Below are positions 1 to 55,337 of a stretch of 55,337 bases of DNA, in pieces; positions within the stretch are counted from its first letter, which is position 1; every line of letters begins with the position of its first letter. The DNA is taken from positions 1-55,337 of the forward strand of contig JAICJD010000004.1 in assembly GCA_025928645.1 (NCBI GenBank). Direction: 5' to 3'. The notes under the pieces were generated by a model. That model was not told the DNA's origin and ran no database searches. It saw nothing but the letters and a program-made list of their open reading frames with translations. The translations under genes were made by a program, and so were the position numbers. This DNA comes from Gemmatimonadales bacterium (GTDB taxonomy: Bacteria; Gemmatimonadota; Gemmatimonadetes; Gemmatimonadales; GWC2-71-9).

Positions 1-1266
1 CAGCGCCGGCAGCACGTGGATGTCGTCGGTCAGCTCGAGCATGAAGGCCACCGCGGTGAGCGGCGAGCGCATGGTGCCGCCCATGATCGCGGCCATGCTG
101 ATCATGGCCCAGAGCCCGGTGTCGCCGGCATGGATCCAGTGGGCCTCGAGGGCGCCGAGCGAGCCGCCCATGATGAGCAGCGGGGCCAGCACGCCGCCGG
201 ACGTCCCCGAGCCCAGGGCGATGGCCCAGATCAGGGCCTTGGTGATCGCGAGGCCCAGCAGGAAGCCGCCGACCAGGTGGCCGTTGATGAGATCCGCGAT
301 GGTGTCGTAGCCCACGCCGAGCGCGCGGGGGTAGAACAGGCCGCCGAGGCCGACGAACAGGCCGCCGATGACCGGCCACCACATGTAGTGGATCGGGAGC
401 TTGGCGAACAGGTCCTCGAACGTGTACACCAGCCAGGTCAGGAGCCCCGACGCGAACCCCGCCGCAATGCCCACCGCGAGCGCCAGCACCAGCTCCTCCC
501 AGGCCAGCGCGGAGTGCGCGGTCACGGGGAAGATCGGGCCCGCGCCCAGGAGCGGCACCCGGACGGCGCCGGCCACGGCCGCGGCCGCCGCCACCGGGAT
601 GAAGCTCCGCGGCTTCCATTCGAACAGCAGCAGCTCGACCGCGAGCAGCACCGCCGCCAGCGGCGTCGCGAAGATGGCCGCCATGCCGCCGGCGGCGCCG
701 GCCACGAGCAGGGTCTTTCGCTCGGAGGCCGAGAGGTGGAACGCCTGCGCGAACAACGAGCCGAACGCGCCCCCCGTCATGATGATCGGGCCCTCGGCGC
801 CAAACGGGCCGCCGCTCCCGATCGCGATCGCCGAGGAGAGCGGCTTGAGCAGCGCGACCTTGGCGCTCATGCGGCTGCGTCCGATCAGGATCGCTTCCAT
901 CGCCTCCGGGATCCCGTGGCCGCGGATCTTCTCCGAGCCGTATCGCGCCATGAGGCCGACGATCAGGCCGCCGACCGTCGGGATCAGCACCGCCCAGGCC
1001 CCAAGCTGGTTGTGCGCCGGCGACACCAGGGTCGAATCGACCCGGTGATAGTAGAGGAGGTTGGTGATGCTGCCGATCAGCCATACCAGCGCGACGGCCA
1101 CGAACGCGCTGATGACGCCCACGATCGCGGCCATCGGCGTGATGATGAGCAGCCGGGCGTCGGTCGTGAAGTCGCCAAGTCGGTCGTCGTGGTGCTGGGG
1201 AACGGGGGGAGCGGGAGAGAGCGGGTCGGCGACCGGCGTCGCCTCGGCGGATGGGGATGGATTCAT
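1..1266 (-). CDS. ClC family chloride channel/antiporter (3' end cut by window)
   Basis: This integral-membrane protein moves chloride (or another halide) across the cytoplasmic membrane, as a channel or as a Cl-/H+ exchanger. I translated it from the reverse strand because the ORF track lacks it: the frame stays open to base 1. The first 422 residues contain all three ClC filter signatures: GHGIP, then GAEGP carrying the gating glutamate, then GTSGGVLAP. Long hydrophobic helices lie between them. The N-terminus is a Pro/Ser-rich cytosolic tail of about 30 residues. The start is ATG at 1266. The C-terminus, where CBS domains would sit if present, is outside the window. The gene diverges from sbcD, sharing an intergenic stretch of about 80 bp. 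The family call is firm; channel versus antiporter is open. Confidence 0.93.
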   Translation of the reverse strand, partial: MNPSPSAEATPVADPLSPAPPVPQHHDDRLGDFTTDARLLIITPMAAIVGVISAFVAVALVWLIGSITNLLYYHRVDSTLVSPAHNQLGAWAVLIPTVGGLIVGLMARYGSEKIRGHGIPEAMEAILIGRSRMSAKVALLKPLSSAIAIGSGGPFGAEGPIIMTGGAFGSLFAQAFHLSASERKTLLVAGAAGGMAAIFATPLAAVLLAVELLLFEWKPRSFIPVAAAAAVAGAVRVPLLGAGPIFPVTAHSALAWEELVLALAVGIAAGFASGLLTWLVYTFEDLFAKLPIHYMWWPVIGGLFVGLGGLFYPRALGVGYDTIADLINGHLVGGFLLGLAITKALIWAIALGSGTSGGVLAPLLIMGGSLGALEAHWIHAGDTGLWAMISMAAIMGGTMRSPLTAVAFMLELTDDIHVLPAL

Positions 1267-1347
1267 GGCGTCAAGGTTAGGGACGCGGGGGCCCATGGGC
1301 AAGCGTCCCGGCCTTGATTTACCAAGGGCTTACGAGACATTAATGGT

Positions 1348-2526
1348 GTGAAACTCGCCCACGTCGCCGATACCCACCTCGGCATCCGGCAATATCATCG
1401 GCAAACCCCGTCCGGCATCAACCAGCGCGAGGCCGACGTCGCCCACGCCTTCCGCGCGGCGGTGGACGGAGTGGCGGAAGCGCGGCCGGACGCCGTCGTC
1501 GTCGCCGGCGATCTGTTCCACGCGGTGCGGCCGACCAATGCGGCGATCGTCTTCGCCTTCCGCCAGCTGCAGCGCCTGCGCGAGGCGCTGCCCGACGCGC
1601 CCATCGTGCTCATCGCCGGCAATCATGACACGCCGCGCTCCACCGAGACCGGCTCGATCCTGCGCCTGTTCGAGGAGCTCGGCGTGGACGTCGCCACCGA
1701 CGAGGCGCGCCGGTTCGTCTACCCGGGGCTCGACCTGTCGGTGCTCGCCGTGCCCCACCAGGCGCTCATGAGCCCCGCCCGCCCGTCGCTCCGGCCCGAG
1801 GGCGATGAGGGCCGCCGCGTGCTTCTGCTGCACGGCGAGATCGAAGGCGTGTTCCCGTTCGATCGAAGCAGCGCCGAATACGGCGGCGCCGTAGTGGGGC
1901 TCGAAGCGCTCGCGCCGTCGGAGTGGACCTACGTCGCTCTCGGCCACTACCACGTGCAGCATCAGGTCGCGCCGCGGGTGTGGTACGCCGGCTCCCTGGA
2001 GTACGTGAGCCCCAACCTCTGGGGTGAGCTGGTGGACGAGGCCGACCACGGCCTGCAAGGGAAGGGCTGGCTCCTGGCCGATCTCGATCGCGGGACGGTC
2101 GAGCGCCGCCGGGTACCGCTGGCGCGTGAGATCCTCGATCTCGAGCCGATCGAGGCCGACGGCCTCTCCGCCGCCGCGGTCGATGCGCTGATTCAGGAGC
2201 GGGTGGCGGGCCTCCCGGGCAGCGTCGCCGACAAGATCATCCGCCAGCTGGTGCAGAACATTCCCCGACACGTCGCGCGCGAGCTGAACCATGCCGCGGT
2301 GCGCGCGCTCAAGGCGGCGGCACTCCACTTCCATCTGGACCTGCGCCGGCCCGAAATCCACCGGCTGGTGGGCGTCGGCGCGCCGGGGCGGCGGCAGACC
2401 CTCCCGGAGCTGGTCCGGACCTACCTCGCCGGCCGGCCGCTCCCGGCCGAGCTCGATCGCGAGGCCTTCATTCGCCTGGGCGAGACGCTGATGGACTCGG
2501 TCGAGCGCGATCTGGCCGGCACCTGA
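1348..2526 (+). CDS. sbcD: Exonuclease SbcD (Mre11-type nuclease subunit)
   Basis: SbcD is the nuclease subunit of the SbcCD (Mre11-Rad50) complex, which opens hairpins and trims blocked DNA ends. The 392-residue protein carries the metallophosphoesterase motifs in order: DTHLG at residues 8-12, GDLFH near 54, GNHDT near 92, LLHGEIE near 160 and GHYHVQ near 202. The start is a GTG at 1348 with no clear Shine-Dalgarno. An AT-richer stretch lies directly upstream (TTGATTTACC to ACATTAATGG), so the message could have a very short leader. The stop overlaps the sbcC start (TGATG), giving tight translational coupling. Length and motifs are normal for the family. Confidence 0.95.
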
Positions 2527-4946
2527 TGCAGATCCAGCGCCTGCGGCTCTCCAACTTCCGCCAGCACGAGCATACCGACCTCGAGCTGGGCCCCGGACTC
2601 ACCGGCATCATCGGGCCGAACGGAGCCGGGAAGACCACCCTGCTCGAGGCCATCGCCTGGGCGATGTACGGCATGCCCGCCGCGCGCGGCAGCCGCGAGA
2701 CCATCCGGCGACGCGGGGCGCCAGCCCGCTCGCGGGTCGAGGTGGAGCTCGCGTTCGCCCTCGGCGCGCATCAGTATCGCATCGTCCGCACGCTGAACGG
2801 CGCCGAGCTGTACCAGGACGGCGACCCGTCACCCATCGCCAATTCGATCGGCGCCGTGACCGAGCGGGTCACCCGCCTGCTGGGCATGACGCGCGACGAG
2901 TTCTTCAACACCTACTTCACCGGTCAGAAAGAGCTGGCCGTGATGGCGGCGATGTCGGCGCCGGAGCGGGCCCAGTTCCTCTCGCGCGTCCTGGGGTACG
3001 AGCGGATCCGCGCGGCGCAGGATCGCCTGAAGGAGCGCCGCTCCGCGCTCCGAGCCCGGCACGACGCGCTCCGCGCGGGACTCGGCGACCTGGCCGACAT
3101 CGAGGCCGCCGAGGCCGGCGCGCAGGAGCGGGTCGTCGCGGCGCGGGCGGCCGACGCCGCGGCCGCCGAAGCGCTCGCGTCGGCCGAATGTGTCCTCCGG
3201 GAGGCTCGTCCCGAGTGGGAACGGGTCCAGGCCCTCCGCGAAACGGCCCTGACCCTGGAGGCCGAGCTGCGGGTGGCCGATCATCGGGGCGCCGCCGCGG
3301 TCGAGCGCGCCGAGCGGCTCGAGCGCGAGGCGGCCGCGGCGGCGGCGGCGGCGCGGAAGCTCGAGGCGGTCTCGGAGCGGCTGGCGCCGCTCCCCGGCCT
3401 GCGCGAGACCCTCGCCGCCCTCGAGCGCGCTGCCGAGCGCCACGCCGCGCGCCGCGGCCTGCTGGTGCAGCTCGACGACGTGCGCCGCCACCTGGCGTCG
3501 GTCGAGGACCGCGTGGCGCGGCTGCCGAGCCACGAGCAGCTCGATGCCGCGCGCGATCGCATCAACGATGTCCGCGCCTCTCTCGCCGGCGTCACGCTCG
3601 ACTCCGAGAATCTGCGCACCGCGTGGGTCCGGAACGCGCAGGACGCCAAGACCAAGCGGCAGGGCCTGCTCGATCAGTATCAGGAGCTGAAGGAGCAGCG
3701 CCAACGCATCGTCAAGGCCGGCCCCGAGGGCGACTGCCCGACCTGCGCCCGCCCCTTGGGCGCGGAATACGAAAAGGTGCTCGGCGTCCTCGATCGGCAG
3801 ATGGAGGATGTGATCGCCAACGGCAACTTCTACAAGCAGCGCATCGAGCAGCTCCAGCTCGAGCCCAGGGAGCTCGACGACGCCGACCGGCGGCGCCTCG
3901 CGCTCGAGCAGGAGCTGTCGGAAGTCACCGGCGAGGGCGGACGGCTGGAGGCGCTGGCGCACGAGCGCGCGCCGCTCGCCGAGGAGCGGGAGCGGCTGCT
4001 CGGGCGGGTGCGTGAGGTGGAGGCGGCGCTCGCCGCCGCGCCGGCCGAGTACGACGAGCGGCGTCACCGGGCGGTCCTCGCCGAGATCCGCGCGCTGGAG
4101 CCGCTGGCCCTCGAGGCCGAGCGGCTGGGGGTGGTTGCGGGGAGAAGCGGCGCCGTCGCGGCTGAGCTCGAGCCGGTCGCGGCGGAGCGCGCGGACGCTC
4201 TGGCCGCCGCGGAGGCGCTCCGTCGGCGCCTGGCGGAGCTCGGCTACAGCGAGCAGGCCTACCGCGCCGCCCGCGATGCCGAAGCCTCGGCCGAGCGGCA
4301 CCGGCGCGAGGCGGAGCTGATCCTGGTTCGGGCCCGTGGCGAGTCGGCGGCCGCGGAGGAGGCGGTCCAGGCGGCCGCACGACGCCGGGCCGAGCGAACC
4401 GAGCGGGAGCAGGAAGCCAAGGCGGCCGCGACCGACCTCGCCCTGCACCAGGAGCTCGACCGCGCGCTCTCCGATCTCCGCACCGAGCTCAACGCGACGC
4501 TCCGGCCCGATCTGAGCGAGCTCGCCTCCGGGTTCCTCCGCGACCTGACCAACGGCCGCTACACCGACCTCGAGCTCGACGAGGACTATGGCGCCACGCT
4601 GCTCGACGATGGCGATCCGAAAGCTGTCATTTCCGGCGGCGAGGAGGACGTGGCCAACCTCGCGCTCAGGCTCGCGATCAGCCAGATGATCGCCGAGCGC
4701 GCGGGCCAGCCCCTGTCGCTCCTGATTCTGGACGAGATCTTCGGCTCGCTCGACGAGGACCGGCGCCTCGCGGTGGTGGACCTGCTGCGCAGCCTGGCCG
4801 ATCGCTTCCCGCAGGTCATTCTCATCACCCACGTCGACTCGGTGCGCGAAGGCTTCGACCGCGTCGTGCGGGTGGGGTTCGACGTGGCGCGCGGCGTCGC
4901 GACCGTGCGCGACGAGCCGGTCGGAGACCACGATGTGGCGGCCTGA
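2526..4946 (+). CDS. sbcC: SbcC/Rad50 family SMC-like ATPase
   Basis: This is the ATPase partner of SbcD, using ATP-driven conformational change to place DNA ends in the nuclease. It has 806 residues, shorter than E. coli SbcC (~1050) and closer to archaeal Rad50. The Walker A motif GPNGAGKTT is at residues 30-38. Two long Ala/Glu/Arg-rich coiled-coil arms flank a zinc hook, CPTC, near residue 404. The signature-like [15 protein letters not shown] and Walker [14 protein letters not shown] lie close to the C-terminus. The ATG overlaps the sbcD stop and the C-terminal 14 bases overlap the next gene, so sbcD, sbcC and the acetyltransferase are probably one operon. Confidence 0.95.
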
Positions 4947-5892
4947 CCGCAGCGTCCGCGGGCCCGACCGGCCCACGCTGCGCGACATCGAGCCGCTCAA
5001 CCGTGTCTTCGCCGACGCGTTCACCGACCGCTACAGCCGCGATGGGCTGGTCGGCGTGCGCGTGCCCCATCTCAACACCCTCGTATGGCGCTACGCCCTC
5101 GAGGATGCCGGGGACGGCGCCATGGTCTGGCGCGACGCGGATGGCCAGATGGTCGCGTTCAACATGGTGCACCAATCGGGCGTCGAGGGGTGGATGGGGC
5201 CGCTGGCCGTTCGGCCCGACCGCCAGGGCGAAGGGCTGGGCTCCACGATGGTGCGGCTGGGCATCGAGTGGCTCAAAGGGCAGGGCGCCCGTACCATCGG
5301 CCTCGAGACGATGCCGCGCACGGTGGAGAACATCGGCTTCTACAGCCGCATCGGCCTCGTGCCCGGCCCGCTCACCGTCACGCTGGTGCACGACGTGCCC
5401 CGCCGCGGCACCGCGCCGCCCGAGCTCCTCTCGACCGCGGGGGCGCAACTGCCGCTCCGGATGGAGGAGTGCCGGCGGCTCACCGACGAGCTCACGCCCG
5501 GCGTGGACTTCACCCGCGAGATCGCGCTGACCCGCGATCTCGCCATCGGCGACACCACGCTCGTGCGGGAGCGGGGCGAGCTCGCCGGCTTCGCGCTGTG
5601 GCACTCCACGCCGCTCGCGGCCGGCCGCGCCAAGGATGAGGTGCGCGTGCTCAAGCTCGTGGCCCGCTCGATGGCGGCCTTCGAGCGCCTGCTCGAGGCA
5701 CTGCACGGCACCGCGGTGCGCGAGCGGGTGGGCCGCCTGGCCATCCGCTGCCAGAGCGACTTCGCGGACGCGTACCTGCGGCTGGTGTCCGCCGGGTTCC
5801 GGGTGCACTGGACCGACCTGCGCATGCTCCTGCAGGGCTATCCGCAGGTGCCGGCCACACACGGAATCGTGCTCTCGAACTGGGAGATCTGA
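4933..5892 (+). CDS. GNAT family N-acetyltransferase, two-domain
   Basis: This is a predicted acetyl-CoA-dependent N-acyltransferase of unknown substrate. The N-terminal half (about residues 10-155) is a recognisable GNAT fold: the strand [22 protein letters not shown] contains the acetyl-CoA pyrophosphate-binding Q/R-x-x-G-x-G/A segment, followed by the [18 protein letters not shown] region typical of motif B. The second half (about 180-319) looks like a second, degenerate GNAT-like lobe without a clear CoA loop. The start ATG at 4933 has GGAGA six bases upstream and overlaps the end of sbcC by 14 bases, suggesting co-translation. No functional tie to DNA repair is evident beyond that linkage. 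Confidence 0.85.
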
Positions 5893-5898
5893 GCTCGG

Positions 5899-7011
5899 CT
5901 AGCGGCCGTTGCGCTCCGCCAGGACGGTGCGGTACACCTCGATGGTCCGCATGACCGAGTGCTCCAGCGTGAAGGCGCCTTCGTAGCGCGCGCGCCCGTT
6001 CCCGCCGAGGCGCACCCGCAGCTCGGCCGAGGCGAGCAGCCGGCCCAGACACTCACGGAGCGCGCTCGCGTCGCCCCGCGGCACCAGCAGCCCGGTCTCG
6101 CCGTCCTCCACCGATTCGCCGATCCCCCCGACCTCCGTCGCGACCACCGGCAGCCCCGCGCGCATCGCCTCCAGAATGCTGAGCGGAAAGCCCTCCCAGT
6201 TGGTCACGAGCAGGAAGACCTGCGAGCTCGCCAGGATATCGCCCACGTCCAGGCGCTGTCCCAGGAACTTCACCCGTTCCCCCAGACCCAGCGACCGGGC
6301 AAGCCGCTCCGCCTCGGGCATGAGCGGTCCGTCGCCGACGAGGTCCATCTCCCAGGGGACGGCCATGAGGCCGGCCAGCGCCCGGAACAGCGTCGCGTGG
6401 TCCTTCTGCGCCATGAACCGCGCCACCATCACGAGGCGGGGCGGGGAGCGGCCCGGGTCCGCTCGCCGGGGGGTGGGCAGATCGGGCATACCGTTGTGCA
6501 CCGTGACCACCTTCTCGGGCGGCGCCACCCGCGCCTCGAGCGCCAGTTGGCGATCGAATTCCGAGACGGTGATGATCCGGCTGGCCAGCGGCCCCACCAG
6601 CCGCTCGACCCGGCGGAACACCGCGGCCTGCCTCGGCGGCACGCCGGGCGTGAACGCCCAGCCGTGGGCCGTGAACACCACGGGCATCCTCAAGGAGCGC
6701 CCCGCGATGCGCGCCAGTGTTCCCGCCTTGGAGGAGTGCGCCGCGATGAGCTCGGGGCGGAGTTCGAGGAGGACGTTCCGGATCTCGTGCAGCGCCCGCA
6801 GATCCTGGAGGGGGGCGATCGGCATGGTGAGATGGCGCATCAGGCGTACCGGTGTCGCCTGCGCCCTGAGATCGTCCACGAAGGCCCCCCGCCCGCTGGT
6901 CAGCACGGTCACCTCGTGGCCGTGGGCGCGCATCGCGCCGGCCATGTCGCGCACGTGAATCTGCGCGCCGCCGAGGGGATCAGCTCGGGTCACGATGTAG
7001 GCGATCTTCAT
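5899..7011 (-). CDS. Glycosyltransferase family 4 (GT-B fold)
   Basis: This is a cytoplasmic retaining glycosyltransferase that probably adds a sugar from a nucleotide-sugar donor to the lipid-linked EPS repeat unit. The 370-residue protein shows the N-terminal Rossmann start MKIAYIVTRADPLGGAQIHVRDMA (the GGAQ loop is typical of GT4). It also has the linker VTVHNGMPDLP and the C-terminal donor-binding segment NWEGFPLSILEAMRAGLPVVATEVGG, which includes the E-x7-E motif. It lies on the strand opposite to the first EPS genes and marks the left border of the polysaccharide locus. A TATATT box about 50 bases upstream of its ATG may be its promoter. Confidence 0.9.
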   Translation of the reverse strand: MKIAYIVTRADPLGGAQIHVRDMAGAMRAHGHEVTVLTSGRGAFVDDLRAQATPVRLMRHLTMPIAPLQDLRALHEIRNVLLELRPELIAAHSSKAGTLARIAGRSLRMPVVFTAHGWAFTPGVPPRQAAVFRRVERLVGPLASRIITVSEFDRQLALEARVAPPEKVVTVHNGMPDLPTPRRADPGRSPPRLVMVARFMAQKDHATLFRALAGLMAVPWEMDLVGDGPLMPEAERLARSLGLGERVKFLGQRLDVGDILASSQVFLLVTNWEGFPLSILEAMRAGLPVVATEVGGIGESVEDGETGLLVPRGDASALRECLGRLLASAELRVRLGGNGRARYEGAFTLEHSVMRTIEVYRTVLAERNGR

Positions 7012-7385
7012 CCGCTGGAACCTGTAAACGCGGGGGCGGGGGGTGCCGGCCGATGGGGCGGGAATATAGGCGGGGCGTCGGTCGGGCCAAGGTTTCCTGG
7101 GGTCGTGCCATTGCCCGCAGCAAGCCGGGCGGGGTGCCGCTCAAGCATTGGCTAGTGTCGCAAGACATTACGCTAACTTGTTACAATCGCCGAATGACAG
7201 AAGTTGTATCGTGTTACACCTGAGGAAGTTGCAGCTTAGAGCTGCGAAAAGACATGAGCGCTGTGTAGAACTTTTTCGCATTGAGTTGCCCCTTCAACTG
7301 CCGTAAATATGCAGGAGCCCAAGGGTGGTGGCGGCGGTTTGGGAACGGTTGGGTGCCCGCAGGGAGCAGACGAAAGGCCCCCGCA
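7012..7385. promoter_or_regulatory. Divergent intergenic regulatory region with structured leader
   Basis: This 374-bp non-coding gap separates the GT4 gene (leftward) from the Ig-domain lipoprotein gene (rightward). It is clearly AT-richer than its surroundings between about 7140 and 7310. Two dyads follow each other: GCAGC-TTAGA-GCTGC at 7231-7245, and GCGAAAA (7244-7250) that can pair with TTTTCGC (7273-7279). A TACAAT box at 7182-7187 could be a -10 element. I compared the leader with the c-di-GMP-I (GEMM) consensus and found no match. It is probably the promoter and untranslated leader of the lipoprotein gene. Confidence 0.45.
7063..7068 (-). promoter_or_regulatory. Putative -10 box (TATATT) for the GT4 gene
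   Basis: On the minus strand CCTATATTCCCGCC sits about 50 bases upstream of the GT4 ATG. It matches the TAnnTT pattern that recurs upstream of many genes in this window. No convincing -35 is seen. This is pattern-based inference. Confidence 0.35.
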
Positions 7386-9191
7386 ATGACGTACACGTTC
7401 AAGCTTGCGCGCAGACTCGCCGTCTCGCGAGACTTCGGCGTGCTCACCGCACTGGTTCTCCTCGCAGCGTGCTCCGGAGATTCCACCGCTCCCGACGTCG
7501 AGTCGGCCGGGTTCGCTGACCACGTCCTTCCCGGCTTCGAAGTCAGCCCTCGAGCCGTCACCATCGAAACCAACCAGACCATCGTCTTCCGCGGACGGGA
7601 CCGCAGTGTCAGGGGCGTCGTTCCCCTGGTCACGGCCTGGAAGACCAGCGGCGGCACCATTACCGCCGATGGCACCTTTTCCTCCGATGTCCCCGGCACG
7701 TATACCGTGGTCGGCCGGAGCGGAGGCAAGCACACCGACTCCTCGCTGGTGCAGGTGGTGCCGAAGAACGAGAACGTCGTGAGCCTCTCGGTCAGCCCCG
7801 ACTCCGTGTCCCTGCAGCCCGGCGGTGAGCGGACTTTTACGGTGAAGGCGCGCCTCGCGAGCGGCAGGACCACCTCGAAGGTCGGCGCCGTGTGGAGCGC
7901 CACCGGCGGCGACATCGACGCCGGCGGGACCTACACTGCCGGTGATACCACGGGCGACTTTCGCGTGATCGCCGTGAATACCTCCGGCACGGTGGCGGAT
8001 ACGGTCGCGGTGCACGTCGACGCGCAGGCTCCCGCGCTTCCGCCGCCGTCCAGTCCGCCTCCCGCCACGCTCGCGAGCGTGATCATCACGCCGGCCAGTG
8101 TCTCCCTTTCCTCCGGGGCGACACGCGACTTCGAGGCATATGGCCGCGATTCGAACGGCGACAGCGTCGCCGTCAGCGTGACCTTCACCGCAACCGGCGG
8201 CACGGTCACCGCGAACGGGCTGTACACCGCCGGCTCGACGGGCGGAGCCTACCGCGTCGTCGCGAGCTCGAACGGCCTGGCCGATACCGCGGCGGTCAGT
8301 GTCCTGGTCTCCTCGCCCGGCGTGACCTCCGGCATGGGCATTCCGTTCGGCCCGGCCCAGCTGTTGAACGAGAGCACAGGGGGGACGCCCTTCTCGCTCA
8401 CGATCGTCGGCACCACGGCGAGCACCATCGTCGGCACGCTGAGCCAGGCTCGGCAGCAGAAGCTCCGCCTCGTCCTCAACATGACGGGCGGCTCACACGA
8501 GCTGTACCTCACCGACGGCGTGTTCGACCGCGCCAAGTGGAACAGCAAGATGAACAGCTACAACACCCCGGAGATCCGGCAGGCCGTGGCGGAGGCGGTG
8601 GCCGACGGCACCATCGTCGGCGAGTCCGTCATGGACGAGCCGAACGTGTACGGGCTGGGCGACGGCAACACGTGGGGTCCGAGAGGCACCATGACCAAGG
8701 CGCGCGTCGATTCGCTCTGCGGGTACGTGAAGACGGTGTTCCCCACCATGCCGGTCGGCGTGGTCCATGCTCATCAGGCCTTCGAGCCGAGCAACTCCTA
8801 CCGGGTCTGCGAGTTCCTGGTGGACGCCTATTCGTACCGCTTCGGCGACATCACCAAGTGGCGCGACGACGCGCTGGCCATGGGCCGCCGCGACGGTCAC
8901 GCGATCCTTTTCAGCATGAACATCCTGAACGGCGGCATTCAGGCGGTGCGGGACGGCCTGTGGAACTGCCCGCTCACCACGACGGGCGGCCGGGGGACCT
9001 ACGATCCCAACTGCCGCATGACGGCGAATCAGATCCGCGAGTTCGGCCTGGCCCTGGGCCCGTCAGGCTGCGGCATGCTCATGTGGCGGTACAACTCGGA
9101 CTTCATCCTCGACCCGAATAATCAGCTCGCGTTCAAGGATATTGCCACACACCTCGCAACGCTCCCGTCCAAGGCCTGTCGGAGGAGTTAG
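7386..9191 (+). CDS. Ig-like-domain lipoprotein with putative TIM-barrel (glycosidase-like) C-terminal domain
   Basis: This is a probable outer-membrane lipoprotein of 601 residues; the track ORF begins 35 codons too early. The preferred ATG at 7386 gives MTYTFKLARRLA, then a hydrophobic stretch ending in the lipobox LAAC. Next come about three Big_2-like bacterial Ig repeats, each with the SVSPDSVSL...GG-x-I-x-A-x-G-TYTAG pattern (residues ~45-310) and a Pro-rich linker. The final ~270 residues start at GIPFGPAQ and form a separate domain with alternating beta/alpha elements; the strand GESVMDEPNVYG is reminiscent of catalytic-acid strands in clan-A-like glycoside hydrolases. The same N-terminus and C-terminal domain recur at 35456-36430. 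Function is unknown; polymer binding or cleavage at the cell surface is my inference from its place in the EPS locus. Confidence 0.75.
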   Translation: MTYTFKLARRLAVSRDFGVLTALVLLAACSGDSTAPDVESAGFADHVLPGFEVSPRAVTIETNQTIVFRGRDRSVRGVVPLVTAWKTSGGTITADGTFSSDVPGTYTVVGRSGGKHTDSSLVQVVPKNENVVSLSVSPDSVSLQPGGERTFTVKARLASGRTTSKVGAVWSATGGDIDAGGTYTAGDTTGDFRVIAVNTSGTVADTVAVHVDAQAPALPPPSSPPPATLASVIITPASVSLSSGATRDFEAYGRDSNGDSVAVSVTFTATGGTVTANGLYTAGSTGGAYRVVASSNGLADTAAVSVLVSSPGVTSGMGIPFGPAQLLNESTGGTPFSLTIVGTTASTIVGTLSQARQQKLRLVLNMTGGSHELYLTDGVFDRAKWNSKMNSYNTPEIRQAVAEAVADGTIVGESVMDEPNVYGLGDGNTWGPRGTMTKARVDSLCGYVKTVFPTMPVGVVHAHQAFEPSNSYRVCEFLVDAYSYRFGDITKWRDDALAMGRRDGHAILFSMNILNGGIQAVRDGLWNCPLTTTGGRGTYDPNCRMTANQIREFGLALGPSGCGMLMWRYNSDFILDPNNQLAFKDIATHLATLPSKACRRS

Positions 9192-9221
9192 CGCGCGATG
9201 CCGGGCGGCAGCGGCCGGAAT

Positions 9222-9252
9222 GCGGACCGGGAGACGTGCTCTCCCGGTCCGC
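9222..9252 (+). terminator. Strong hairpin terminator after the lipoprotein gene
   Basis: A perfect 13-bp stem (GCGGACCGGGAGA / TCTCCCGGTCCGC) with a 5-base loop lies 31 bases after the lipoprotein stop codon and is followed by CTCGCTTTC. It has only a weak T-tract but is very stable, as is usual for GC-rich genomes. Confidence 0.7.
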
Positions 9253-9564
9253 CTCGCTTTCGGGGGGCACGCCGGCCACCGGTGGGAGGATGCCGGGCCC
9301 TGTGTCGAGCGCGCCACACTCGTGTGGTGCGAGGAGTGTGTCAGATGACCAAAATGACGGGGGAGCCCCTGCTCCGCCGGAGGCACGGGCTAGCCCGTGC
9401 CGTGCCTTCGGGAGTTACCCATAGTAAATTGCCCTACTGCGCGGAGGCTGATGACGTTTGGCCCCCGTCAAATCGGCGGGGGGCACGGATCCTGCTCCCC
9501 CGCCGGCATTCGCCAGGCGGTGCTGTCATGTTCCCGGTCGCCTGGCGCTACCTTCCACCAACTC
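9253..9564 (+). promoter_or_regulatory. Leader region of the export/BY-kinase genes with palindrome and hairpin
   Basis: This gap of about 310 bases contains no convincing gene. It holds a perfect 20-bp palindrome at 9382-9401 (GGCACGGGCTAGCCCGTGCC), which may be an operator or a fold-back element. A second near-perfect hairpin lies at 9474-9505, where CGGCGGGGGGCA pairs with TGCTCCCCCGCCG with a one-base imperfection. The region presumably carries the promoter and 5' leader of the polysaccharide-export gene. No known riboswitch consensus is recognised. Confidence 0.45.
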
Positions 9565-10233
9565 ATGAGGTCTATGCGAACCCTCGCGTGGTCCACCGTG
9601 CTCAGTGCCACTGTCGTCCTTGTGGCGCCGTCCGTCGCCTCCGGTCAGGAGACTCCGCGGCAGCCTGACGCGGCGGTCCTCTCGCCCGGCGATTCGGTTC
9701 GCATCGTGGTCTGGCGCAAGCCCGAGTTCAGCGGGGATTTCGAGATCGCTCCGGACGGCTCCATTACCCACCCGCTCTTTCGGTCGGTGAAGGTGGGAGG
9801 CATTCCATTCGCGAGGGCGGAGTCCGCGGTTCGCACCTTCTTGACCCAGTTCGAAGAGAACCCGCAGTTCGTGATGGAGCCGCTGATCCACGTCTCCGTG
9901 TCGGGCTACGTCACGCGGCCGATCGTCTTTGCCGCGCGCCCCGAAACCTCCATCGGCGAAGCCGTAGCCCGCGCGGGCGGCGTGGACCAGAACGGGGCCC
10001 GCAATCACGTTCGCGTGATCCGGCTGATGCCGAACGGCCAGCAGACGCAGACCATCGTCGATCTCACCGATCAGAGCGGTGCGGCAGGGACGATACCCAT
10101 CCGCTCGGGTGATCAGATCATCGTGGACAAGAAGAAGTCCTTTTTTCGAGACATCATGTTGCCGACCATCGGCGTGATCGGGTCGATCGCTTCCCTGGGT
10201 CTGCTCATCGATCGCGTCAGCCGGCAAAACTGA
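9565..10233 (+). CDS. Polysaccharide export protein (Wza/GfcE-like, SLBB)
   Basis: This is a periplasmic/outer-membrane polysaccharide export factor that works with the adjacent BY-kinase/co-polymerase. From the chosen ATG at 9565 (an alternative is 9574) it has 222 residues: a signal peptide ending VASGQ, the Poly_export domain beginning LSPGDSVRIVVWRKPEFSGDFEIAPDGSITHPLFRSVKVGG, then an SLBB-type domain (IHVSVSGYVTRPIVFAARPETSIGEAVARAGG). Unlike Wza it lacks the lipobox and several SLBB repeats. It ends with a predicted hydrophobic segment (IMLPTIGVIGSIASLGLLIDRV). The ORF track's 56-codon N-terminal extension is rejected because it lacks coding character. The BY-kinase gene begins 7 bases after its stop. 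Confidence 0.85.
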   Translation: MRSMRTLAWSTVLSATVVLVAPSVASGQETPRQPDAAVLSPGDSVRIVVWRKPEFSGDFEIAPDGSITHPLFRSVKVGGIPFARAESAVRTFLTQFEENPQFVMEPLIHVSVSGYVTRPIVFAARPETSIGEAVARAGGVDQNGARNHVRVIRLMPNGQQTQTIVDLTDQSGAAGTIPIRSGDQIIVDKKKSFFRDIMLPTIGVIGSIASLGLLIDRVSRQN

Positions 10234-10240
10234 CTCCGCT

Positions 10241-12640
10241 ATGCCGCCACTGACCCCATCCAACCGCCTGCTGCCGGGCAACGTCGAGCCGCCGATGCGC
10301 GCCATCGAAACGGGGGACGGTGGCGAGTCCGTGTCCTTCCGGCAGATCCTGACCGTGCTCCGCCGCCGCTACCAGCTCATCCTCGCGATGACACTGGGCG
10401 GCGCGTCGCTCGGCCTCTTTCTCGCCTCACGCGAGCCGCCCAGCTACCGGGCCGCCGCGCTGCTCAGGTTCGCCGGCGAGCGCGCCTCGCTGACCGGCGA
10501 CGGCGAGGAGTCGCCCAGCGTCAAGAACACCGCCGATCCGATCCTGTCCGTCATCGAGCTTCTGCGGAGCCGGACCGTCGCGGGCGTGGTGGTGGATTCC
10601 CTCGGCCTCCAGCTCCAGAGCTGGACCGAGGGGTTCACCACCGGCGATCTCGCCAATGTGCGGGTGGATCCGCGCGCGTCGGGCGATTCCATCAACCTGA
10701 CCTTCCGCACCAACGAGGTCGTGGCGCATCGGGCCGACCGCACGGTCACCGCGCCGTACGGCGCCCTGATGAACCTGGGCACCGTCCAGTTCGCCGTGCG
10801 GACTCCGCCCAAGCTCGAAGCCGCCACGCTGGGCATCGCCGGGCGCGAGCCCACGATCGACGCGTTGGTCGCTGGGTTGCAGGTGAGCCGGCGGGTCGAG
10901 ACGGACATGATCGACGTGGCCTACGCCGCGGGCGATCCCCGGACCGCGCAAGGCGTGGTGAACACGACGGTGCGGGCCTTCCAGGCCCTCAACATCCAGT
11001 GGGCCCGCGACCGCTCGCGCCGCCGCCGCGAGTTCCTGGCCGAGCAGCTCGAGAAGACCGATAGCATGCTGGCGCGGGCCCAGGGCCAGCTCAGCTCGTT
11101 CCTGAGCCGGCAGCAGCTCGCGAGCAGCCGGGACAAGCTGCAGGCCCAGCAGGCCACGGAAGGGCAGCTCGAGGCCCGCATGGCCGAGCTCGATGCCGAC
11201 CGGCAGACGTTCAAGTCGCTGGCCACGCAGCTCCGCTCGAACGATCCGGACGCGCGGACGCAGGCGATCCGCGCCCTCGCCACTGCCCCCGCGATGTCGG
11301 ACAACGCGGCCATCGGGCAGGACTATCGCTCGCTGCTTCAGTACCAGGACCGCCTGGACTCGATGACGACCGGGCCCTGGAAGGCGTCGCCCAACAACCC
11401 CGACGTGGTGCAGCTGAAGAACATGATCGCGTCCACCCAGGGGCGCCTGGCCGACGCGGTCACCAGCCAGCTCAAGACCTTCGATGCCCGGATGGACGCG
11501 CTGGGCAAGCTGCGCGCCCAGACCGGCGCGAGCATGCAGATCCTCCCGGCCATGGCCGAAGAGGAGATGCGGCTCAATCGCCAGGTCGAGGCCGCGGCCA
11601 ACCTCGGCGACGAGCTCCGGAAGGACTATCAGCAGGCCCGGATGGCCGAGGCCGTCGAGGCGGGCGACATCGATGTGGTCGACCTGGCCGACATTCCGTA
11701 CTCCCCGGTGCTCACCGCGTCGGCGCTCAAGCTGGCGCTGGGTCTCGCCGTCGGCCTCGTGCTCGGACTCGTGCTGGCCTACCTCCTCGAGGCGCTCAAC
11801 ACCTCGGTACGCCGCCCCGAGGATCTCGAAGCGGTGCTGCACGTGCCCGGGCTGGCGGTCATCCCGCGTATCAGCGGCGGCGGGGCTAACGGGCGAGGCC
11901 GGCTCCGCGGACTGCTCGGGTCCGGCAAGGGCGCCAAGACCTCGGTCGGCTCGCCCATGTCGGGGGGCCAGACGTTCTCGATCGGTATCGAGGCGTTCCG
12001 GAACCTGCGTACCAGCCTCATCTGGTCCGATGGCGGCGAGGCGCTCAAGACCCTCGTCGTGACCAGCGCGGCGCCGGGCGAGGGGAAGACGCTCACCGCC
12101 GCCAATCTCGCGGTGACGCTGGCCTACGACGGGCTGCGGGTCCTGCTGGTGGACTGCGACATCCGCCGCCCCCGGGTCCACGGCCTGTTCCACCTGCCGC
12201 GAGCGCCCGGCCTCATGGAGTTGCTCACGGCCTCGAGCCGGCCCACCGGCTCACGGCTCCCGGCCATCCGGGACACCTCGGTGGTCGGGCTGTCGGTGCT
12301 TCCCTGCGGCGCGCTGCCGTCCAACGCGGCCAATCTGCTGAGTGGCACCCGGATGCGGGTGCTGCTGGAGGAACTGCGCGAGCAGTTCGACATCATCGTC
12401 CTCGACACGCCACCCGTGCTCGCGACGGCCGACGCCGGCATCGTCGCCTCGCTGACCGACGGCGTCCTGCTCGTGGTGCGTGCCGGAACCACCGATCGCA
12501 ACGCCGCCCAGCGGGCCTGCCAGCAGCTGGCCAACGTCGGCGCGCGCGTGATCGGCACCGTCTTGAACGATCCGGCCGGACAGGTCGCCAAGGAAGGCGA
12601 TTACTACTATCCCTACGACTACGCCGCGGAGGAGCAGTGA
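10241..12640 (+). CDS. Wzc-like polysaccharide co-polymerase with BY-type tyrosine autokinase
   Basis: This inner-membrane protein controls chain length and export of Wzx/Wzy-type polysaccharides through cycles of tyrosine autophosphorylation. The 799 residues contain an N-terminal Wzz domain with a first membrane helix (LILAMTLGGASLGLFLA), a long periplasmic coiled-coil-rich region, and a second helix (LALGLAVGLVLGLVLAYLLEAL) near residue 490. The cytoplasmic kinase follows: Walker A APGEGKT, Walker A' VLLVDCDIRRPR and Walker B IIVLDTPPV. A C-terminal tyrosine cluster (DYYYPYDY) is the expected autophosphorylation tail. Both the export partner upstream and the flippase/polymerase genes downstream are present in this locus. 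Confidence 0.95.
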   Translation: MPPLTPSNRLLPGNVEPPMRAIETGDGGESVSFRQILTVLRRRYQLILAMTLGGASLGLFLASREPPSYRAAALLRFAGERASLTGDGEESPSVKNTADPILSVIELLRSRTVAGVVVDSLGLQLQSWTEGFTTGDLANVRVDPRASGDSINLTFRTNEVVAHRADRTVTAPYGALMNLGTVQFAVRTPPKLEAATLGIAGREPTIDALVAGLQVSRRVETDMIDVAYAAGDPRTAQGVVNTTVRAFQALNIQWARDRSRRRREFLAEQLEKTDSMLARAQGQLSSFLSRQQLASSRDKLQAQQATEGQLEARMAELDADRQTFKSLATQLRSNDPDARTQAIRALATAPAMSDNAAIGQDYRSLLQYQDRLDSMTTGPWKASPNNPDVVQLKNMIASTQGRLADAVTSQLKTFDARMDALGKLRAQTGASMQILPAMAEEEMRLNRQVEAAANLGDELRKDYQQARMAEAVEAGDIDVVDLADIPYSPVLTASALKLALGLAVGLVLGLVLAYLLEALNTSVRRPEDLEAVLHVPGLAVIPRISGGGANGRGRLRGLLGSGKGAKTSVGSPMSGGQTFSIGIEAFRNLRTSLIWSDGGEALKTLVVTSAAPGEGKTLTAANLAVTLAYDGLRVLLVDCDIRRPRVHGLFHLPRAPGLMELLTASSRPTGSRLPAIRDTSVVGLSVLPCGALPSNAANLLSGTRMRVLLEELREQFDIIVLDTPPVLATADAGIVASLTDGVLLVVRAGTTDRNAAQRACQQLANVGARVIGTVLNDPAGQVAKEGDYYYPYDYAAEEQ

Positions 12641-12804
12641 GCCGTTGCTCCGCGGCGCCGCAGGACCGTTTGCAGCCGTTCTGAACCGTCACCGACACGC
12701 GGCGCCCTCGGCGCCCTGATGCGCTCCTGAGAGGGCGGCCCTCCGCGGCCGCCCGGTGAGACGGCTCGCGCCCGCGGGCCCAACGATGATCACGGAGGAC
12801 TGGG
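12641..12804 (+). promoter_or_regulatory. Intergenic region before cysN with hairpin
   Basis: This 164-bp gap holds a perfect hairpin, GGGCGGCC-CTCCGC-GGCCGCCC, at 12733-12754. It could terminate the BY-kinase transcript or form part of the cysN leader. It has no T-tract. A good Shine-Dalgarno (GGAGGA at 12794-12799) precedes the TTG start of cysN. Confidence 0.4.
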
Positions 12805-14642
<1,838 letters not shown>

Positions 14643-14649
<7 letters not shown>

Positions 14650-15404
14650 GCCCAACCCTTCGCTCCGCGGTGATCGCGCTTGCGCGGGAAGCCGGCCGGG
14701 CGACCATGACCTACTACGACGGCGCCGCCGACGCGGGTATCCGCGAGAAGGACGACCGGAGCCCGGTGACCCTGGCCGACGAGGTGGCCCACGGGATTCT
14801 GGTCGAGGGGTTGCAGCGGCTGGATCCGGCCACGCCGGTCGTCTCCGAAGAGGCGGCGGCCGCCGACTTCGAGGCGCGGCGCGGATGGCGGCGCTTCTGG
14901 CTGGTCGACCCGCTCGACGGCACCAAAGAGTTCATCAAGCGGCGGGCGGAGTTCACGGTCAACGTCGGCCTGATCGAGGACGGGGAGCCGGTGTTCGGGG
15001 TGGTGCTCGCGCCGGCGCTGGATCTGCTCTATTGGGCCGCCAAGGGGGAGGGCGCCTGGCGCGAAGCCAACGGCGGCCGGCCGGAGCGCATCTACTCCAG
15101 CGCGCCGGCCGCCGGGGTGCCGCTCACGGTGGTCGAGAGCCTGTCGCACCCGTCGCCCGAGCTCGAGGAGTATCTCAGGACGATCCCGGTGGCGCGGCGG
15201 GTCAAGGCGGGCAGCTCGCTCAAGTTCTGCTGGGTTGCGGAGGGGCGCGCCGATGTGTATCCGCGGCTCGGCCCCACCATGGAGTGGGACGTGGCTGCCG
15301 GCGACTGCGTGTTCCGCCAGTCCGGCCGCGAAGGGGAGCGTCCCTCGCCCCTGACCTACAACAAGCCCGACCTGCGGAACCCCAGCTTCGTCATCGGACT
15401 GTGA
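14643..15404 (+). CDS. cysQ: 3'(2'),5'-bisphosphate nucleotidase CysQ
   Basis: CysQ hydrolyses 3'-phosphoadenosine 5'-phosphate (PAP), the by-product of sulfotransferases and PAPS reductase, to AMP. The 253-residue protein has the inositol-monophosphatase-family metal sites: VSEEAA near residue 68, WLVDPLDGTKEFI near 84-96 and EWDVAAGDC near 210. The ATG at 14643 overlaps the end of cysN by 7 bases; the ORF track's 162-codon upstream extension is a shadow of cysN. Its position between cysN and cysC, in a locus with three sulfotransferases, suggests its main job here is to relieve PAP inhibition of sulfation. Confidence 0.93.
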
Positions 15405-15924
15405 CGGGAACGCGGGCAGCCGCCCCGGTGTTGTGGTTTACCGGGCTGTCGGGATCGGGCAAGAGCACCATCGCCGTCCGGGTGCGCGAGGCGCTGGCGG
15501 GGCGGGGAACCGAGGTCGAGTACATCGATGGGGACGCCCTCCGCGAGGTGTTCCCGACCACGGGCTTCACCCGGGAAGAGCGGGAGGAGCACCTGCGGCG
15601 GACGGGATACATGGCGAGCCGGCTCGCGGCGCACGGTGTGACCGTGGTGGCGTCGTTCGTCTCGCCGTACCGGGCGTCGCGCGAGTTCATCCGGCGGCTC
15701 TGCCCCGGGTTCGTGGAGATCTACGTGGCGACGCCGCTCGACGAGTGCGAGCGGCGGGACGTCAAGGGGCTCTATGCCCGCGCGCGGCGCGGGGAAATCC
15801 GTTACTTCACGGGGATCGACGACCCGTACGAGTCGCCCGAGCACCCCGAGCTGACACTCGATACCCGTGAGCTCAGCGTCGACCAGTGCGTCGACGCCGT
15901 GCTCGCGCGCGTGGGAGGCCGATC

Positions 15925-15928
<4 letters not shown>
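15401..15928 (+). CDS. cysC: Adenylyl-sulfate (APS) kinase CysC
   Basis: CysC phosphorylates APS to PAPS, the universal sulfuryl donor. The 175-residue protein has an intact P-loop (GLSGSGKST), the substrate motif [20 protein letters not shown], then [11 protein letters not shown] and the conserved [23 protein letters not shown]. The GTG start at 15401 overlaps the cysQ stop (GTGA), a shape repeated at its own end with cysD. It supplies the activity that the C-terminal half of CysN has evidently lost. Confidence 0.94.
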
Positions 15929-16824
<896 letters not shown>

Positions 16825-16848
16825 TCCCTGGGGCGCCGCGGAATCTGC

Positions 16849-16854
16849 TAGATT
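16849..16854 (+). promoter_or_regulatory. Putative -10 box (TAGATT) upstream of the Rrf2 regulator
   Basis: GCTAGATTCCGGC lies 22 bases before the Rrf2 ATG and closely resembles TAGATTGCGGC and TAGATTGCCGC upstream of two sulfotransferase genes. It may give the regulator its own promoter within the cys operon. Pattern-based inference. Confidence 0.4.
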
Positions 16855-16876
16855 CCGGCGTCCCGAGGACCAAGGC

Positions 16877-17323
16877 ATGCTGTCGAAACGAGCGAAGTAC
16901 GCCATCAAGGCGCTGCTGGCGCTGGCCGAGCGGCCGGCCCACGAGCCCATGCGCATCGCCGACCTGGCGCGTGAGGAGCGGATCCCGCCCAAGTTCCTGG
17001 AGCTCATCCTCCTGGTGCTCAAGCACCACGGGATCCTGCAGAGCAGGAAAGGGAAGGGCGGCGGATACCTGCTGGCCCGGGACCCCTCCGACATTTACCT
17101 CGGCCACATCGTGCGCATGTTCGACGGCCCCCTGGCTCCCGTCCCCTGCGCGAGCCAGACCGCCTACGTGCCCTGCGCGGACTGCGTGAACGAAGCCGTC
17201 TGCGGGGTGCATCTCGCCATGAAGGCCGTCCGGGACGCCACCGCGCGGGTCCTGGACGGCACCAGCCTCGCTTCGCTCCGCACCCAGGTCGCGGACGCAT
17301 CCGATCTGACTCCAACCACCTGA
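16877..17323 (+). CDS. Rrf2-family transcriptional regulator
   Basis: This is a 148-residue winged-helix repressor/activator of the Rrf2 family (IscR, CymR, NsrR relatives). The N-terminal helix-turn-helix reads MLSKRAKYAIKALLALAE...MRIADLAREERIPPKFLELILLVLKHHGILQSRKGKGGGYLLAR. The effector loop contains four cysteines (PCASQTAYVPCADCVNEAVCGVH), which could ligate an Fe-S cluster as in IscR. CymR-type members sense cysteine metabolism instead. Placed between the sulfate-activation and sulfate-uptake gene sets, it is the natural candidate to control both. A dyad 42 bases downstream of its stop is a possible operator. Confidence 0.9.
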   Translation: MLSKRAKYAIKALLALAERPAHEPMRIADLAREERIPPKFLELILLVLKHHGILQSRKGKGGGYLLARDPSDIYLGHIVRMFDGPLAPVPCASQTAYVPCADCVNEAVCGVHLAMKAVRDATARVLDGTSLASLRTQVADASDLTPTT

Positions 17324-17365
17324 AACGGCTCGGTAACCGTCGGCTCGCCGGTGGCACGTTCATTG

Positions 17366-17400
17366 CCTATTTACTCGATTAACTAGATAGGATAAATAGG
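17366..17400. promoter_or_regulatory. AT-rich dyad, candidate Rrf2 operator/promoter of the sulfate-uptake operon
   Basis: This AT-rich island in otherwise GC-rich DNA contains a perfect inverted repeat, CCTATTTA (17366-17373) and TAAATAGG (17393-17400). The spacer between them is rich in TAG/CTAG steps. It lies immediately upstream of the small oscA-like gene and right after the Rrf2 gene. TTGCCT at 17363 and TAGATA/TAGGAT downstream could be promoter hexamers covered by the operator. Rrf2 binding is inference from position and symmetry. Confidence 0.5.
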
Positions 17401-17403
17401 ATC

Positions 17404-17586
17404 GTGGTCAACCCAGGCGACGGGCTCCCCCTCTCCGCCGAAATGCTTCTCGAGCTTCGCAGGGCTCTGAGCAGCATCCGATTCGGTACGGTCGAGCTGA
17501 TGATCCATGATGGGCAGGTCGTCCAGTTGGAGCGGCGAGAGAAAATCCGTGTAGCAGCAGAACTTGGGCACTCCAAGCGTTCCTGA
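17404..17586 (+). CDS. oscA: OscA/YezD-family small protein (DUF2292)
   Basis: This 60-residue protein matches the DUF2292 family: LLELRRALSSIRFGTVELMIHDGQVVQLERREKIR is the conserved core. Members (YezD in Bacillus, OscA in Pseudomonas) are encoded next to sulfate or organosulfur uptake genes, and oscA has been linked to sulfur supply under chromate stress. The molecular role is unknown. The GTG at 17404 has AGGATC just upstream. It is the first gene of the porin-sbp-cysTWA set and follows the AT-rich dyad, so it likely reports the same sulfur regulation. Confidence 0.82.
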   Translation: MVNPGDGLPLSAEMLLELRRALSSIRFGTVELMIHDGQVVQLERREKIRVAAELGHSKRS

Positions 17587-17679
17587 TCCGGCCGGGCGGA
17601 CCGCCGCCCGACAAGTGCCGTTCAAGGACTGACCGGATCGCCGGAAGTCCGCCACCTCGTTCCTGAAGGGGAGACCCGA

Positions 17680-19071
17680 ATGCGTTCGGTCCAGTACTGG
17701 GCAGGCGGAGTCATCGTGGCGGCAGCAAGCGTAGCAGGGGCGCAACGGTTGATGGCGCAGCAGGACACGACTCGCGACAGCGTCCCACCATCGCTTGAAC
17801 AGCGCGTCGAGGCCCTGGATCAGCAGGTGCGCATCCTCCAGCGGCTCCGCGAGCTCGCGGCTGACAGCATCGCGGCTGCGGCGAAGAGCGGGGTCTCTTC
17901 GACGGCGGGCTCGAAGGACGGGTTCAGCATCAAGTCGGCCGACGGCAAGTATGTGGTTCGGCTCAGGGGGCTGCTCCAGACCGACGGCCGCTTCTTTCCG
18001 AGCGACAGCGCCAACCCGGCAACCAACACCTTCTTCCTCCGGCGTGCCCGGCCGATCCTCGAGGCCACGGTGGGCAAGTACCTGGAGTTCCGGCTCATGC
18101 CCGATTTCGGGCAAGGCACGACCGCGCTGTTCGACGCCTACAGCGACATCAAGGTCTCTCCGGGGTTCGCGGTGCGGGTGGGCAAGTTCAAGGAGCCCGT
18201 CGACCTCGAGCGGCTGCAGTCCGCGAGCGACATCGTTTTCGCCGAGCGGTCACTGGCGAGCAACCTGGCGCCCAACCGCGATGTCGGCCTCCAGCTCTCC
18301 GGCGACATCGACAGCGGGCGCGTGGCCTGGCAGGCGGGCGTGTTCAACGGGGTGCCCGATCTCGGCAACAGCGACGGCGATGTGAGTGACGCGAAGGACT
18401 TCAGCGGCCGCGTCTTCTTTCAGCCGTTCAAGCGAGGTTCACTGAAAGGGCTCGGCGTGGGCGTGGCCGGCACTGCCGGTCTCGAGCGCGGCACGACCGC
18501 TGCCCCGCAACTCGCGGGCTACCGCACGTCCGGCCAGCAGACCTGGTTCCGCTATCTGGCGAGCACCACCACGCCGGCCGGCAACGTTTTCGCGGACGGC
18601 GCCCGGCAGCGGCTCGCTCCACAGGCCTACTTCTACACCGGCTCGCTCGGGCTGCATGGCGAGTACATCCAGTCATGGCAGCGGGTGAGCCGAGACGCCG
18701 TCCCATCCGTCAAGCTCGAGCACAGCGCCTGGCAGGTCACCGGCTCGTACTTCCTCACCGGCGAGAAGAACTCGTGGCGCAGTGCCGCGCCGAGGAAGCC
18801 GTTCGATCCCAAGGCCGGGACGTTCGGCGCCGTCGAGCTCGCGGCGCGCTACAGCGAGCTCAGCATCGACGACGCGGCGTTCCCGGCGTTCGCCAATCCG
18901 TCCGGCACGCCGAGTCGGGCCAGGGCGTGGGCGGTGGGCGTGAACTGGTATCTCGCCAAGGGCATCAAGGCCCTCGTCGACTACGAGCACACGACCTTCA
19001 CCGGTGGTGCGGGCACCGCGGATCGGGACCCGGAGAACTTCGTCGCCACCCGCGTCCAGTACTCCTTCTGA
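17680..19071 (+). CDS. Outer-membrane porin, phosphate-selective porin O/P (OprP) family
   Basis: This is a predicted 16-strand anion-selective outer-membrane channel of 463 residues. A signal peptide ends at LMAQQ. A short coiled-coil-forming segment follows ([25 protein letters not shown]), which may trimerise or contact peptidoglycan. The family core begins at [25 protein letters not shown] and continues with [28 protein letters not shown] and [17 protein letters not shown]. The protein ends in a C-terminal aromatic residue (RVQYSF), the usual beta-barrel assembly signal. Genomic position upstream of sbp suggests it passes sulfate rather than phosphate. Its stop overlaps the first possible sbp start by one base. 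Confidence 0.9.
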
Positions 19072-19097
19072 TGACCTCCAGCAGAGGCCCCCTGACC

Positions 19098-20123
19098 ATG
19101 ACGCTCTCCCGACTCGCCGCCGGCTCGCTCCTCCTCGTCGCTCTCGCGGGGGGCGCGGTCCCGGCCGCCGCCCAGCGCGGTGCGAAGCCGGCCACCCTGC
19201 TCAACGTGTCGTATGATCCGACCCGCGAGCTCTACGAGGACTTCAACCGGCAGTTCGCCGCCTACTGGAAGGGCAAGACCGGCCAGACGGTGACGGTCCG
19301 CCAGTCACACGGCGGCTCCGGCAAGCAGGCGCGCTCGGTGATCGACGGGCTCCAGGCCGACGTGGTGACGCTGGCGTTGGGCTATGACATCGACGTGCTG
19401 GCCGACAACGGGCTGTTGCCCGCGGACTGGCAGAAGCAGTTGCCGCACAACAGCGCGCCGTACACATCGACGGTGATCTTCCTCGTGCGCAAGGGCAACC
19501 CGAAGAAGATCAGGGACTGGCCCGACCTGGTCCGTCCGGGCGTGTCGGTCGTCACGCCGAACCCCAAAACATCGGGCGGCGCCCGCTGGAACTATCTCGC
19601 CGCCTGGGGCTACGCGCTCCGGCGACCGGGCGGCGACGAGGCCAAGGCCCGGGACTTCGTCGGCAAGCTCTACCGGAACGTGCCCGTACTGGACGCCGGC
19701 GCTCGCGGCGCGACCACGACGTTCGTCGAGCGCGGTATCGGCGACGTGCTGATCGCGTGGGAGAACGAGGCGCTCCTGGCGGTGAAGGAGCTGGGCGCGG
19801 GAGAGGTCGAGGTTGTCGTGCCGTCGACGAGCATCCTCGCGGAGCCGCCCGTGGCCGTCGTCGCCAAGGTGGCCCGGAAGCACGGCACCGAGGAGGTCGC
19901 GAAGGCCTACCTCGACTACCTGTATACCGAGGCGGGCCAGGAGATCGCGGCCAGGCACTTCTACCGCCCGATCGACCCGGCCGTCGCGGCGAAGTACGCC
20001 GCGCAGTTCCCCAGGGTCGACCTGTTCTCGCTCGCCGACGTCTCGGGCGACTGGCGCGCGACCCAGCAGAAGCACTTCGCCGACGGCGGCGTGTTCGACC
20101 GGATCTACCAGCCGGGGCGGTAG
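19098..20123 (+). CDS. sbp: Sulfate-binding periplasmic protein (Sbp/CysP)
   Basis: This is the periplasmic receptor of the sulfate ABC transporter. I chose the ATG at 19098 because AGAGG lies ten bases upstream and it gives a clean signal peptide ([26 protein letters not shown]); an in-frame ATG at 19071 is possible. The mature protein has the family hallmarks [52 protein letters not shown] and [19 protein letters not shown]. The ORF track's long N-terminus (from 18675) is a shadow of the porin gene. Confidence 0.93.
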
Positions 20124-20153
20124 CCCGGCGATGTCTACCCCGACGAAGGGACG

Positions 20154-20984
20154 ATGATGCGGCACAAGTCGCGAAGCGTGCTCCCCGGGTTCGGGGTGAG
20201 CCTCGGGATCACGTGCACCTATCTCAGTCTGATGGTGCTGCTCCCGCTGGCGACCGTCTTCACCCGGTCGGCCGAGCTCTCCTGGCCGGAGTTTTGGTCC
20301 ACCGTCACCAGCCCGAGGGTGGTGGCCTCCTTCCGCGTCACCTTCGGCGCGTCGCTGGCGGCCGCGCTGGTCAACAGCGTGTTCGGCTTCCTGGTGGCCT
20401 GGGTGCTCGTCCGCTACCGGTTCGCGGGCCGTCGTGTGCTCGACGCCATGGTGGACCTGCCGTTCGCGCTGCCCACGGCGGTGGCCGGCATTGCGCTCAC
20501 CACGCTGTATGCCGCCAACGGCTGGGTCGGCAAGTACCTCCAGCCGCTCGGTATCAAGGTGTCGTACACGTGGCTCGGCATCACGGTGGCGCTCATCTTC
20601 ATCGGCCTTCCGTTCGTCGTCCGCACGGTGCAGCCGGTACTGGACGACCTCGAGCTGGAGGTCGAGGAGGCCGCCGCCAGCCTGGGCGCCCGGCGGTGGC
20701 AGACCTTCACCCGGGTCGTGCTGCCCTCGGTGGCGCCCGCGCTGCTCACCGGGTTCGCGCTGGCCTTCGCGCGCGCCATCGGCGAGTACGGCTCGGTCGT
20801 GTTCATCGCCGGCAACATGCCGATGCGGACCGAGATCGTCCCCCTCCTGATCATCACCAAGCTGGAGCAGTACGACTACGCCGGCGCCACGGCCGTGGCG
20901 GTGGTCATGCTGGTCGCGTCGTTCAGCCTGCTGCTCACCATCAACCTGCTCCAGCGGGCGGCGCGGCGCCGCGTGGAGGCCTGA
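20154..20984 (+). CDS. cysT: Sulfate ABC transporter permease CysT (CysU)
   Basis: This is one of two membrane subunits of the sulfate importer: 276 residues with about six hydrophobic helices. The EAA loop that docks on CysA reads [41 protein letters not shown] is characteristic of CysT. It starts 30 bases after sbp and is followed three bases later by cysW. Confidence 0.94.
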
Positions 20985-20987
20985 GCG

Positions 20988-21902
20988 ATGGCGACGATCG
21001 CGATCACCCGCCCGGCGGGGGCGGCGCCTCCCGCCATCCGCCGCGCCACCGGCGAGTCGCCGGCGGTGCGCCGGGTGCTCACGGGCCTGGCGCTGGCCTT
21101 CCTGGGCCTCACCCTGGTACTCCCTCTCGTGCTCGTCCTGCACGAGGCGCTGGCGAAGGGATTCGCCGCCTACCTGGCCGCCATCCGGGAGCCCGACGCG
21201 CTGAGCGCCGCGAGGCTGACGCTCCTCATCGCGGGGGTCGCCGTGCCGGTGAACCTGGTCTTCGGCGTCGCCGCCGCGTGGTGCATCGCGAAGTTCGAGT
21301 TTCGCGGAAAGAGCCTGCTGATCACGCTGATCGACCTGCCCTTCGCCGTCTCGCCGGTCATATCGGGGATGATCTTCGTGCTCCTGTTCGGGGCGCACGG
21401 CTGGTTCGGCGCGTGGCTCGCCGATCACGACGTCAGGATCGTCTTCGCGGTGCCCGGCATGGTACTGGCCACGACCTTCGTGACCTCGCCCTTGATCGCA
21501 CGGGAGCTGATTCCGCTGATGCAGGAGCAGGGCAGCGACCAGGAGGAGGCGGCGATCGTGCTCGGCGCCCGCGGGTGGCAGACCTTCTGGCGGGTCACGC
21601 TCCCCAACATCAAGTGGGGCCTGCTCTACGGCCTCATCCTCTGCAACGCCCGCGCGATGGGCGAGTTCGGCGCCGTGTCGGTGGTCTCGGGCCACATTCG
21701 GGGCGAGACCAACACGCTGCCGCTTCACGTGGAGATTCTGTACAACGAGTACTCCTTCGCCGCGAGCTTCGCCGTGGCCTCGCTCCTCACCCTGCTCGCG
21801 CTGGTCACGCTCGCCCTCAAGACGGCCGTCGAATGGCAGCAGCGGCGGCAGGCCCTCGAGGGCGCCGAGACCTCCGTCCCGACCGAAAGGATCGCCGCAT
21901 GA
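20988..21902 (+). CDS. cysW: Sulfate ABC transporter permease CysW
   Basis: This is the second membrane subunit of the sulfate importer, 304 residues. The CysW-typical segments are [21 protein letters not shown] and the EAA loop [30 protein letters not shown]. The C-terminal [31 protein letters not shown] is a strong family match. The stop overlaps the cysA start (ATGA). Confidence 0.95.
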
Positions 21903-22963
21903 CCATCCAGGTCCGCAACCTGTGCAAGGCGTTCGGCGACTTCGTCGCCCTGGACGACGTGAGCCTCGAGGTGCCTGGCGGCGAGCTGGTCGCGCTGCTC
22001 GGCCCCTCGGGGTCGGGCAAGACGACGCTGCTCCGGATCATCGCCGGGCTCGAGCCGGCCGATCGGGGCGCCATCTTCTTCCAGGGCGAGGACGCCACGA
22101 GTACACCGGTGCGGGAGCGCCAGGTGGGCTTCGTGTTCCAGCACTATGCGTTGTTCCGCCACATGAGCGTGTTCGAGAACGTGGCCTTCGGGCTGCGCGT
22201 GCGCCCGAAGGCGGCCCGCCCGTCGGAGGCCGAGATCCGCGACACGGTGATGGGCCTGCTCGAGCTGGTGCAGCTCGATGTCCTCGCCAGGCGCCGCCCC
22301 TCCGAGCTTTCGGGCGGGCAGCGCCAGCGCGTGGCGCTCGCCCGGGCGCTCGCCGTGAAGCCGCGCGTGCTGCTGCTGGACGAGCCGTTCGGCGCCCTCG
22401 ACGCCAAGGTCCGGAAGGAGCTCCGGCGCTGGCTCCGGCGGCTGCACGAGGAGGCCCATGTGACCAGCGTCCTGGTTACCCACGACCAGGAGGAGGCGCT
22501 CGAGGTCTCCGACCGGGTGGTGATCATGAACGACGGGCGCGTGGAGCAGAGCGGCACGCCGGAAGAGGTCTACGACCACCCGGCGACCCCGTTCGTCTAC
22601 GGCTTCCTCGGGGACGTCAATCTCTTCCACGGCCGGGTCGGCGGCGGCCGGGTGAGCATCGGCCGGGGCACGCTGGACGCGCCGGAATGGGCGGGGGCGG
22701 AGGAGCAGGCGGCGGTGGTGTACGTGCGGACCCACGACGTCGAGCTCGCGGCGAGCCCCGCGGGAGCGGCATCGCTCGAGGCGGTGGTCCGGCGGGTCCG
22801 CGCCTACGGTCCCCTGGTCCGGGTCGAGCTGGATCTGGTGGAAGGCGGCCGCAGCATCGAGGCGCACATTCCTCGCGCCCGATGCGAGCGGCTGGCGCTG
22901 GCCCGGGGACGGCGGCTCTTCGTGTCTCCGGTCAATCCGCGGATCTTCGCCGAGCCGGCGTGA
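21899..22963 (+). CDS. cysA: Sulfate ABC transporter ATP-binding protein CysA
   Basis: This is the ATPase of the sulfate importer, 354 residues. Its motifs are Walker [10 protein letters not shown], a Q-loop in VFQHYALF, the ABC signature [15 protein letters not shown], Walker [15 protein letters not shown] and the switch histidine in [10 protein letters not shown]. The C-terminal ~120 residues form a TOBE-like regulatory domain with RTHDVEL. The true start is the ATG at 21899 overlapping the cysW stop. The 1068-codon entry in the ORF track runs backwards through cysW and cysT in the wrong frame and is not one protein. This is the last gene of the uptake operon and converges on the HTTM gene. 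Confidence 0.95.
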
Positions 22964-22986
22964 GGCGGCGCGGCCCGCGGCTCGAT

Positions 22987-23964
22987 CTACGGCGCCTCCG
23001 GCGCGGCCTGGCCCGCGCCCCGGCCCGCCGAGGAACGCACCCGGTGGACCAGGGCGGGGAACCAGTCCGGATCGAGGAACAGCAGGAGCATGGCGTTCAT
23101 CACGATGTGCTGGAAGAACGGGTGGCCCCCGGTGAGATACAGGCCGATGTGGAAGAACACCCCGCCGAGGAAGAACAGCGGCGCGATCCGGGGCACCAGC
23201 AGGGACACGAAGTAGAAGGTCTCGAACAGGATCGTGAACACCGACATCACGATGCAGAGCGTGTGGTGCTGCGCGAGCCAGATGCCCAGGGGAATGTTGC
23301 CGGGGATGGCGTCGCTCATCACCGAGATCTGCAGCGTGTAGCCGTTCATCCACCGGAACCCGCCCACCAGCAGCTTCGTGATGCCGGTCGAGAAGTACGT
23401 GAGCGCCAGCAGCACGTGGGCGAGCTTGAGCGGCCACATCGCGAGGTCGGACCGGGGAGCCTCGACCTCGCCGCCTTGGGCGCGCGCCCGCCGCCCGCGC
23501 AGCCCGGCGTCGACCGACAGGCTCTCGCCCGCCGGCGAAAACGCCAGCGCCAGCAGGAAGAGCGCGAACAGCGCCTGGTTGTGGTGCACGTCTCCGTAGG
23601 AATAGGCGTGGCTCACGAACACCCACTCGCCAAGCGCGAGAAGGAAGAGGGCCGTGCGGGTCCGGAACCCCACCAGCGCCGCCCATCCGGCGAGCCACAT
23701 GACCCACGACAGGATCGTGAGGTTGAGCGGGGTGAACAGGGCGTCCCGCGGCGCGACCGCGGTGAGCACCCGTATGAGCGGCTGCGGATCGACGAAGTGT
23801 TGATTCTTCTCGGCGAGATGGATCTGGTACTGCAGCGACGGGAAGAACCAGAACAGCTCGAAGGCTACCGCGAAAACGCGTGCGCCCGCGAGGTTGAGCG
23901 TCGTGGTCGTGGGGAACCAGTACGCATTCCAGTGGTCGACGAGCCATCGGCGTGAAGCGCTGAT
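22987..23964 (-). CDS. HTTM-domain membrane protein (vitamin-K-dependent carboxylase-like), apparent ATC start
   Basis: This multi-pass membrane protein of the HTTM family is related in fold to the membrane part of gamma-glutamyl carboxylase; the bacterial function is mostly unknown. Visible segments are LNLAGARVFAVAFELFWFFPS, PLKLAHVLLALTYFSTGITKL (the family's conserved Y-F-s-G-x-x-K helix) and LFFLGGVFFHIGLYLTGGHPFFQHIVMNAMLLLFLDPDW. The ORF track begins at GTG 23769. However, 65 codons of good coding sequence precede it (RRWLVDHWNAYWFPTTT...), back to a TAG that ends the upstream gene in the same frame. The only plausible start is ATC at 23964, six bases after GAGG. No ATG, GTG or TTG exists in that stretch. 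Confidence 0.8.
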   Translation of the reverse strand: MSASRRWLVDHWNAYWFPTTTTLNLAGARVFAVAFELFWFFPSLQYQIHLAEKNQHFVDPQPLIRVLTAVAPRDALFTPLNLTILSWVMWLAGWAALVGFRTRTALFLLALGEWVFVSHAYSYGDVHHNQALFALFLLALAFSPAGESLSVDAGLRGRRARAQGGEVEAPRSDLAMWPLKLAHVLLALTYFSTGITKLLVGGFRWMNGYTLQISVMSDAIPGNIPLGIWLAQHHTLCIVMSVFTILFETFYFVSLLVPRIAPLFFLGGVFFHIGLYLTGGHPFFQHIVMNAMLLLFLDPDWFPALVHRVRSSAGRGAGQAAPEAP

Positions 23965-23967
23965 CGT

Positions 23968-24414
23968 CTACCTCGATTCGGGGCCGGCGGCGTGGAAGAT
24001 CAGCACCGGGAGCGAGTCCGTGCGCAGTCCGGTGTCGGTCACGGTGTAGACCTGACCGGAGGTGCGGAGGGTGAGCAGTGAATCTCTGCGGCCGCGGTTC
24101 ACCCGACGGATGAGCTCCCGGGCCACCGCGGTGTCGCCGGCATAGATCGGCGCGGTGTAGGTGGTCCCGAACGCGGGGCCGCTGAGTCCGACCACCTCGG
24201 CGCTGACGACCACGTCCGCTCCGCTCGTGGTCGTCCCGATGAGGCTCCGCTTCTTGGCCTGGACCGGCCCGGCCGGGTAGGACCTCGCGTACATCGTCCA
24301 CGCGAGGAAGGGCCAGCGCGTCTGCCGGGCGCCCTGAAACGAGAGCACCGGCAGGGCGTGAAGCCCGACCACGATCAGGATGAACAGCGAGACCCAGATT
24401 CGCGAGCGCGACAT
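23968..24414 (-). CDS. Small membrane-anchored exported protein, partner of HTTM
   Basis: This protein of about 148 residues is not recognised. The ATG at 24414 has GGAGAA seven bases upstream; the track's earlier start lacks support. It begins MSRSRIWVSLFILIVVGLHALPVLS, a single N-terminal membrane anchor or uncleaved signal. After it comes a compact periplasmic domain with strand-like segments (ADVVVSAEVVGLSG, TTYTAPIYAG, LLTLRTSGQVYTVTDTG). It sits immediately upstream of the HTTM gene, which begins right after its stop. Small partners of this kind next to HTTM genes may act together in the membrane; that is inference. Confidence 0.65.
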   Translation of the reverse strand: MSRSRIWVSLFILIVVGLHALPVLSFQGARQTRWPFLAWTMYARSYPAGPVQAKKRSLIGTTTSGADVVVSAEVVGLSGPAFGTTYTAPIYAGDTAVARELIRRVNRGRRDSLLTLRTSGQVYTVTDTGLRTDSLPVLIFHAAGPESR

Positions 24415-24553
24415 GAAGCTTTCTCCGGAAAGTCCGAGCCCGCCGCCCGGCCGCAAATCACGGACCGGCGGCGCCCCATGCATCGGCGCCTGCCCACCGT
24501 GCGCCACCCTGCTGCGAGCCGGACGGCGTGGCCGGCCGTCTTCCGCCGGATGG

Positions 24554-24559
24554 TAGATT
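24554..24559 (+). promoter_or_regulatory. Putative -10 box (TAGATT) upstream of sulfotransferase 1
   Basis: GGTAGATTGCGGC lies about 80 bases before the sulfotransferase ATG and belongs to the recurrent TAnnTT family of this window. Just downstream is GGCACGAATCGTGC; a near copy (GGCACAAATCGTGC) follows the matching box of the third sulfotransferase gene. Pattern-based inference. Confidence 0.4.
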
Positions 24560-24639
24560 GCGGCATGGCCCGCGCGTGCCGCAAGGCACGAATCGTGCGC
24601 CGGGGCGCCACCTCAATCAGCGACATCGGGGGATCTCGG

Positions 24640-25512
24640 ATGCTGCCGAACTTCATCGTCATCGGCGCCGCCAAAGCGGGCACGACGTCCCTGCATTGGT
24701 ACCTCGCCGAGCACCCCGAGATCTTCATGACCAAGGTGAAGGACCCGGGGTACTTCGCCTACGGCGTGGACGGCGAGGGGCAGCTGCTCTGGGGCGAGCC
24801 CGAGCGCCACGTCTTTCCGGTTCGCACCCTGGCCGAGTACGAAGCCTTGTTCGCCGACGCCGGCGGGGCGAAGGCGGTCGGCGAGGCCTCAACCACTTAC
24901 CTCGAGTGCCCTGAGGCGCCCGGCCGCATGCGCGCGCTGCTGCCGGCGGTCCGGGTACTCTGCAGCATCCGCCACCCGGTGGACCGGGCCTACTCCGACT
25001 ATATCATGCATCTGCGGCGCCGGGGACTCCCCTTCGATCCCGCCCGCGAGCTCACGGCCTCGGCCGCCTGGGCGCGGCCGGAGTCGCGCTGGATGCGGAT
25101 CGGTCGGTACCACGAGCAGCTGATGCGCTACTATGAGGCGTTCCCGCGGGAGCAGATCCGGGTGCTGGTGTTCGACGATCTGCGGCGGCACCCGCAGGCA
25201 TTCACCCGCGACGTGTACCGGTTCCTTGGCGTCGACGACTCCTTCGTCCCCGATTTCAACACTCCGCACGCCGCCGGCGGCATCCCCGCGAGCCCGTTGC
25301 TGGAAAAGGTATTCCTGCGCGCGGCCGCGTCGTCGGTAAAGACGTGGATCCCGACCCGCACGGCCAACTGGTTCCGGCGCCTTCGCGGGCGTACCCTGCG
25401 GCAGCCGCCGAGGCTGCCGCCGGATCTGCGGCGCGAGCTGACGGTGCCCCTGCGGGACGAGATCCAGCGAACCTCCGAGCTCATCGGCCGAAGCCTCGAG
25501 CACTGGCTCTAG
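24640..25512 (+). CDS. Sulfotransferase 1 (PAPS-dependent)
   Basis: This 290-residue protein is predicted to transfer sulfate from PAPS to a hydroxyl or amino group, probably on the exopolysaccharide. The 5'-phosphosulfate loop is IVIGAAKAGTTSLHWYLAEHPEIFM at residues 5-30. The 3'-phosphate-binding segment is CSIRHPVDRAYSDYIMHLRRRG near residue 110. VLVFDDLRRHPQAFTRDVYRFLGVDDSF is the typical C-terminal strand-helix of the Sulfotransfer_1/3 families. The start is ATG at 24640, after GGGGGAT. It converges with sulfotransferase 2. Related enzymes modify heparan-like or other glycans, but the acceptor cannot be read from sequence. Confidence 0.9.
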   Translation: MLPNFIVIGAAKAGTTSLHWYLAEHPEIFMTKVKDPGYFAYGVDGEGQLLWGEPERHVFPVRTLAEYEALFADAGGAKAVGEASTTYLECPEAPGRMRALLPAVRVLCSIRHPVDRAYSDYIMHLRRRGLPFDPARELTASAAWARPESRWMRIGRYHEQLMRYYEAFPREQIRVLVFDDLRRHPQAFTRDVYRFLGVDDSFVPDFNTPHAAGGIPASPLLEKVFLRAAASSVKTWIPTRTANWFRRLRGRTLRQPPRLPPDLRRELTVPLRDEIQRTSELIGRSLEHWL

Positions 25513-25515
25513 GAC

Positions 25516-26421
25516 TCACACCCAGTGGCTCAGATCCCGTCCCAGGAGACGGGAAAGCAGCGTCACCTCGTCGCGAAACTCTTCGACCAGCTCCGCGCGA
25601 AACTCGGCCGACAGCGGGCTGCGCGCCTCCTTGACCGTGTTCCGGGTGACGAGGGCGCGCTTGACCGCCTCGACCGGGCCGGCGCCCACGGCGCGCTTCA
25701 GTCCTCGCACCGTATGTAGCAGGAGCGGCGGCGGCTTTCGAAGGAAGTCTCTGAGCCACGGTACCCGCGCCCGCTTGCTGTCGTTGATCCGCGGGAACTC
25801 GGTGCGTTCGTCGGGGGACAGGCCAAGAAATCGGATCACCTGGGCGTACACACGCTCGGGGGATGCGGCGAAGTCCTCGTACACGATCAGCTTGACCTGG
25901 TCGGCCGGGAAGGTGGCCAGCAGGCGCTCGACCTGGGTGCCGAACCTGCCGAACTCCCGATACTGCAGCAGGAAGCTCCCGCGCGAGCGCCGGGGGAGGT
26001 CCAAGCCCTGGGCGCGGCGTGTCTGGAGCCGCCATGCGGCCTGGAAATCGGCGACCGGCTCCTCGGAGACGTACAGGAGCTGAGCGTGCAGCGCGTGGAC
26101 CATGTCGACGGGGTTCCGGAACATGGCGATGATCCTCGCGTCCGGGTTGAACGCGCGGATGTTCGGGATGGCCGCGGTGGAGCGGAGGTAGTACACCGAC
26201 GCTTCGCCCGCGGCCACCTGGGCCGGGGTGCGCTCGGCGAACAGCGCCGCATAGGCTTCCGGCGTCTGGACGATCGGGTAAGGCTTGAGATCGGTGGCGA
26301 AGAAATGCGGCTCCTTGACCCGGGGCATGAAGATGTGCGGGTGGTCTCGCAGGTAGGCGTAAAGCGCGGTGGTGCCGCATTTTGGGGCGCCGACTATGAA
26401 GAAATTCGGGGTAGCTGCCAA
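25516..26421 (-). CDS. Sulfotransferase 2 (PAPS-dependent)
   Basis: This is the second predicted carbohydrate sulfotransferase. From the TTG at 26421 (AGAGGG five bases upstream) it has 301 residues; the 87 extra codons in the ORF track are Pro/Arg/Gly-rich and non-conserved in style. Motifs are FFIVGAPKCGTTALYAYLRDHPHIFMPRVKEPHFF (5'-phosphosulfate loop), IIAMFRNPVDMVHALHAQLLY (3'-phosphate loop) and KLIVYEDFAASPERVYAQVIRFLGL. It is divergent from sulfotransferase 3, and a 20-bp palindrome lies just upstream. Confidence 0.9.
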   Translation of the reverse strand: MAATPNFFIVGAPKCGTTALYAYLRDHPHIFMPRVKEPHFFATDLKPYPIVQTPEAYAALFAERTPAQVAAGEASVYYLRSTAAIPNIRAFNPDARIIAMFRNPVDMVHALHAQLLYVSEEPVADFQAAWRLQTRRAQGLDLPRRSRGSFLLQYREFGRFGTQVERLLATFPADQVKLIVYEDFAASPERVYAQVIRFLGLSPDERTEFPRINDSKRARVPWLRDFLRKPPPLLLHTVRGLKRAVGAGPVEAVKRALVTRNTVKEARSPLSAEFRAELVEEFRDEVTLLSRLLGRDLSHWV

Positions 26422-26447
26422 ACGCGCCCTCTGCCGTTCGAGACGTT

Positions 26448-26467
26448 CTGTGGCGCATGCGCCACAG
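26448..26467. promoter_or_regulatory. Perfect 20-bp palindrome between divergent sulfotransferase genes
   Basis: CTGTGGCGCATGCGCCACAG is fully self-complementary and starts 27 bases upstream of the presumed TTG of sulfotransferase 2. Its shape suits an operator for a dimeric regulator. No known regulator consensus is recognised; the spacing between CTGT and ACAG (12) is not that of a LexA box. Confidence 0.45.
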
Positions 26468-26524
26468 CCGTGTAGCGGGTCGGCCGGGCCGCCAAAGGGG
26501 TGCCCACAGCACCCGGAGCCGTGA

Positions 26525-26530
26525 TAGATT
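26525..26530 (+). promoter_or_regulatory. Putative -10 box (TAGATT) upstream of sulfotransferase 3
   Basis: GATAGATTGCCGC is nearly identical to the box upstream of sulfotransferase 1 (GGTAGATTGCGGC). It lies 160 bases before the ATG, in the divergent region shared with sulfotransferase 2. Pattern-based inference. Confidence 0.35.
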
Positions 26531-26690
26531 GCCGCGCGCAAGTGCCGATGTGATAGGGGTCTGGACGGCACAAATCGTGCTCGTCCGCCGGCGAGCCAGC
26601 GCGGTTTTGGCCCCGCCTTCGGGCCGCACCATGGCCCGCCGTTGACCGGTTGGTCGGGACGACGACGACCCCAGGAGCGCAAACAGCCCG

Positions 26691-27599
26691 ATGAAGATTA
26701 CCAAGCCGATTGTGATCGTGGGAACGGGACGCTGCGGGTCGACGGTCTTTCACCGCCTGCTCGCCTTGCACTCGCAGGTGATGTGGCTCTCGCCGCTGAG
26801 CGAACTCTACCCCGACAAGCCGGCCTACAATCGCTGGGCCGTCAGCGCCATGGGCAACCCGCTGCTCCGGCGAATGCTCGGCAACAAGATTCGCCCCAGC
26901 GAATCCTACAAGTTCTGGGACCGATACGCGTACGGCTTTTCCGAGCCCTGCCGCGACCTGGTGCGGACCGACGTGACCGCCCGGGTCAAGCAGCAGGTCC
27001 GCGCCGCGATCGCGCCCATGCTCACCTCTCGGCGCAACCGGCTGCTGGTCAAGATCACGGCGTGGCCGAGAATCGGCTTTCTCAACGAGATCTTCGAGGA
27101 CGCCCGGTTCGTCCACATCAAACGCGACGGCCGGGCGGTGGCCAGCTCGCTGCTTCACGTCCACTTCTGGCGCGGGTGGTACGGGCCGCAGGGCTGGCGC
27201 AGCGGCATGCTGTCGCCCGAAGATCAGGCCACCTGGGAGAGCTACGATCGCTCGTTCGTGGCCCTGGCCGGCATCGAATGGCAGATTCAGATGCGCGCCA
27301 TGGAAGCGGCCCGGCGCGCGGTGGACCCGGCGCGGTTCCTCGAGGTGAAGTACGAATCCTACTGCGAGCACCCCATGGAGACGTATCGCCAGGTGCTCGA
27401 CTTCGCCGAGCTGCCGGTGACGCCCGCCTTCGAGCGGCAGATCCGCGCCGCGTCCATCCGCGACATGAGCCAGCGCTGGCGCGACGATCTCACGCCCGCG
27501 CAGCAGGCGCTGCTGGACGACCTCCTGCACGACGACCTCATCCGCTACGGCTACGGCGGGTCCGAGGCGACCCGGCTCCAGGCAGCCGCGGGGCGCTAG
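26691..27599 (+). CDS. Sulfotransferase 3 (sulfotransferase family)
   Basis: This is the third sulfotransferase-family protein, 302 residues, more distant from the other two. The N-terminal PAPS loop is PIVIVGTGRCGSTVFHRLLALHSQVMWLSPLSELY. A later strand-loop, ARFVHIKRDGRAVASSLLHVHFWRGW, gives the 3'-phosphate site. FLEVKYESYCEHPMETYRQVLDFAEL is the usual C-terminal strand-helix pair. It is followed 52 bases later by the flippase gene and so joins the sulfation genes directly to the EPS assembly genes. Confidence 0.87.
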   Translation: MKITKPIVIVGTGRCGSTVFHRLLALHSQVMWLSPLSELYPDKPAYNRWAVSAMGNPLLRRMLGNKIRPSESYKFWDRYAYGFSEPCRDLVRTDVTARVKQQVRAAIAPMLTSRRNRLLVKITAWPRIGFLNEIFEDARFVHIKRDGRAVASSLLHVHFWRGWYGPQGWRSGMLSPEDQATWESYDRSFVALAGIEWQIQMRAMEAARRAVDPARFLEVKYESYCEHPMETYRQVLDFAELPVTPAFERQIRAASIRDMSQRWRDDLTPAQQALLDDLLHDDLIRYGYGGSEATRLQAAAGR

Positions 27600-27651
27600 T
27601 GGTCTCGCGCTGTGGTCGGCGCGCCGGGCGGCGCCCGGCGGACGAGCGCCG

Positions 27652-29217
27652 ATGACGTCGCCCGCCGACGGCGCGGCCAAGGCACCTTCGGGGCTCACGA
27701 AGCGGGCCCTCGGCGGCATGCTGTGGACGTTCACCGGCACCGGCGTGCAGGGGCTGGTGCAGCTGCTCGTCCTCATGGCCCTCGGTCGCCTGCTCACGCC
27801 GACCGACTTCGGGCTCATGGGCGCGGCCGGCGTCATCGTCGCCCTCTCGCAGATCGTCTCCTCGGTCGGTGTCGGCCCCGCCATCATCCAGCGCCGCGAG
27901 CTGGAAACGCTGCACATCCGCGCCGCGTTCACCATCTCGGGTGTCCTGGGCTTCGTCCTCGGCGCGCTGGTGTGGTTCACGGCTCCGGCGCTGGCGGCCT
28001 TCTATCGCATCCCCGCGGTCGAGCCGGTGCTGCGCGGCATCGCCCTCCTGTTTCCGATCGACGGCCTCAACACCGTCGGCGAATCGCTGCTCGTCCGGCA
28101 GCTCCGGTTCCGCCTCTTCGTGGCCGTGGAGCTGTTGAGCTACGTCCTCGGCTACGCGTGCGTCGGGGTGGTGCTCGCCTGGCGGGGCTACGGGGTCTGG
28201 GCTCTGGTGGCGGCCAACGTAGCTCAGGTGACGGTGCGAACGGTGGGCATGTACGTCGCGACCATGCACCCGGTGCGCCCCAGCCTGAACTACCGGGCCA
28301 GCCGTGACCTCATCAGCTACGGGTTCGGCCATTCGCTGGCCCAGGTGGGCGCGCTGCTGTCCCAGCAGGGAGACAACCTGGTCGTCGGGCGCTGGCTGGG
28401 TGCGGCCGCGCTGGGCGTCTACGGGCGCGCGTACAACCTCATGGTAATGCCGGCGAGCGTCTTCGGGCGGATCGTCAACCGGGTTCTGTTCCCCGTGATG
28501 GCGCAGGTGCAGGACGAGCCCGAGCGCCTGTCGGGGGCCTACGAGCGGGTGCTGGCCGTCGTCGCGCTCATGTCGCTGCCGGTCAGCGCCTTTCTGTGGG
28601 TCGCGGCGCCCGAGTTCATTCCGGCGCTCCTCGGCCCCGGCTGGACCGGGGTCGTGCTTCCGTTCCGGCTGTTCACGGTGAGCCTCCTGTTCCGCATGAG
28701 CAGCAAGGTCAGCGATGCCTGCACCAAGGCGGCCGGCGCGGTGTATTCACGGGCGCTGGTACAGGGCGTCTTCGCCGCGCTGGTGCTGCTCGGGGCGCTC
28801 ATCGGACAGATCTGGGGGGTCGGCGGTGTCGCGGTCGCGGTGTCCATCGCGATGGGCTTCAACTGGCTCGCCATGGCCGAGCTGAGCCGGCGGGTCACGG
28901 GACTTGCCTGGTCGCGATTCGCGTCGGCCCACGTGCCCGGGCTGGTGTTTGCGCTGCTGGTCGGCCTTACCGCCGCCCTCGGCGCTCAGGGGGCGCGGGC
29001 GGCGCATGTCGGACCCCTCGCGGTGCTGGCCGCCGCCACGGTCGCCGCCGCGCTCGCGGCGACGATCGCGCTCCGCACCCGGCCGGAGCTGTTCCTCGGG
29101 ACCCACGGGGCGTGGACCCTGCGACGGGCCGAGGAGGCCGTGCGCGGGGCCTTTGCCCGGATGGTCCCGCAAACAGCGCGCGACCGCGAGACGCTGGCGA
29201 AGGTGAATTCCGAATGA
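27652..29217 (+). CDS. Polysaccharide flippase (Wzx-like, MOP superfamily)
   Basis: This lipopolysaccharide/EPS flippase moves undecaprenyl-linked repeat units across the inner membrane. It has 521 residues and about 12-14 hydrophobic helices. The N-terminal GLTKRALGGMLWTFTGTGVQGLVQLLVLMALGRLLTPTDFGLMG is the classic start of the family (polysaccharide biosynthesis protein, WcaM/WzxC-like). A charged C-terminal tail of about 40 residues follows the last helix. The stop overlaps the next glycosyltransferase (ATGA), so they are co-translated. Confidence 0.92.
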   Translation: MTSPADGAAKAPSGLTKRALGGMLWTFTGTGVQGLVQLLVLMALGRLLTPTDFGLMGAAGVIVALSQIVSSVGVGPAIIQRRELETLHIRAAFTISGVLGFVLGALVWFTAPALAAFYRIPAVEPVLRGIALLFPIDGLNTVGESLLVRQLRFRLFVAVELLSYVLGYACVGVVLAWRGYGVWALVAANVAQVTVRTVGMYVATMHPVRPSLNYRASRDLISYGFGHSLAQVGALLSQQGDNLVVGRWLGAAALGVYGRAYNLMVMPASVFGRIVNRVLFPVMAQVQDEPERLSGAYERVLAVVALMSLPVSAFLWVAAPEFIPALLGPGWTGVVLPFRLFTVSLLFRMSSKVSDACTKAAGAVYSRALVQGVFAALVLLGALIGQIWGVGGVAVAVSIAMGFNWLAMAELSRRVTGLAWSRFASAHVPGLVFALLVGLTAALGAQGARAAHVGPLAVLAAATVAAALAATIALRTRPELFLGTHGAWTLRRAEEAVRGAFARMVPQTARDRETLAKVNSE

Positions 29218-30365
29218 TGCCGGCCAGCGGCGCCGAGCTCCGGCGACCCGCCGCCAGGTCGAGCGGGCGCCCGATCGCGTTCTTCCTGCCTTCGGTGCGC
29301 GCCGGCGGCGCCCAGCGCGTCGTCGTGAACCTGGTGCAGGGAATGGCCGAGCGAGGGCTCCCCGTGGACGTCGCGCTCGCCATCGCCGAGGGCGCCTTTC
29401 TCAACGAGCTGCCACCGAACGTGAGGCTGGTGGACCTGCGGGCGGGGCGGCTGTTCCGCAGCCTTCGCCCGCTGACGGCCTACCTGCGGGAGACCCGGCC
29501 CCGGGTTCTGATCTCGTCCATCAGCCATGCCAACCTGATCGCCATCTGGGCGGCCCGGCTGGCCCGCCGGCACACGCCCGTCGTCGTCACCGAGCACACG
29601 ACGATGTCGCTCGCCAACGTGCCGGGCAGCCGTCTGGGGGAGCGATTCGGGCCGATGCTGGTGCGGGCGTTCTATCCCTGGGCAGCATCGGTGGTGACCG
29701 TGTCCCGGGGGGCGGCGGACGACCTCGCGCGCAGCACCGGGCTGTCGCGGGAGCGAATGGAAGTGGTGTACAATCCGGTGATCACGCCGCGCGTGCTGGA
29801 GCTGGCCCGGCGGGTGCCGGACCATCCCTGGTTCGCGGCGGGCGCGCCCCCCGTCATCCTCGGCGTGGGCCGGCTGAGCCAGGCGAAGGACTTCCCGAAC
29901 CTCATCCGGGCCTTCGCGGAGGTCCGGCGCCGGCGCGCCGCGCGCCTGCTCATCCTCGGCGAAGGCGAGGACCGTGCGGGGCTGGAGGCGCTGATCGCGG
30001 AGCTGGGGCTGGGCGCCGACGACGTCGCGCTGCCCGGGTTCCGGGATGACGCCGTCAGCTTCATGGCGCACGCCGCGCTGTTCGTGCTCTCGTCGGCGTG
30101 GGAAGGGCTGCCGACCGTGCTGATCGAGGCGCTGGCCGCCGGAACCCCCGTCGTTTCGACCGACTGCCCGAGCGGCCCTCGGGAAATCCTGCAGGAGGGA
30201 CGGCTGGGCGCCTTGGTGCCGGTGGGGAACTCGGCCGCGCTGGCGGACGCGATGCTTCACGCCCTGGATCACCCGCCGCCGGCGCTGCCGGCGGCGGCGC
30301 TCGATCCGTTCACCCAGGATGCCGCGGTCGACCACTACCTCCGCGTGATCGAGGCGACCCAGTGA
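29214..30365 (+). CDS. Glycosyltransferase family 4
   Basis: This is a 383-residue GT-B glycosyltransferase that builds the repeat unit on the cytoplasmic side. The N-terminal loop reads PSVRAGGAQRVVVNLVQGMAERG; the domain linker is MEVVYNPVI; the donor site is ILGVGRLSQAKDFPNLIRAFAEVR; and the C-terminal E-x7-E motif is in SAWEGLPTVLIEALAAGTPVVSTDCPSGPREIL. The closest-looking family is the WbnK/amylovoran-type GT4 with DCPSGPxEIL. The start ATG overlaps the flippase stop and the end overlaps the polymerase start (GTGA). Confidence 0.92.
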   Translation: MMPASGAELRRPAARSSGRPIAFFLPSVRAGGAQRVVVNLVQGMAERGLPVDVALAIAEGAFLNELPPNVRLVDLRAGRLFRSLRPLTAYLRETRPRVLISSISHANLIAIWAARLARRHTPVVVTEHTTMSLANVPGSRLGERFGPMLVRAFYPWAASVVTVSRGAADDLARSTGLSRERMEVVYNPVITPRVLELARRVPDHPWFAAGAPPVILGVGRLSQAKDFPNLIRAFAEVRRRRAARLLILGEGEDRAGLEALIAELGLGADDVALPGFRDDAVSFMAHAALFVLSSAWEGLPTVLIEALAAGTPVVSTDCPSGPREILQEGRLGALVPVGNSAALADAMLHALDHPPPALPAAALDPFTQDAAVDHYLRVIEATQ

Positions 30366-31627
30366 CTCGCCTGGCCTATGCCGCGCTCTGGTTCTACGTG
30401 TTCTCCGTCCCGTGGGGCGGCGTGATCTCGCTCGGGAGCGGCGTCAACCTGGTCAGCAAGCTGACGGGCGCGATCGCCGCGGTCCTGGCGGGGCTCTCCG
30501 CCATGATGCTCGGCCGCTTCCGCAAGTGGCATTTCTTCCACGTGGCGGCGCTCCTGTTCGTGCTGTGGGTGGGCAGCACCCAGATCATCATGCTGGGCGG
30601 CGCCCTCAAGCTGCCGAACAAGTTCTGGACCTACGTCCAGCTGCTGGTGGTGCTGTGGATCATGTGGGAGCTGGCGCCCACCCAGCGCAAGGTCACCGGC
30701 CTGCTCGTCGCGTATCTGCTGGGCACCTACGTCATCGCGTTCGATACCATCCGGCTGGGTCTCACCCACGCCGGGCTCATGCGCCGGTTCGCCGCGGGCG
30801 GCGCGGACCCCAATTTCATCGCGATGACCCTGGCGCTCTCGCTGCCGATCGCGTGGCATCTGGGGATGCACTCCCGACGCCCCCTGCGGCGTTGGATCTG
30901 CTACGGCTACATGCCCGTCGGCCTGCTCGCCGTCGGCTTCACGGGGTCACGCGGTGGTCTGGTGGCCTCGATGGTGGCGCTCTCGATCGTGCCGCTCAGC
31001 ATGACCCGGCTCACGCCCAAGAAGCTGGCGATGGCGGTCACGCTGCTCGGCCTGTCGGCGGTGCTGGCCATCGCCTTCGTGCCCGACACGATCGTCGAGC
31101 GCCTGGCCAGCACCGGTTCCTCGGTCGAGAACCTGAGCCTGGGGGGGCGGTTCGGGGTGTGGCTCGCGGGGCTCCGCGCCTTCGTGAGCCGGCCCGTCAT
31201 GGGATACGGCACCGGCTCCTTCCGCGCGGCGGTGAGCGTGTACGGCGTGGACCACGTCGCTCACAATTCCTACCTCTCCGTGCTGGTGGAGCAGGGCCTG
31301 GTCGGGTTCTTCCTCTACTGCTCCATGCTGCTGGCCGTGTTCGCCTCCCTGGGGCGGCTTCGGAACCCCGAGCGGCGGTTCGCCCTCGTCCTGTTCGCGA
31401 CGGTGATGATGGCCATGCTGCCGCTCACCTGGGAAGACAGCAAGCAGGCCTGGTTCATCTTCGCCGCGCTGATCGGGGTGGCGGCCGCCTCGCCGGCTCC
31501 GCGCGGCCGCGGCAGATCCGCGCCGGGCCAGGAGACGCCCGTCCCGCCGCGCGCCGCCCGACCGCCGGGCCGGGCGCAGCAGCCGCTCGTGTCTCGCGTG
31601 CGCCGGGGCCCTGAGGTGCTCGGCTGA
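30362..31627 (+). CDS. O-antigen ligase/polymerase (Wzy/WaaL-like) membrane protein
   Basis: This is a polytopic inner-membrane protein of 421 residues with about 10-12 helices, most likely the Wzy polymerase of the EPS. The Wzy_C family signature is FTGSRGG near residue 198 and, after a large periplasmic loop, RPVMGYGTGSFRAAVSVYGVDHVAHNSYLSVLVEQGLVGFFLY, with the conserved H-N-S-Y-L. The last ~45 residues form a Pro/Arg-rich cytoplasmic tail of unclear role. The GTG start at 30362 overlaps the upstream stop. Polymerase rather than ligase is inferred from context. Confidence 0.88.
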   Translation: MTRLAYAALWFYVFSVPWGGVISLGSGVNLVSKLTGAIAAVLAGLSAMMLGRFRKWHFFHVAALLFVLWVGSTQIIMLGGALKLPNKFWTYVQLLVVLWIMWELAPTQRKVTGLLVAYLLGTYVIAFDTIRLGLTHAGLMRRFAAGGADPNFIAMTLALSLPIAWHLGMHSRRPLRRWICYGYMPVGLLAVGFTGSRGGLVASMVALSIVPLSMTRLTPKKLAMAVTLLGLSAVLAIAFVPDTIVERLASTGSSVENLSLGGRFGVWLAGLRAFVSRPVMGYGTGSFRAAVSVYGVDHVAHNSYLSVLVEQGLVGFFLYCSMLLAVFASLGRLRNPERRFALVLFATVMMAMLPLTWEDSKQAWFIFAALIGVAAASPAPRGRGRSAPGQETPVPPRAARPPGRAQQPLVSRVRRGPEVLG

Positions 31628-32445
31628 TGCCTCGCGTCAGCGTCGTCACGACCGTCTACAACGGCGAGCCCTACTTCGACCGGGCCCTTCCGGGCATCCT
31701 GAGCCAGACGTTGGAGGATTTCGAGTACGTCATCGTGGACGACGGCTCGACCGACCGGACGCCCGAACTGCTGCGCGAGGCGGCCCGGCGGGATCCACGC
31801 ATCCGGGTGCTCTCGCCCGGCCGCATCGGCTTCTGCAACGCGGCCAACCTGGGCGTGGAGCAGGCGTGCGGCGAGATCATCGCCCGGCAGGACTTCGACG
31901 ATCGAAGCTACCCGGAGCGGCTGCAGCGGCAGGTCGCCTACCTCGACGCCCACCCGAAGGTGGGGCTGGTCGGCGGGCACTATGTGCTGGTGGACGAGAA
32001 CCGCGGTGAGCGGTACGTGCGCATGCCGCCGACCGAGCATGAGGAGATCGTGCTGGCCATGGCCAGGCTCATTCCCATGGCCAACACGATCTCCACGTTC
32101 CGCAAGCGGGTCTGGGCCGAGGTCGGCGGCATCCCGGTGGTCAACGACCTCGAGGATCTGCTGTTCTGGCTCAACGCGGTGAAGGCCGGCTGGCGCATCG
32201 CGAATCCGCCCGAGGTGATGGGCGAGCACTTCGTCCACGCCTCGAGCTTCTTCCACCGGACGTACAAGTACGCCGACCGCCAGCGCAACCTGGCGCGGGT
32301 CCAGGCGAAGGTCGTGCGCGAGCTTCGCCTCCCGTCCTGGATGTACCTCTACGCGGCGGGCCGCTACGGCTATGCCTACTGCCCCGCGCTCGTGAAGCGG
32401 GTGGTGCGGCGGACCCTGGGCGGCTCCCGGGAACGGGACGTGTGA
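31627..32445 (+). CDS. Glycosyltransferase family 2
   Basis: This is an inverting GT-A transferase of 272 residues. It has VSVVTTVYNGEPYFDRALPGILSQTLEDFEYVIVDDGSTDRT at the N-terminus and the metal-binding acidic motif in IIARQDFDDRSYPERL, a slightly altered DxD. NDLEDLLFWLNAVKAG gives the catalytic-base region. The C-terminal tail has no membrane helix. The ATG overlaps the previous stop (TGATG) and the stop overlaps the next gene (GTGTGA). Confidence 0.92.
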   Translation: MPRVSVVTTVYNGEPYFDRALPGILSQTLEDFEYVIVDDGSTDRTPELLREAARRDPRIRVLSPGRIGFCNAANLGVEQACGEIIARQDFDDRSYPERLQRQVAYLDAHPKVGLVGGHYVLVDENRGERYVRMPPTEHEEIVLAMARLIPMANTISTFRKRVWAEVGGIPVVNDLEDLLFWLNAVKAGWRIANPPEVMGEHFVHASSFFHRTYKYADRQRNLARVQAKVVRELRLPSWMYLYAAGRYGYAYCPALVKRVVRRTLGGSRERDV

Positions 32446-33584
32446 GAATCCTCTTCCTCTCCACCAGCATGGGCATGGGCGGCGCGGACCAGCAGCTGCT
32501 GTCCGCCGCCCGCGAGCTGCGCGGGCGAGGGCACGACATCATGATCGTGTCGCTCACGCCTCTGGGGGCGATGGGGATCGAGGCGCGGACGGAGGGCTTC
32601 CGTGCGGAGTCGCTGGGCATGGCGCGAGGGATCCCGGATCCGCGGGGGCTCGTACGGCTGGTCCGCCTGGTGCGCGCGTGGTGTCCCGACGTGATCCACA
32701 GCCACATGGTCCACGCCAACCTGCTGGCGCGCGCGCTGCGCGTGCTGGCGCCGGTCCCGGCGCTGGTCTCCACCATTCACAACATCACCGAAGGTGGCGC
32801 GATGCTGATGGCCGGCTACCGGGTGAGCAACGCCCTGGTAGACCACATGACCATCATCAGCCAAGCCGCGGCCGACCGGTTCATCAGAGACCGCATCGTG
32901 CCGAGCCGGCTGCTCACCGTGATCCCGAACGGCGTCGATGCGCGGCAGTTCGCCCCGGTCGCGCCCGAGAAGCGCGAGATGCTGCGCCGTTCCCTCGAGC
33001 TCGGGAACGGGTTCGTGTGGCTCGCCGTCGGGCGGTTCGAGCTGGCCAAGGACTACCCGAACCTGCTGCGGGCGTTCGCCGCGGTGCGCGAGCGGCACCC
33101 GGGCACGCTCCTCCTGCTGGCCGGCGAAGGCGGGCTCCAGGGCGAGGCGGAGGCGCTGGCCCATACCCTCGGGCTCGTCCCGGCGGTGCGGTTCCTCGGC
33201 GTGCGTCGTGATGTGCCGGACGTCATGCGTGCGGCGGACGGGTACGTCATGTCCTCGGCCTGGGAAGGCATGCCGATGGTGCTGCTCGAGGCGGCCGCCG
33301 CGGGCCTGCCGATCGTGACCACGAGCGTCGGCGGCACGGGCGAGGTCGTGGCTGACGGCTCGTCGGGCTTTCTGGCGCCCGCCAGGGACCCAACGGCGCT
33401 GGCGGCGGCGATGGTTCGCCTGATGGCCCTGCCGGAGGCGGAACGGCGCGCGATGGGAGAGCGGGGCCGCGAGCGTGTGATGAGCCGCTACAGCCTCGTC
33501 CGCGTGGCGGAACGGTGGGAGGCGCTCTATCGCGAAGTGCTGGAGCGGAAGGGGGCGGCGCTGGCCCTGCGGGCCTCAGGCTGA
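32442..33584 (+). CDS. Glycosyltransferase family 4
   Basis: This is a GT-B fold transferase of 380 residues. It shows MRILFLSTSMGMGGADQQLLSAARELRGRGHD at the N-terminus, the linker VIPNGVDARQFAP, and SSAWEGMPMVLLEAAAAGLPIVTTSVGGTGEVV with the E-x7-E motif. The GTG start at 32442 overlaps the GT2 stop. The last 58 bases overlap the convergent GT-C gene on the other strand. This is the final gene of the forward EPS assembly block. Confidence 0.92.
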   Translation: MRILFLSTSMGMGGADQQLLSAARELRGRGHDIMIVSLTPLGAMGIEARTEGFRAESLGMARGIPDPRGLVRLVRLVRAWCPDVIHSHMVHANLLARALRVLAPVPALVSTIHNITEGGAMLMAGYRVSNALVDHMTIISQAAADRFIRDRIVPSRLLTVIPNGVDARQFAPVAPEKREMLRRSLELGNGFVWLAVGRFELAKDYPNLLRAFAAVRERHPGTLLLLAGEGGLQGEAEALAHTLGLVPAVRFLGVRRDVPDVMRAADGYVMSSAWEGMPMVLLEAAAAGLPIVTTSVGGTGEVVADGSSGFLAPARDPTALAAAMVRLMALPEAERRAMGERGRERVMSRYSLVRVAERWEALYREVLERKGAALALRASG

Positions 33585-35062
33585 TCGGCTGCTTCCGGCG
33601 GGCAGCGGAAGACCTGCAGGTACTGCTCCCGAAAATCCACCCTGCCGTTTCCGATGGTGTTCCGAAGCTGGCAATTCCGGTAGATCCACCCGGCCAGCCC
33701 GCCTTGCTTCAGGTTGGTGCGGAACGCGTGCGCCGGGGCGGGCGCGACGATCCAGAGCGCCGCGCCGGGCGCCCCCGCCACGGTGTCGAGCGACGCCCGC
33801 AGCGGGCCGGTGTCGTAGCGCAGCCGCTGAATGTCGCGCGGCGCCAGGTAGTGGGCGAGCACGACGGGCTGGTCGGAGAAGACGACGTCGGCGGGCCTGA
33901 GTCGGGGCCGGAGCCAGGTGGCGGAGGTCTTGAAGTCGTAGCGGCGGCCGTTGAGATACTGCGAAACCAGCGTCGGCAATCCTTCCAGCAGCATGAACCC
34001 GAGCACGGTGGCGGGCACCAGCCATCGCGGGCGCATCCGCCAGTCGAGCGCGAACACCCGGTCCAGAAAGTATCCGGCCCCCAGGAAGAAGACCGGCGCC
34101 GCCGGCACCATGTAGTAGGTCGAGACCGGCGTGCGGAGGGACGCGAGCGTGATGAAGGCGATGGCGAACCCCGCGACGCACGCGAGGTACTGTGCCAGGA
34201 CCGGGTCGCGCTCTCGCCAGAGCAGGTAGAGGCCCGCCAAACCGGCCCAGACCACCGAGAAGCTCCAGCCCTGAACGTACGCGAGCAGGAGAAACGCCTG
34301 CTTCAGCCCGAGCGGGACGGGCTTGCGCAGCAGGAACTGCCCGCTGCCCGGGTTCTTGTCGTGCGACGAGATCCAGCCGTGGAGCACCGGGACGAACCGG
34401 TAGGCCACGATCGCCAGCATGACGATGACGGCGAGCGCGCCCCAGCGGACCGCCGGCCGGGCCCACAGCACGCGGAGCTGGCTGGGCCGGAGCCAGGTGG
34501 CCAGCAGCCAGAGCGCGGGGCCCCCCACGAGCAGCACGGACGTCGGGTGGGCCAGGGCTGCCAGCACCGCGGTGACGATCCCGAGCATGAGCATGCCGCG
34601 GTCGCGTTCGCGCACGCCGAGGTAGAGGGCGTACGGGTAGACCGCGCACAGCATGAACACCAGCGACCAGTACCGGCCGAACTGGGAGTAGATGACGAGG
34701 AGGGCACTGACGGTCACGAGGAGCGAGCCGAACAGGGCCGCTCGCACGCCGATGAGGCGCCGGGCCACGAAATAGAACGCTGGCACCGAGAGCGTTCCGA
34801 AGGCCGCGGGCAGGAACCGGATGCCGAATTCGTCGAGCGGAAGAACCCGGGCGAGGAAATGATTGAGCAGGTAGAGCAGGGGACGGGGGTTGTGCCCCCT
34901 GATGAGGACCGAGTCCCGCAGCATGAAGATCTCGTCGCTGTCGAACCCCCAGTGCCCCAGCCGACCGAATCGGAGCAGGAGCGCCAGAACCGTGAGACCG
35001 CCCAAAACCACGGCGGGCGACACGATGGTGGATGGCTTGCCCTCGGCAGGGACAGCGGACAT
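33527..35062 (-). CDS. GT-C membrane glycosyltransferase (ArnT/PMT-2, GT39-like)
   Basis: This 511-residue protein has about 11-12 membrane helices and is predicted to use a polyprenyl-phosphate sugar on the periplasmic face. The first periplasmic loop has the acidic signature WGFDSDEIFMLRDSVLIRG (catalytic D-E), followed by PLLYLLNHFLARVLPLDEFGIRFLPAAFGTLSVPAFYFVARRL, typical of the PMT_2 family. A soluble C-terminal domain of about 130 residues follows the last helix. It lies antisense to the neighbouring GTs with a 58-base tail overlap. A role in decorating the sulfated polymer is plausible but inferred. Confidence 0.87.
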   Translation of the reverse strand: MSAVPAEGKPSTIVSPAVVLGGLTVLALLLRFGRLGHWGFDSDEIFMLRDSVLIRGHNPRPLLYLLNHFLARVLPLDEFGIRFLPAAFGTLSVPAFYFVARRLIGVRAALFGSLLVTVSALLVIYSQFGRYWSLVFMLCAVYPYALYLGVRERDRGMLMLGIVTAVLAALAHPTSVLLVGGPALWLLATWLRPSQLRVLWARPAVRWGALAVIVMLAIVAYRFVPVLHGWISSHDKNPGSGQFLLRKPVPLGLKQAFLLLAYVQGWSFSVVWAGLAGLYLLWRERDPVLAQYLACVAGFAIAFITLASLRTPVSTYYMVPAAPVFFLGAGYFLDRVFALDWRMRPRWLVPATVLGFMLLEGLPTLVSQYLNGRRYDFKTSATWLRPRLRPADVVFSDQPVVLAHYLAPRDIQRLRYDTGPLRASLDTVAGAPGAALWIVAPAPAHAFRTNLKQGGLAGWIYRNCQLRNTIGNGRVDFREQYLQVFRCPPEAADQPEARRASAAPFRSSTSR

Positions 35063-35455
35063 GGAATGCCTCGTGTAAGTGACGTAGGGCGGCGGAGAAG
35101 ACTAACCTGTCCCGGCACGGGGCACCACGTGGATCGGGGCACTTCCGTGGCCGTGCCCCCTTGACAAATGTGAGTCAGGTCACGATTCTCTGTGCGGCGC
35201 GAGCCTCGACAACGAGATGACACCATCCCCGGTGCTCATTCCATCGTGCCCTGAGTGACTAGATCCCTCTAGCCTCAGTGGACCCGTACCTCACAAACAC
35301 AACCATAGGGAACGGGCAGAGCCCCTGCCTTTTCCCCCTGCGCCAAGATCCACGACGAGCCGCCGCTTTGGCCGTGCCATGCGATGGCCCCTCGCTTGAC
35401 GCCAGCCCCCTTGTGTCCCTCCACACCTTCGTGACGGAGAGAGGAAAGACCGGGT
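35063..35455. promoter_or_regulatory. Divergent regulatory region: promoter and nested dyad
   Basis: This 393-bp non-coding gap separates the GT-C gene (leftward) from the second lipoprotein (rightward). A near-consensus -35 TTGACA at 35161-35166 is followed 17 bases later by a weaker GATTCT. At 35251-35278 is a nested inverted repeat, CTGAG-tga-CTAGA-tccc-TCTAG-c-CTCAG, which could be an operator or a leader hairpin. GAGAGAGGAAAG just before 35456 supplies the ribosome-binding site. Leftward, GTTAGTCTTCTCC may be a promoter element of the GT-C gene. Confidence 0.5.
35161..35189 (+). promoter_or_regulatory. Sigma-70-like promoter for the second lipoprotein gene
   Basis: TTGACA (perfect -35) with 17-bp spacing to GATTCT. 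It is the best -35 match in the window and lies about 265 bases before the lipoprotein start, implying a long leader that includes the nested dyad at 35251-35278. Confidence 0.45.
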
Positions 35456-36430
35456 ATGTCCTACAGCTTCAAGTTGTCACGCCGCATCGCGCGACTTCGA
35501 CTTCCTGTCCTCGTGGCGCTCGCCTCGTCCTTCGCGGCCTGCGACGGCAGCAATAGCCTGAGCCCCGACGCGCTCGACTCGCAGACTCCGGCGGCGCCCA
35601 CCACGCTGGCCGGCGGCGATGAGTCGGTGGGTACGCTGGAGGTCTCGACCACGGCGGCCGCCACCTATGGCGGCATTCCGTTCGGCACCTTTGCCCAGCC
35701 CACCACGATGTTCGGCTCGACGTACACCGGCGGCAAGGTGACCGTCGGCCCGGCGACCATCAGGTCGACGCTCGCGGCCATCAAGTCGCGCGGCGGCCGG
35801 GTGGTGCTGATGATGGCGGGCTCGGAGAAGTACTATAAGGACGCCGCCGGCCATTTCAGCTTCGACAAGTGGAAGCAGCGCATCGACCGCTTCAGGGGCG
35901 TCAACTTCGATTCGTACATCAAGGATGGTACGATCATCGGCCACTACATCATCGACGAGCCGCAGGATCCCGCCAACTGGAACGGGCGGCCCATCACGGC
36001 GTCGACGGTGGACCAGATGGGGCAGTACAGCAAGGCGCGCTGGCCCGCCATGGCCACGATTGTCCGGACGGTGCCGAAGTTCTTCCCATCGCATCCGAGG
36101 TACATCGACGCGGCGTGGGCGCAGTACCTCTCCCGGATGGGCAGCGCGAGCGATTACATCAGGAAGAACGTGGCCGACGCGCAGAACCGTCGGATCCAAC
36201 TGGTGGTCGGACTTAACGTCATCGGCGGTGGCCAGCCAAACCTCACCCCGATGAACGCCACCGAGATCAAGTCGTTCGGCACCGCGCTCCTGAGTAGCTC
36301 CTACCCCTGCGCGTTCATCAGCTGGCAGTACCGCAGCTCGTATTTCTCGTCCAGCAGCATCAGGTCGGCGATGAGCGCCATCTCCAGCAAGGCCAAGAGC
36401 CGCGCGTCGAAGTCCTGCCACGCCGGCTGA
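35456..36430 (+). CDS. Lipoprotein paralogous to the 7386-9191 C-terminal domain (putative glycosidase-like)
   Basis: This 324-residue predicted lipoprotein begins MSYSFKLSRRIARLRLPVLVALASSFAACDG. The first twelve residues match the N-terminus of the big lipoprotein at 7386 (MTYTFKLARRLA), and the lipobox is FAAC. After a Ser/Thr/Pro linker of about 55 residues comes the shared domain, GGIPFGTFAQPT to the C-terminus. Corresponding segments align throughout: RVVLMMAGS with RLVLNMTGG, DGTIIGHYIIDEPQDPANW with DGTIVGESVMDEPNVYGLG, and FISWQYRSSYF with MLMWRYNSDFI. Ig repeats are absent here. It closes the EPS island. Enzyme activity on the polymer is a hypothesis based on the DEP strand and location. 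Confidence 0.78.
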   Translation: MSYSFKLSRRIARLRLPVLVALASSFAACDGSNSLSPDALDSQTPAAPTTLAGGDESVGTLEVSTTAAATYGGIPFGTFAQPTTMFGSTYTGGKVTVGPATIRSTLAAIKSRGGRVVLMMAGSEKYYKDAAGHFSFDKWKQRIDRFRGVNFDSYIKDGTIIGHYIIDEPQDPANWNGRPITASTVDQMGQYSKARWPAMATIVRTVPKFFPSHPRYIDAAWAQYLSRMGSASDYIRKNVADAQNRRIQLVVGLNVIGGGQPNLTPMNATEIKSFGTALLSSSYPCAFISWQYRSSYFSSSSIRSAMSAISSKAKSRASKSCHAG

Positions 36431-36452
36431 CCTCCGGACAGTGGCAGCACGC

Positions 36453-36484
36453 AACGGGGCCGCGGATCATTCCGCGGCCCCGTT
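36453..36484. terminator. Strong bidirectional hairpin terminator
   Basis: A perfect 14-bp stem (AACGGGGCCGCGGA / TCCGCGGCCCCGTT) with loop TCAT, followed by CGATTT. It lies between the convergent lipoprotein and methyltransferase genes and can serve both strands. Confidence 0.8.
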
Positions 36485-36515
36485 CGATTTCCCATCCCGT
36501 CCGCGGGCCGGACTG

Positions 36516-37316
36516 TCAGCCGGCGGCCGGAGCGGGACTTCCCGGCGTCGTCTCTGCCGGCGCCCGCGCGATGATCGAGAAGGCCTCGGCGAAGTTCTCG
36601 GCGCGCAGCAGGCAGGTGGCCGCCTGGCGCATGGTCTCGATGGTGTAGATCGGCGCGAAGAAGGAGGTGTAGTCCGAGTTGTAGTACGGGTTGACCTGGA
36701 GCACCTCCAGGCCGCTCCCCCGGCAGGCCTTGGAGAGGCCTGAGGGCGTGCAGTCTCGGTAATAGGCCAGAAACCCACTGTCGAATCGCTTTTCGGGAAA
36801 CACCGCGAACAGGACGCGACGCGCCAGGCGGTTGCCCATCCACCGATTGACGACCGCGAACGGCGCGTTGCGGCAGGGCAGCACGTGGGCCATGATGCCG
36901 CCCGGCGCGAGGGCGCGCGCCAGGTTGGCGATAGCGGCGGACGGATCGGCGACGTGCTCGAGAACCGCTCGGGAGAAGATGAGATCGAAGCGGCCCGGAA
37001 GGGGCACCGTGGCGATATCGCCGACGAGCGTCGCGTCATAGGCGCCGCGTGGGGCCATCGACAGCTCGGTTTCCGAGATGTCCTGTCCCACGACGTGCAG
37101 CCCGAGCCGCTGCTTGGTGTCGAGCGGAATGGCGGGAATCTTGCCGCCGCCGACCTCTAGAATCCGCGCGCCGGGCTTGAGCAGGCCGGGAAGAATGCGA
37201 TCCCCGAAATCGCGCATGGCATCGGGCGCGCAGCCCGGGACCAGGCGCGCGACCTGCGCGCGCTCCCAACGGGAAATTCTTCGATTCCAGGCGATGAGGC
37301 GGCGGACAACCGTCAC
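36516..37316 (-). CDS. Class I SAM-dependent methyltransferase
   Basis: This is a 266-residue methyltransferase. Motif I is RILEVGGGKIPAIP and motif II-like segments are VVGQDISETEL and ATLVGDIATVPLPGRFDLIFSRAVLEHVADPSAAI (motif III/IV), matching the Methyltransf_11 type. The post-I loop is followed by GGIMAHVLPCRNAPF. The start is a GTG at 37316 with AGGGAA upstream. In EPS loci such enzymes often methylate sugars or cap chains; the substrate here cannot be deduced. It is likely co-transcribed with the sugar transferase gene upstream. Confidence 0.87.
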   Translation of the reverse strand: MTVVRRLIAWNRRISRWERAQVARLVPGCAPDAMRDFGDRILPGLLKPGARILEVGGGKIPAIPLDTKQRLGLHVVGQDISETELSMAPRGAYDATLVGDIATVPLPGRFDLIFSRAVLEHVADPSAAIANLARALAPGGIMAHVLPCRNAPFAVVNRWMGNRLARRVLFAVFPEKRFDSGFLAYYRDCTPSGLSKACRGSGLEVLQVNPYYNSDYTSFFAPIYTIETMRQAATCLLRAENFAEAFSIIARAPAETTPGSPAPAAG

Positions 37317-37428
37317 GGTGTTCCCTGGGCTGAGGCTGCGGCCGGCACCGAGGCGCGCCGTCCGCGGCCCTCAGAATAACCCCTGACGTGGACCGGCGCA
37401 CTCCTCGAGCGGAGGCGCCCGGCCGACG

Positions 37429-38256
37429 TCACCAGCCGCCGCGGCGGAACAGGATGACGGGAATGGTCTTCAGCATGATGCGGAGGTCTTCCCACAGACT
37501 CTGGCGCCGGATGTACTCGAGGTCGTACCCGACCTTGGTCCGCACGTCGTCGACCGAGCGATCATAGTGATGATTGATCTGGGCGAGGCCGGTGATGCCC
37601 GGCTTGGCCCGCTGGCGCAGCGGATACTCGGCGATGTGGCCGCGCAGCTCGGCGAAGATGGTCGGCCGTTCGGGGCGGGGCCCGACGATGTTCATCTCGC
37701 CCTTGAGCACGTTGATGAGCTGCGGCAGCTCGTCCAGCCGATACTGGCGCAGCACCCGGCCCACCAGGGTCACGCGCGGATCGGCCTGGGCCGCCCAGAC
37801 CGCTCCGCTGTGCCGCTCCGCGTCGACGTGCATCGTCCGGAACTTGTAGATGGTGAACGGCCGGCCGCCGATGTCGCGGCTCCGCCGGTGGTTCGCCGCG
37901 TCCGGGCCGGGCACGCGGCGGTCGAGACCCACGCGCTCCTGCAGGTAGAAGACGGGGCCGCGCGAGGTGAGCTTGATCAGCACGGCGAGAAGCACGAATA
38001 CCGGCAGCAGGGCCAGCAGCGCCACCAGCGCCAGGACGAAGTTGAGGGCGCGCGTGGCGCGCTGCCGCCGGGACGAGATCGCGTCCTGGACGGAAAGGTC
38101 CGCCAGGCGCTCGCCGGCGGTCCAGGGATCGTCTTGTGCTGTGCGGAGCGGGCTGCTCTCCGAGCGGGCGGTCAGCGCTTCGAGCAAACGCATCACGTCG
38201 ATCGTCCGTGTCTTTCGAGTTCGTAGGAGTCGTGCCGTCGATTCGACCGATGCCAC
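37429..38256 (-). CDS. Initiating sugar-phosphate transferase (WcaJ/WbaP C-terminal type)
   Basis: This is a polyisoprenyl-phosphate hexose-1-phosphate transferase that starts repeat-unit synthesis on undecaprenyl phosphate. It has 275 residues, or about 254 if the internal ATG at 38193 is used. One membrane helix (ALNFVLALVALLALLPVFVLLAVLIKL) precedes the catalytic domain with GPVFYLQERVG, FTIYKFRTM, RQYRLDELPQLINVLKGEMNIVGPRPERP and KPGITGLAQIN. The N-terminal four-helix and CoA-binding-like regions of full WcaJ are absent, as in the short PglC-like subfamily. It marks the right end of the EPS locus. Confidence 0.92.
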   Translation of the reverse strand: MASVESTARLLRTRKTRTIDVMRLLEALTARSESSPLRTAQDDPWTAGERLADLSVQDAISSRRQRATRALNFVLALVALLALLPVFVLLAVLIKLTSRGPVFYLQERVGLDRRVPGPDAANHRRSRDIGGRPFTIYKFRTMHVDAERHSGAVWAAQADPRVTLVGRVLRQYRLDELPQLINVLKGEMNIVGPRPERPTIFAELRGHIAEYPLRQRAKPGITGLAQINHHYDRSVDDVRTKVGYDLEYIRRQSLWEDLRIMLKTIPVILFRRGGW

Positions 38257-38496
38257 GCAACCACGTGAGCAGCGCGTCGGGGCCCGGCGGCCGGTGCCGG
38301 TCAGGGCCCGGAATTAGCACGATCCATGCCCGCGAAGGGGGGGCCGGAGAGCATGTGTTTGCACTATCCTAAGCTGCGCTGTTCCAATGATTTCAAGAGA
38401 AAATCAGACCGCGTCAGGTTGTCCCAGACCCGGGCCGTGTCGTGGTCCACCTACACGCCCCCTCGCAGAGCGCGACAGCGTGTGTCGCAGTTCGTC
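38257..38496. other. Intergenic stretch, no gene seen
   Basis: These 240 bases carry no supported ORF. A GCTAATTCCGG element on the minus strand (around 38308-38317) resembles the promoter boxes of this window and may serve the sugar transferase. Small AT-rich and GC-rich dyads (TGATTT/AAATCA at 38388-38406; GCGACA/TGTCGC at 38472-38488) are too short to name. Confidence 0.3.
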
Positions 38497-38640
38497 TCAC
38501 GCGCGGAGGGCCCACCAGCGCACGATGAGCACGGTACCGACCGCGAGTAACAGATGGGTTACGCCCGACGTGGTGATTCCGCCGAAAATGAGAACCGCCC
38601 ACGCGACGAGCGCGGCCAGCGCGACGAACAGCAGTGCCAT
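38497..38640 (-). CDS. lmo0937-family small membrane protein (DUF5670-like)
   Basis: This 47-residue two-helix membrane protein reads MALLFVALAALVAWAVLIFGGITTSGVTHLLLAVGTVLIVRW, matching the short lmo0937-type family (helix, G-x-x-T/S-G-x-x-H-L-L loop, helix). Its function is unknown, and relatives are often stress-induced. The ATG at 38640 has AAGGA upstream; the extra 62 codons in the ORF track are not supported. It is transcribed away from the pterin operon. Confidence 0.72.
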   Translation of the reverse strand: MALLFVALAALVAWAVLIFGGITTSGVTHLLLAVGTVLIVRWWALRA

Positions 38641-38850
38641 GATCGGTGTCCTTGGTCGGTTGATTCCCGTGGGACGCAGTTCTATCTTAGTGCCAGCGGT
38701 AGCGGGGAGCCACATTATTGAGCCAACAGGTCCAGTGATGGGCCCGAATGCCGTGGCCGATGTCACGCCCCACGGGGGAAGGCAGGAGTCATGGTGAGGG
38801 CGCCGCGAATTCTCATTGGGCTTCAATAATCCTCCTCGTTGCCGTGTCGC

Positions 38851-38882
38851 CGTGCGCCGATCGGACCTCCGGTCGGCGCACG
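38851..38882. repeat. Hairpin upstream of the pterin operon
   Basis: CGTGCGCCGA and TCGGCGCACG form a perfect 10-bp outer stem with a 3-bp inner stem, one mismatch and loop ACCT. It is followed on the plus strand by TGTCTTATCG. It lies in the 316-bp gap between the small membrane protein and the PTPS gene and could be a leader hairpin or attenuator. No pterin or preQ1 riboswitch consensus is recognised. Confidence 0.5.
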
Positions 38883-38956
38883 TGTCTTATCGTCCGGCTT
38901 GACCTGCGCTCGGGCTCCCGCCTGATTCCTCCAGACTCCTTGTTCCGGGACGGGCC

Positions 38957-39370
38957 ATGCCGCGATGCCGAGTGACGCGGCGCGTGCATTTCAACGCCGC
39001 GCACCGCCTGAACAACCCCGACGCCACCGAGGCATGGAACCAGGCGACCTACGGGGTGTGCAACAATCCCAACTACCACGGCCACAACTACGAGCTCGAG
39101 CTGTCGGTGGAAGGCGAGATCGATCCGCGGTCCGGCTACGTGATGGACCTGAACCATCTGAAGCAGCTCGCCCAGGACCTTCTGATCCGGCACCTCGACC
39201 ACAAGAACCTGAACCTCGACGTGCCCTGGTTCCGTGACCTGGTCCCCACGTCCGAGAACATTGCCGTCGTCTGCTGGCGCGAGCTCCGGGCGGCCATCCC
39301 GGCCGAGCTGTCGCTCAGCCTGCGACTCTGGGAAACGCCGAGGAACTATGTCGACTACGAAGGCGGGTAA
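38957..39370 (+). CDS. 6-pyruvoyl-tetrahydropterin synthase / QueD family
   Basis: This is a 137-residue T-fold enzyme acting on 7,8-dihydroneopterin triphosphate. Zinc-binding histidines are in FNAAHRL and YHGHNY. The catalytic-cysteine region is [25 protein letters not shown], followed by [13 protein letters not shown] and [12 protein letters not shown]. The CNNPN-x-HGHNY block and [12 protein letters not shown] look more like true PTPS (biopterin route) than E. coli QueD, although many bacterial QueD proteins share it. The adjacent folE and SDR genes favour tetrahydropterin-cofactor synthesis. A small overlap with folE (23 bases) indicates coupling. Confidence 0.88.
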
Positions 39371-40004
39371 GGACGGCGGGCAGCCGGCGCGCCCCGAGCG
39401 CGGCCGGGTGACCCACACCGGCGGGCCCGAGCCGCACCTCGAGCCCTTCGCCGACAAGATCCGCGAGGTGCTCGCGGCGCTCGGCGAGGACCCCGACCGC
39501 GAGGGCCTGCTCAAAACGCCTGAGCGGGTCGAGTCCTCGCTCCGGTTCCTCACCCAGGGATACCACCAGTCGGTGGCCGAGGCGATCGGAGACGCCGTGT
39601 TCGCCGAGTCGCACCAGAGCATGATCATGGTGCGGGACATCGAGCTCTACTCGCTCTGCGAGCACCACCTGCTCCCGTTCTTCGGCCGGGCCCACGTCGC
39701 CTACATCCCCAATGGCAAGATTCTCGGGCTATCCAAGGTCGCGCGCATCGTGGACGTGTTCGCCCGGCGGCTCCAGGTCCAGGAGCGCCTGACCGACCAG
39801 ATCGCCGACGCGATCATGGACGTGCTCCGCCCCACCGGCGTCGGGGTGGTGATCGAGGCCGCGCACTTCTGCATGATGATGCGCGGGGTCGAGAAGCAGA
39901 ACTCCCGCACGGTCACCAGCGCCCTCCGCGGCATCTTCCGCGACGACTCGAAGACCCGCGTCGAGTTCCTGCGACTGGCGCACGGGGGCAAGCTCTCCGA
40001 GTGA
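39348..40004 (+). CDS. folE: GTP cyclohydrolase I (FolE)
   Basis: FolE converts GTP to 7,8-dihydroneopterin triphosphate, the entry point to folate, biopterin and queuosine pathways. The ATG at 39348 gives 218 residues; the earlier track start is a shadow. Key motifs are [15 protein letters not shown], the zinc-binding [44 protein letters not shown] and the second zinc cysteine in [12 protein letters not shown]. It overlaps both neighbours, so the three genes are a compact operon. Confidence 0.95.
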
Positions 40005-40690
40005 GGCCGCTCGACGGCCGGGTGGCGCTGGTGACCGGCGCGTCGCGGGGCATCGGCGCGGCGACCGCCGAGGCGCTGAGGCAGGCGGGCGCGCGCGTCG
40101 TGCGGGTGTCCCGGCGCCTGGATCCCGCCGACGGCTACATCGACCTTCCGGCGGACCTGGCCGACGTGGCCCAGGCCGCCGGCCTGGTGGAACGGGTGCA
40201 GCGGGCCGCCGGCGTGCCCGCGATCGTCGTCAGCAACGCCGGCGGGTTCCTGCTCGCGCCGCTCGAGCGCACCACCGTGGAGCAGCTCGACGCGCTCCTC
40301 GCCATCAACCTGCGCGCGGCGTTCGCGCTGGCCCGGTCGCTCCTGCCCCTGCAGCGCTCGGCCGGTGGCGGGAGCTACATCACACTCGGCAGCGTCGCCG
40401 ATCATGTCGGGTTCCCGGAGAACGCGGCCTACGCCGCCAGCAAGTACGGTGTCCGCGGGCTGCACGAGACCCTCGTCGCCGAATACCGCGGCACGGGCGT
40501 GCGGCTCACCCTGATCTCGCCCGGGCCGACCGACACCGAGGCGTGGGATCCGTACGACCCGGATCACCGAGAGGGATTTCCCGCCCGCTCGCGCATGCTC
40601 CGCCCGGCGGACGTCGCCGACGCGGTCCTGTTCGTCGCCACCCGTCCGCCGCACGTCGCCATCGACTGGCTGCGGCTTGGCCCCGTCTGA
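40001..40690 (+). CDS. SDR-family oxidoreductase (possible pterin reductase)
   Basis: This is a short-chain dehydrogenase/reductase of 229 residues. It has the NADP-binding [18 protein letters not shown] with VRVSRRLD, the strand VSNAGGF (family N-N-A-G changed to S-N-A-G), the catalytic serine in [12 protein letters not shown]-x-x-x-K as YAASKYG, and [10 protein letters not shown]. The GTG start overlaps folE (GTGA). In this setting a sepiapterin- or dihydromonapterin-reductase-like role is the best hypothesis. A generic ketoacyl reductase cannot be excluded from sequence. Confidence 0.87.
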
Positions 40691-40712
40691 CTTCATTCCG
40701 GTGCGCTTCACC

Positions 40713-42302
40713 ATGATCGTCCGTTGCCGCTCCCTCGCGCTCGTTTCCATGCTGGCTCTCGTCGCCGCGCTGGATGCCGGCCCGCTCGCCGGCCAGAGCG
40801 AAGTGCCGCCGCTTCCCGACAGCACCGGGTGGGGCGTTCACGTGCTGACGGTCACCCGTGATCCGGGCGGAACGCTCTGGGTCGGCACGTACGGCGAGGG
40901 CATCTACCGCCTGCCGCCGGGCGGCACCGCCTGGGAATCCATTCGCCACGACAGCGCGACCGCGACGTCGATCTCGATGGATTTCGTGCAGGCGATCGCC
41001 TTTGGACCCCGAGGTGAGGTGTGGTACGGCACGGTCGGGAACGGGTGGGGCCTCTCGCTCGACCGCGGGCGCACCTGGCGCAACTGGACCTACGACGAGC
41101 TCGGGCCCGAGTGGCAGTACGTCATCCCGAACGGGATCGCGATCCGTGGCGACACGACCGTCGTCGCCACGGCGGACGGGCTTCAGATCACGACCGATGA
41201 CGGCGGGCACTGGACCGCCATCGGCGACGCCGTAGGCCCGCCGGCCAAGGGCCCCGCCGACACCGCGCTGCCGCTCCTCACGAACGAATACGTCAAGCGG
41301 CTGGCGCCGAACCGGCGCGGATGGAACGTCACCACCCTTCGCGGCAACCAGCGCCTGGTGCATACCGCGGCCGGCTGGCAGGCGCTGCCGCTCGCCGCCG
41401 CGGCCTTCCCGCCGATCAACGCGGTGCTGGTCGGCCGGGTGTTGTACGTCGGCACGCACTGCGGTCTCCGCCCGGCCACCGATACGCTCCCGTGCATCCG
41501 GCACAAGGCGCCCGAGGCCGGCCAGCCGAAAGACCCGCTCACCGTGTGGCTCAAGCGGCCCATCGCGCGGACCGACAACTCCTACATCGACCAGACGTAC
41601 CGCTACGGCTCCACGATGGGCGGGTTCTTCCAGCAGCACCAGGGCGTCGAGTTCAACAATCCGGACGGCACGCAGGTCATGGCGGCGCTGGGCGGGCGGG
41701 TGGTGTACGCCGGCCGGGCGGAGGAGGGCGCCAACACGGTGGCCATCCGCCACGATACCACCGTCAGCGCGCACGGGAAGACCTACCGCCTGTACTCGAT
41801 CTACTATCACAACTCGTCGCTGGCGGTGAAGGTCGGCAAGCGGGTGACGACGGGACAGGTGATCGCCCGCGTGGGCAACACCGGCCGGGCGACGAACGAC
41901 CACCTGCACTTCGAGCTGGCGGCCTCGCCCACCGACTCGATCGGCGCGATCGTGGACTCGCTCCAGCGCTTCCCGCCCTACACGGTGAATCCGGAGCTGT
42001 GGCTCGAGCCGCTGCCCAACACCGGCATCGTGGCCGGCCAGGTGTTCGATACCGCCGGCGCACCGGTGCCGCAGGCGCGGGTCTACGGCATCGTGAAGCG
42101 CGATCCGATCGAAACTCCGTTCTCCTACGCGGAGACGTACGGCGACAAGGCGCACGGCCATCCGCTGTACAACGAGCACTTCGCGGTGAGCGACGTGCCG
42201 GCGGGGAACTACGTGCTCGGCACCACCATCGATGGCCGGAAAGTCTACCGCCAGGTGACCGTCGAGCCCGGCAAGCTCACCTGGGTCGTGTTCAAGCCGT
42301 AG
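40713..42302 (+). CDS. Secreted M23 (LytM) metallopeptidase with N-terminal beta-propeller-like repeats
   Basis: This is a 529-residue exported protein: a signal peptide (MLALVAALDAGPLAGQ), then a WVGTYGEGIYRLPPG / VWYGTVGNGWGLSLDRGRTW / VVATADGLQITTDDGGHW repeat set like two-component-regulator or BNR propellers (residues ~30-270). Next comes an M23 peptidase domain with zinc ligands HQGVEF and HLHFEL, and lastly a CarboxypepD_reg-like beta-sandwich (GIVAGQVFDTAGAPVPQARVYG). The conserved central metal aspartate position is a glutamate (HQGVEF rather than H-x-G-x-D). LytM enzymes cut peptide cross-links or act as amidase activators. The start at 40713 is preferred over 40677 because it gives a clean signal peptide. 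Confidence 0.82.
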   Translation: MIVRCRSLALVSMLALVAALDAGPLAGQSEVPPLPDSTGWGVHVLTVTRDPGGTLWVGTYGEGIYRLPPGGTAWESIRHDSATATSISMDFVQAIAFGPRGEVWYGTVGNGWGLSLDRGRTWRNWTYDELGPEWQYVIPNGIAIRGDTTVVATADGLQITTDDGGHWTAIGDAVGPPAKGPADTALPLLTNEYVKRLAPNRRGWNVTTLRGNQRLVHTAAGWQALPLAAAAFPPINAVLVGRVLYVGTHCGLRPATDTLPCIRHKAPEAGQPKDPLTVWLKRPIARTDNSYIDQTYRYGSTMGGFFQQHQGVEFNNPDGTQVMAALGGRVVYAGRAEEGANTVAIRHDTTVSAHGKTYRLYSIYYHNSSLAVKVGKRVTTGQVIARVGNTGRATNDHLHFELAASPTDSIGAIVDSLQRFPPYTVNPELWLEPLPNTGIVAGQVFDTAGAPVPQARVYGIVKRDPIETPFSYAETYGDKAHGHPLYNEHFAVSDVPAGNYVLGTTIDGRKVYRQVTVEPGKLTWVVFKP

Positions 42303-42308
42303 CGAACG

Positions 42309-42893
42309 ATGTTCATCGAGCTGACCGATCACCTCCGCTGCCCGGAGCCACACGAGGAAGCGTTCCTCGTGTTGCTGCCGGACCGGTTCGACGGGAGGTC
42401 GGTGCGGGAGGGGACGCTGGGCTGCCCGGTGTGCGACCGGCGGTTCGCGCTCCGGGACGGGGTGTTCGACGCTGGCGGCGCGCGCGCCGCGGTCGAGCCG
42501 ACCCGGCTCGCGCCGGACGCGATCGCGGCGCTCGCAGGCGTGAACGGGCCGGGCGGCTACGCGGTGCTGGTGGGCGCGCCGGCCGCCGCCTGGCGTGAGG
42601 TCTCGGCGCTGATGCCGGGGGTGGGGCTGGTGGGGGTGAATCCGCCGGAGGGTGTGGCCGACGAGGAAACCTTCAGCGTGATCCGCGCGGCCGGGATTCC
42701 CCTCAAGTCGCGCTCGATGCGCGCCGTGGTGCTCGGCGCCCCCTTCGGCGGGGATGAGGTCTGGGTGCGCGAAGCCGCGCGCGTGCTCCTGCCCGGGCTG
42801 CGCGTGGTCGGCGAGGGTGAGGAAGCGGCGCCGGAGCTCGTCGATCTCATGGCCGGCGCCGACGGCGTGTGGGTGGGGACTCCCCGCCGGTGA
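42309..42893 (+). CDS. Zinc-ribbon (Trm112-like) protein, function unknown
   Basis: This 194-residue protein starts MFIELTDHLRCPEPHEEAFLVLL and then GCPVCDRRFALRDGVFDAG, a C-P...C-x2-C arrangement like Trm112-type zinc ribbons. The remainder has alternating strands and helices (GGYAVLVGAP, GVGLVGVNPPE, SMRAVVLGAPFGGDEVWVREAARVLLPGLRVVGEG) that resemble the second half of a Rossmann methyltransferase without a SAM-binding glycine motif. It begins six bases after the M23 gene and is probably in the same operon. I do not recognise a specific family. Confidence 0.65.
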   Translation: MFIELTDHLRCPEPHEEAFLVLLPDRFDGRSVREGTLGCPVCDRRFALRDGVFDAGGARAAVEPTRLAPDAIAALAGVNGPGGYAVLVGAPAAAWREVSALMPGVGLVGVNPPEGVADEETFSVIRAAGIPLKSRSMRAVVLGAPFGGDEVWVREAARVLLPGLRVVGEGEEAAPELVDLMAGADGVWVGTPRR

Positions 42894-42983
42894 TCACCGC
42901 CTCCGACGTTGCAGCCGGTGCGCGATGAACCAGATGGCGCCGATGATCCCGATGATGACCGCCCCGATGACTTCGATTCCCAT
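42894..42983 (-). CDS. Tiny single-helix membrane protein (29 aa)
   Basis: This small ORF is below the track's size limit: MGIEVIGAVIIGIIGAIWFIAHRLQRRRR. One uncharged helix is followed by a strongly basic tail, a stop-transfer-like topology. A Shine-Dalgarno-like GAGGGGG lies about eight bases upstream, and a TAGTTT box lies 30 bases upstream on the same strand. It sits between two convergent units. Function is unknown, and it may be spurious. Confidence 0.5.
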   Translation of the reverse strand: MGIEVIGAVIIGIIGAIWFIAHRLQRRRR

Positions 42984-43013
42984 GCGACCGCCCCCTCGGC
43001 TGAGCCCGGTCCC

Positions 43014-43019
43014 AAACTA
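43014..43019 (-). promoter_or_regulatory. Putative -10 box (TAGTTT) for the 29-aa ORF
   Basis: ACTAGTTTGGGACC on the minus strand is 30 bases before the small ORF's ATG and fits the recurrent TAnnTT pattern. Pattern-based inference. Confidence 0.3.
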
Positions 43020-43048
43020 GTGGCCTGGAGCGGGGTGCGGGCGGTGCG

Positions 43049-44836
43049 TCAGGTCACGTGCGGCTCCACGTACAGCGCCTCGATGGCCGCCCGGTGGCGC
43101 TCCTCCACGATCCGGCGCCGCACCTTGAGCGTCGGGGTCAGCTCCCCCGCTTCCACGCTGAAGTCGCGCGGCAGGATAAGGAACTTCTTCGGCATCTCGT
43201 ACTGGGCCAGGTCCCGCAGCATCTTGCGGACCTCGCGCTCGAGCTTGGCCTGGGCCTCCGACCTGCCGCAGAGGCGCTCGAGGTCGTCGGCGGGCAGGCC
43301 GTGGCGCTGGGCCCAGGTGCGCAGCGCCTCCGCGCTCGGCACCACGAGCATGATCGGGAAGGGACGCCGGTCGCCCAGCATGACGGCGTTGGAGACGTAC
43401 TTGCTGCCCTTGGCCAGGTTCTCGATCGGCTGCGGCGCGATGTTCTTGCCGCCCGCGGTGACGATCAGGTCCTTCTTGCGGTCGGTGATCCGCAGGTACC
43501 TCTCGGTGTCGACCGCGCCGATGTCGCCGGTGTGGAACCAGCCGTCCGGGTCGATGGCGTCGGCGGTCGCCTCGGGCTTGCCGAAGTAGCCCCGCATCAC
43601 GTTGGGCCCCCGGGTCACGATCTCGCCATCGTCCGCGATGCGGATCTCCACGCCGGGTATCGGCCGCCCCACCGTGCCCAGCTTGGCTCCCCCGAACACG
43701 TTGACGGCCATGACGGGCGACGTCTCGGTGAGGCCGTAGCCCTCGAAGATCGGCATGCCGGCCGCGTGAAAGAACCGCGCGATCTCCGGCGCCAGCGGCG
43801 CGCCGCCCGAGATGAAGAACCGGATGCGCCCGCCGGTGCGCGCGCGAAGTGCGGAGAACACGAGCCGGTCGGCGAGGGCGCGCTGCGCGGCGAGGCCGGG
43901 CGGCACCGGCGCCCCGGCGAGGGTCCGGTCCACCCAGGCCTCGCCGACGCGGCGGGCCCAGGCGAAGATCCGCCGCCGAACCGCCGGCCCCGCGCGCACG
44001 CTGTCGAGCACCCGGGTGTAGATCTTCTCGTACAGCCGCGGCACCGAGGCCATCATGGTGGGCCGGAGTTCCTGCATGTCCGCGGCGACCGTGTCGATGC
44101 CGCCCGCGTAGTTGATCACCACGCCCGCGTGCAGCATCGAGTAGTGCCCGAACATCCGCTCGAAGATGTGCGAGAGCGGGAGGAACGACAGACACTCGTC
44201 GCCGGCCAAGAAGTCGAACAGGCCCACGCAGGTCGTGACGTTCGACGCGACGTTCCCGTGGGTGAGCATCACGCCCTTGGGATCGCCCGTGGTGCCCGAG
44301 GTGTAGATCAGCGTGGCGAGGTCATCCGGCGAGACGCCGAGCGCCCGGGCGCGCCAGTCCGGATGACGCCCGGCCGCCGAGCGGCCGCAGGCGAGCAGGT
44401 CCTCGAAACCGAGCACGTCTGGGCCGGACACGCCCGGGTCGAAGACCACGATGCGGCGCAGCGCCGGCAGGCGGGGCCGGATGGTCAGGACCTTTTCGAG
44501 CTGCGCGGCGGAGGAGACCAGCACCGCGGCCGCGCCGCTGTCCCTGAGGATGTACTCGGCCTGGCGAGCGGGCAGCGTCGGATAGATCGGCACGTCGGGA
44601 CAGCCGGCGGCGAGGCACGCGTAGTCGGCGATCGCCCACTCGGGGCGGTTCTCCGACAGAATGGCGACCCGCTCGCCCTCGGCCACGCCCAGCTCGCGAA
44701 GGCCGAGGCTCACCGCCTGCACGCGCTCGGCAAGATCCCGATGGGTCAGCTCGCGCCAGCGGCCCTCCCGCCGGACCCGCATGGCCACGGGGCGCGAGGC
44801 GAAGCGGTCTACCGCGCCGAAGAAGAGCTCGGTCAG
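43049..44836 (-). CDS. Long-chain acyl-CoA synthetase (AMP-forming, FadD15-like)
   Basis: This enzyme activates fatty acids to acyl-CoA via an acyl-adenylate. Motifs are LIYTSGTTGDPKGVMLTHGN (P-loop), FEGYGLTETSPVMAVN, GWFHTGDIGAVDTERYLRITDRKKDLIVTAGGKNIAPQPIEN and a late conserved lysine region. The canonical GTG start at 44788 would remove the clearly homologous N-terminus TELFFGAVDRFASRPVAMRV. The reading frame reaches a CTG at 44836 that overlaps the upstream stop as CTGA, exactly the geometry of the ATGA/GTGA overlaps elsewhere. I therefore place the start there, giving about 595 residues. It is the last gene of a TPR-lipoprotein-ligase operon. Confidence 0.88.
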   Translation of the reverse strand: MTELFFGAVDRFASRPVAMRVRREGRWRELTHRDLAERVQAVSLGLRELGVAEGERVAILSENRPEWAIADYACLAAGCPDVPIYPTLPARQAEYILRDSGAAAVLVSSAAQLEKVLTIRPRLPALRRIVVFDPGVSGPDVLGFEDLLACGRSAAGRHPDWRARALGVSPDDLATLIYTSGTTGDPKGVMLTHGNVASNVTTCVGLFDFLAGDECLSFLPLSHIFERMFGHYSMLHAGVVINYAGGIDTVAADMQELRPTMMASVPRLYEKIYTRVLDSVRAGPAVRRRIFAWARRVGEAWVDRTLAGAPVPPGLAAQRALADRLVFSALRARTGGRIRFFISGGAPLAPEIARFFHAAGMPIFEGYGLTETSPVMAVNVFGGAKLGTVGRPIPGVEIRIADDGEIVTRGPNVMRGYFGKPEATADAIDPDGWFHTGDIGAVDTERYLRITDRKKDLIVTAGGKNIAPQPIENLAKGSKYVSNAVMLGDRRPFPIMLVVPSAEALRTWAQRHGLPADDLERLCGRSEAQAKLEREVRKMLRDLAQYEMPKKFLILPRDFSVEAGELTPTLKVRRRIVEERHRAAIEALYVEPHVT

Positions 44837-45564
44837 CGTGCCCGGCGTGACGCGCCCCCTGACACCGCCGCCGCCGTGAACCGCAGCACGAATCGCTGGC
44901 CCGAGCCGAACACGTCGGCGCCCCGGATGTGGTGCGCGCCGAAGCTCACCACCACGCTCTCGGGCGGCGCCATGCCGGGCACGACCTGGAGCGCCGCGGT
45001 CGCGGTGCCGTCGGCGCCGCTCAGCACGGTGTCGGCGGCGAGACCGTTGCTCGTGAACACCAGCGGAGGGGCCCCGGCGGCCGGGTCGGGGTCGGTGACG
45101 GCAAAGAGGACTCTGATCCCCACGACCGGGCCGGGCGGGTTGGCGCTCGCCAGCCGGGCCACGAAGCCGGGAAGGGGGACCGAGTCGGGCGCCACCGTGA
45201 AGATGGAATCGCCCGCGATCGCGACCGTATCGATCGAGGGCACCACGGCGAAGGTGATGAGGCCCGAGCCGAGCGAGCCGGCCGTCGCCTGCACGCGGGC
45301 CGCGCCGGGGGCCACCCCGACGAGCACCCCGGTGGCCGGATCGAGGGACGCGGTCGGATCGACCGAAACCCAGGTGATGGGCGTGGCGGCGCTGTCGCCG
45401 TTCTTGTCGAGCGGCTTGGCGGTGAGCTGGATGCTCTCGCCCACCTCGATGCTGTCCGGCCCCGGCACCCCGACCTGAATGCCCACGACCCCGCCCGAAC
45501 CCTCGTCAAGCCCGCTGCACCCGACCCACACGATCGCCAGCGCCAGCGCCACCGCTCGCTTCAC
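44833..45564 (-). CDS. Lipoprotein with bacterial Ig-like (Big_2) domain
   Basis: This is a 243-residue predicted lipoprotein. The GTG at 45564 (GTGA overlap with the upstream TPR gene) gives MKRAVALALAIVWVGCSGLDEG with a lipobox-like V-G-C. The first domain is a Big_2 Ig fold (VGVPGPDSIEVGESIQLTAKPLDKNGDSAATPITWVSVDPTASLDPATGVLVGVAPGAARVQA). The second half looks like another beta-sandwich (GTATAALQVVPGMAPPESVVVSF). It is a surface or periplasmic adhesion-type protein; the partner is unknown. Confidence 0.78.
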   Translation of the reverse strand: MKRAVALALAIVWVGCSGLDEGSGGVVGIQVGVPGPDSIEVGESIQLTAKPLDKNGDSAATPITWVSVDPTASLDPATGVLVGVAPGAARVQATAGSLGSGLITFAVVPSIDTVAIAGDSIFTVAPDSVPLPGFVARLASANPPGPVVGIRVLFAVTDPDPAAGAPPLVFTSNGLAADTVLSGADGTATAALQVVPGMAPPESVVVSFGAHHIRGADVFGSGQRFVLRFTAAAVSGGASRRAR

Positions 45565-46004
45565 GTCGTCTCCGGGGCGGGGCTGCCGGCGATGTCGCGC
45601 AGCGCGGTCTCCGCGTGGCGGATCCACCGCTCGGCGTCCGGTCCCTTGGGCGGGCGCGCGAGAAAGGCGCGCAGGTGCTCCGCGGCCTGCAGCGTGTCGC
45701 CCCGCTTGAGCAGGAGAAAGGCCACCCCGTAGTGGGCTCCCACGAGCGTGTCGTCCAGCTCGAGCGCGCGCTTGTAGTGGCGGATGGCCTCCTCCGGCTG
45801 GCCCGTCTTGGTGAAGGCGATGGCCATGTTGAGCAGGATGCGCGAATCGGTCGGGTTGTCCCGGAAGGCCAGCCGGTAGGAGGTGAGCGCCGCCTCGAAG
45901 TCGCCCTGCCGCTCAAGCGCCAGACCCTCGTTCAGGTAGTCGAGCCGCTGCGGACGCAGCGACTCGCGTTGCTCCTTCCCGAACAGACGGCTCCAGAAAC
46001 TCAT
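45561..46004 (-). CDS. Tetratricopeptide-repeat protein
   Basis: This is a 147-residue soluble TPR protein with about three repeats: LDYLNEGLALERQGDFEAALTSYRLAFRDNP, SRILLNMAIAFTKTGQPEEAIRHYKRALELD and LVGAHYGVAFLLLKRGDTLQAAEHLRAFLAR. It likely acts as a protein-interaction scaffold. The ATG at 46004 gives MSFWSRLFGKEQ. It is the first gene of the operon with the Ig lipoprotein and acyl-CoA ligase, with a TATCTT box 56 bases upstream. Confidence 0.85.
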   Translation of the reverse strand: MSFWSRLFGKEQRESLRPQRLDYLNEGLALERQGDFEAALTSYRLAFRDNPTDSRILLNMAIAFTKTGQPEEAIRHYKRALELDDTLVGAHYGVAFLLLKRGDTLQAAEHLRAFLARPPKGPDAERWIRHAETALRDIAGSPAPETT

Positions 46005-46060
46005 GGGCGGCAGGGGCCCTCCGGGCAAAGTCGAACGGCCACAATGGCTTGGGATAGGAG

Positions 46061-46066
46061 AAGATA
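46061..46066 (-). promoter_or_regulatory. Putative -10 box (TATCTT) for the TPR operon
   Basis: GGGCTATCTTCTCC on the minus strand, 56 bases before the TPR gene start, fits the TAnnTT pattern. Pattern-based inference. Confidence 0.35.
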
Positions 46067-46124
46067 GCCCGCCCCGAAAAGGAGGGCAAATTGAGGTCGA
46101 GTTGCCCCGGCCCCGTGGCGGGAG

Positions 46125-46130
46125 TACGTT
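46125..46130 (+). promoter_or_regulatory. Putative -10 box (TACGTT) for the phosphoribosyltransferase gene
   Basis: GAGTACGTTGCCGTC is 23 bases before the ATG and fits the TAnnTT pattern. Pattern-based inference. Confidence 0.35.
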
Positions 46131-46153
46131 GCCGTCACCACACGGAGGCGTGC

Positions 46154-46660
46154 ATGCGTCGCTCGGTTCCCCAGGCCCCCCGGGGCGTGCTCGAGGTGGA
46201 TTGGCCGTTCTTCGGCGAGATCTGCCGCGCCCTCGCGCTCCGTGTCGCCCGCGACTACCAGCCGGAGATCGTGCTCGGCGTGGCCAAGGCGGGCGTCATT
46301 CCCGGCGTGGTCGTCGCCTCCATCCTGCAGTGCGAGTTCGCCTCGATGACCGTCACCCGGCGCGAGGACGGCGCGGCGCCGGTGCTGGTCTCCGGGCCGC
46401 CGGCCACCATCCGCAGCCGCCGCATCCTCCTGGTCGACGAGACCTGCGACACCGGCAGCACCATGCGACTGGCCCTGAGCGAGGTGCGCGCGCTCCGGCC
46501 CGCCGAGGTCCGCAGCGCCGTCTCGTTCAAGACCGGCGAGTACGCGCCCGACTATCACGCCTTCGAGACCGAGAGCTTCATCATCCTGCCCTGGGACCGC
46601 GAGATCGTCCAGGGCGGCGAGCTGATCGTCCGCCCGGAGTACGCCGCCCGCCTGTCCTGA
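46154..46660 (+). CDS. Phosphoribosyltransferase (type I PRT fold)
   Basis: This 168-residue protein has a phosphoribosyltransferase fold. The PRPP-binding loop is RILLVDETCDTGSTM (family pattern VDD-x2-D-T-G-x-T). IVLGVAKAGVIPGVVVASIL is the usual loop before it, similar to xanthine/hypoxanthine PRTs and archaeal Hpt. Start ATG 46154 has GGAGG six bases upstream, which decides it against the track's upstream start. The base substrate cannot be read from the sequence; purine salvage is likely. Confidence 0.85.
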   Translation: MRRSVPQAPRGVLEVDWPFFGEICRALALRVARDYQPEIVLGVAKAGVIPGVVVASILQCEFASMTVTRREDGAAPVLVSGPPATIRSRRILLVDETCDTGSTMRLALSEVRALRPAEVRSAVSFKTGEYAPDYHAFETESFIILPWDREIVQGGELIVRPEYAARLS

Positions 46661-46727
46661 GCCGCCGGTGCAACCCTGGCGGCGCTGCCGCCGTCCAACC
46701 GGGGTCCCCATTCATGGAGCGCCCCCG

Positions 46728-47810
46728 ATGCGGTTCCCGATCGTCCCCTGCGCCGTCCTCGTTGCCGCGCCGGTACCGGCCGCGCTGCCCGCCCAGCAAG
46801 CCGAGCGCTACACGCTCGACCAGGGACCGGCGGCGGTCTACAACCTGGTCGGCAACCTGCGCGTGGAGCCGGGTGAAGGCCGGATCACGGTTCAGGTGAG
46901 CCGCGCCGGCACCGACGCCGGCAAGCTCACGATCGGCCAGGGCGAGATCCGGGGCCGCTCGACGCTGAGGGTCGTCTACCCCGCCGACCGGATCCGCTCC
47001 GGCAGGCCCGAAGATCACGGCTCGACCCGGCTCCGCGTGCGCGACGACGGGACCTTCGGCGGCGATGACCACGAGCATGATGACGACCACGATCACGGCC
47101 GCCACGACTGGGACGAGGGCCGCCGGGTCATCATCGGCAGCGACGGCCTCGATGCCCGCGCCGACCTGATCGTTGGCGTGCCCAAGGGCGAGCGCGTGTC
47201 GGTCCATCTGGCGGTCGGCGCGGTGACGGTGGCCAACGTGGATGGCGATCTCAAGGTGCACACCGAAAGCGCGCCGGTCACCGCCAGCGGCAGCCGCGGG
47301 TCGTTTGGGGTCGAGGTCGGGGCCGGCGAGGTGCGGATCACCAACGCCCGGGGCGAGCTCGACGTGGATACCGGCTCCGGCTCGGTCGAGGTCACCGGGT
47401 TCAGCGGGTCCAATCTCTCGGTGGACACGGGCTCGGGCGACGTCACCGGCAGCGATCTCACGGCCGATGACCTGGACGTGGACACGGGGTCGGGCGAGAT
47501 CCGCCTCGCCGCCGTGACCTCGCCCCGGCTCTCGCTGGAGACCGGGAGCGGCGGGATCACGGCCGAGCTCCGCCGCGACGTCGCCTCGCTCGAGGTCGAG
47601 ACCGGCTCGGGCGACGTGGCGATCCGCGCACCCTCCTCGCTGGGTGCCGAGGTCGAGGTCCAGACCGCGAGTGGCGACATCGACACCGACTTTCCGCTCC
47701 GAGTGACCCGGGGCGGCCGGGATCACATGGTCGGAACGGTCGGGGACGGGAAGGGGACGATCGCGATCGAGACCGGGTCGGGCGGAATCAGGCTGATGAA
47801 GGCGGATTGA
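46728..47810 (+). CDS. DUF4097-type beta-helix/adhesin-like exported protein with His/Asp-rich insert
   Basis: This is a 360-residue exported protein. A signal peptide (MRFPIVPCAVLVAAPVPAALPAQQ) precedes a domain of short parallel-beta repeats: ELDVDTGSGSVEVTGF, LSVDTGSGDVTGSDL, LDVDTGSGEIRLAAV, LSLETGSGGITAEL, LEVETGSGDVAIRAP. This is the hallmark of the DUF4097/DUF4098 family (putative adhesin). Between the two regions lies DDHEHDDDHDHGRHDWDEG, a strong candidate divalent-metal-binding loop that is not part of the family core. It overlaps the tail of the convergent V4R gene by 23 bases. Function unknown. Confidence 0.8.
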   Translation: MRFPIVPCAVLVAAPVPAALPAQQAERYTLDQGPAAVYNLVGNLRVEPGEGRITVQVSRAGTDAGKLTIGQGEIRGRSTLRVVYPADRIRSGRPEDHGSTRLRVRDDGTFGGDDHEHDDDHDHGRHDWDEGRRVIIGSDGLDARADLIVGVPKGERVSVHLAVGAVTVANVDGDLKVHTESAPVTASGSRGSFGVEVGAGEVRITNARGELDVDTGSGSVEVTGFSGSNLSVDTGSGDVTGSDLTADDLDVDTGSGEIRLAAVTSPRLSLETGSGGITAELRRDVASLEVETGSGDVAIRAPSSLGAEVEVQTASGDIDTDFPLRVTRGGRDHMVGTVGDGKGTIAIETGSGGIRLMKAD

Positions 47811-48363
47811 GCCCCAGCGCCTCGGCGTAGCCGGTGCCCTGCGCCATGCGGTCGTACAGGGCGCTCAGGGTCTCCGGGGCGCCCGCGAGGAAGCGGCACC
47901 GGGCGTCGCCGCGGGTGCGACACTCGACCTCCATCACGGCCACGAGCCCATCCGAGAGCCGGCCGAAGAAGTCGGCCAGCAGCCCACACGTGAGATGACA
48001 CGAGGGGAATTCGCCGCGCCCCTCGTCGCTCGCCTCGGCCCATTCGGCTGAATCCAGCGCGACGAGGGCGGAGCCAAGCGGCTGCACCGCGAGCGTGCCC
48101 CAGCCGAGCTCGCTGAAGAACTGCGACAGGACCTCGCTCAGGTAGCGCGCGTCGAGCTCGGCCGGCCGCTCGACACCGCGGGTGGCGAGCAGCCATTCCG
48201 AGAACTCCGCGAACAGCTCCTCGCCCCCGGCGAATCCCGCCTCCTGGAGGTAGCTCGCCGCCTGGAGTCCGGTGTCGCGCTCGAGCGCGGCGCGGAGCTG
48301 GTGGAGGACCTTGCGCCCGAGGCGGACGCCGGCGTGCGGCGGGTGGTGCGGCTGAGCAGTCAT
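47788..48363 (-). CDS. V4R-domain protein
   Basis: This 191-residue soluble protein has a C-terminal V4R (4-vinyl-reductase-type) small-molecule-binding domain: FPSCHLTCGLLADFFGRLSDGLVAVMEVECRTRGDARCRFLAGA, with the typical C...E-x-C...G-D-x-x-C-x-F arrangement. The N-terminal ~100 residues are helical (LGRKVLHQLRAALERDTGLQAASYLQEAGF). V4R domains occur in bacteriochlorophyll 4-vinyl reductase (BchJ) and in regulators and haem- or hydrocarbon-sensing proteins. No photosynthesis gene is seen nearby, so a sensor/regulatory role is equally likely. Confidence 0.75.
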   Translation of the reverse strand: MTAQPHHPPHAGVRLGRKVLHQLRAALERDTGLQAASYLQEAGFAGGEELFAEFSEWLLATRGVERPAELDARYLSEVLSQFFSELGWGTLAVQPLGSALVALDSAEWAEASDEGRGEFPSCHLTCGLLADFFGRLSDGLVAVMEVECRTRGDARCRFLAGAPETLSALYDRMAQGTGYAEALGLNPPSSA

Positions 48364-48390
48364 GACGGACCGATGAGGAGAGGACGGTCG

Positions 48391-48396
48391 AAGTTA
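48391..48396 (-). promoter_or_regulatory. Putative -10 box (TAACTT) for the V4R gene
   Basis: CGCTAACTTCGACC on the minus strand is 27 bases before the V4R ATG and fits the recurring TAnnTT pattern. Pattern-based inference. Confidence 0.35.
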
Positions 48397-48461
48397 GCGG
48401 GAGACGTAGGCCGCGGTAAAGGCCGCCTGCGGTCGCGGCGAGACGTTGAGATCGGAACACT

Positions 48462-48600
48462 GAGGCGGGGGCGAGTGCGGAGGGCCCCATAGGGACGCGT
48501 TAGGACGCGCAGGCGAGGAGACCGGGCGCAGTTTGCCCGGGCTCCGACCCGAAGCGTTCGGAAGCGCCCCTATGGGGCCCTCCGCGCTCGCCCCCGCCTC
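48462..48600. repeat. 139-bp element bounded by 33-bp near-perfect inverted repeats
   Basis: Arm 48462-48494 (GAGGCGGGGGCGAGTGCGGA...) and arm 48568-48600 are reverse complements over 33 bases with one mismatch. The 73-base interior holds a second hairpin, CCGGGC-gcagttt-GCCCGG. There is no transposase ORF and I see no clear target-site duplication. It lies in the gap between ligA and the V4R gene, where it could act as a very strong ligA terminator, a MITE-like element or a structured RNA. Confidence 0.75.
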
Positions 48601-48661
48601 CACGGCCATCGCCGATGTGCTGCCGGCGCCGGCCCTTTACAGGCGTGGATCCGGCCTCACC

Positions 48662-51450
<2,789 letters not shown>

Positions 51451-51606
51451 GAAGCGTCCTGGGTAAAGGGGCCGGCAGCCGCCCCGTGGGGGCCGCCTGC
51501 AGCAGTATAAGGCGGCGGCCCCCCGCCGAAAATCCATGAAGGAATGTGCAGCCGTTCTGTCAAAAGTCTATGGTGTCACGATGGTTGACGGGACTTCCGA
51601 GGGGGG

Positions 51607-51612
51607 TAGGTT
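51607..51612 (+). promoter_or_regulatory. Putative -10 box (TAGGTT) for the YtxH-like gene
   Basis: GGTAGGTTGCAGGG is 40 bases before the ATG and fits the TAnnTT(GC) pattern. Pattern-based inference. Confidence 0.35.
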
Positions 51613-51652
51613 GCAGGGGACGGTGAGCCCGTAGCCTCGAGGAGAGACCCGG

Positions 51653-51919
51653 ATGCACGACGACGAGCTGGATGACACGCTCGATGATGAGATAGAGGAA
51701 CAGGAAGAGGCGGTTGTGGAGCTGGGCGGACGCGCGACCGGCCGGGGGCGGCCGGGGTTCGTTGCCGGCGTCCTGCTCGGCGCGATCCTCGGCGCCGGGC
51801 TCGGACTCTTGTTCGCGCCTGAACGGGGAGACCGGGCGCGGCGGCGGCTGCGGCGGCGGCTCGCCCGGCTGCGCGAGCAGGCGGCCGAACAGCGCAGCCG
51901 GCTCCGCGACGTCCGCTGA
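51653..51919 (+). CDS. YtxH-like small membrane protein
   Basis: This 88-residue protein has an acidic N-terminus (MHDDELDDTLDDEIEEQEE), a glycine-zipper membrane helix ending in the YtxH hallmark (GFVAGVLLGAILGAGLGLLFAPERGDRARR) and a very basic amphipathic tail. Families of this type are stress-related, with unclear function. It stands alone, converging on the TPR gene. The start ATG is preceded by GGAGAGA. Confidence 0.8.
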   Translation: MHDDELDDTLDDEIEEQEEAVVELGGRATGRGRPGFVAGVLLGAILGAGLGLLFAPERGDRARRRLRRRLARLREQAAEQRSRLRDVR

Positions 51920-51926
51920 GGCCGGC

Positions 51927-52727
51927 TCAGTGCTTGTTGGCGATCTTCGCCTCCAGCCGCTCGGCCTCCCGGCGGTACGTGCTGTCCATGATCTCGCGGT
52001 CGGGCAGGGCCAGAAGCTCGCGCAGCTGGGCTCGGGCCTCGCCGTAGCGCTTGCGGTCCGCGTAGATCTGCGCCAGCTCCAGCCGGTGATACAGCCGGCC
52101 CGGATCGAGCGCGACCGCGCGCTCCATGTGGGAGGTCGCGGCGTCCCATGAGGCCTGCTTGAAGACGCCAGCCCCCAGCAGGGACTTCGCGAAGAAGCGG
52201 CTCAGCCCCGACAGCCGCATGATCTCCGCGTTCCACACGCCCAGGATGTGGTAGGCGCCATCGTGGCGCGGATTGAGCGCGATGGTCCTGAGCGCCTCGT
52301 CCCGGATGAGGCTGGCGCGCCGGATCCGCGCCTTCTTTCCCATGCTGAGCGACGCCCGGCCCACCGAGGCCGCGAGCGCGAAGTGCCCGTCGGCCCCGAG
52401 CGAGTCGGCCGCGACGGCCCGGCGGGCCAGCCGCTCCGCCCGGGCATAGAGCGAATCGCGCTGGGGACTCTTCACGTCGTCCGGGATCTGCTCGCCCTCG
52501 TCGAGCAGCGCGATGCTGGCGCGCCAGTTGGCCTCGTAGTCGGTCGAATCGAGCGCGAGCGCCGCCCGGTAGTGGGCGAGGGCGGTGCGCAGGTCGTGCA
52601 CCTGCATCGCGGTGTTGCCGAGGCTGACGTGGTCGTGCACGCCTTGCGCGGCGGCGCGCGAGACCGGCACGACGAGGGCGAGCCAAGCGGCGAGAACGCG
52701 CCCGAGGGCGCGCGGCAGTCGGATCAG
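51927..52727 (-). CDS. Secreted tetratricopeptide-repeat protein, apparent CTG start
   Basis: This is a predicted periplasmic TPR protein. The ORF track starts at GTG 52670. The frame extends upstream through LIRLPRALGRVLAAWLALVVPVSRAAAQ, a textbook signal peptide with an A-x-A cleavage site; the only initiator-like codon ahead of it is CTG at 52727. The mature protein has TPR-like helices (VSLGNTAMQVHDLRTALAHYRAALALD, ERLARRAVAADSLGADGHFALAASVG, DAATSHMERAVALDPGRLYHRLELAQIYADRKRYGEARAQLRELLAL). It is divergent from the deoA-like gene with 29 bases between the starts. Confidence 0.8.
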   Translation of the reverse strand: MIRLPRALGRVLAAWLALVVPVSRAAAQGVHDHVSLGNTAMQVHDLRTALAHYRAALALDSTDYEANWRASIALLDEGEQIPDDVKSPQRDSLYARAERLARRAVAADSLGADGHFALAASVGRASLSMGKKARIRRASLIRDEALRTIALNPRHDGAYHILGVWNAEIMRLSGLSRFFAKSLLGAGVFKQASWDAATSHMERAVALDPGRLYHRLELAQIYADRKRYGEARAQLRELLALPDREIMDSTYRREAERLEAKIANKH

Positions 52728-52756
52728 TGGTCGGTCCCGGTCAAGGGTGATTCCGA

Positions 52757-54091
<1,335 letters not shown>

Positions 54092-54092
54092 C

Positions 54093-54350
54093 GTGCCGTT
54101 CGTGAGCGGTCCGGTGGGCACCCTGCTCGTCGCGGCTGCCGTGGCGGCGGCGCTGGCCGGCTGGCTGATGCGGCGACGCAGGCACCCGGGCCCGCGCCTG
54201 GTCGGGAGCGACGGCATCGACCGCGAGGAGCTCGAGGCCGCCGAGCGCGAGGTGCGCGACCTGGAGAGCCGCCAGCGGCCCGAGGACGGCTTCGAAGGGG
54301 ACGACTGGGGGCCGGGCGCCGCGCGGCCGCGCCCGCCGGTGCGGCTCTAG
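54093..54350 (+). CDS. Small single-pass membrane protein
   Basis: This 85-residue protein, starting GTG one base after the phosphorylase stop, has an N-terminal helix (VGTLLVAAAVAAALAGWLM) followed by RRRRHPG and an acidic cytosolic tail (IDREELEAAEREVRDLESRQRPEDGFEGDDW) predicted to be helical. It is probably co-translated with deoA. Family and function are not recognised. Confidence 0.65.
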   Translation: MPFVSGPVGTLLVAAAVAAALAGWLMRRRRHPGPRLVGSDGIDREELEAAEREVRDLESRQRPEDGFEGDDWGPGAARPRPPVRL

Positions 54351-54358
54351 CCGCCGAA

Positions 54359-55337
54359 TCAGGGCTGTTTCCGGCCGCCTCGCGGCGGGGCGACGAACCG
54401 GCGCGAGGTCCGCTCGTACCCGTGGGCCAGCGCGAGCACGCGCGCGTCGTCGCCCGGAATCCCCACCACGGACAAGTTGAGCGCCGGCATGCCATCCGCG
54501 CCGACGCCGGCCGGCACCGATACCTCCGGCAAGCCAAGCCAGTTGCCGTAGCCCAGCGTGGTGCGGATGTCCGGCCAGTCGTCCGCCGCGCGCGGCGCGT
54601 TGAACGGCATGGTCGGATAGACCATCGCGGCGACGCCCGCCGCCCGCATCGATTCGGCGAGCGCGGCCACGACCTCCGCGCGCGAGCGGGCGAAGGCGCG
54701 GCCCGCCTGGTCCTCCGTCATCGGCCGGTCCAGCAACGGCTCGCACTCCTCGAACGTATCCGGCAGCGCGTCGTAGTAGGAACGGTAGGCGGGGTACCCG
54801 CGGCGCACGGCGGCGCGCGGGTCGGCCGTGCGGCCCGCGAAATAGCGGAGCAGGGCATTCGCCGTCGGCGACGGTGACTTGGGGTCTCCCACGACGTCGC
54901 CGCGGCGGCCGGCGGCCCGGGCAAAGGCCTCGCGGTACGTCGCGAGGGTCACCGCGGGCGCGAACGGCTCGACCGTCGCGCCCGCGCGCTTGAGGTCGTT
55001 CACCGCCCGATCCCAGACCGCCAGCGCCTCGGCGGTCATCTGTTTCCGGGGGACGTGCGCCTCGACGAGACCGAGTCGGACGCCGGCGAGCGCATCGTCC
55101 CGCAGCGCGGCAAGCCCGGCGCCATCCGGGCGGCCCCGCAGCGCGAGCGGATCGGAGGGATCCGCGCCGGCCACGGCGGCCAGGAGCAGGGTCGCGTCGG
55201 CCACGGTCCGCGCGAGAGGACCGTGAGTGTCCAGGTACGGCCAGGTCGGGATCACGCCGGTGCGCGGCACCAGCCCGAAGGTGGGCTTCATGCCCACGAC
55301 GCCCGTGAACTGGGCCGGAATCCGGTTGGAGCCCCCG
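54359..55337 (-). CDS. Amidase signature family protein (5' end cut by window)
   Basis: This is an amidase-signature hydrolase lacking its N-terminus because the gene begins beyond the window. The first visible residues, GGSNRIPAQFTGVVGMKPTFGLVP, belong to the signature region after the catalytic Ser-cisSer pair. YLDTHGPLARTVADATLLL is the next conserved block and VSVPAGVGADGMPALNLSVVG the C-terminal strand. A signature-family fold is clear. The substrate (amides, ureido compounds, or Glu-tRNA in GatA) is not; GatA is unlikely given the sequence context and C-terminus. Confidence 0.87.
   Translation of the reverse strand, partial: GGSNRIPAQFTGVVGMKPTFGLVPRTGVIPTWPYLDTHGPLARTVADATLLLAAVAGADPSDPLALRGRPDGAGLAALRDDALAGVRLGLVEAHVPRKQMTAEALAVWDRAVNDLKRAGATVEPFAPAVTLATYREAFARAAGRRGDVVGDPKSPSPTANALLRYFAGRTADPRAAVRRGYPAYRSYYDALPDTFEECEPLLDRPMTEDQAGRAFARSRAEVVAALAESMRAAGVAAMVYPTMPFNAPRAADDWPDIRTTLGYGNWLGLPEVSVPAGVGADGMPALNLSVVGIPGDDARVLALAHGYERTSRRFVAPPRGGRKQP

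Follow-up and report, generated by a model that had tools for sequence, protein, structure and literature searches.

A lipoprotein family with a predicted TIM barrel associated with exopolysaccharide loci of Gemmatimonadota and Myxococcota

The lipoprotein P0001 is encoded on a contig of a Gemmatimonadales bacterium (the window, i.e., the whole stretch of 55,337 nucleotides analysed here) and ends in a domain which is very probably a TIM barrel linked to loci for exopolysaccharide (EPS) production. The barrel family appears to be undescribed as far as Pfam, NCBIfam, and the PDB reach, and we report here that it is also present in Myxococcota, where it is usually the last gene of an EPS operon. 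EPS loci commonly carry a glycosidase of debated role, and the family described here appears to be a separate one filling this job in the Wzx/Wzy loci of both phyla. Judging from gene content and structural models, the barrel is probably a carbohydrate-active enzyme acting on the polysaccharide of its locus. More tentatively, and with a likelihood which we place a little short of even, we propose that P0001 is a lipid-anchored glycosidase dedicated to the EPS of its own Wzx/Wzy-type locus and that it works by substrate assistance via a pair of acidic residues at the end of strand 4.

Architecture and predicted fold of P0001

P0001 was originally predicted from the sequence to be a lipoprotein with Ig repeats, and indeed a lipobox and three Ig-like repeats are found (Table 1). 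The ATG start is supported by the orthologues, which begin with MTYT[FY]KL[AS]RRLA. Every pairwise alignment of the repeats scores above all 300 shuffles, and in Pfam the repeats match Big_2 weakly. The C-terminal domain had been described as not recognisable and as found again further downstream in the window. This description proved accurate, as the domain recurs in the paralogue P0002 (blastp 3e-14, 25% identity) and in ∼8 copies in its own genome, whereas searches of Pfam and NCBIfam gave no significant match to either P0001 or P0002. P0001 had no significant match among PDB sequences, and the profiles of the barrel family retrieved nothing significant from Pfam or the PDB; PDB sequence matches of the single sequence and of the profiles (thioredoxin and others) were rejected as chance matches. 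The paralogues have a common n-region, M[TS]Y[TS][FY]KL[AS]RR[LI]A (positions 7386–7430 and 35456–35500), despite the ∼25% identity of their barrels.

In the AlphaFold models of P0001 (pTM 0.81, pLDDT 79) and P0002 (pTM 0.77, pLDDT 75) strands and helices alternate as they do in a TIM barrel, and the first ∼30 residues are poorly predicted in both models. In Foldseek searches clan GH-A enzymes and GH5-like phage proteins lead the matches of P0001. The leading matches of P0002 are a mixture of branching enzymes, GH18, GH26, GH5, BT_0435, and the hydrolase domain of PelA (5tsy), and ketose 3-epimerases are returned as well. Among the best structural matches of both models, glycosidases are the most numerous group. 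The TM-scores of these matches are low (∼0.4–0.55), and therefore they support the fold class but not the family. The expectation of a barrel-like domain containing a DEP motif is in agreement with these models, as both of them place DEP just past the point where a barrel strand ends on its C-terminal side.

Table 1. Positions of P0001, P0002 and the surrounding features in the window
Feature	Position	Strand	Basis
Conserved leader element AGCCCAAGGGTGG..GGGAACGGTTGGGT (also given as AGCCCAAGGGYGG..GGGAACGGTTGGG)	7316..7354	+	Orthologue comparison
P0001, lipoprotein of 601 aa	7386..9191	+	ORF translation, orthologues
P0001 signal peptide, lipobox LLAAC, Cys29	7386..7472	+	Read from translation; n-region conserved
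P0001 three Ig-like (Big_2-like) repeats, residues ∼51–127, 129–212, 229–310	7536..8315	+	Repeat comparison
P0001 predicted TIM-barrel domain, residues 318–601 (∼284 residues)	8337..9188	+	AlphaFold, Foldseek, alignment
Asp417-Glu418 dyad, end of strand 4	8634..8639	+	Conservation; strand ends from AlphaFold model
Tyr482, end of strand 6	8829..8831	+	Conservation
Asn512, end of strand 7, replaces clan GH-A nucleophile	8919..8921	+	Conservation
Trp567, end of strand 8	9084..9086	+	Conservation
Wza-type polysaccharide export protein, next gene downstream of P0001	9565..10233	+	Pfam Poly_export
Wzc-type chain-length protein with kinase-like domain	10241..12640	+	Pfam
Sulfate activation: CysN with APS-kinase-like end, CysQ type, CysC, CysD	12805..16824	+	Pfam
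Three sulfotransferases, middle one on − strand	24640..27599	.	Pfam
Wzx flippase, GT4, Wzy/ligase type, GT2, GT4	27652..33584	+	Pfam
P0002, paralogue, short form without Ig repeats	35456..36430	+	blastp against P0001, AlphaFold
P0002 dyad Asp167-Glu168	35954–35959	+	Alignment, AlphaFold
Initiating sugar transferase (WcaJ type)	37429..38256	−	Pfam Bac_transf

The EPS locus and the distribution of the family

P0001 had been placed directly upstream of the EPS export gene, and the Pfam match of the following gene bears this out. Behind the sulfate-activation genes lie a porin, a solute-binding protein, and two ORFs of permease type, which read as a sulfate-type importer. The locus ends with P0002, a methyltransferase, and the WcaJ-type initiating transferase. 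Given the combination of sulfate-activation genes and sulfotransferases with Wzx, Wzy, and glycosyltransferase genes, the locus most likely makes a sulfated exopolysaccharide; the gene neighbourhood does not prove that this polymer contains N-acetylhexosamine. The position next to Wza and the lipid anchor suggest that P0001 most likely handles the polymer at the export step. The EPS locus contains a full set of PAPS-making genes, in which the CysN with its APS-kinase-like end stands beside a separate CysC.

In related Gemmatimonadales contigs the gene order GNAT-GT4-P0001-Wza-Wzc-CysN-CysQ-CysC-CysD-sulfotransferase is largely kept within the reach of each contig, and Wza directly follows the barrel gene in 6/6 contigs that are long enough to show it. 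P0001 is a fast-evolving protein, with ∼46–53% identity between relatives compared to ∼84% for CysN. A third copy of the own genome (contig C93) is also located among polysaccharide genes; others are not, and some barrel copies within the genus sit outside EPS loci.

When 298 genomes of the phylum were sampled with the family profile, seven contained the barrel, all of them from the genus of the window, and the other 118 genera yielded no member. The positive genomes have at least 5–8 copies each, with the best eight candidates per genome scored. A P0001-type barrel is also encoded by three Myxococcales MAGs, which lie outside the phylum. Two of these barrels are complete and devoid of Ig repeats. 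The P0001-type barrels L046 and L049 of Myxococcales MAGs, which lack Ig repeats, branch inside the Gemmatimonadota group, which suggests lateral transfer; read by eye, their neighbours are a sugar aminotransferase and a set of genes that resembles one for nonulosonic acid. For Myxococcota, the phylum of one such MAG, matches were obtained in 18 of 284 sampled genomes, these MAGs included. A true GH5 is among the weakest matches, whereas almost all of the remaining ones belong to a separate branch with DDI replacing DEP. The profiles of the P0001-type and the DDI branch match each other with 100% probability (E 8e-55), and therefore both belong to one family; in the tree each group forms one fully supported branch. 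No Pfam or NCBIfam match was obtained for the Myxococcota barrel genes tested, and no relatives of the family were found in viral contigs and plasmids.

The common gene order in Myxococcota is Wzc-Wzy-Wzx-GT4-Wza-GalE-barrel, the neighbours being confirmed by Pfam. Wza or GalE is adjacent in 10 of 16 barrel loci compared to 1 of 80 control glycosidase loci (GH5, GH18, GH84, and GH114 loci of Myxococcota, with flanks of 1.5 kb used for barrels and controls alike). The Fisher p of 7e-9 overstates independence, as the barrel loci share ancestry, but the contrast is still large. Because the association recurs in the operons of a second phylum, the EPS link of P0001 is stronger than originally claimed.

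In the genus of the window further forms of the barrel are found. The proteins L004, L021, L062, and L073 are two-barrel lipoproteins. In a divergent subgroup (L039, L040, and L079) DEP is replaced by DDY and the loop of strand 7 is changed as well; the copies of this subgroup in the own genome are not near EPS genes.

Conserved residues and alternative readings of the barrel

Asp417, Glu/Asp418, Tyr482, Asn512, and Trp567 are among the residues conserved in an alignment of 37 members. According to the DSSP strand ends of the models these residues are located at or just past the C-terminal ends of strands 4, 6, 7, and 8 in both copies, and the C-terminal strand ends are the usual catalytic end of such a barrel. 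The alignment thus has conserved carboxylates at the place where the original prediction would have them, namely the dyad of strand 4. Of 70 distinct barrels, 43 have DE as the pair, 23 have DD, and the remaining four deviate from both, so that Asp417 is kept in 69/70 and Glu/Asp418 in 66/70. All four altered dyads (DQ, QN, DQ, and DL) are found in the second barrels of the two-barrel proteins, and the first barrel of each has DE. Loss of the dyad in second barrels only is what one would expect if the pair were catalytic and had become relaxed once the barrel was duplicated.

The DEP strand had been likened to the acid-residue strands of clan-A glycoside hydrolases, and this likeness holds in part. 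The fold agrees, and over strands 3–4 the family profile matches a true GH5 with DEP falling on the NEP of strand 4; hhalign to GH5 gives 67–75%. On the other hand, the strand-7 nucleophile Glu of clan GH-A (GH5, GH113, GH35, and GH2) is Asn in 37/37 aligned sequences, and the acid/base position at the end of strand 4 is Glu in 43/70 barrels and Asp in 23, with Asp in the Myxococcota branch. One could still envisage that the barrel is a divergent clan GH-A enzyme or a GH135/PelA-like retaining alpha-hexosaminidase, that is an EPS hydrolase with a covalent nucleophile, in which Glu418 (or Asp417) is paired with a second catalytic acid, a carboxylate that has escaped recognition. The GH5 alignment, the clan GH-A enzymes among the best structural matches of P0001, and the match of P0002 to PelA speak for this reading, as does Sph3, for which an adjacent Asp-166/Glu-167 is also listed (PMC10485009). 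Yet besides the Asn of strand 7, no second conserved carboxylate is found at the C-terminal face in the 37 aligned members and the model; Asp/Glu476 is fully conserved but located at the start of strand 6, at the opposite end of the barrel. Moreover, GH5 and GH84 reach a similar hhalign score of 77% and therefore the GH5 score of the barrel family is ordinary barrel cross-talk, and the Myxococcota branch alone has no GH5 match in hhalign. We consider a covalent-nucleophile enzyme rather unlikely. Among the parent families considered, GH18, GH114, and GH84 were rejected with hhalign scores below 10% each (GH84 9%), and DUF4434 (PF14488) offered too few sequences for a comparison.

The Asn at the nucleophile position of every aligned member could also be taken to mean that the barrel has no catalytic function at all and is a degenerate glycosidase barrel acting as a lectin, by which the polysaccharide is held or guided at the cell surface. 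An Ig-like stalk and a lipid anchor would suit such a surface receptor, and the second barrels devoid of the dyad show that non-catalytic forms exist. But barrels of two phyla retain the D-(E/D) pair, and it is lost in the duplicated second barrels alone, which points to chemistry, and we regard a pure binding function as unlikely. That the barrel is instead another enzyme, for example an epimerase, lyase, or transglycosylase which modifies the polysaccharide without hydrolysis, appears very improbable to us: barrel folds host many chemistries and Foldseek also returns ketose 3-epimerases and glucan branching enzymes, but the 37-member alignment contains no conserved His or metal-ligand set at the barrel mouth, and glycosidases prevail among the best matches of both models.

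Proposed substrate-assisted cleavage by the dyad and possible biological role

Taken together, the ring of Asp-Glu/Asp, Tyr, and Trp fits the substrate-assisted hexosaminidases of the GH123 and GH84 type better than clan GH-A, and this is the reading favoured here. The GH123/DUF4091 beta-N-acetylgalactosaminidases and the GH84 O-GlcNAcases are likewise TIM barrels in which Asp-Glu or Asp-Asp stand side by side, GH84 using a DD pair (PMC4263850), and in both the pair serves substrate-assisted cleavage of N-acetylhexosaminides (PMC11087588; PMC4263850). In GH123 changes of the Asp abolish activity and a Glu-to-Asp change merely reduces it, and Tyr and Trp are placed at the substrate (PMC11087588). 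The stricter conservation of the first Asp and the Tyr and Trp at the barrel mouth are shared by our family, and for these reasons substrate assistance is favoured. By contrast, the family has no DUF4091 part, consists of lipoproteins in EPS loci, and has no sequence match to GH123, GH20, or GH84; no member scanned matched PF00150 (GH5) or the GH123/GH84 Pfam profiles, and a true GH5 scores 1e-50 in the same PF00150 test. Thus, we infer by analogy that the family works like GH123 and GH84, and the profiles do not support membership in either. That the barrel indeed uses substrate assistance is possible, but on this analogy somewhat less than an even prospect.

For the catalysis, the membrane side, and the biological role of P0001 we infer the following. 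The Ig-like repeats would form a stalk which holds the barrel off the membrane, and the barrel would bind and cut the sulfated EPS while it is exported via Wza or close to this step. In a substrate containing N-acetylhexosamine, Asp417 would orient and stabilise the 2-acetamido group, which would itself act as the nucleophile, with Glu418 serving as acid/base. The −1 subsite would owe its shape to Tyr482 and Trp567, and Asn512 would stand where the nucleophile of clan GH-A would be. Cutting might set the chain length, release the polymer, or clear stalled chains, similar to what has been proposed for PslG in Psl and PelA in Pel production.

Glycosidases encoded in EPS loci, such as PslG, PelA, AlgL, and Sph3, are a known theme (PMC9075953, PMC10485009), and the barrel family, like PslG and PelA, is encoded within a polysaccharide synthesis and export locus. 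With PslG (GH39), PelA, Sph3 (GH135), and PgaB it shares a barrel of glycosidase type that is probably exported to the envelope, and the PelA domain is a structural neighbour of P0002. In contrast to these proteins, to which no sequence match was found, the family has another putative catalytic set and sits next to wza in the Wzx/Wzy loci of Gemmatimonadota and Myxococcota. It is conceivable, though we hold this broad reading to be clearly below even, that the barrels constitute a new glycoside hydrolase family with a substrate-assisting Asp-(Glu/Asp) pair in a barrel resembling clan GH-A. The family would then provide the Wzx/Wzy EPS operons of two phyla with a built-in enzyme for polysaccharide processing, duplicated and diversified in one genus of Gemmatimonadota, including two-barrel forms whose second barrel has turned into a binding module. 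A single point mutation of the dyad in a conserved operon gene makes a direct test possible. The tandem proteins with an intact and a lost barrel offer a natural comparison of enzyme and binder, and the family may yield enzymes active on sulfated polysaccharides.

Upstream of P0001 the conserved leader element of Table 1 lies 32–70 nt before the ATG and is kept in the orthologues and in one paralogue (L032). Its arms could pair, yet they are invariant, so that a covarying RNA hairpin has no covariation support, and a known riboswitch was considered for the region, but no Rfam family matches. Further upstream, ∼200 nt before the ATG, the palindrome TTGTTACAAT (positions 7178–7187) occurs as a single copy in the window and at the same position in most orthologues; it may be a regulator site.
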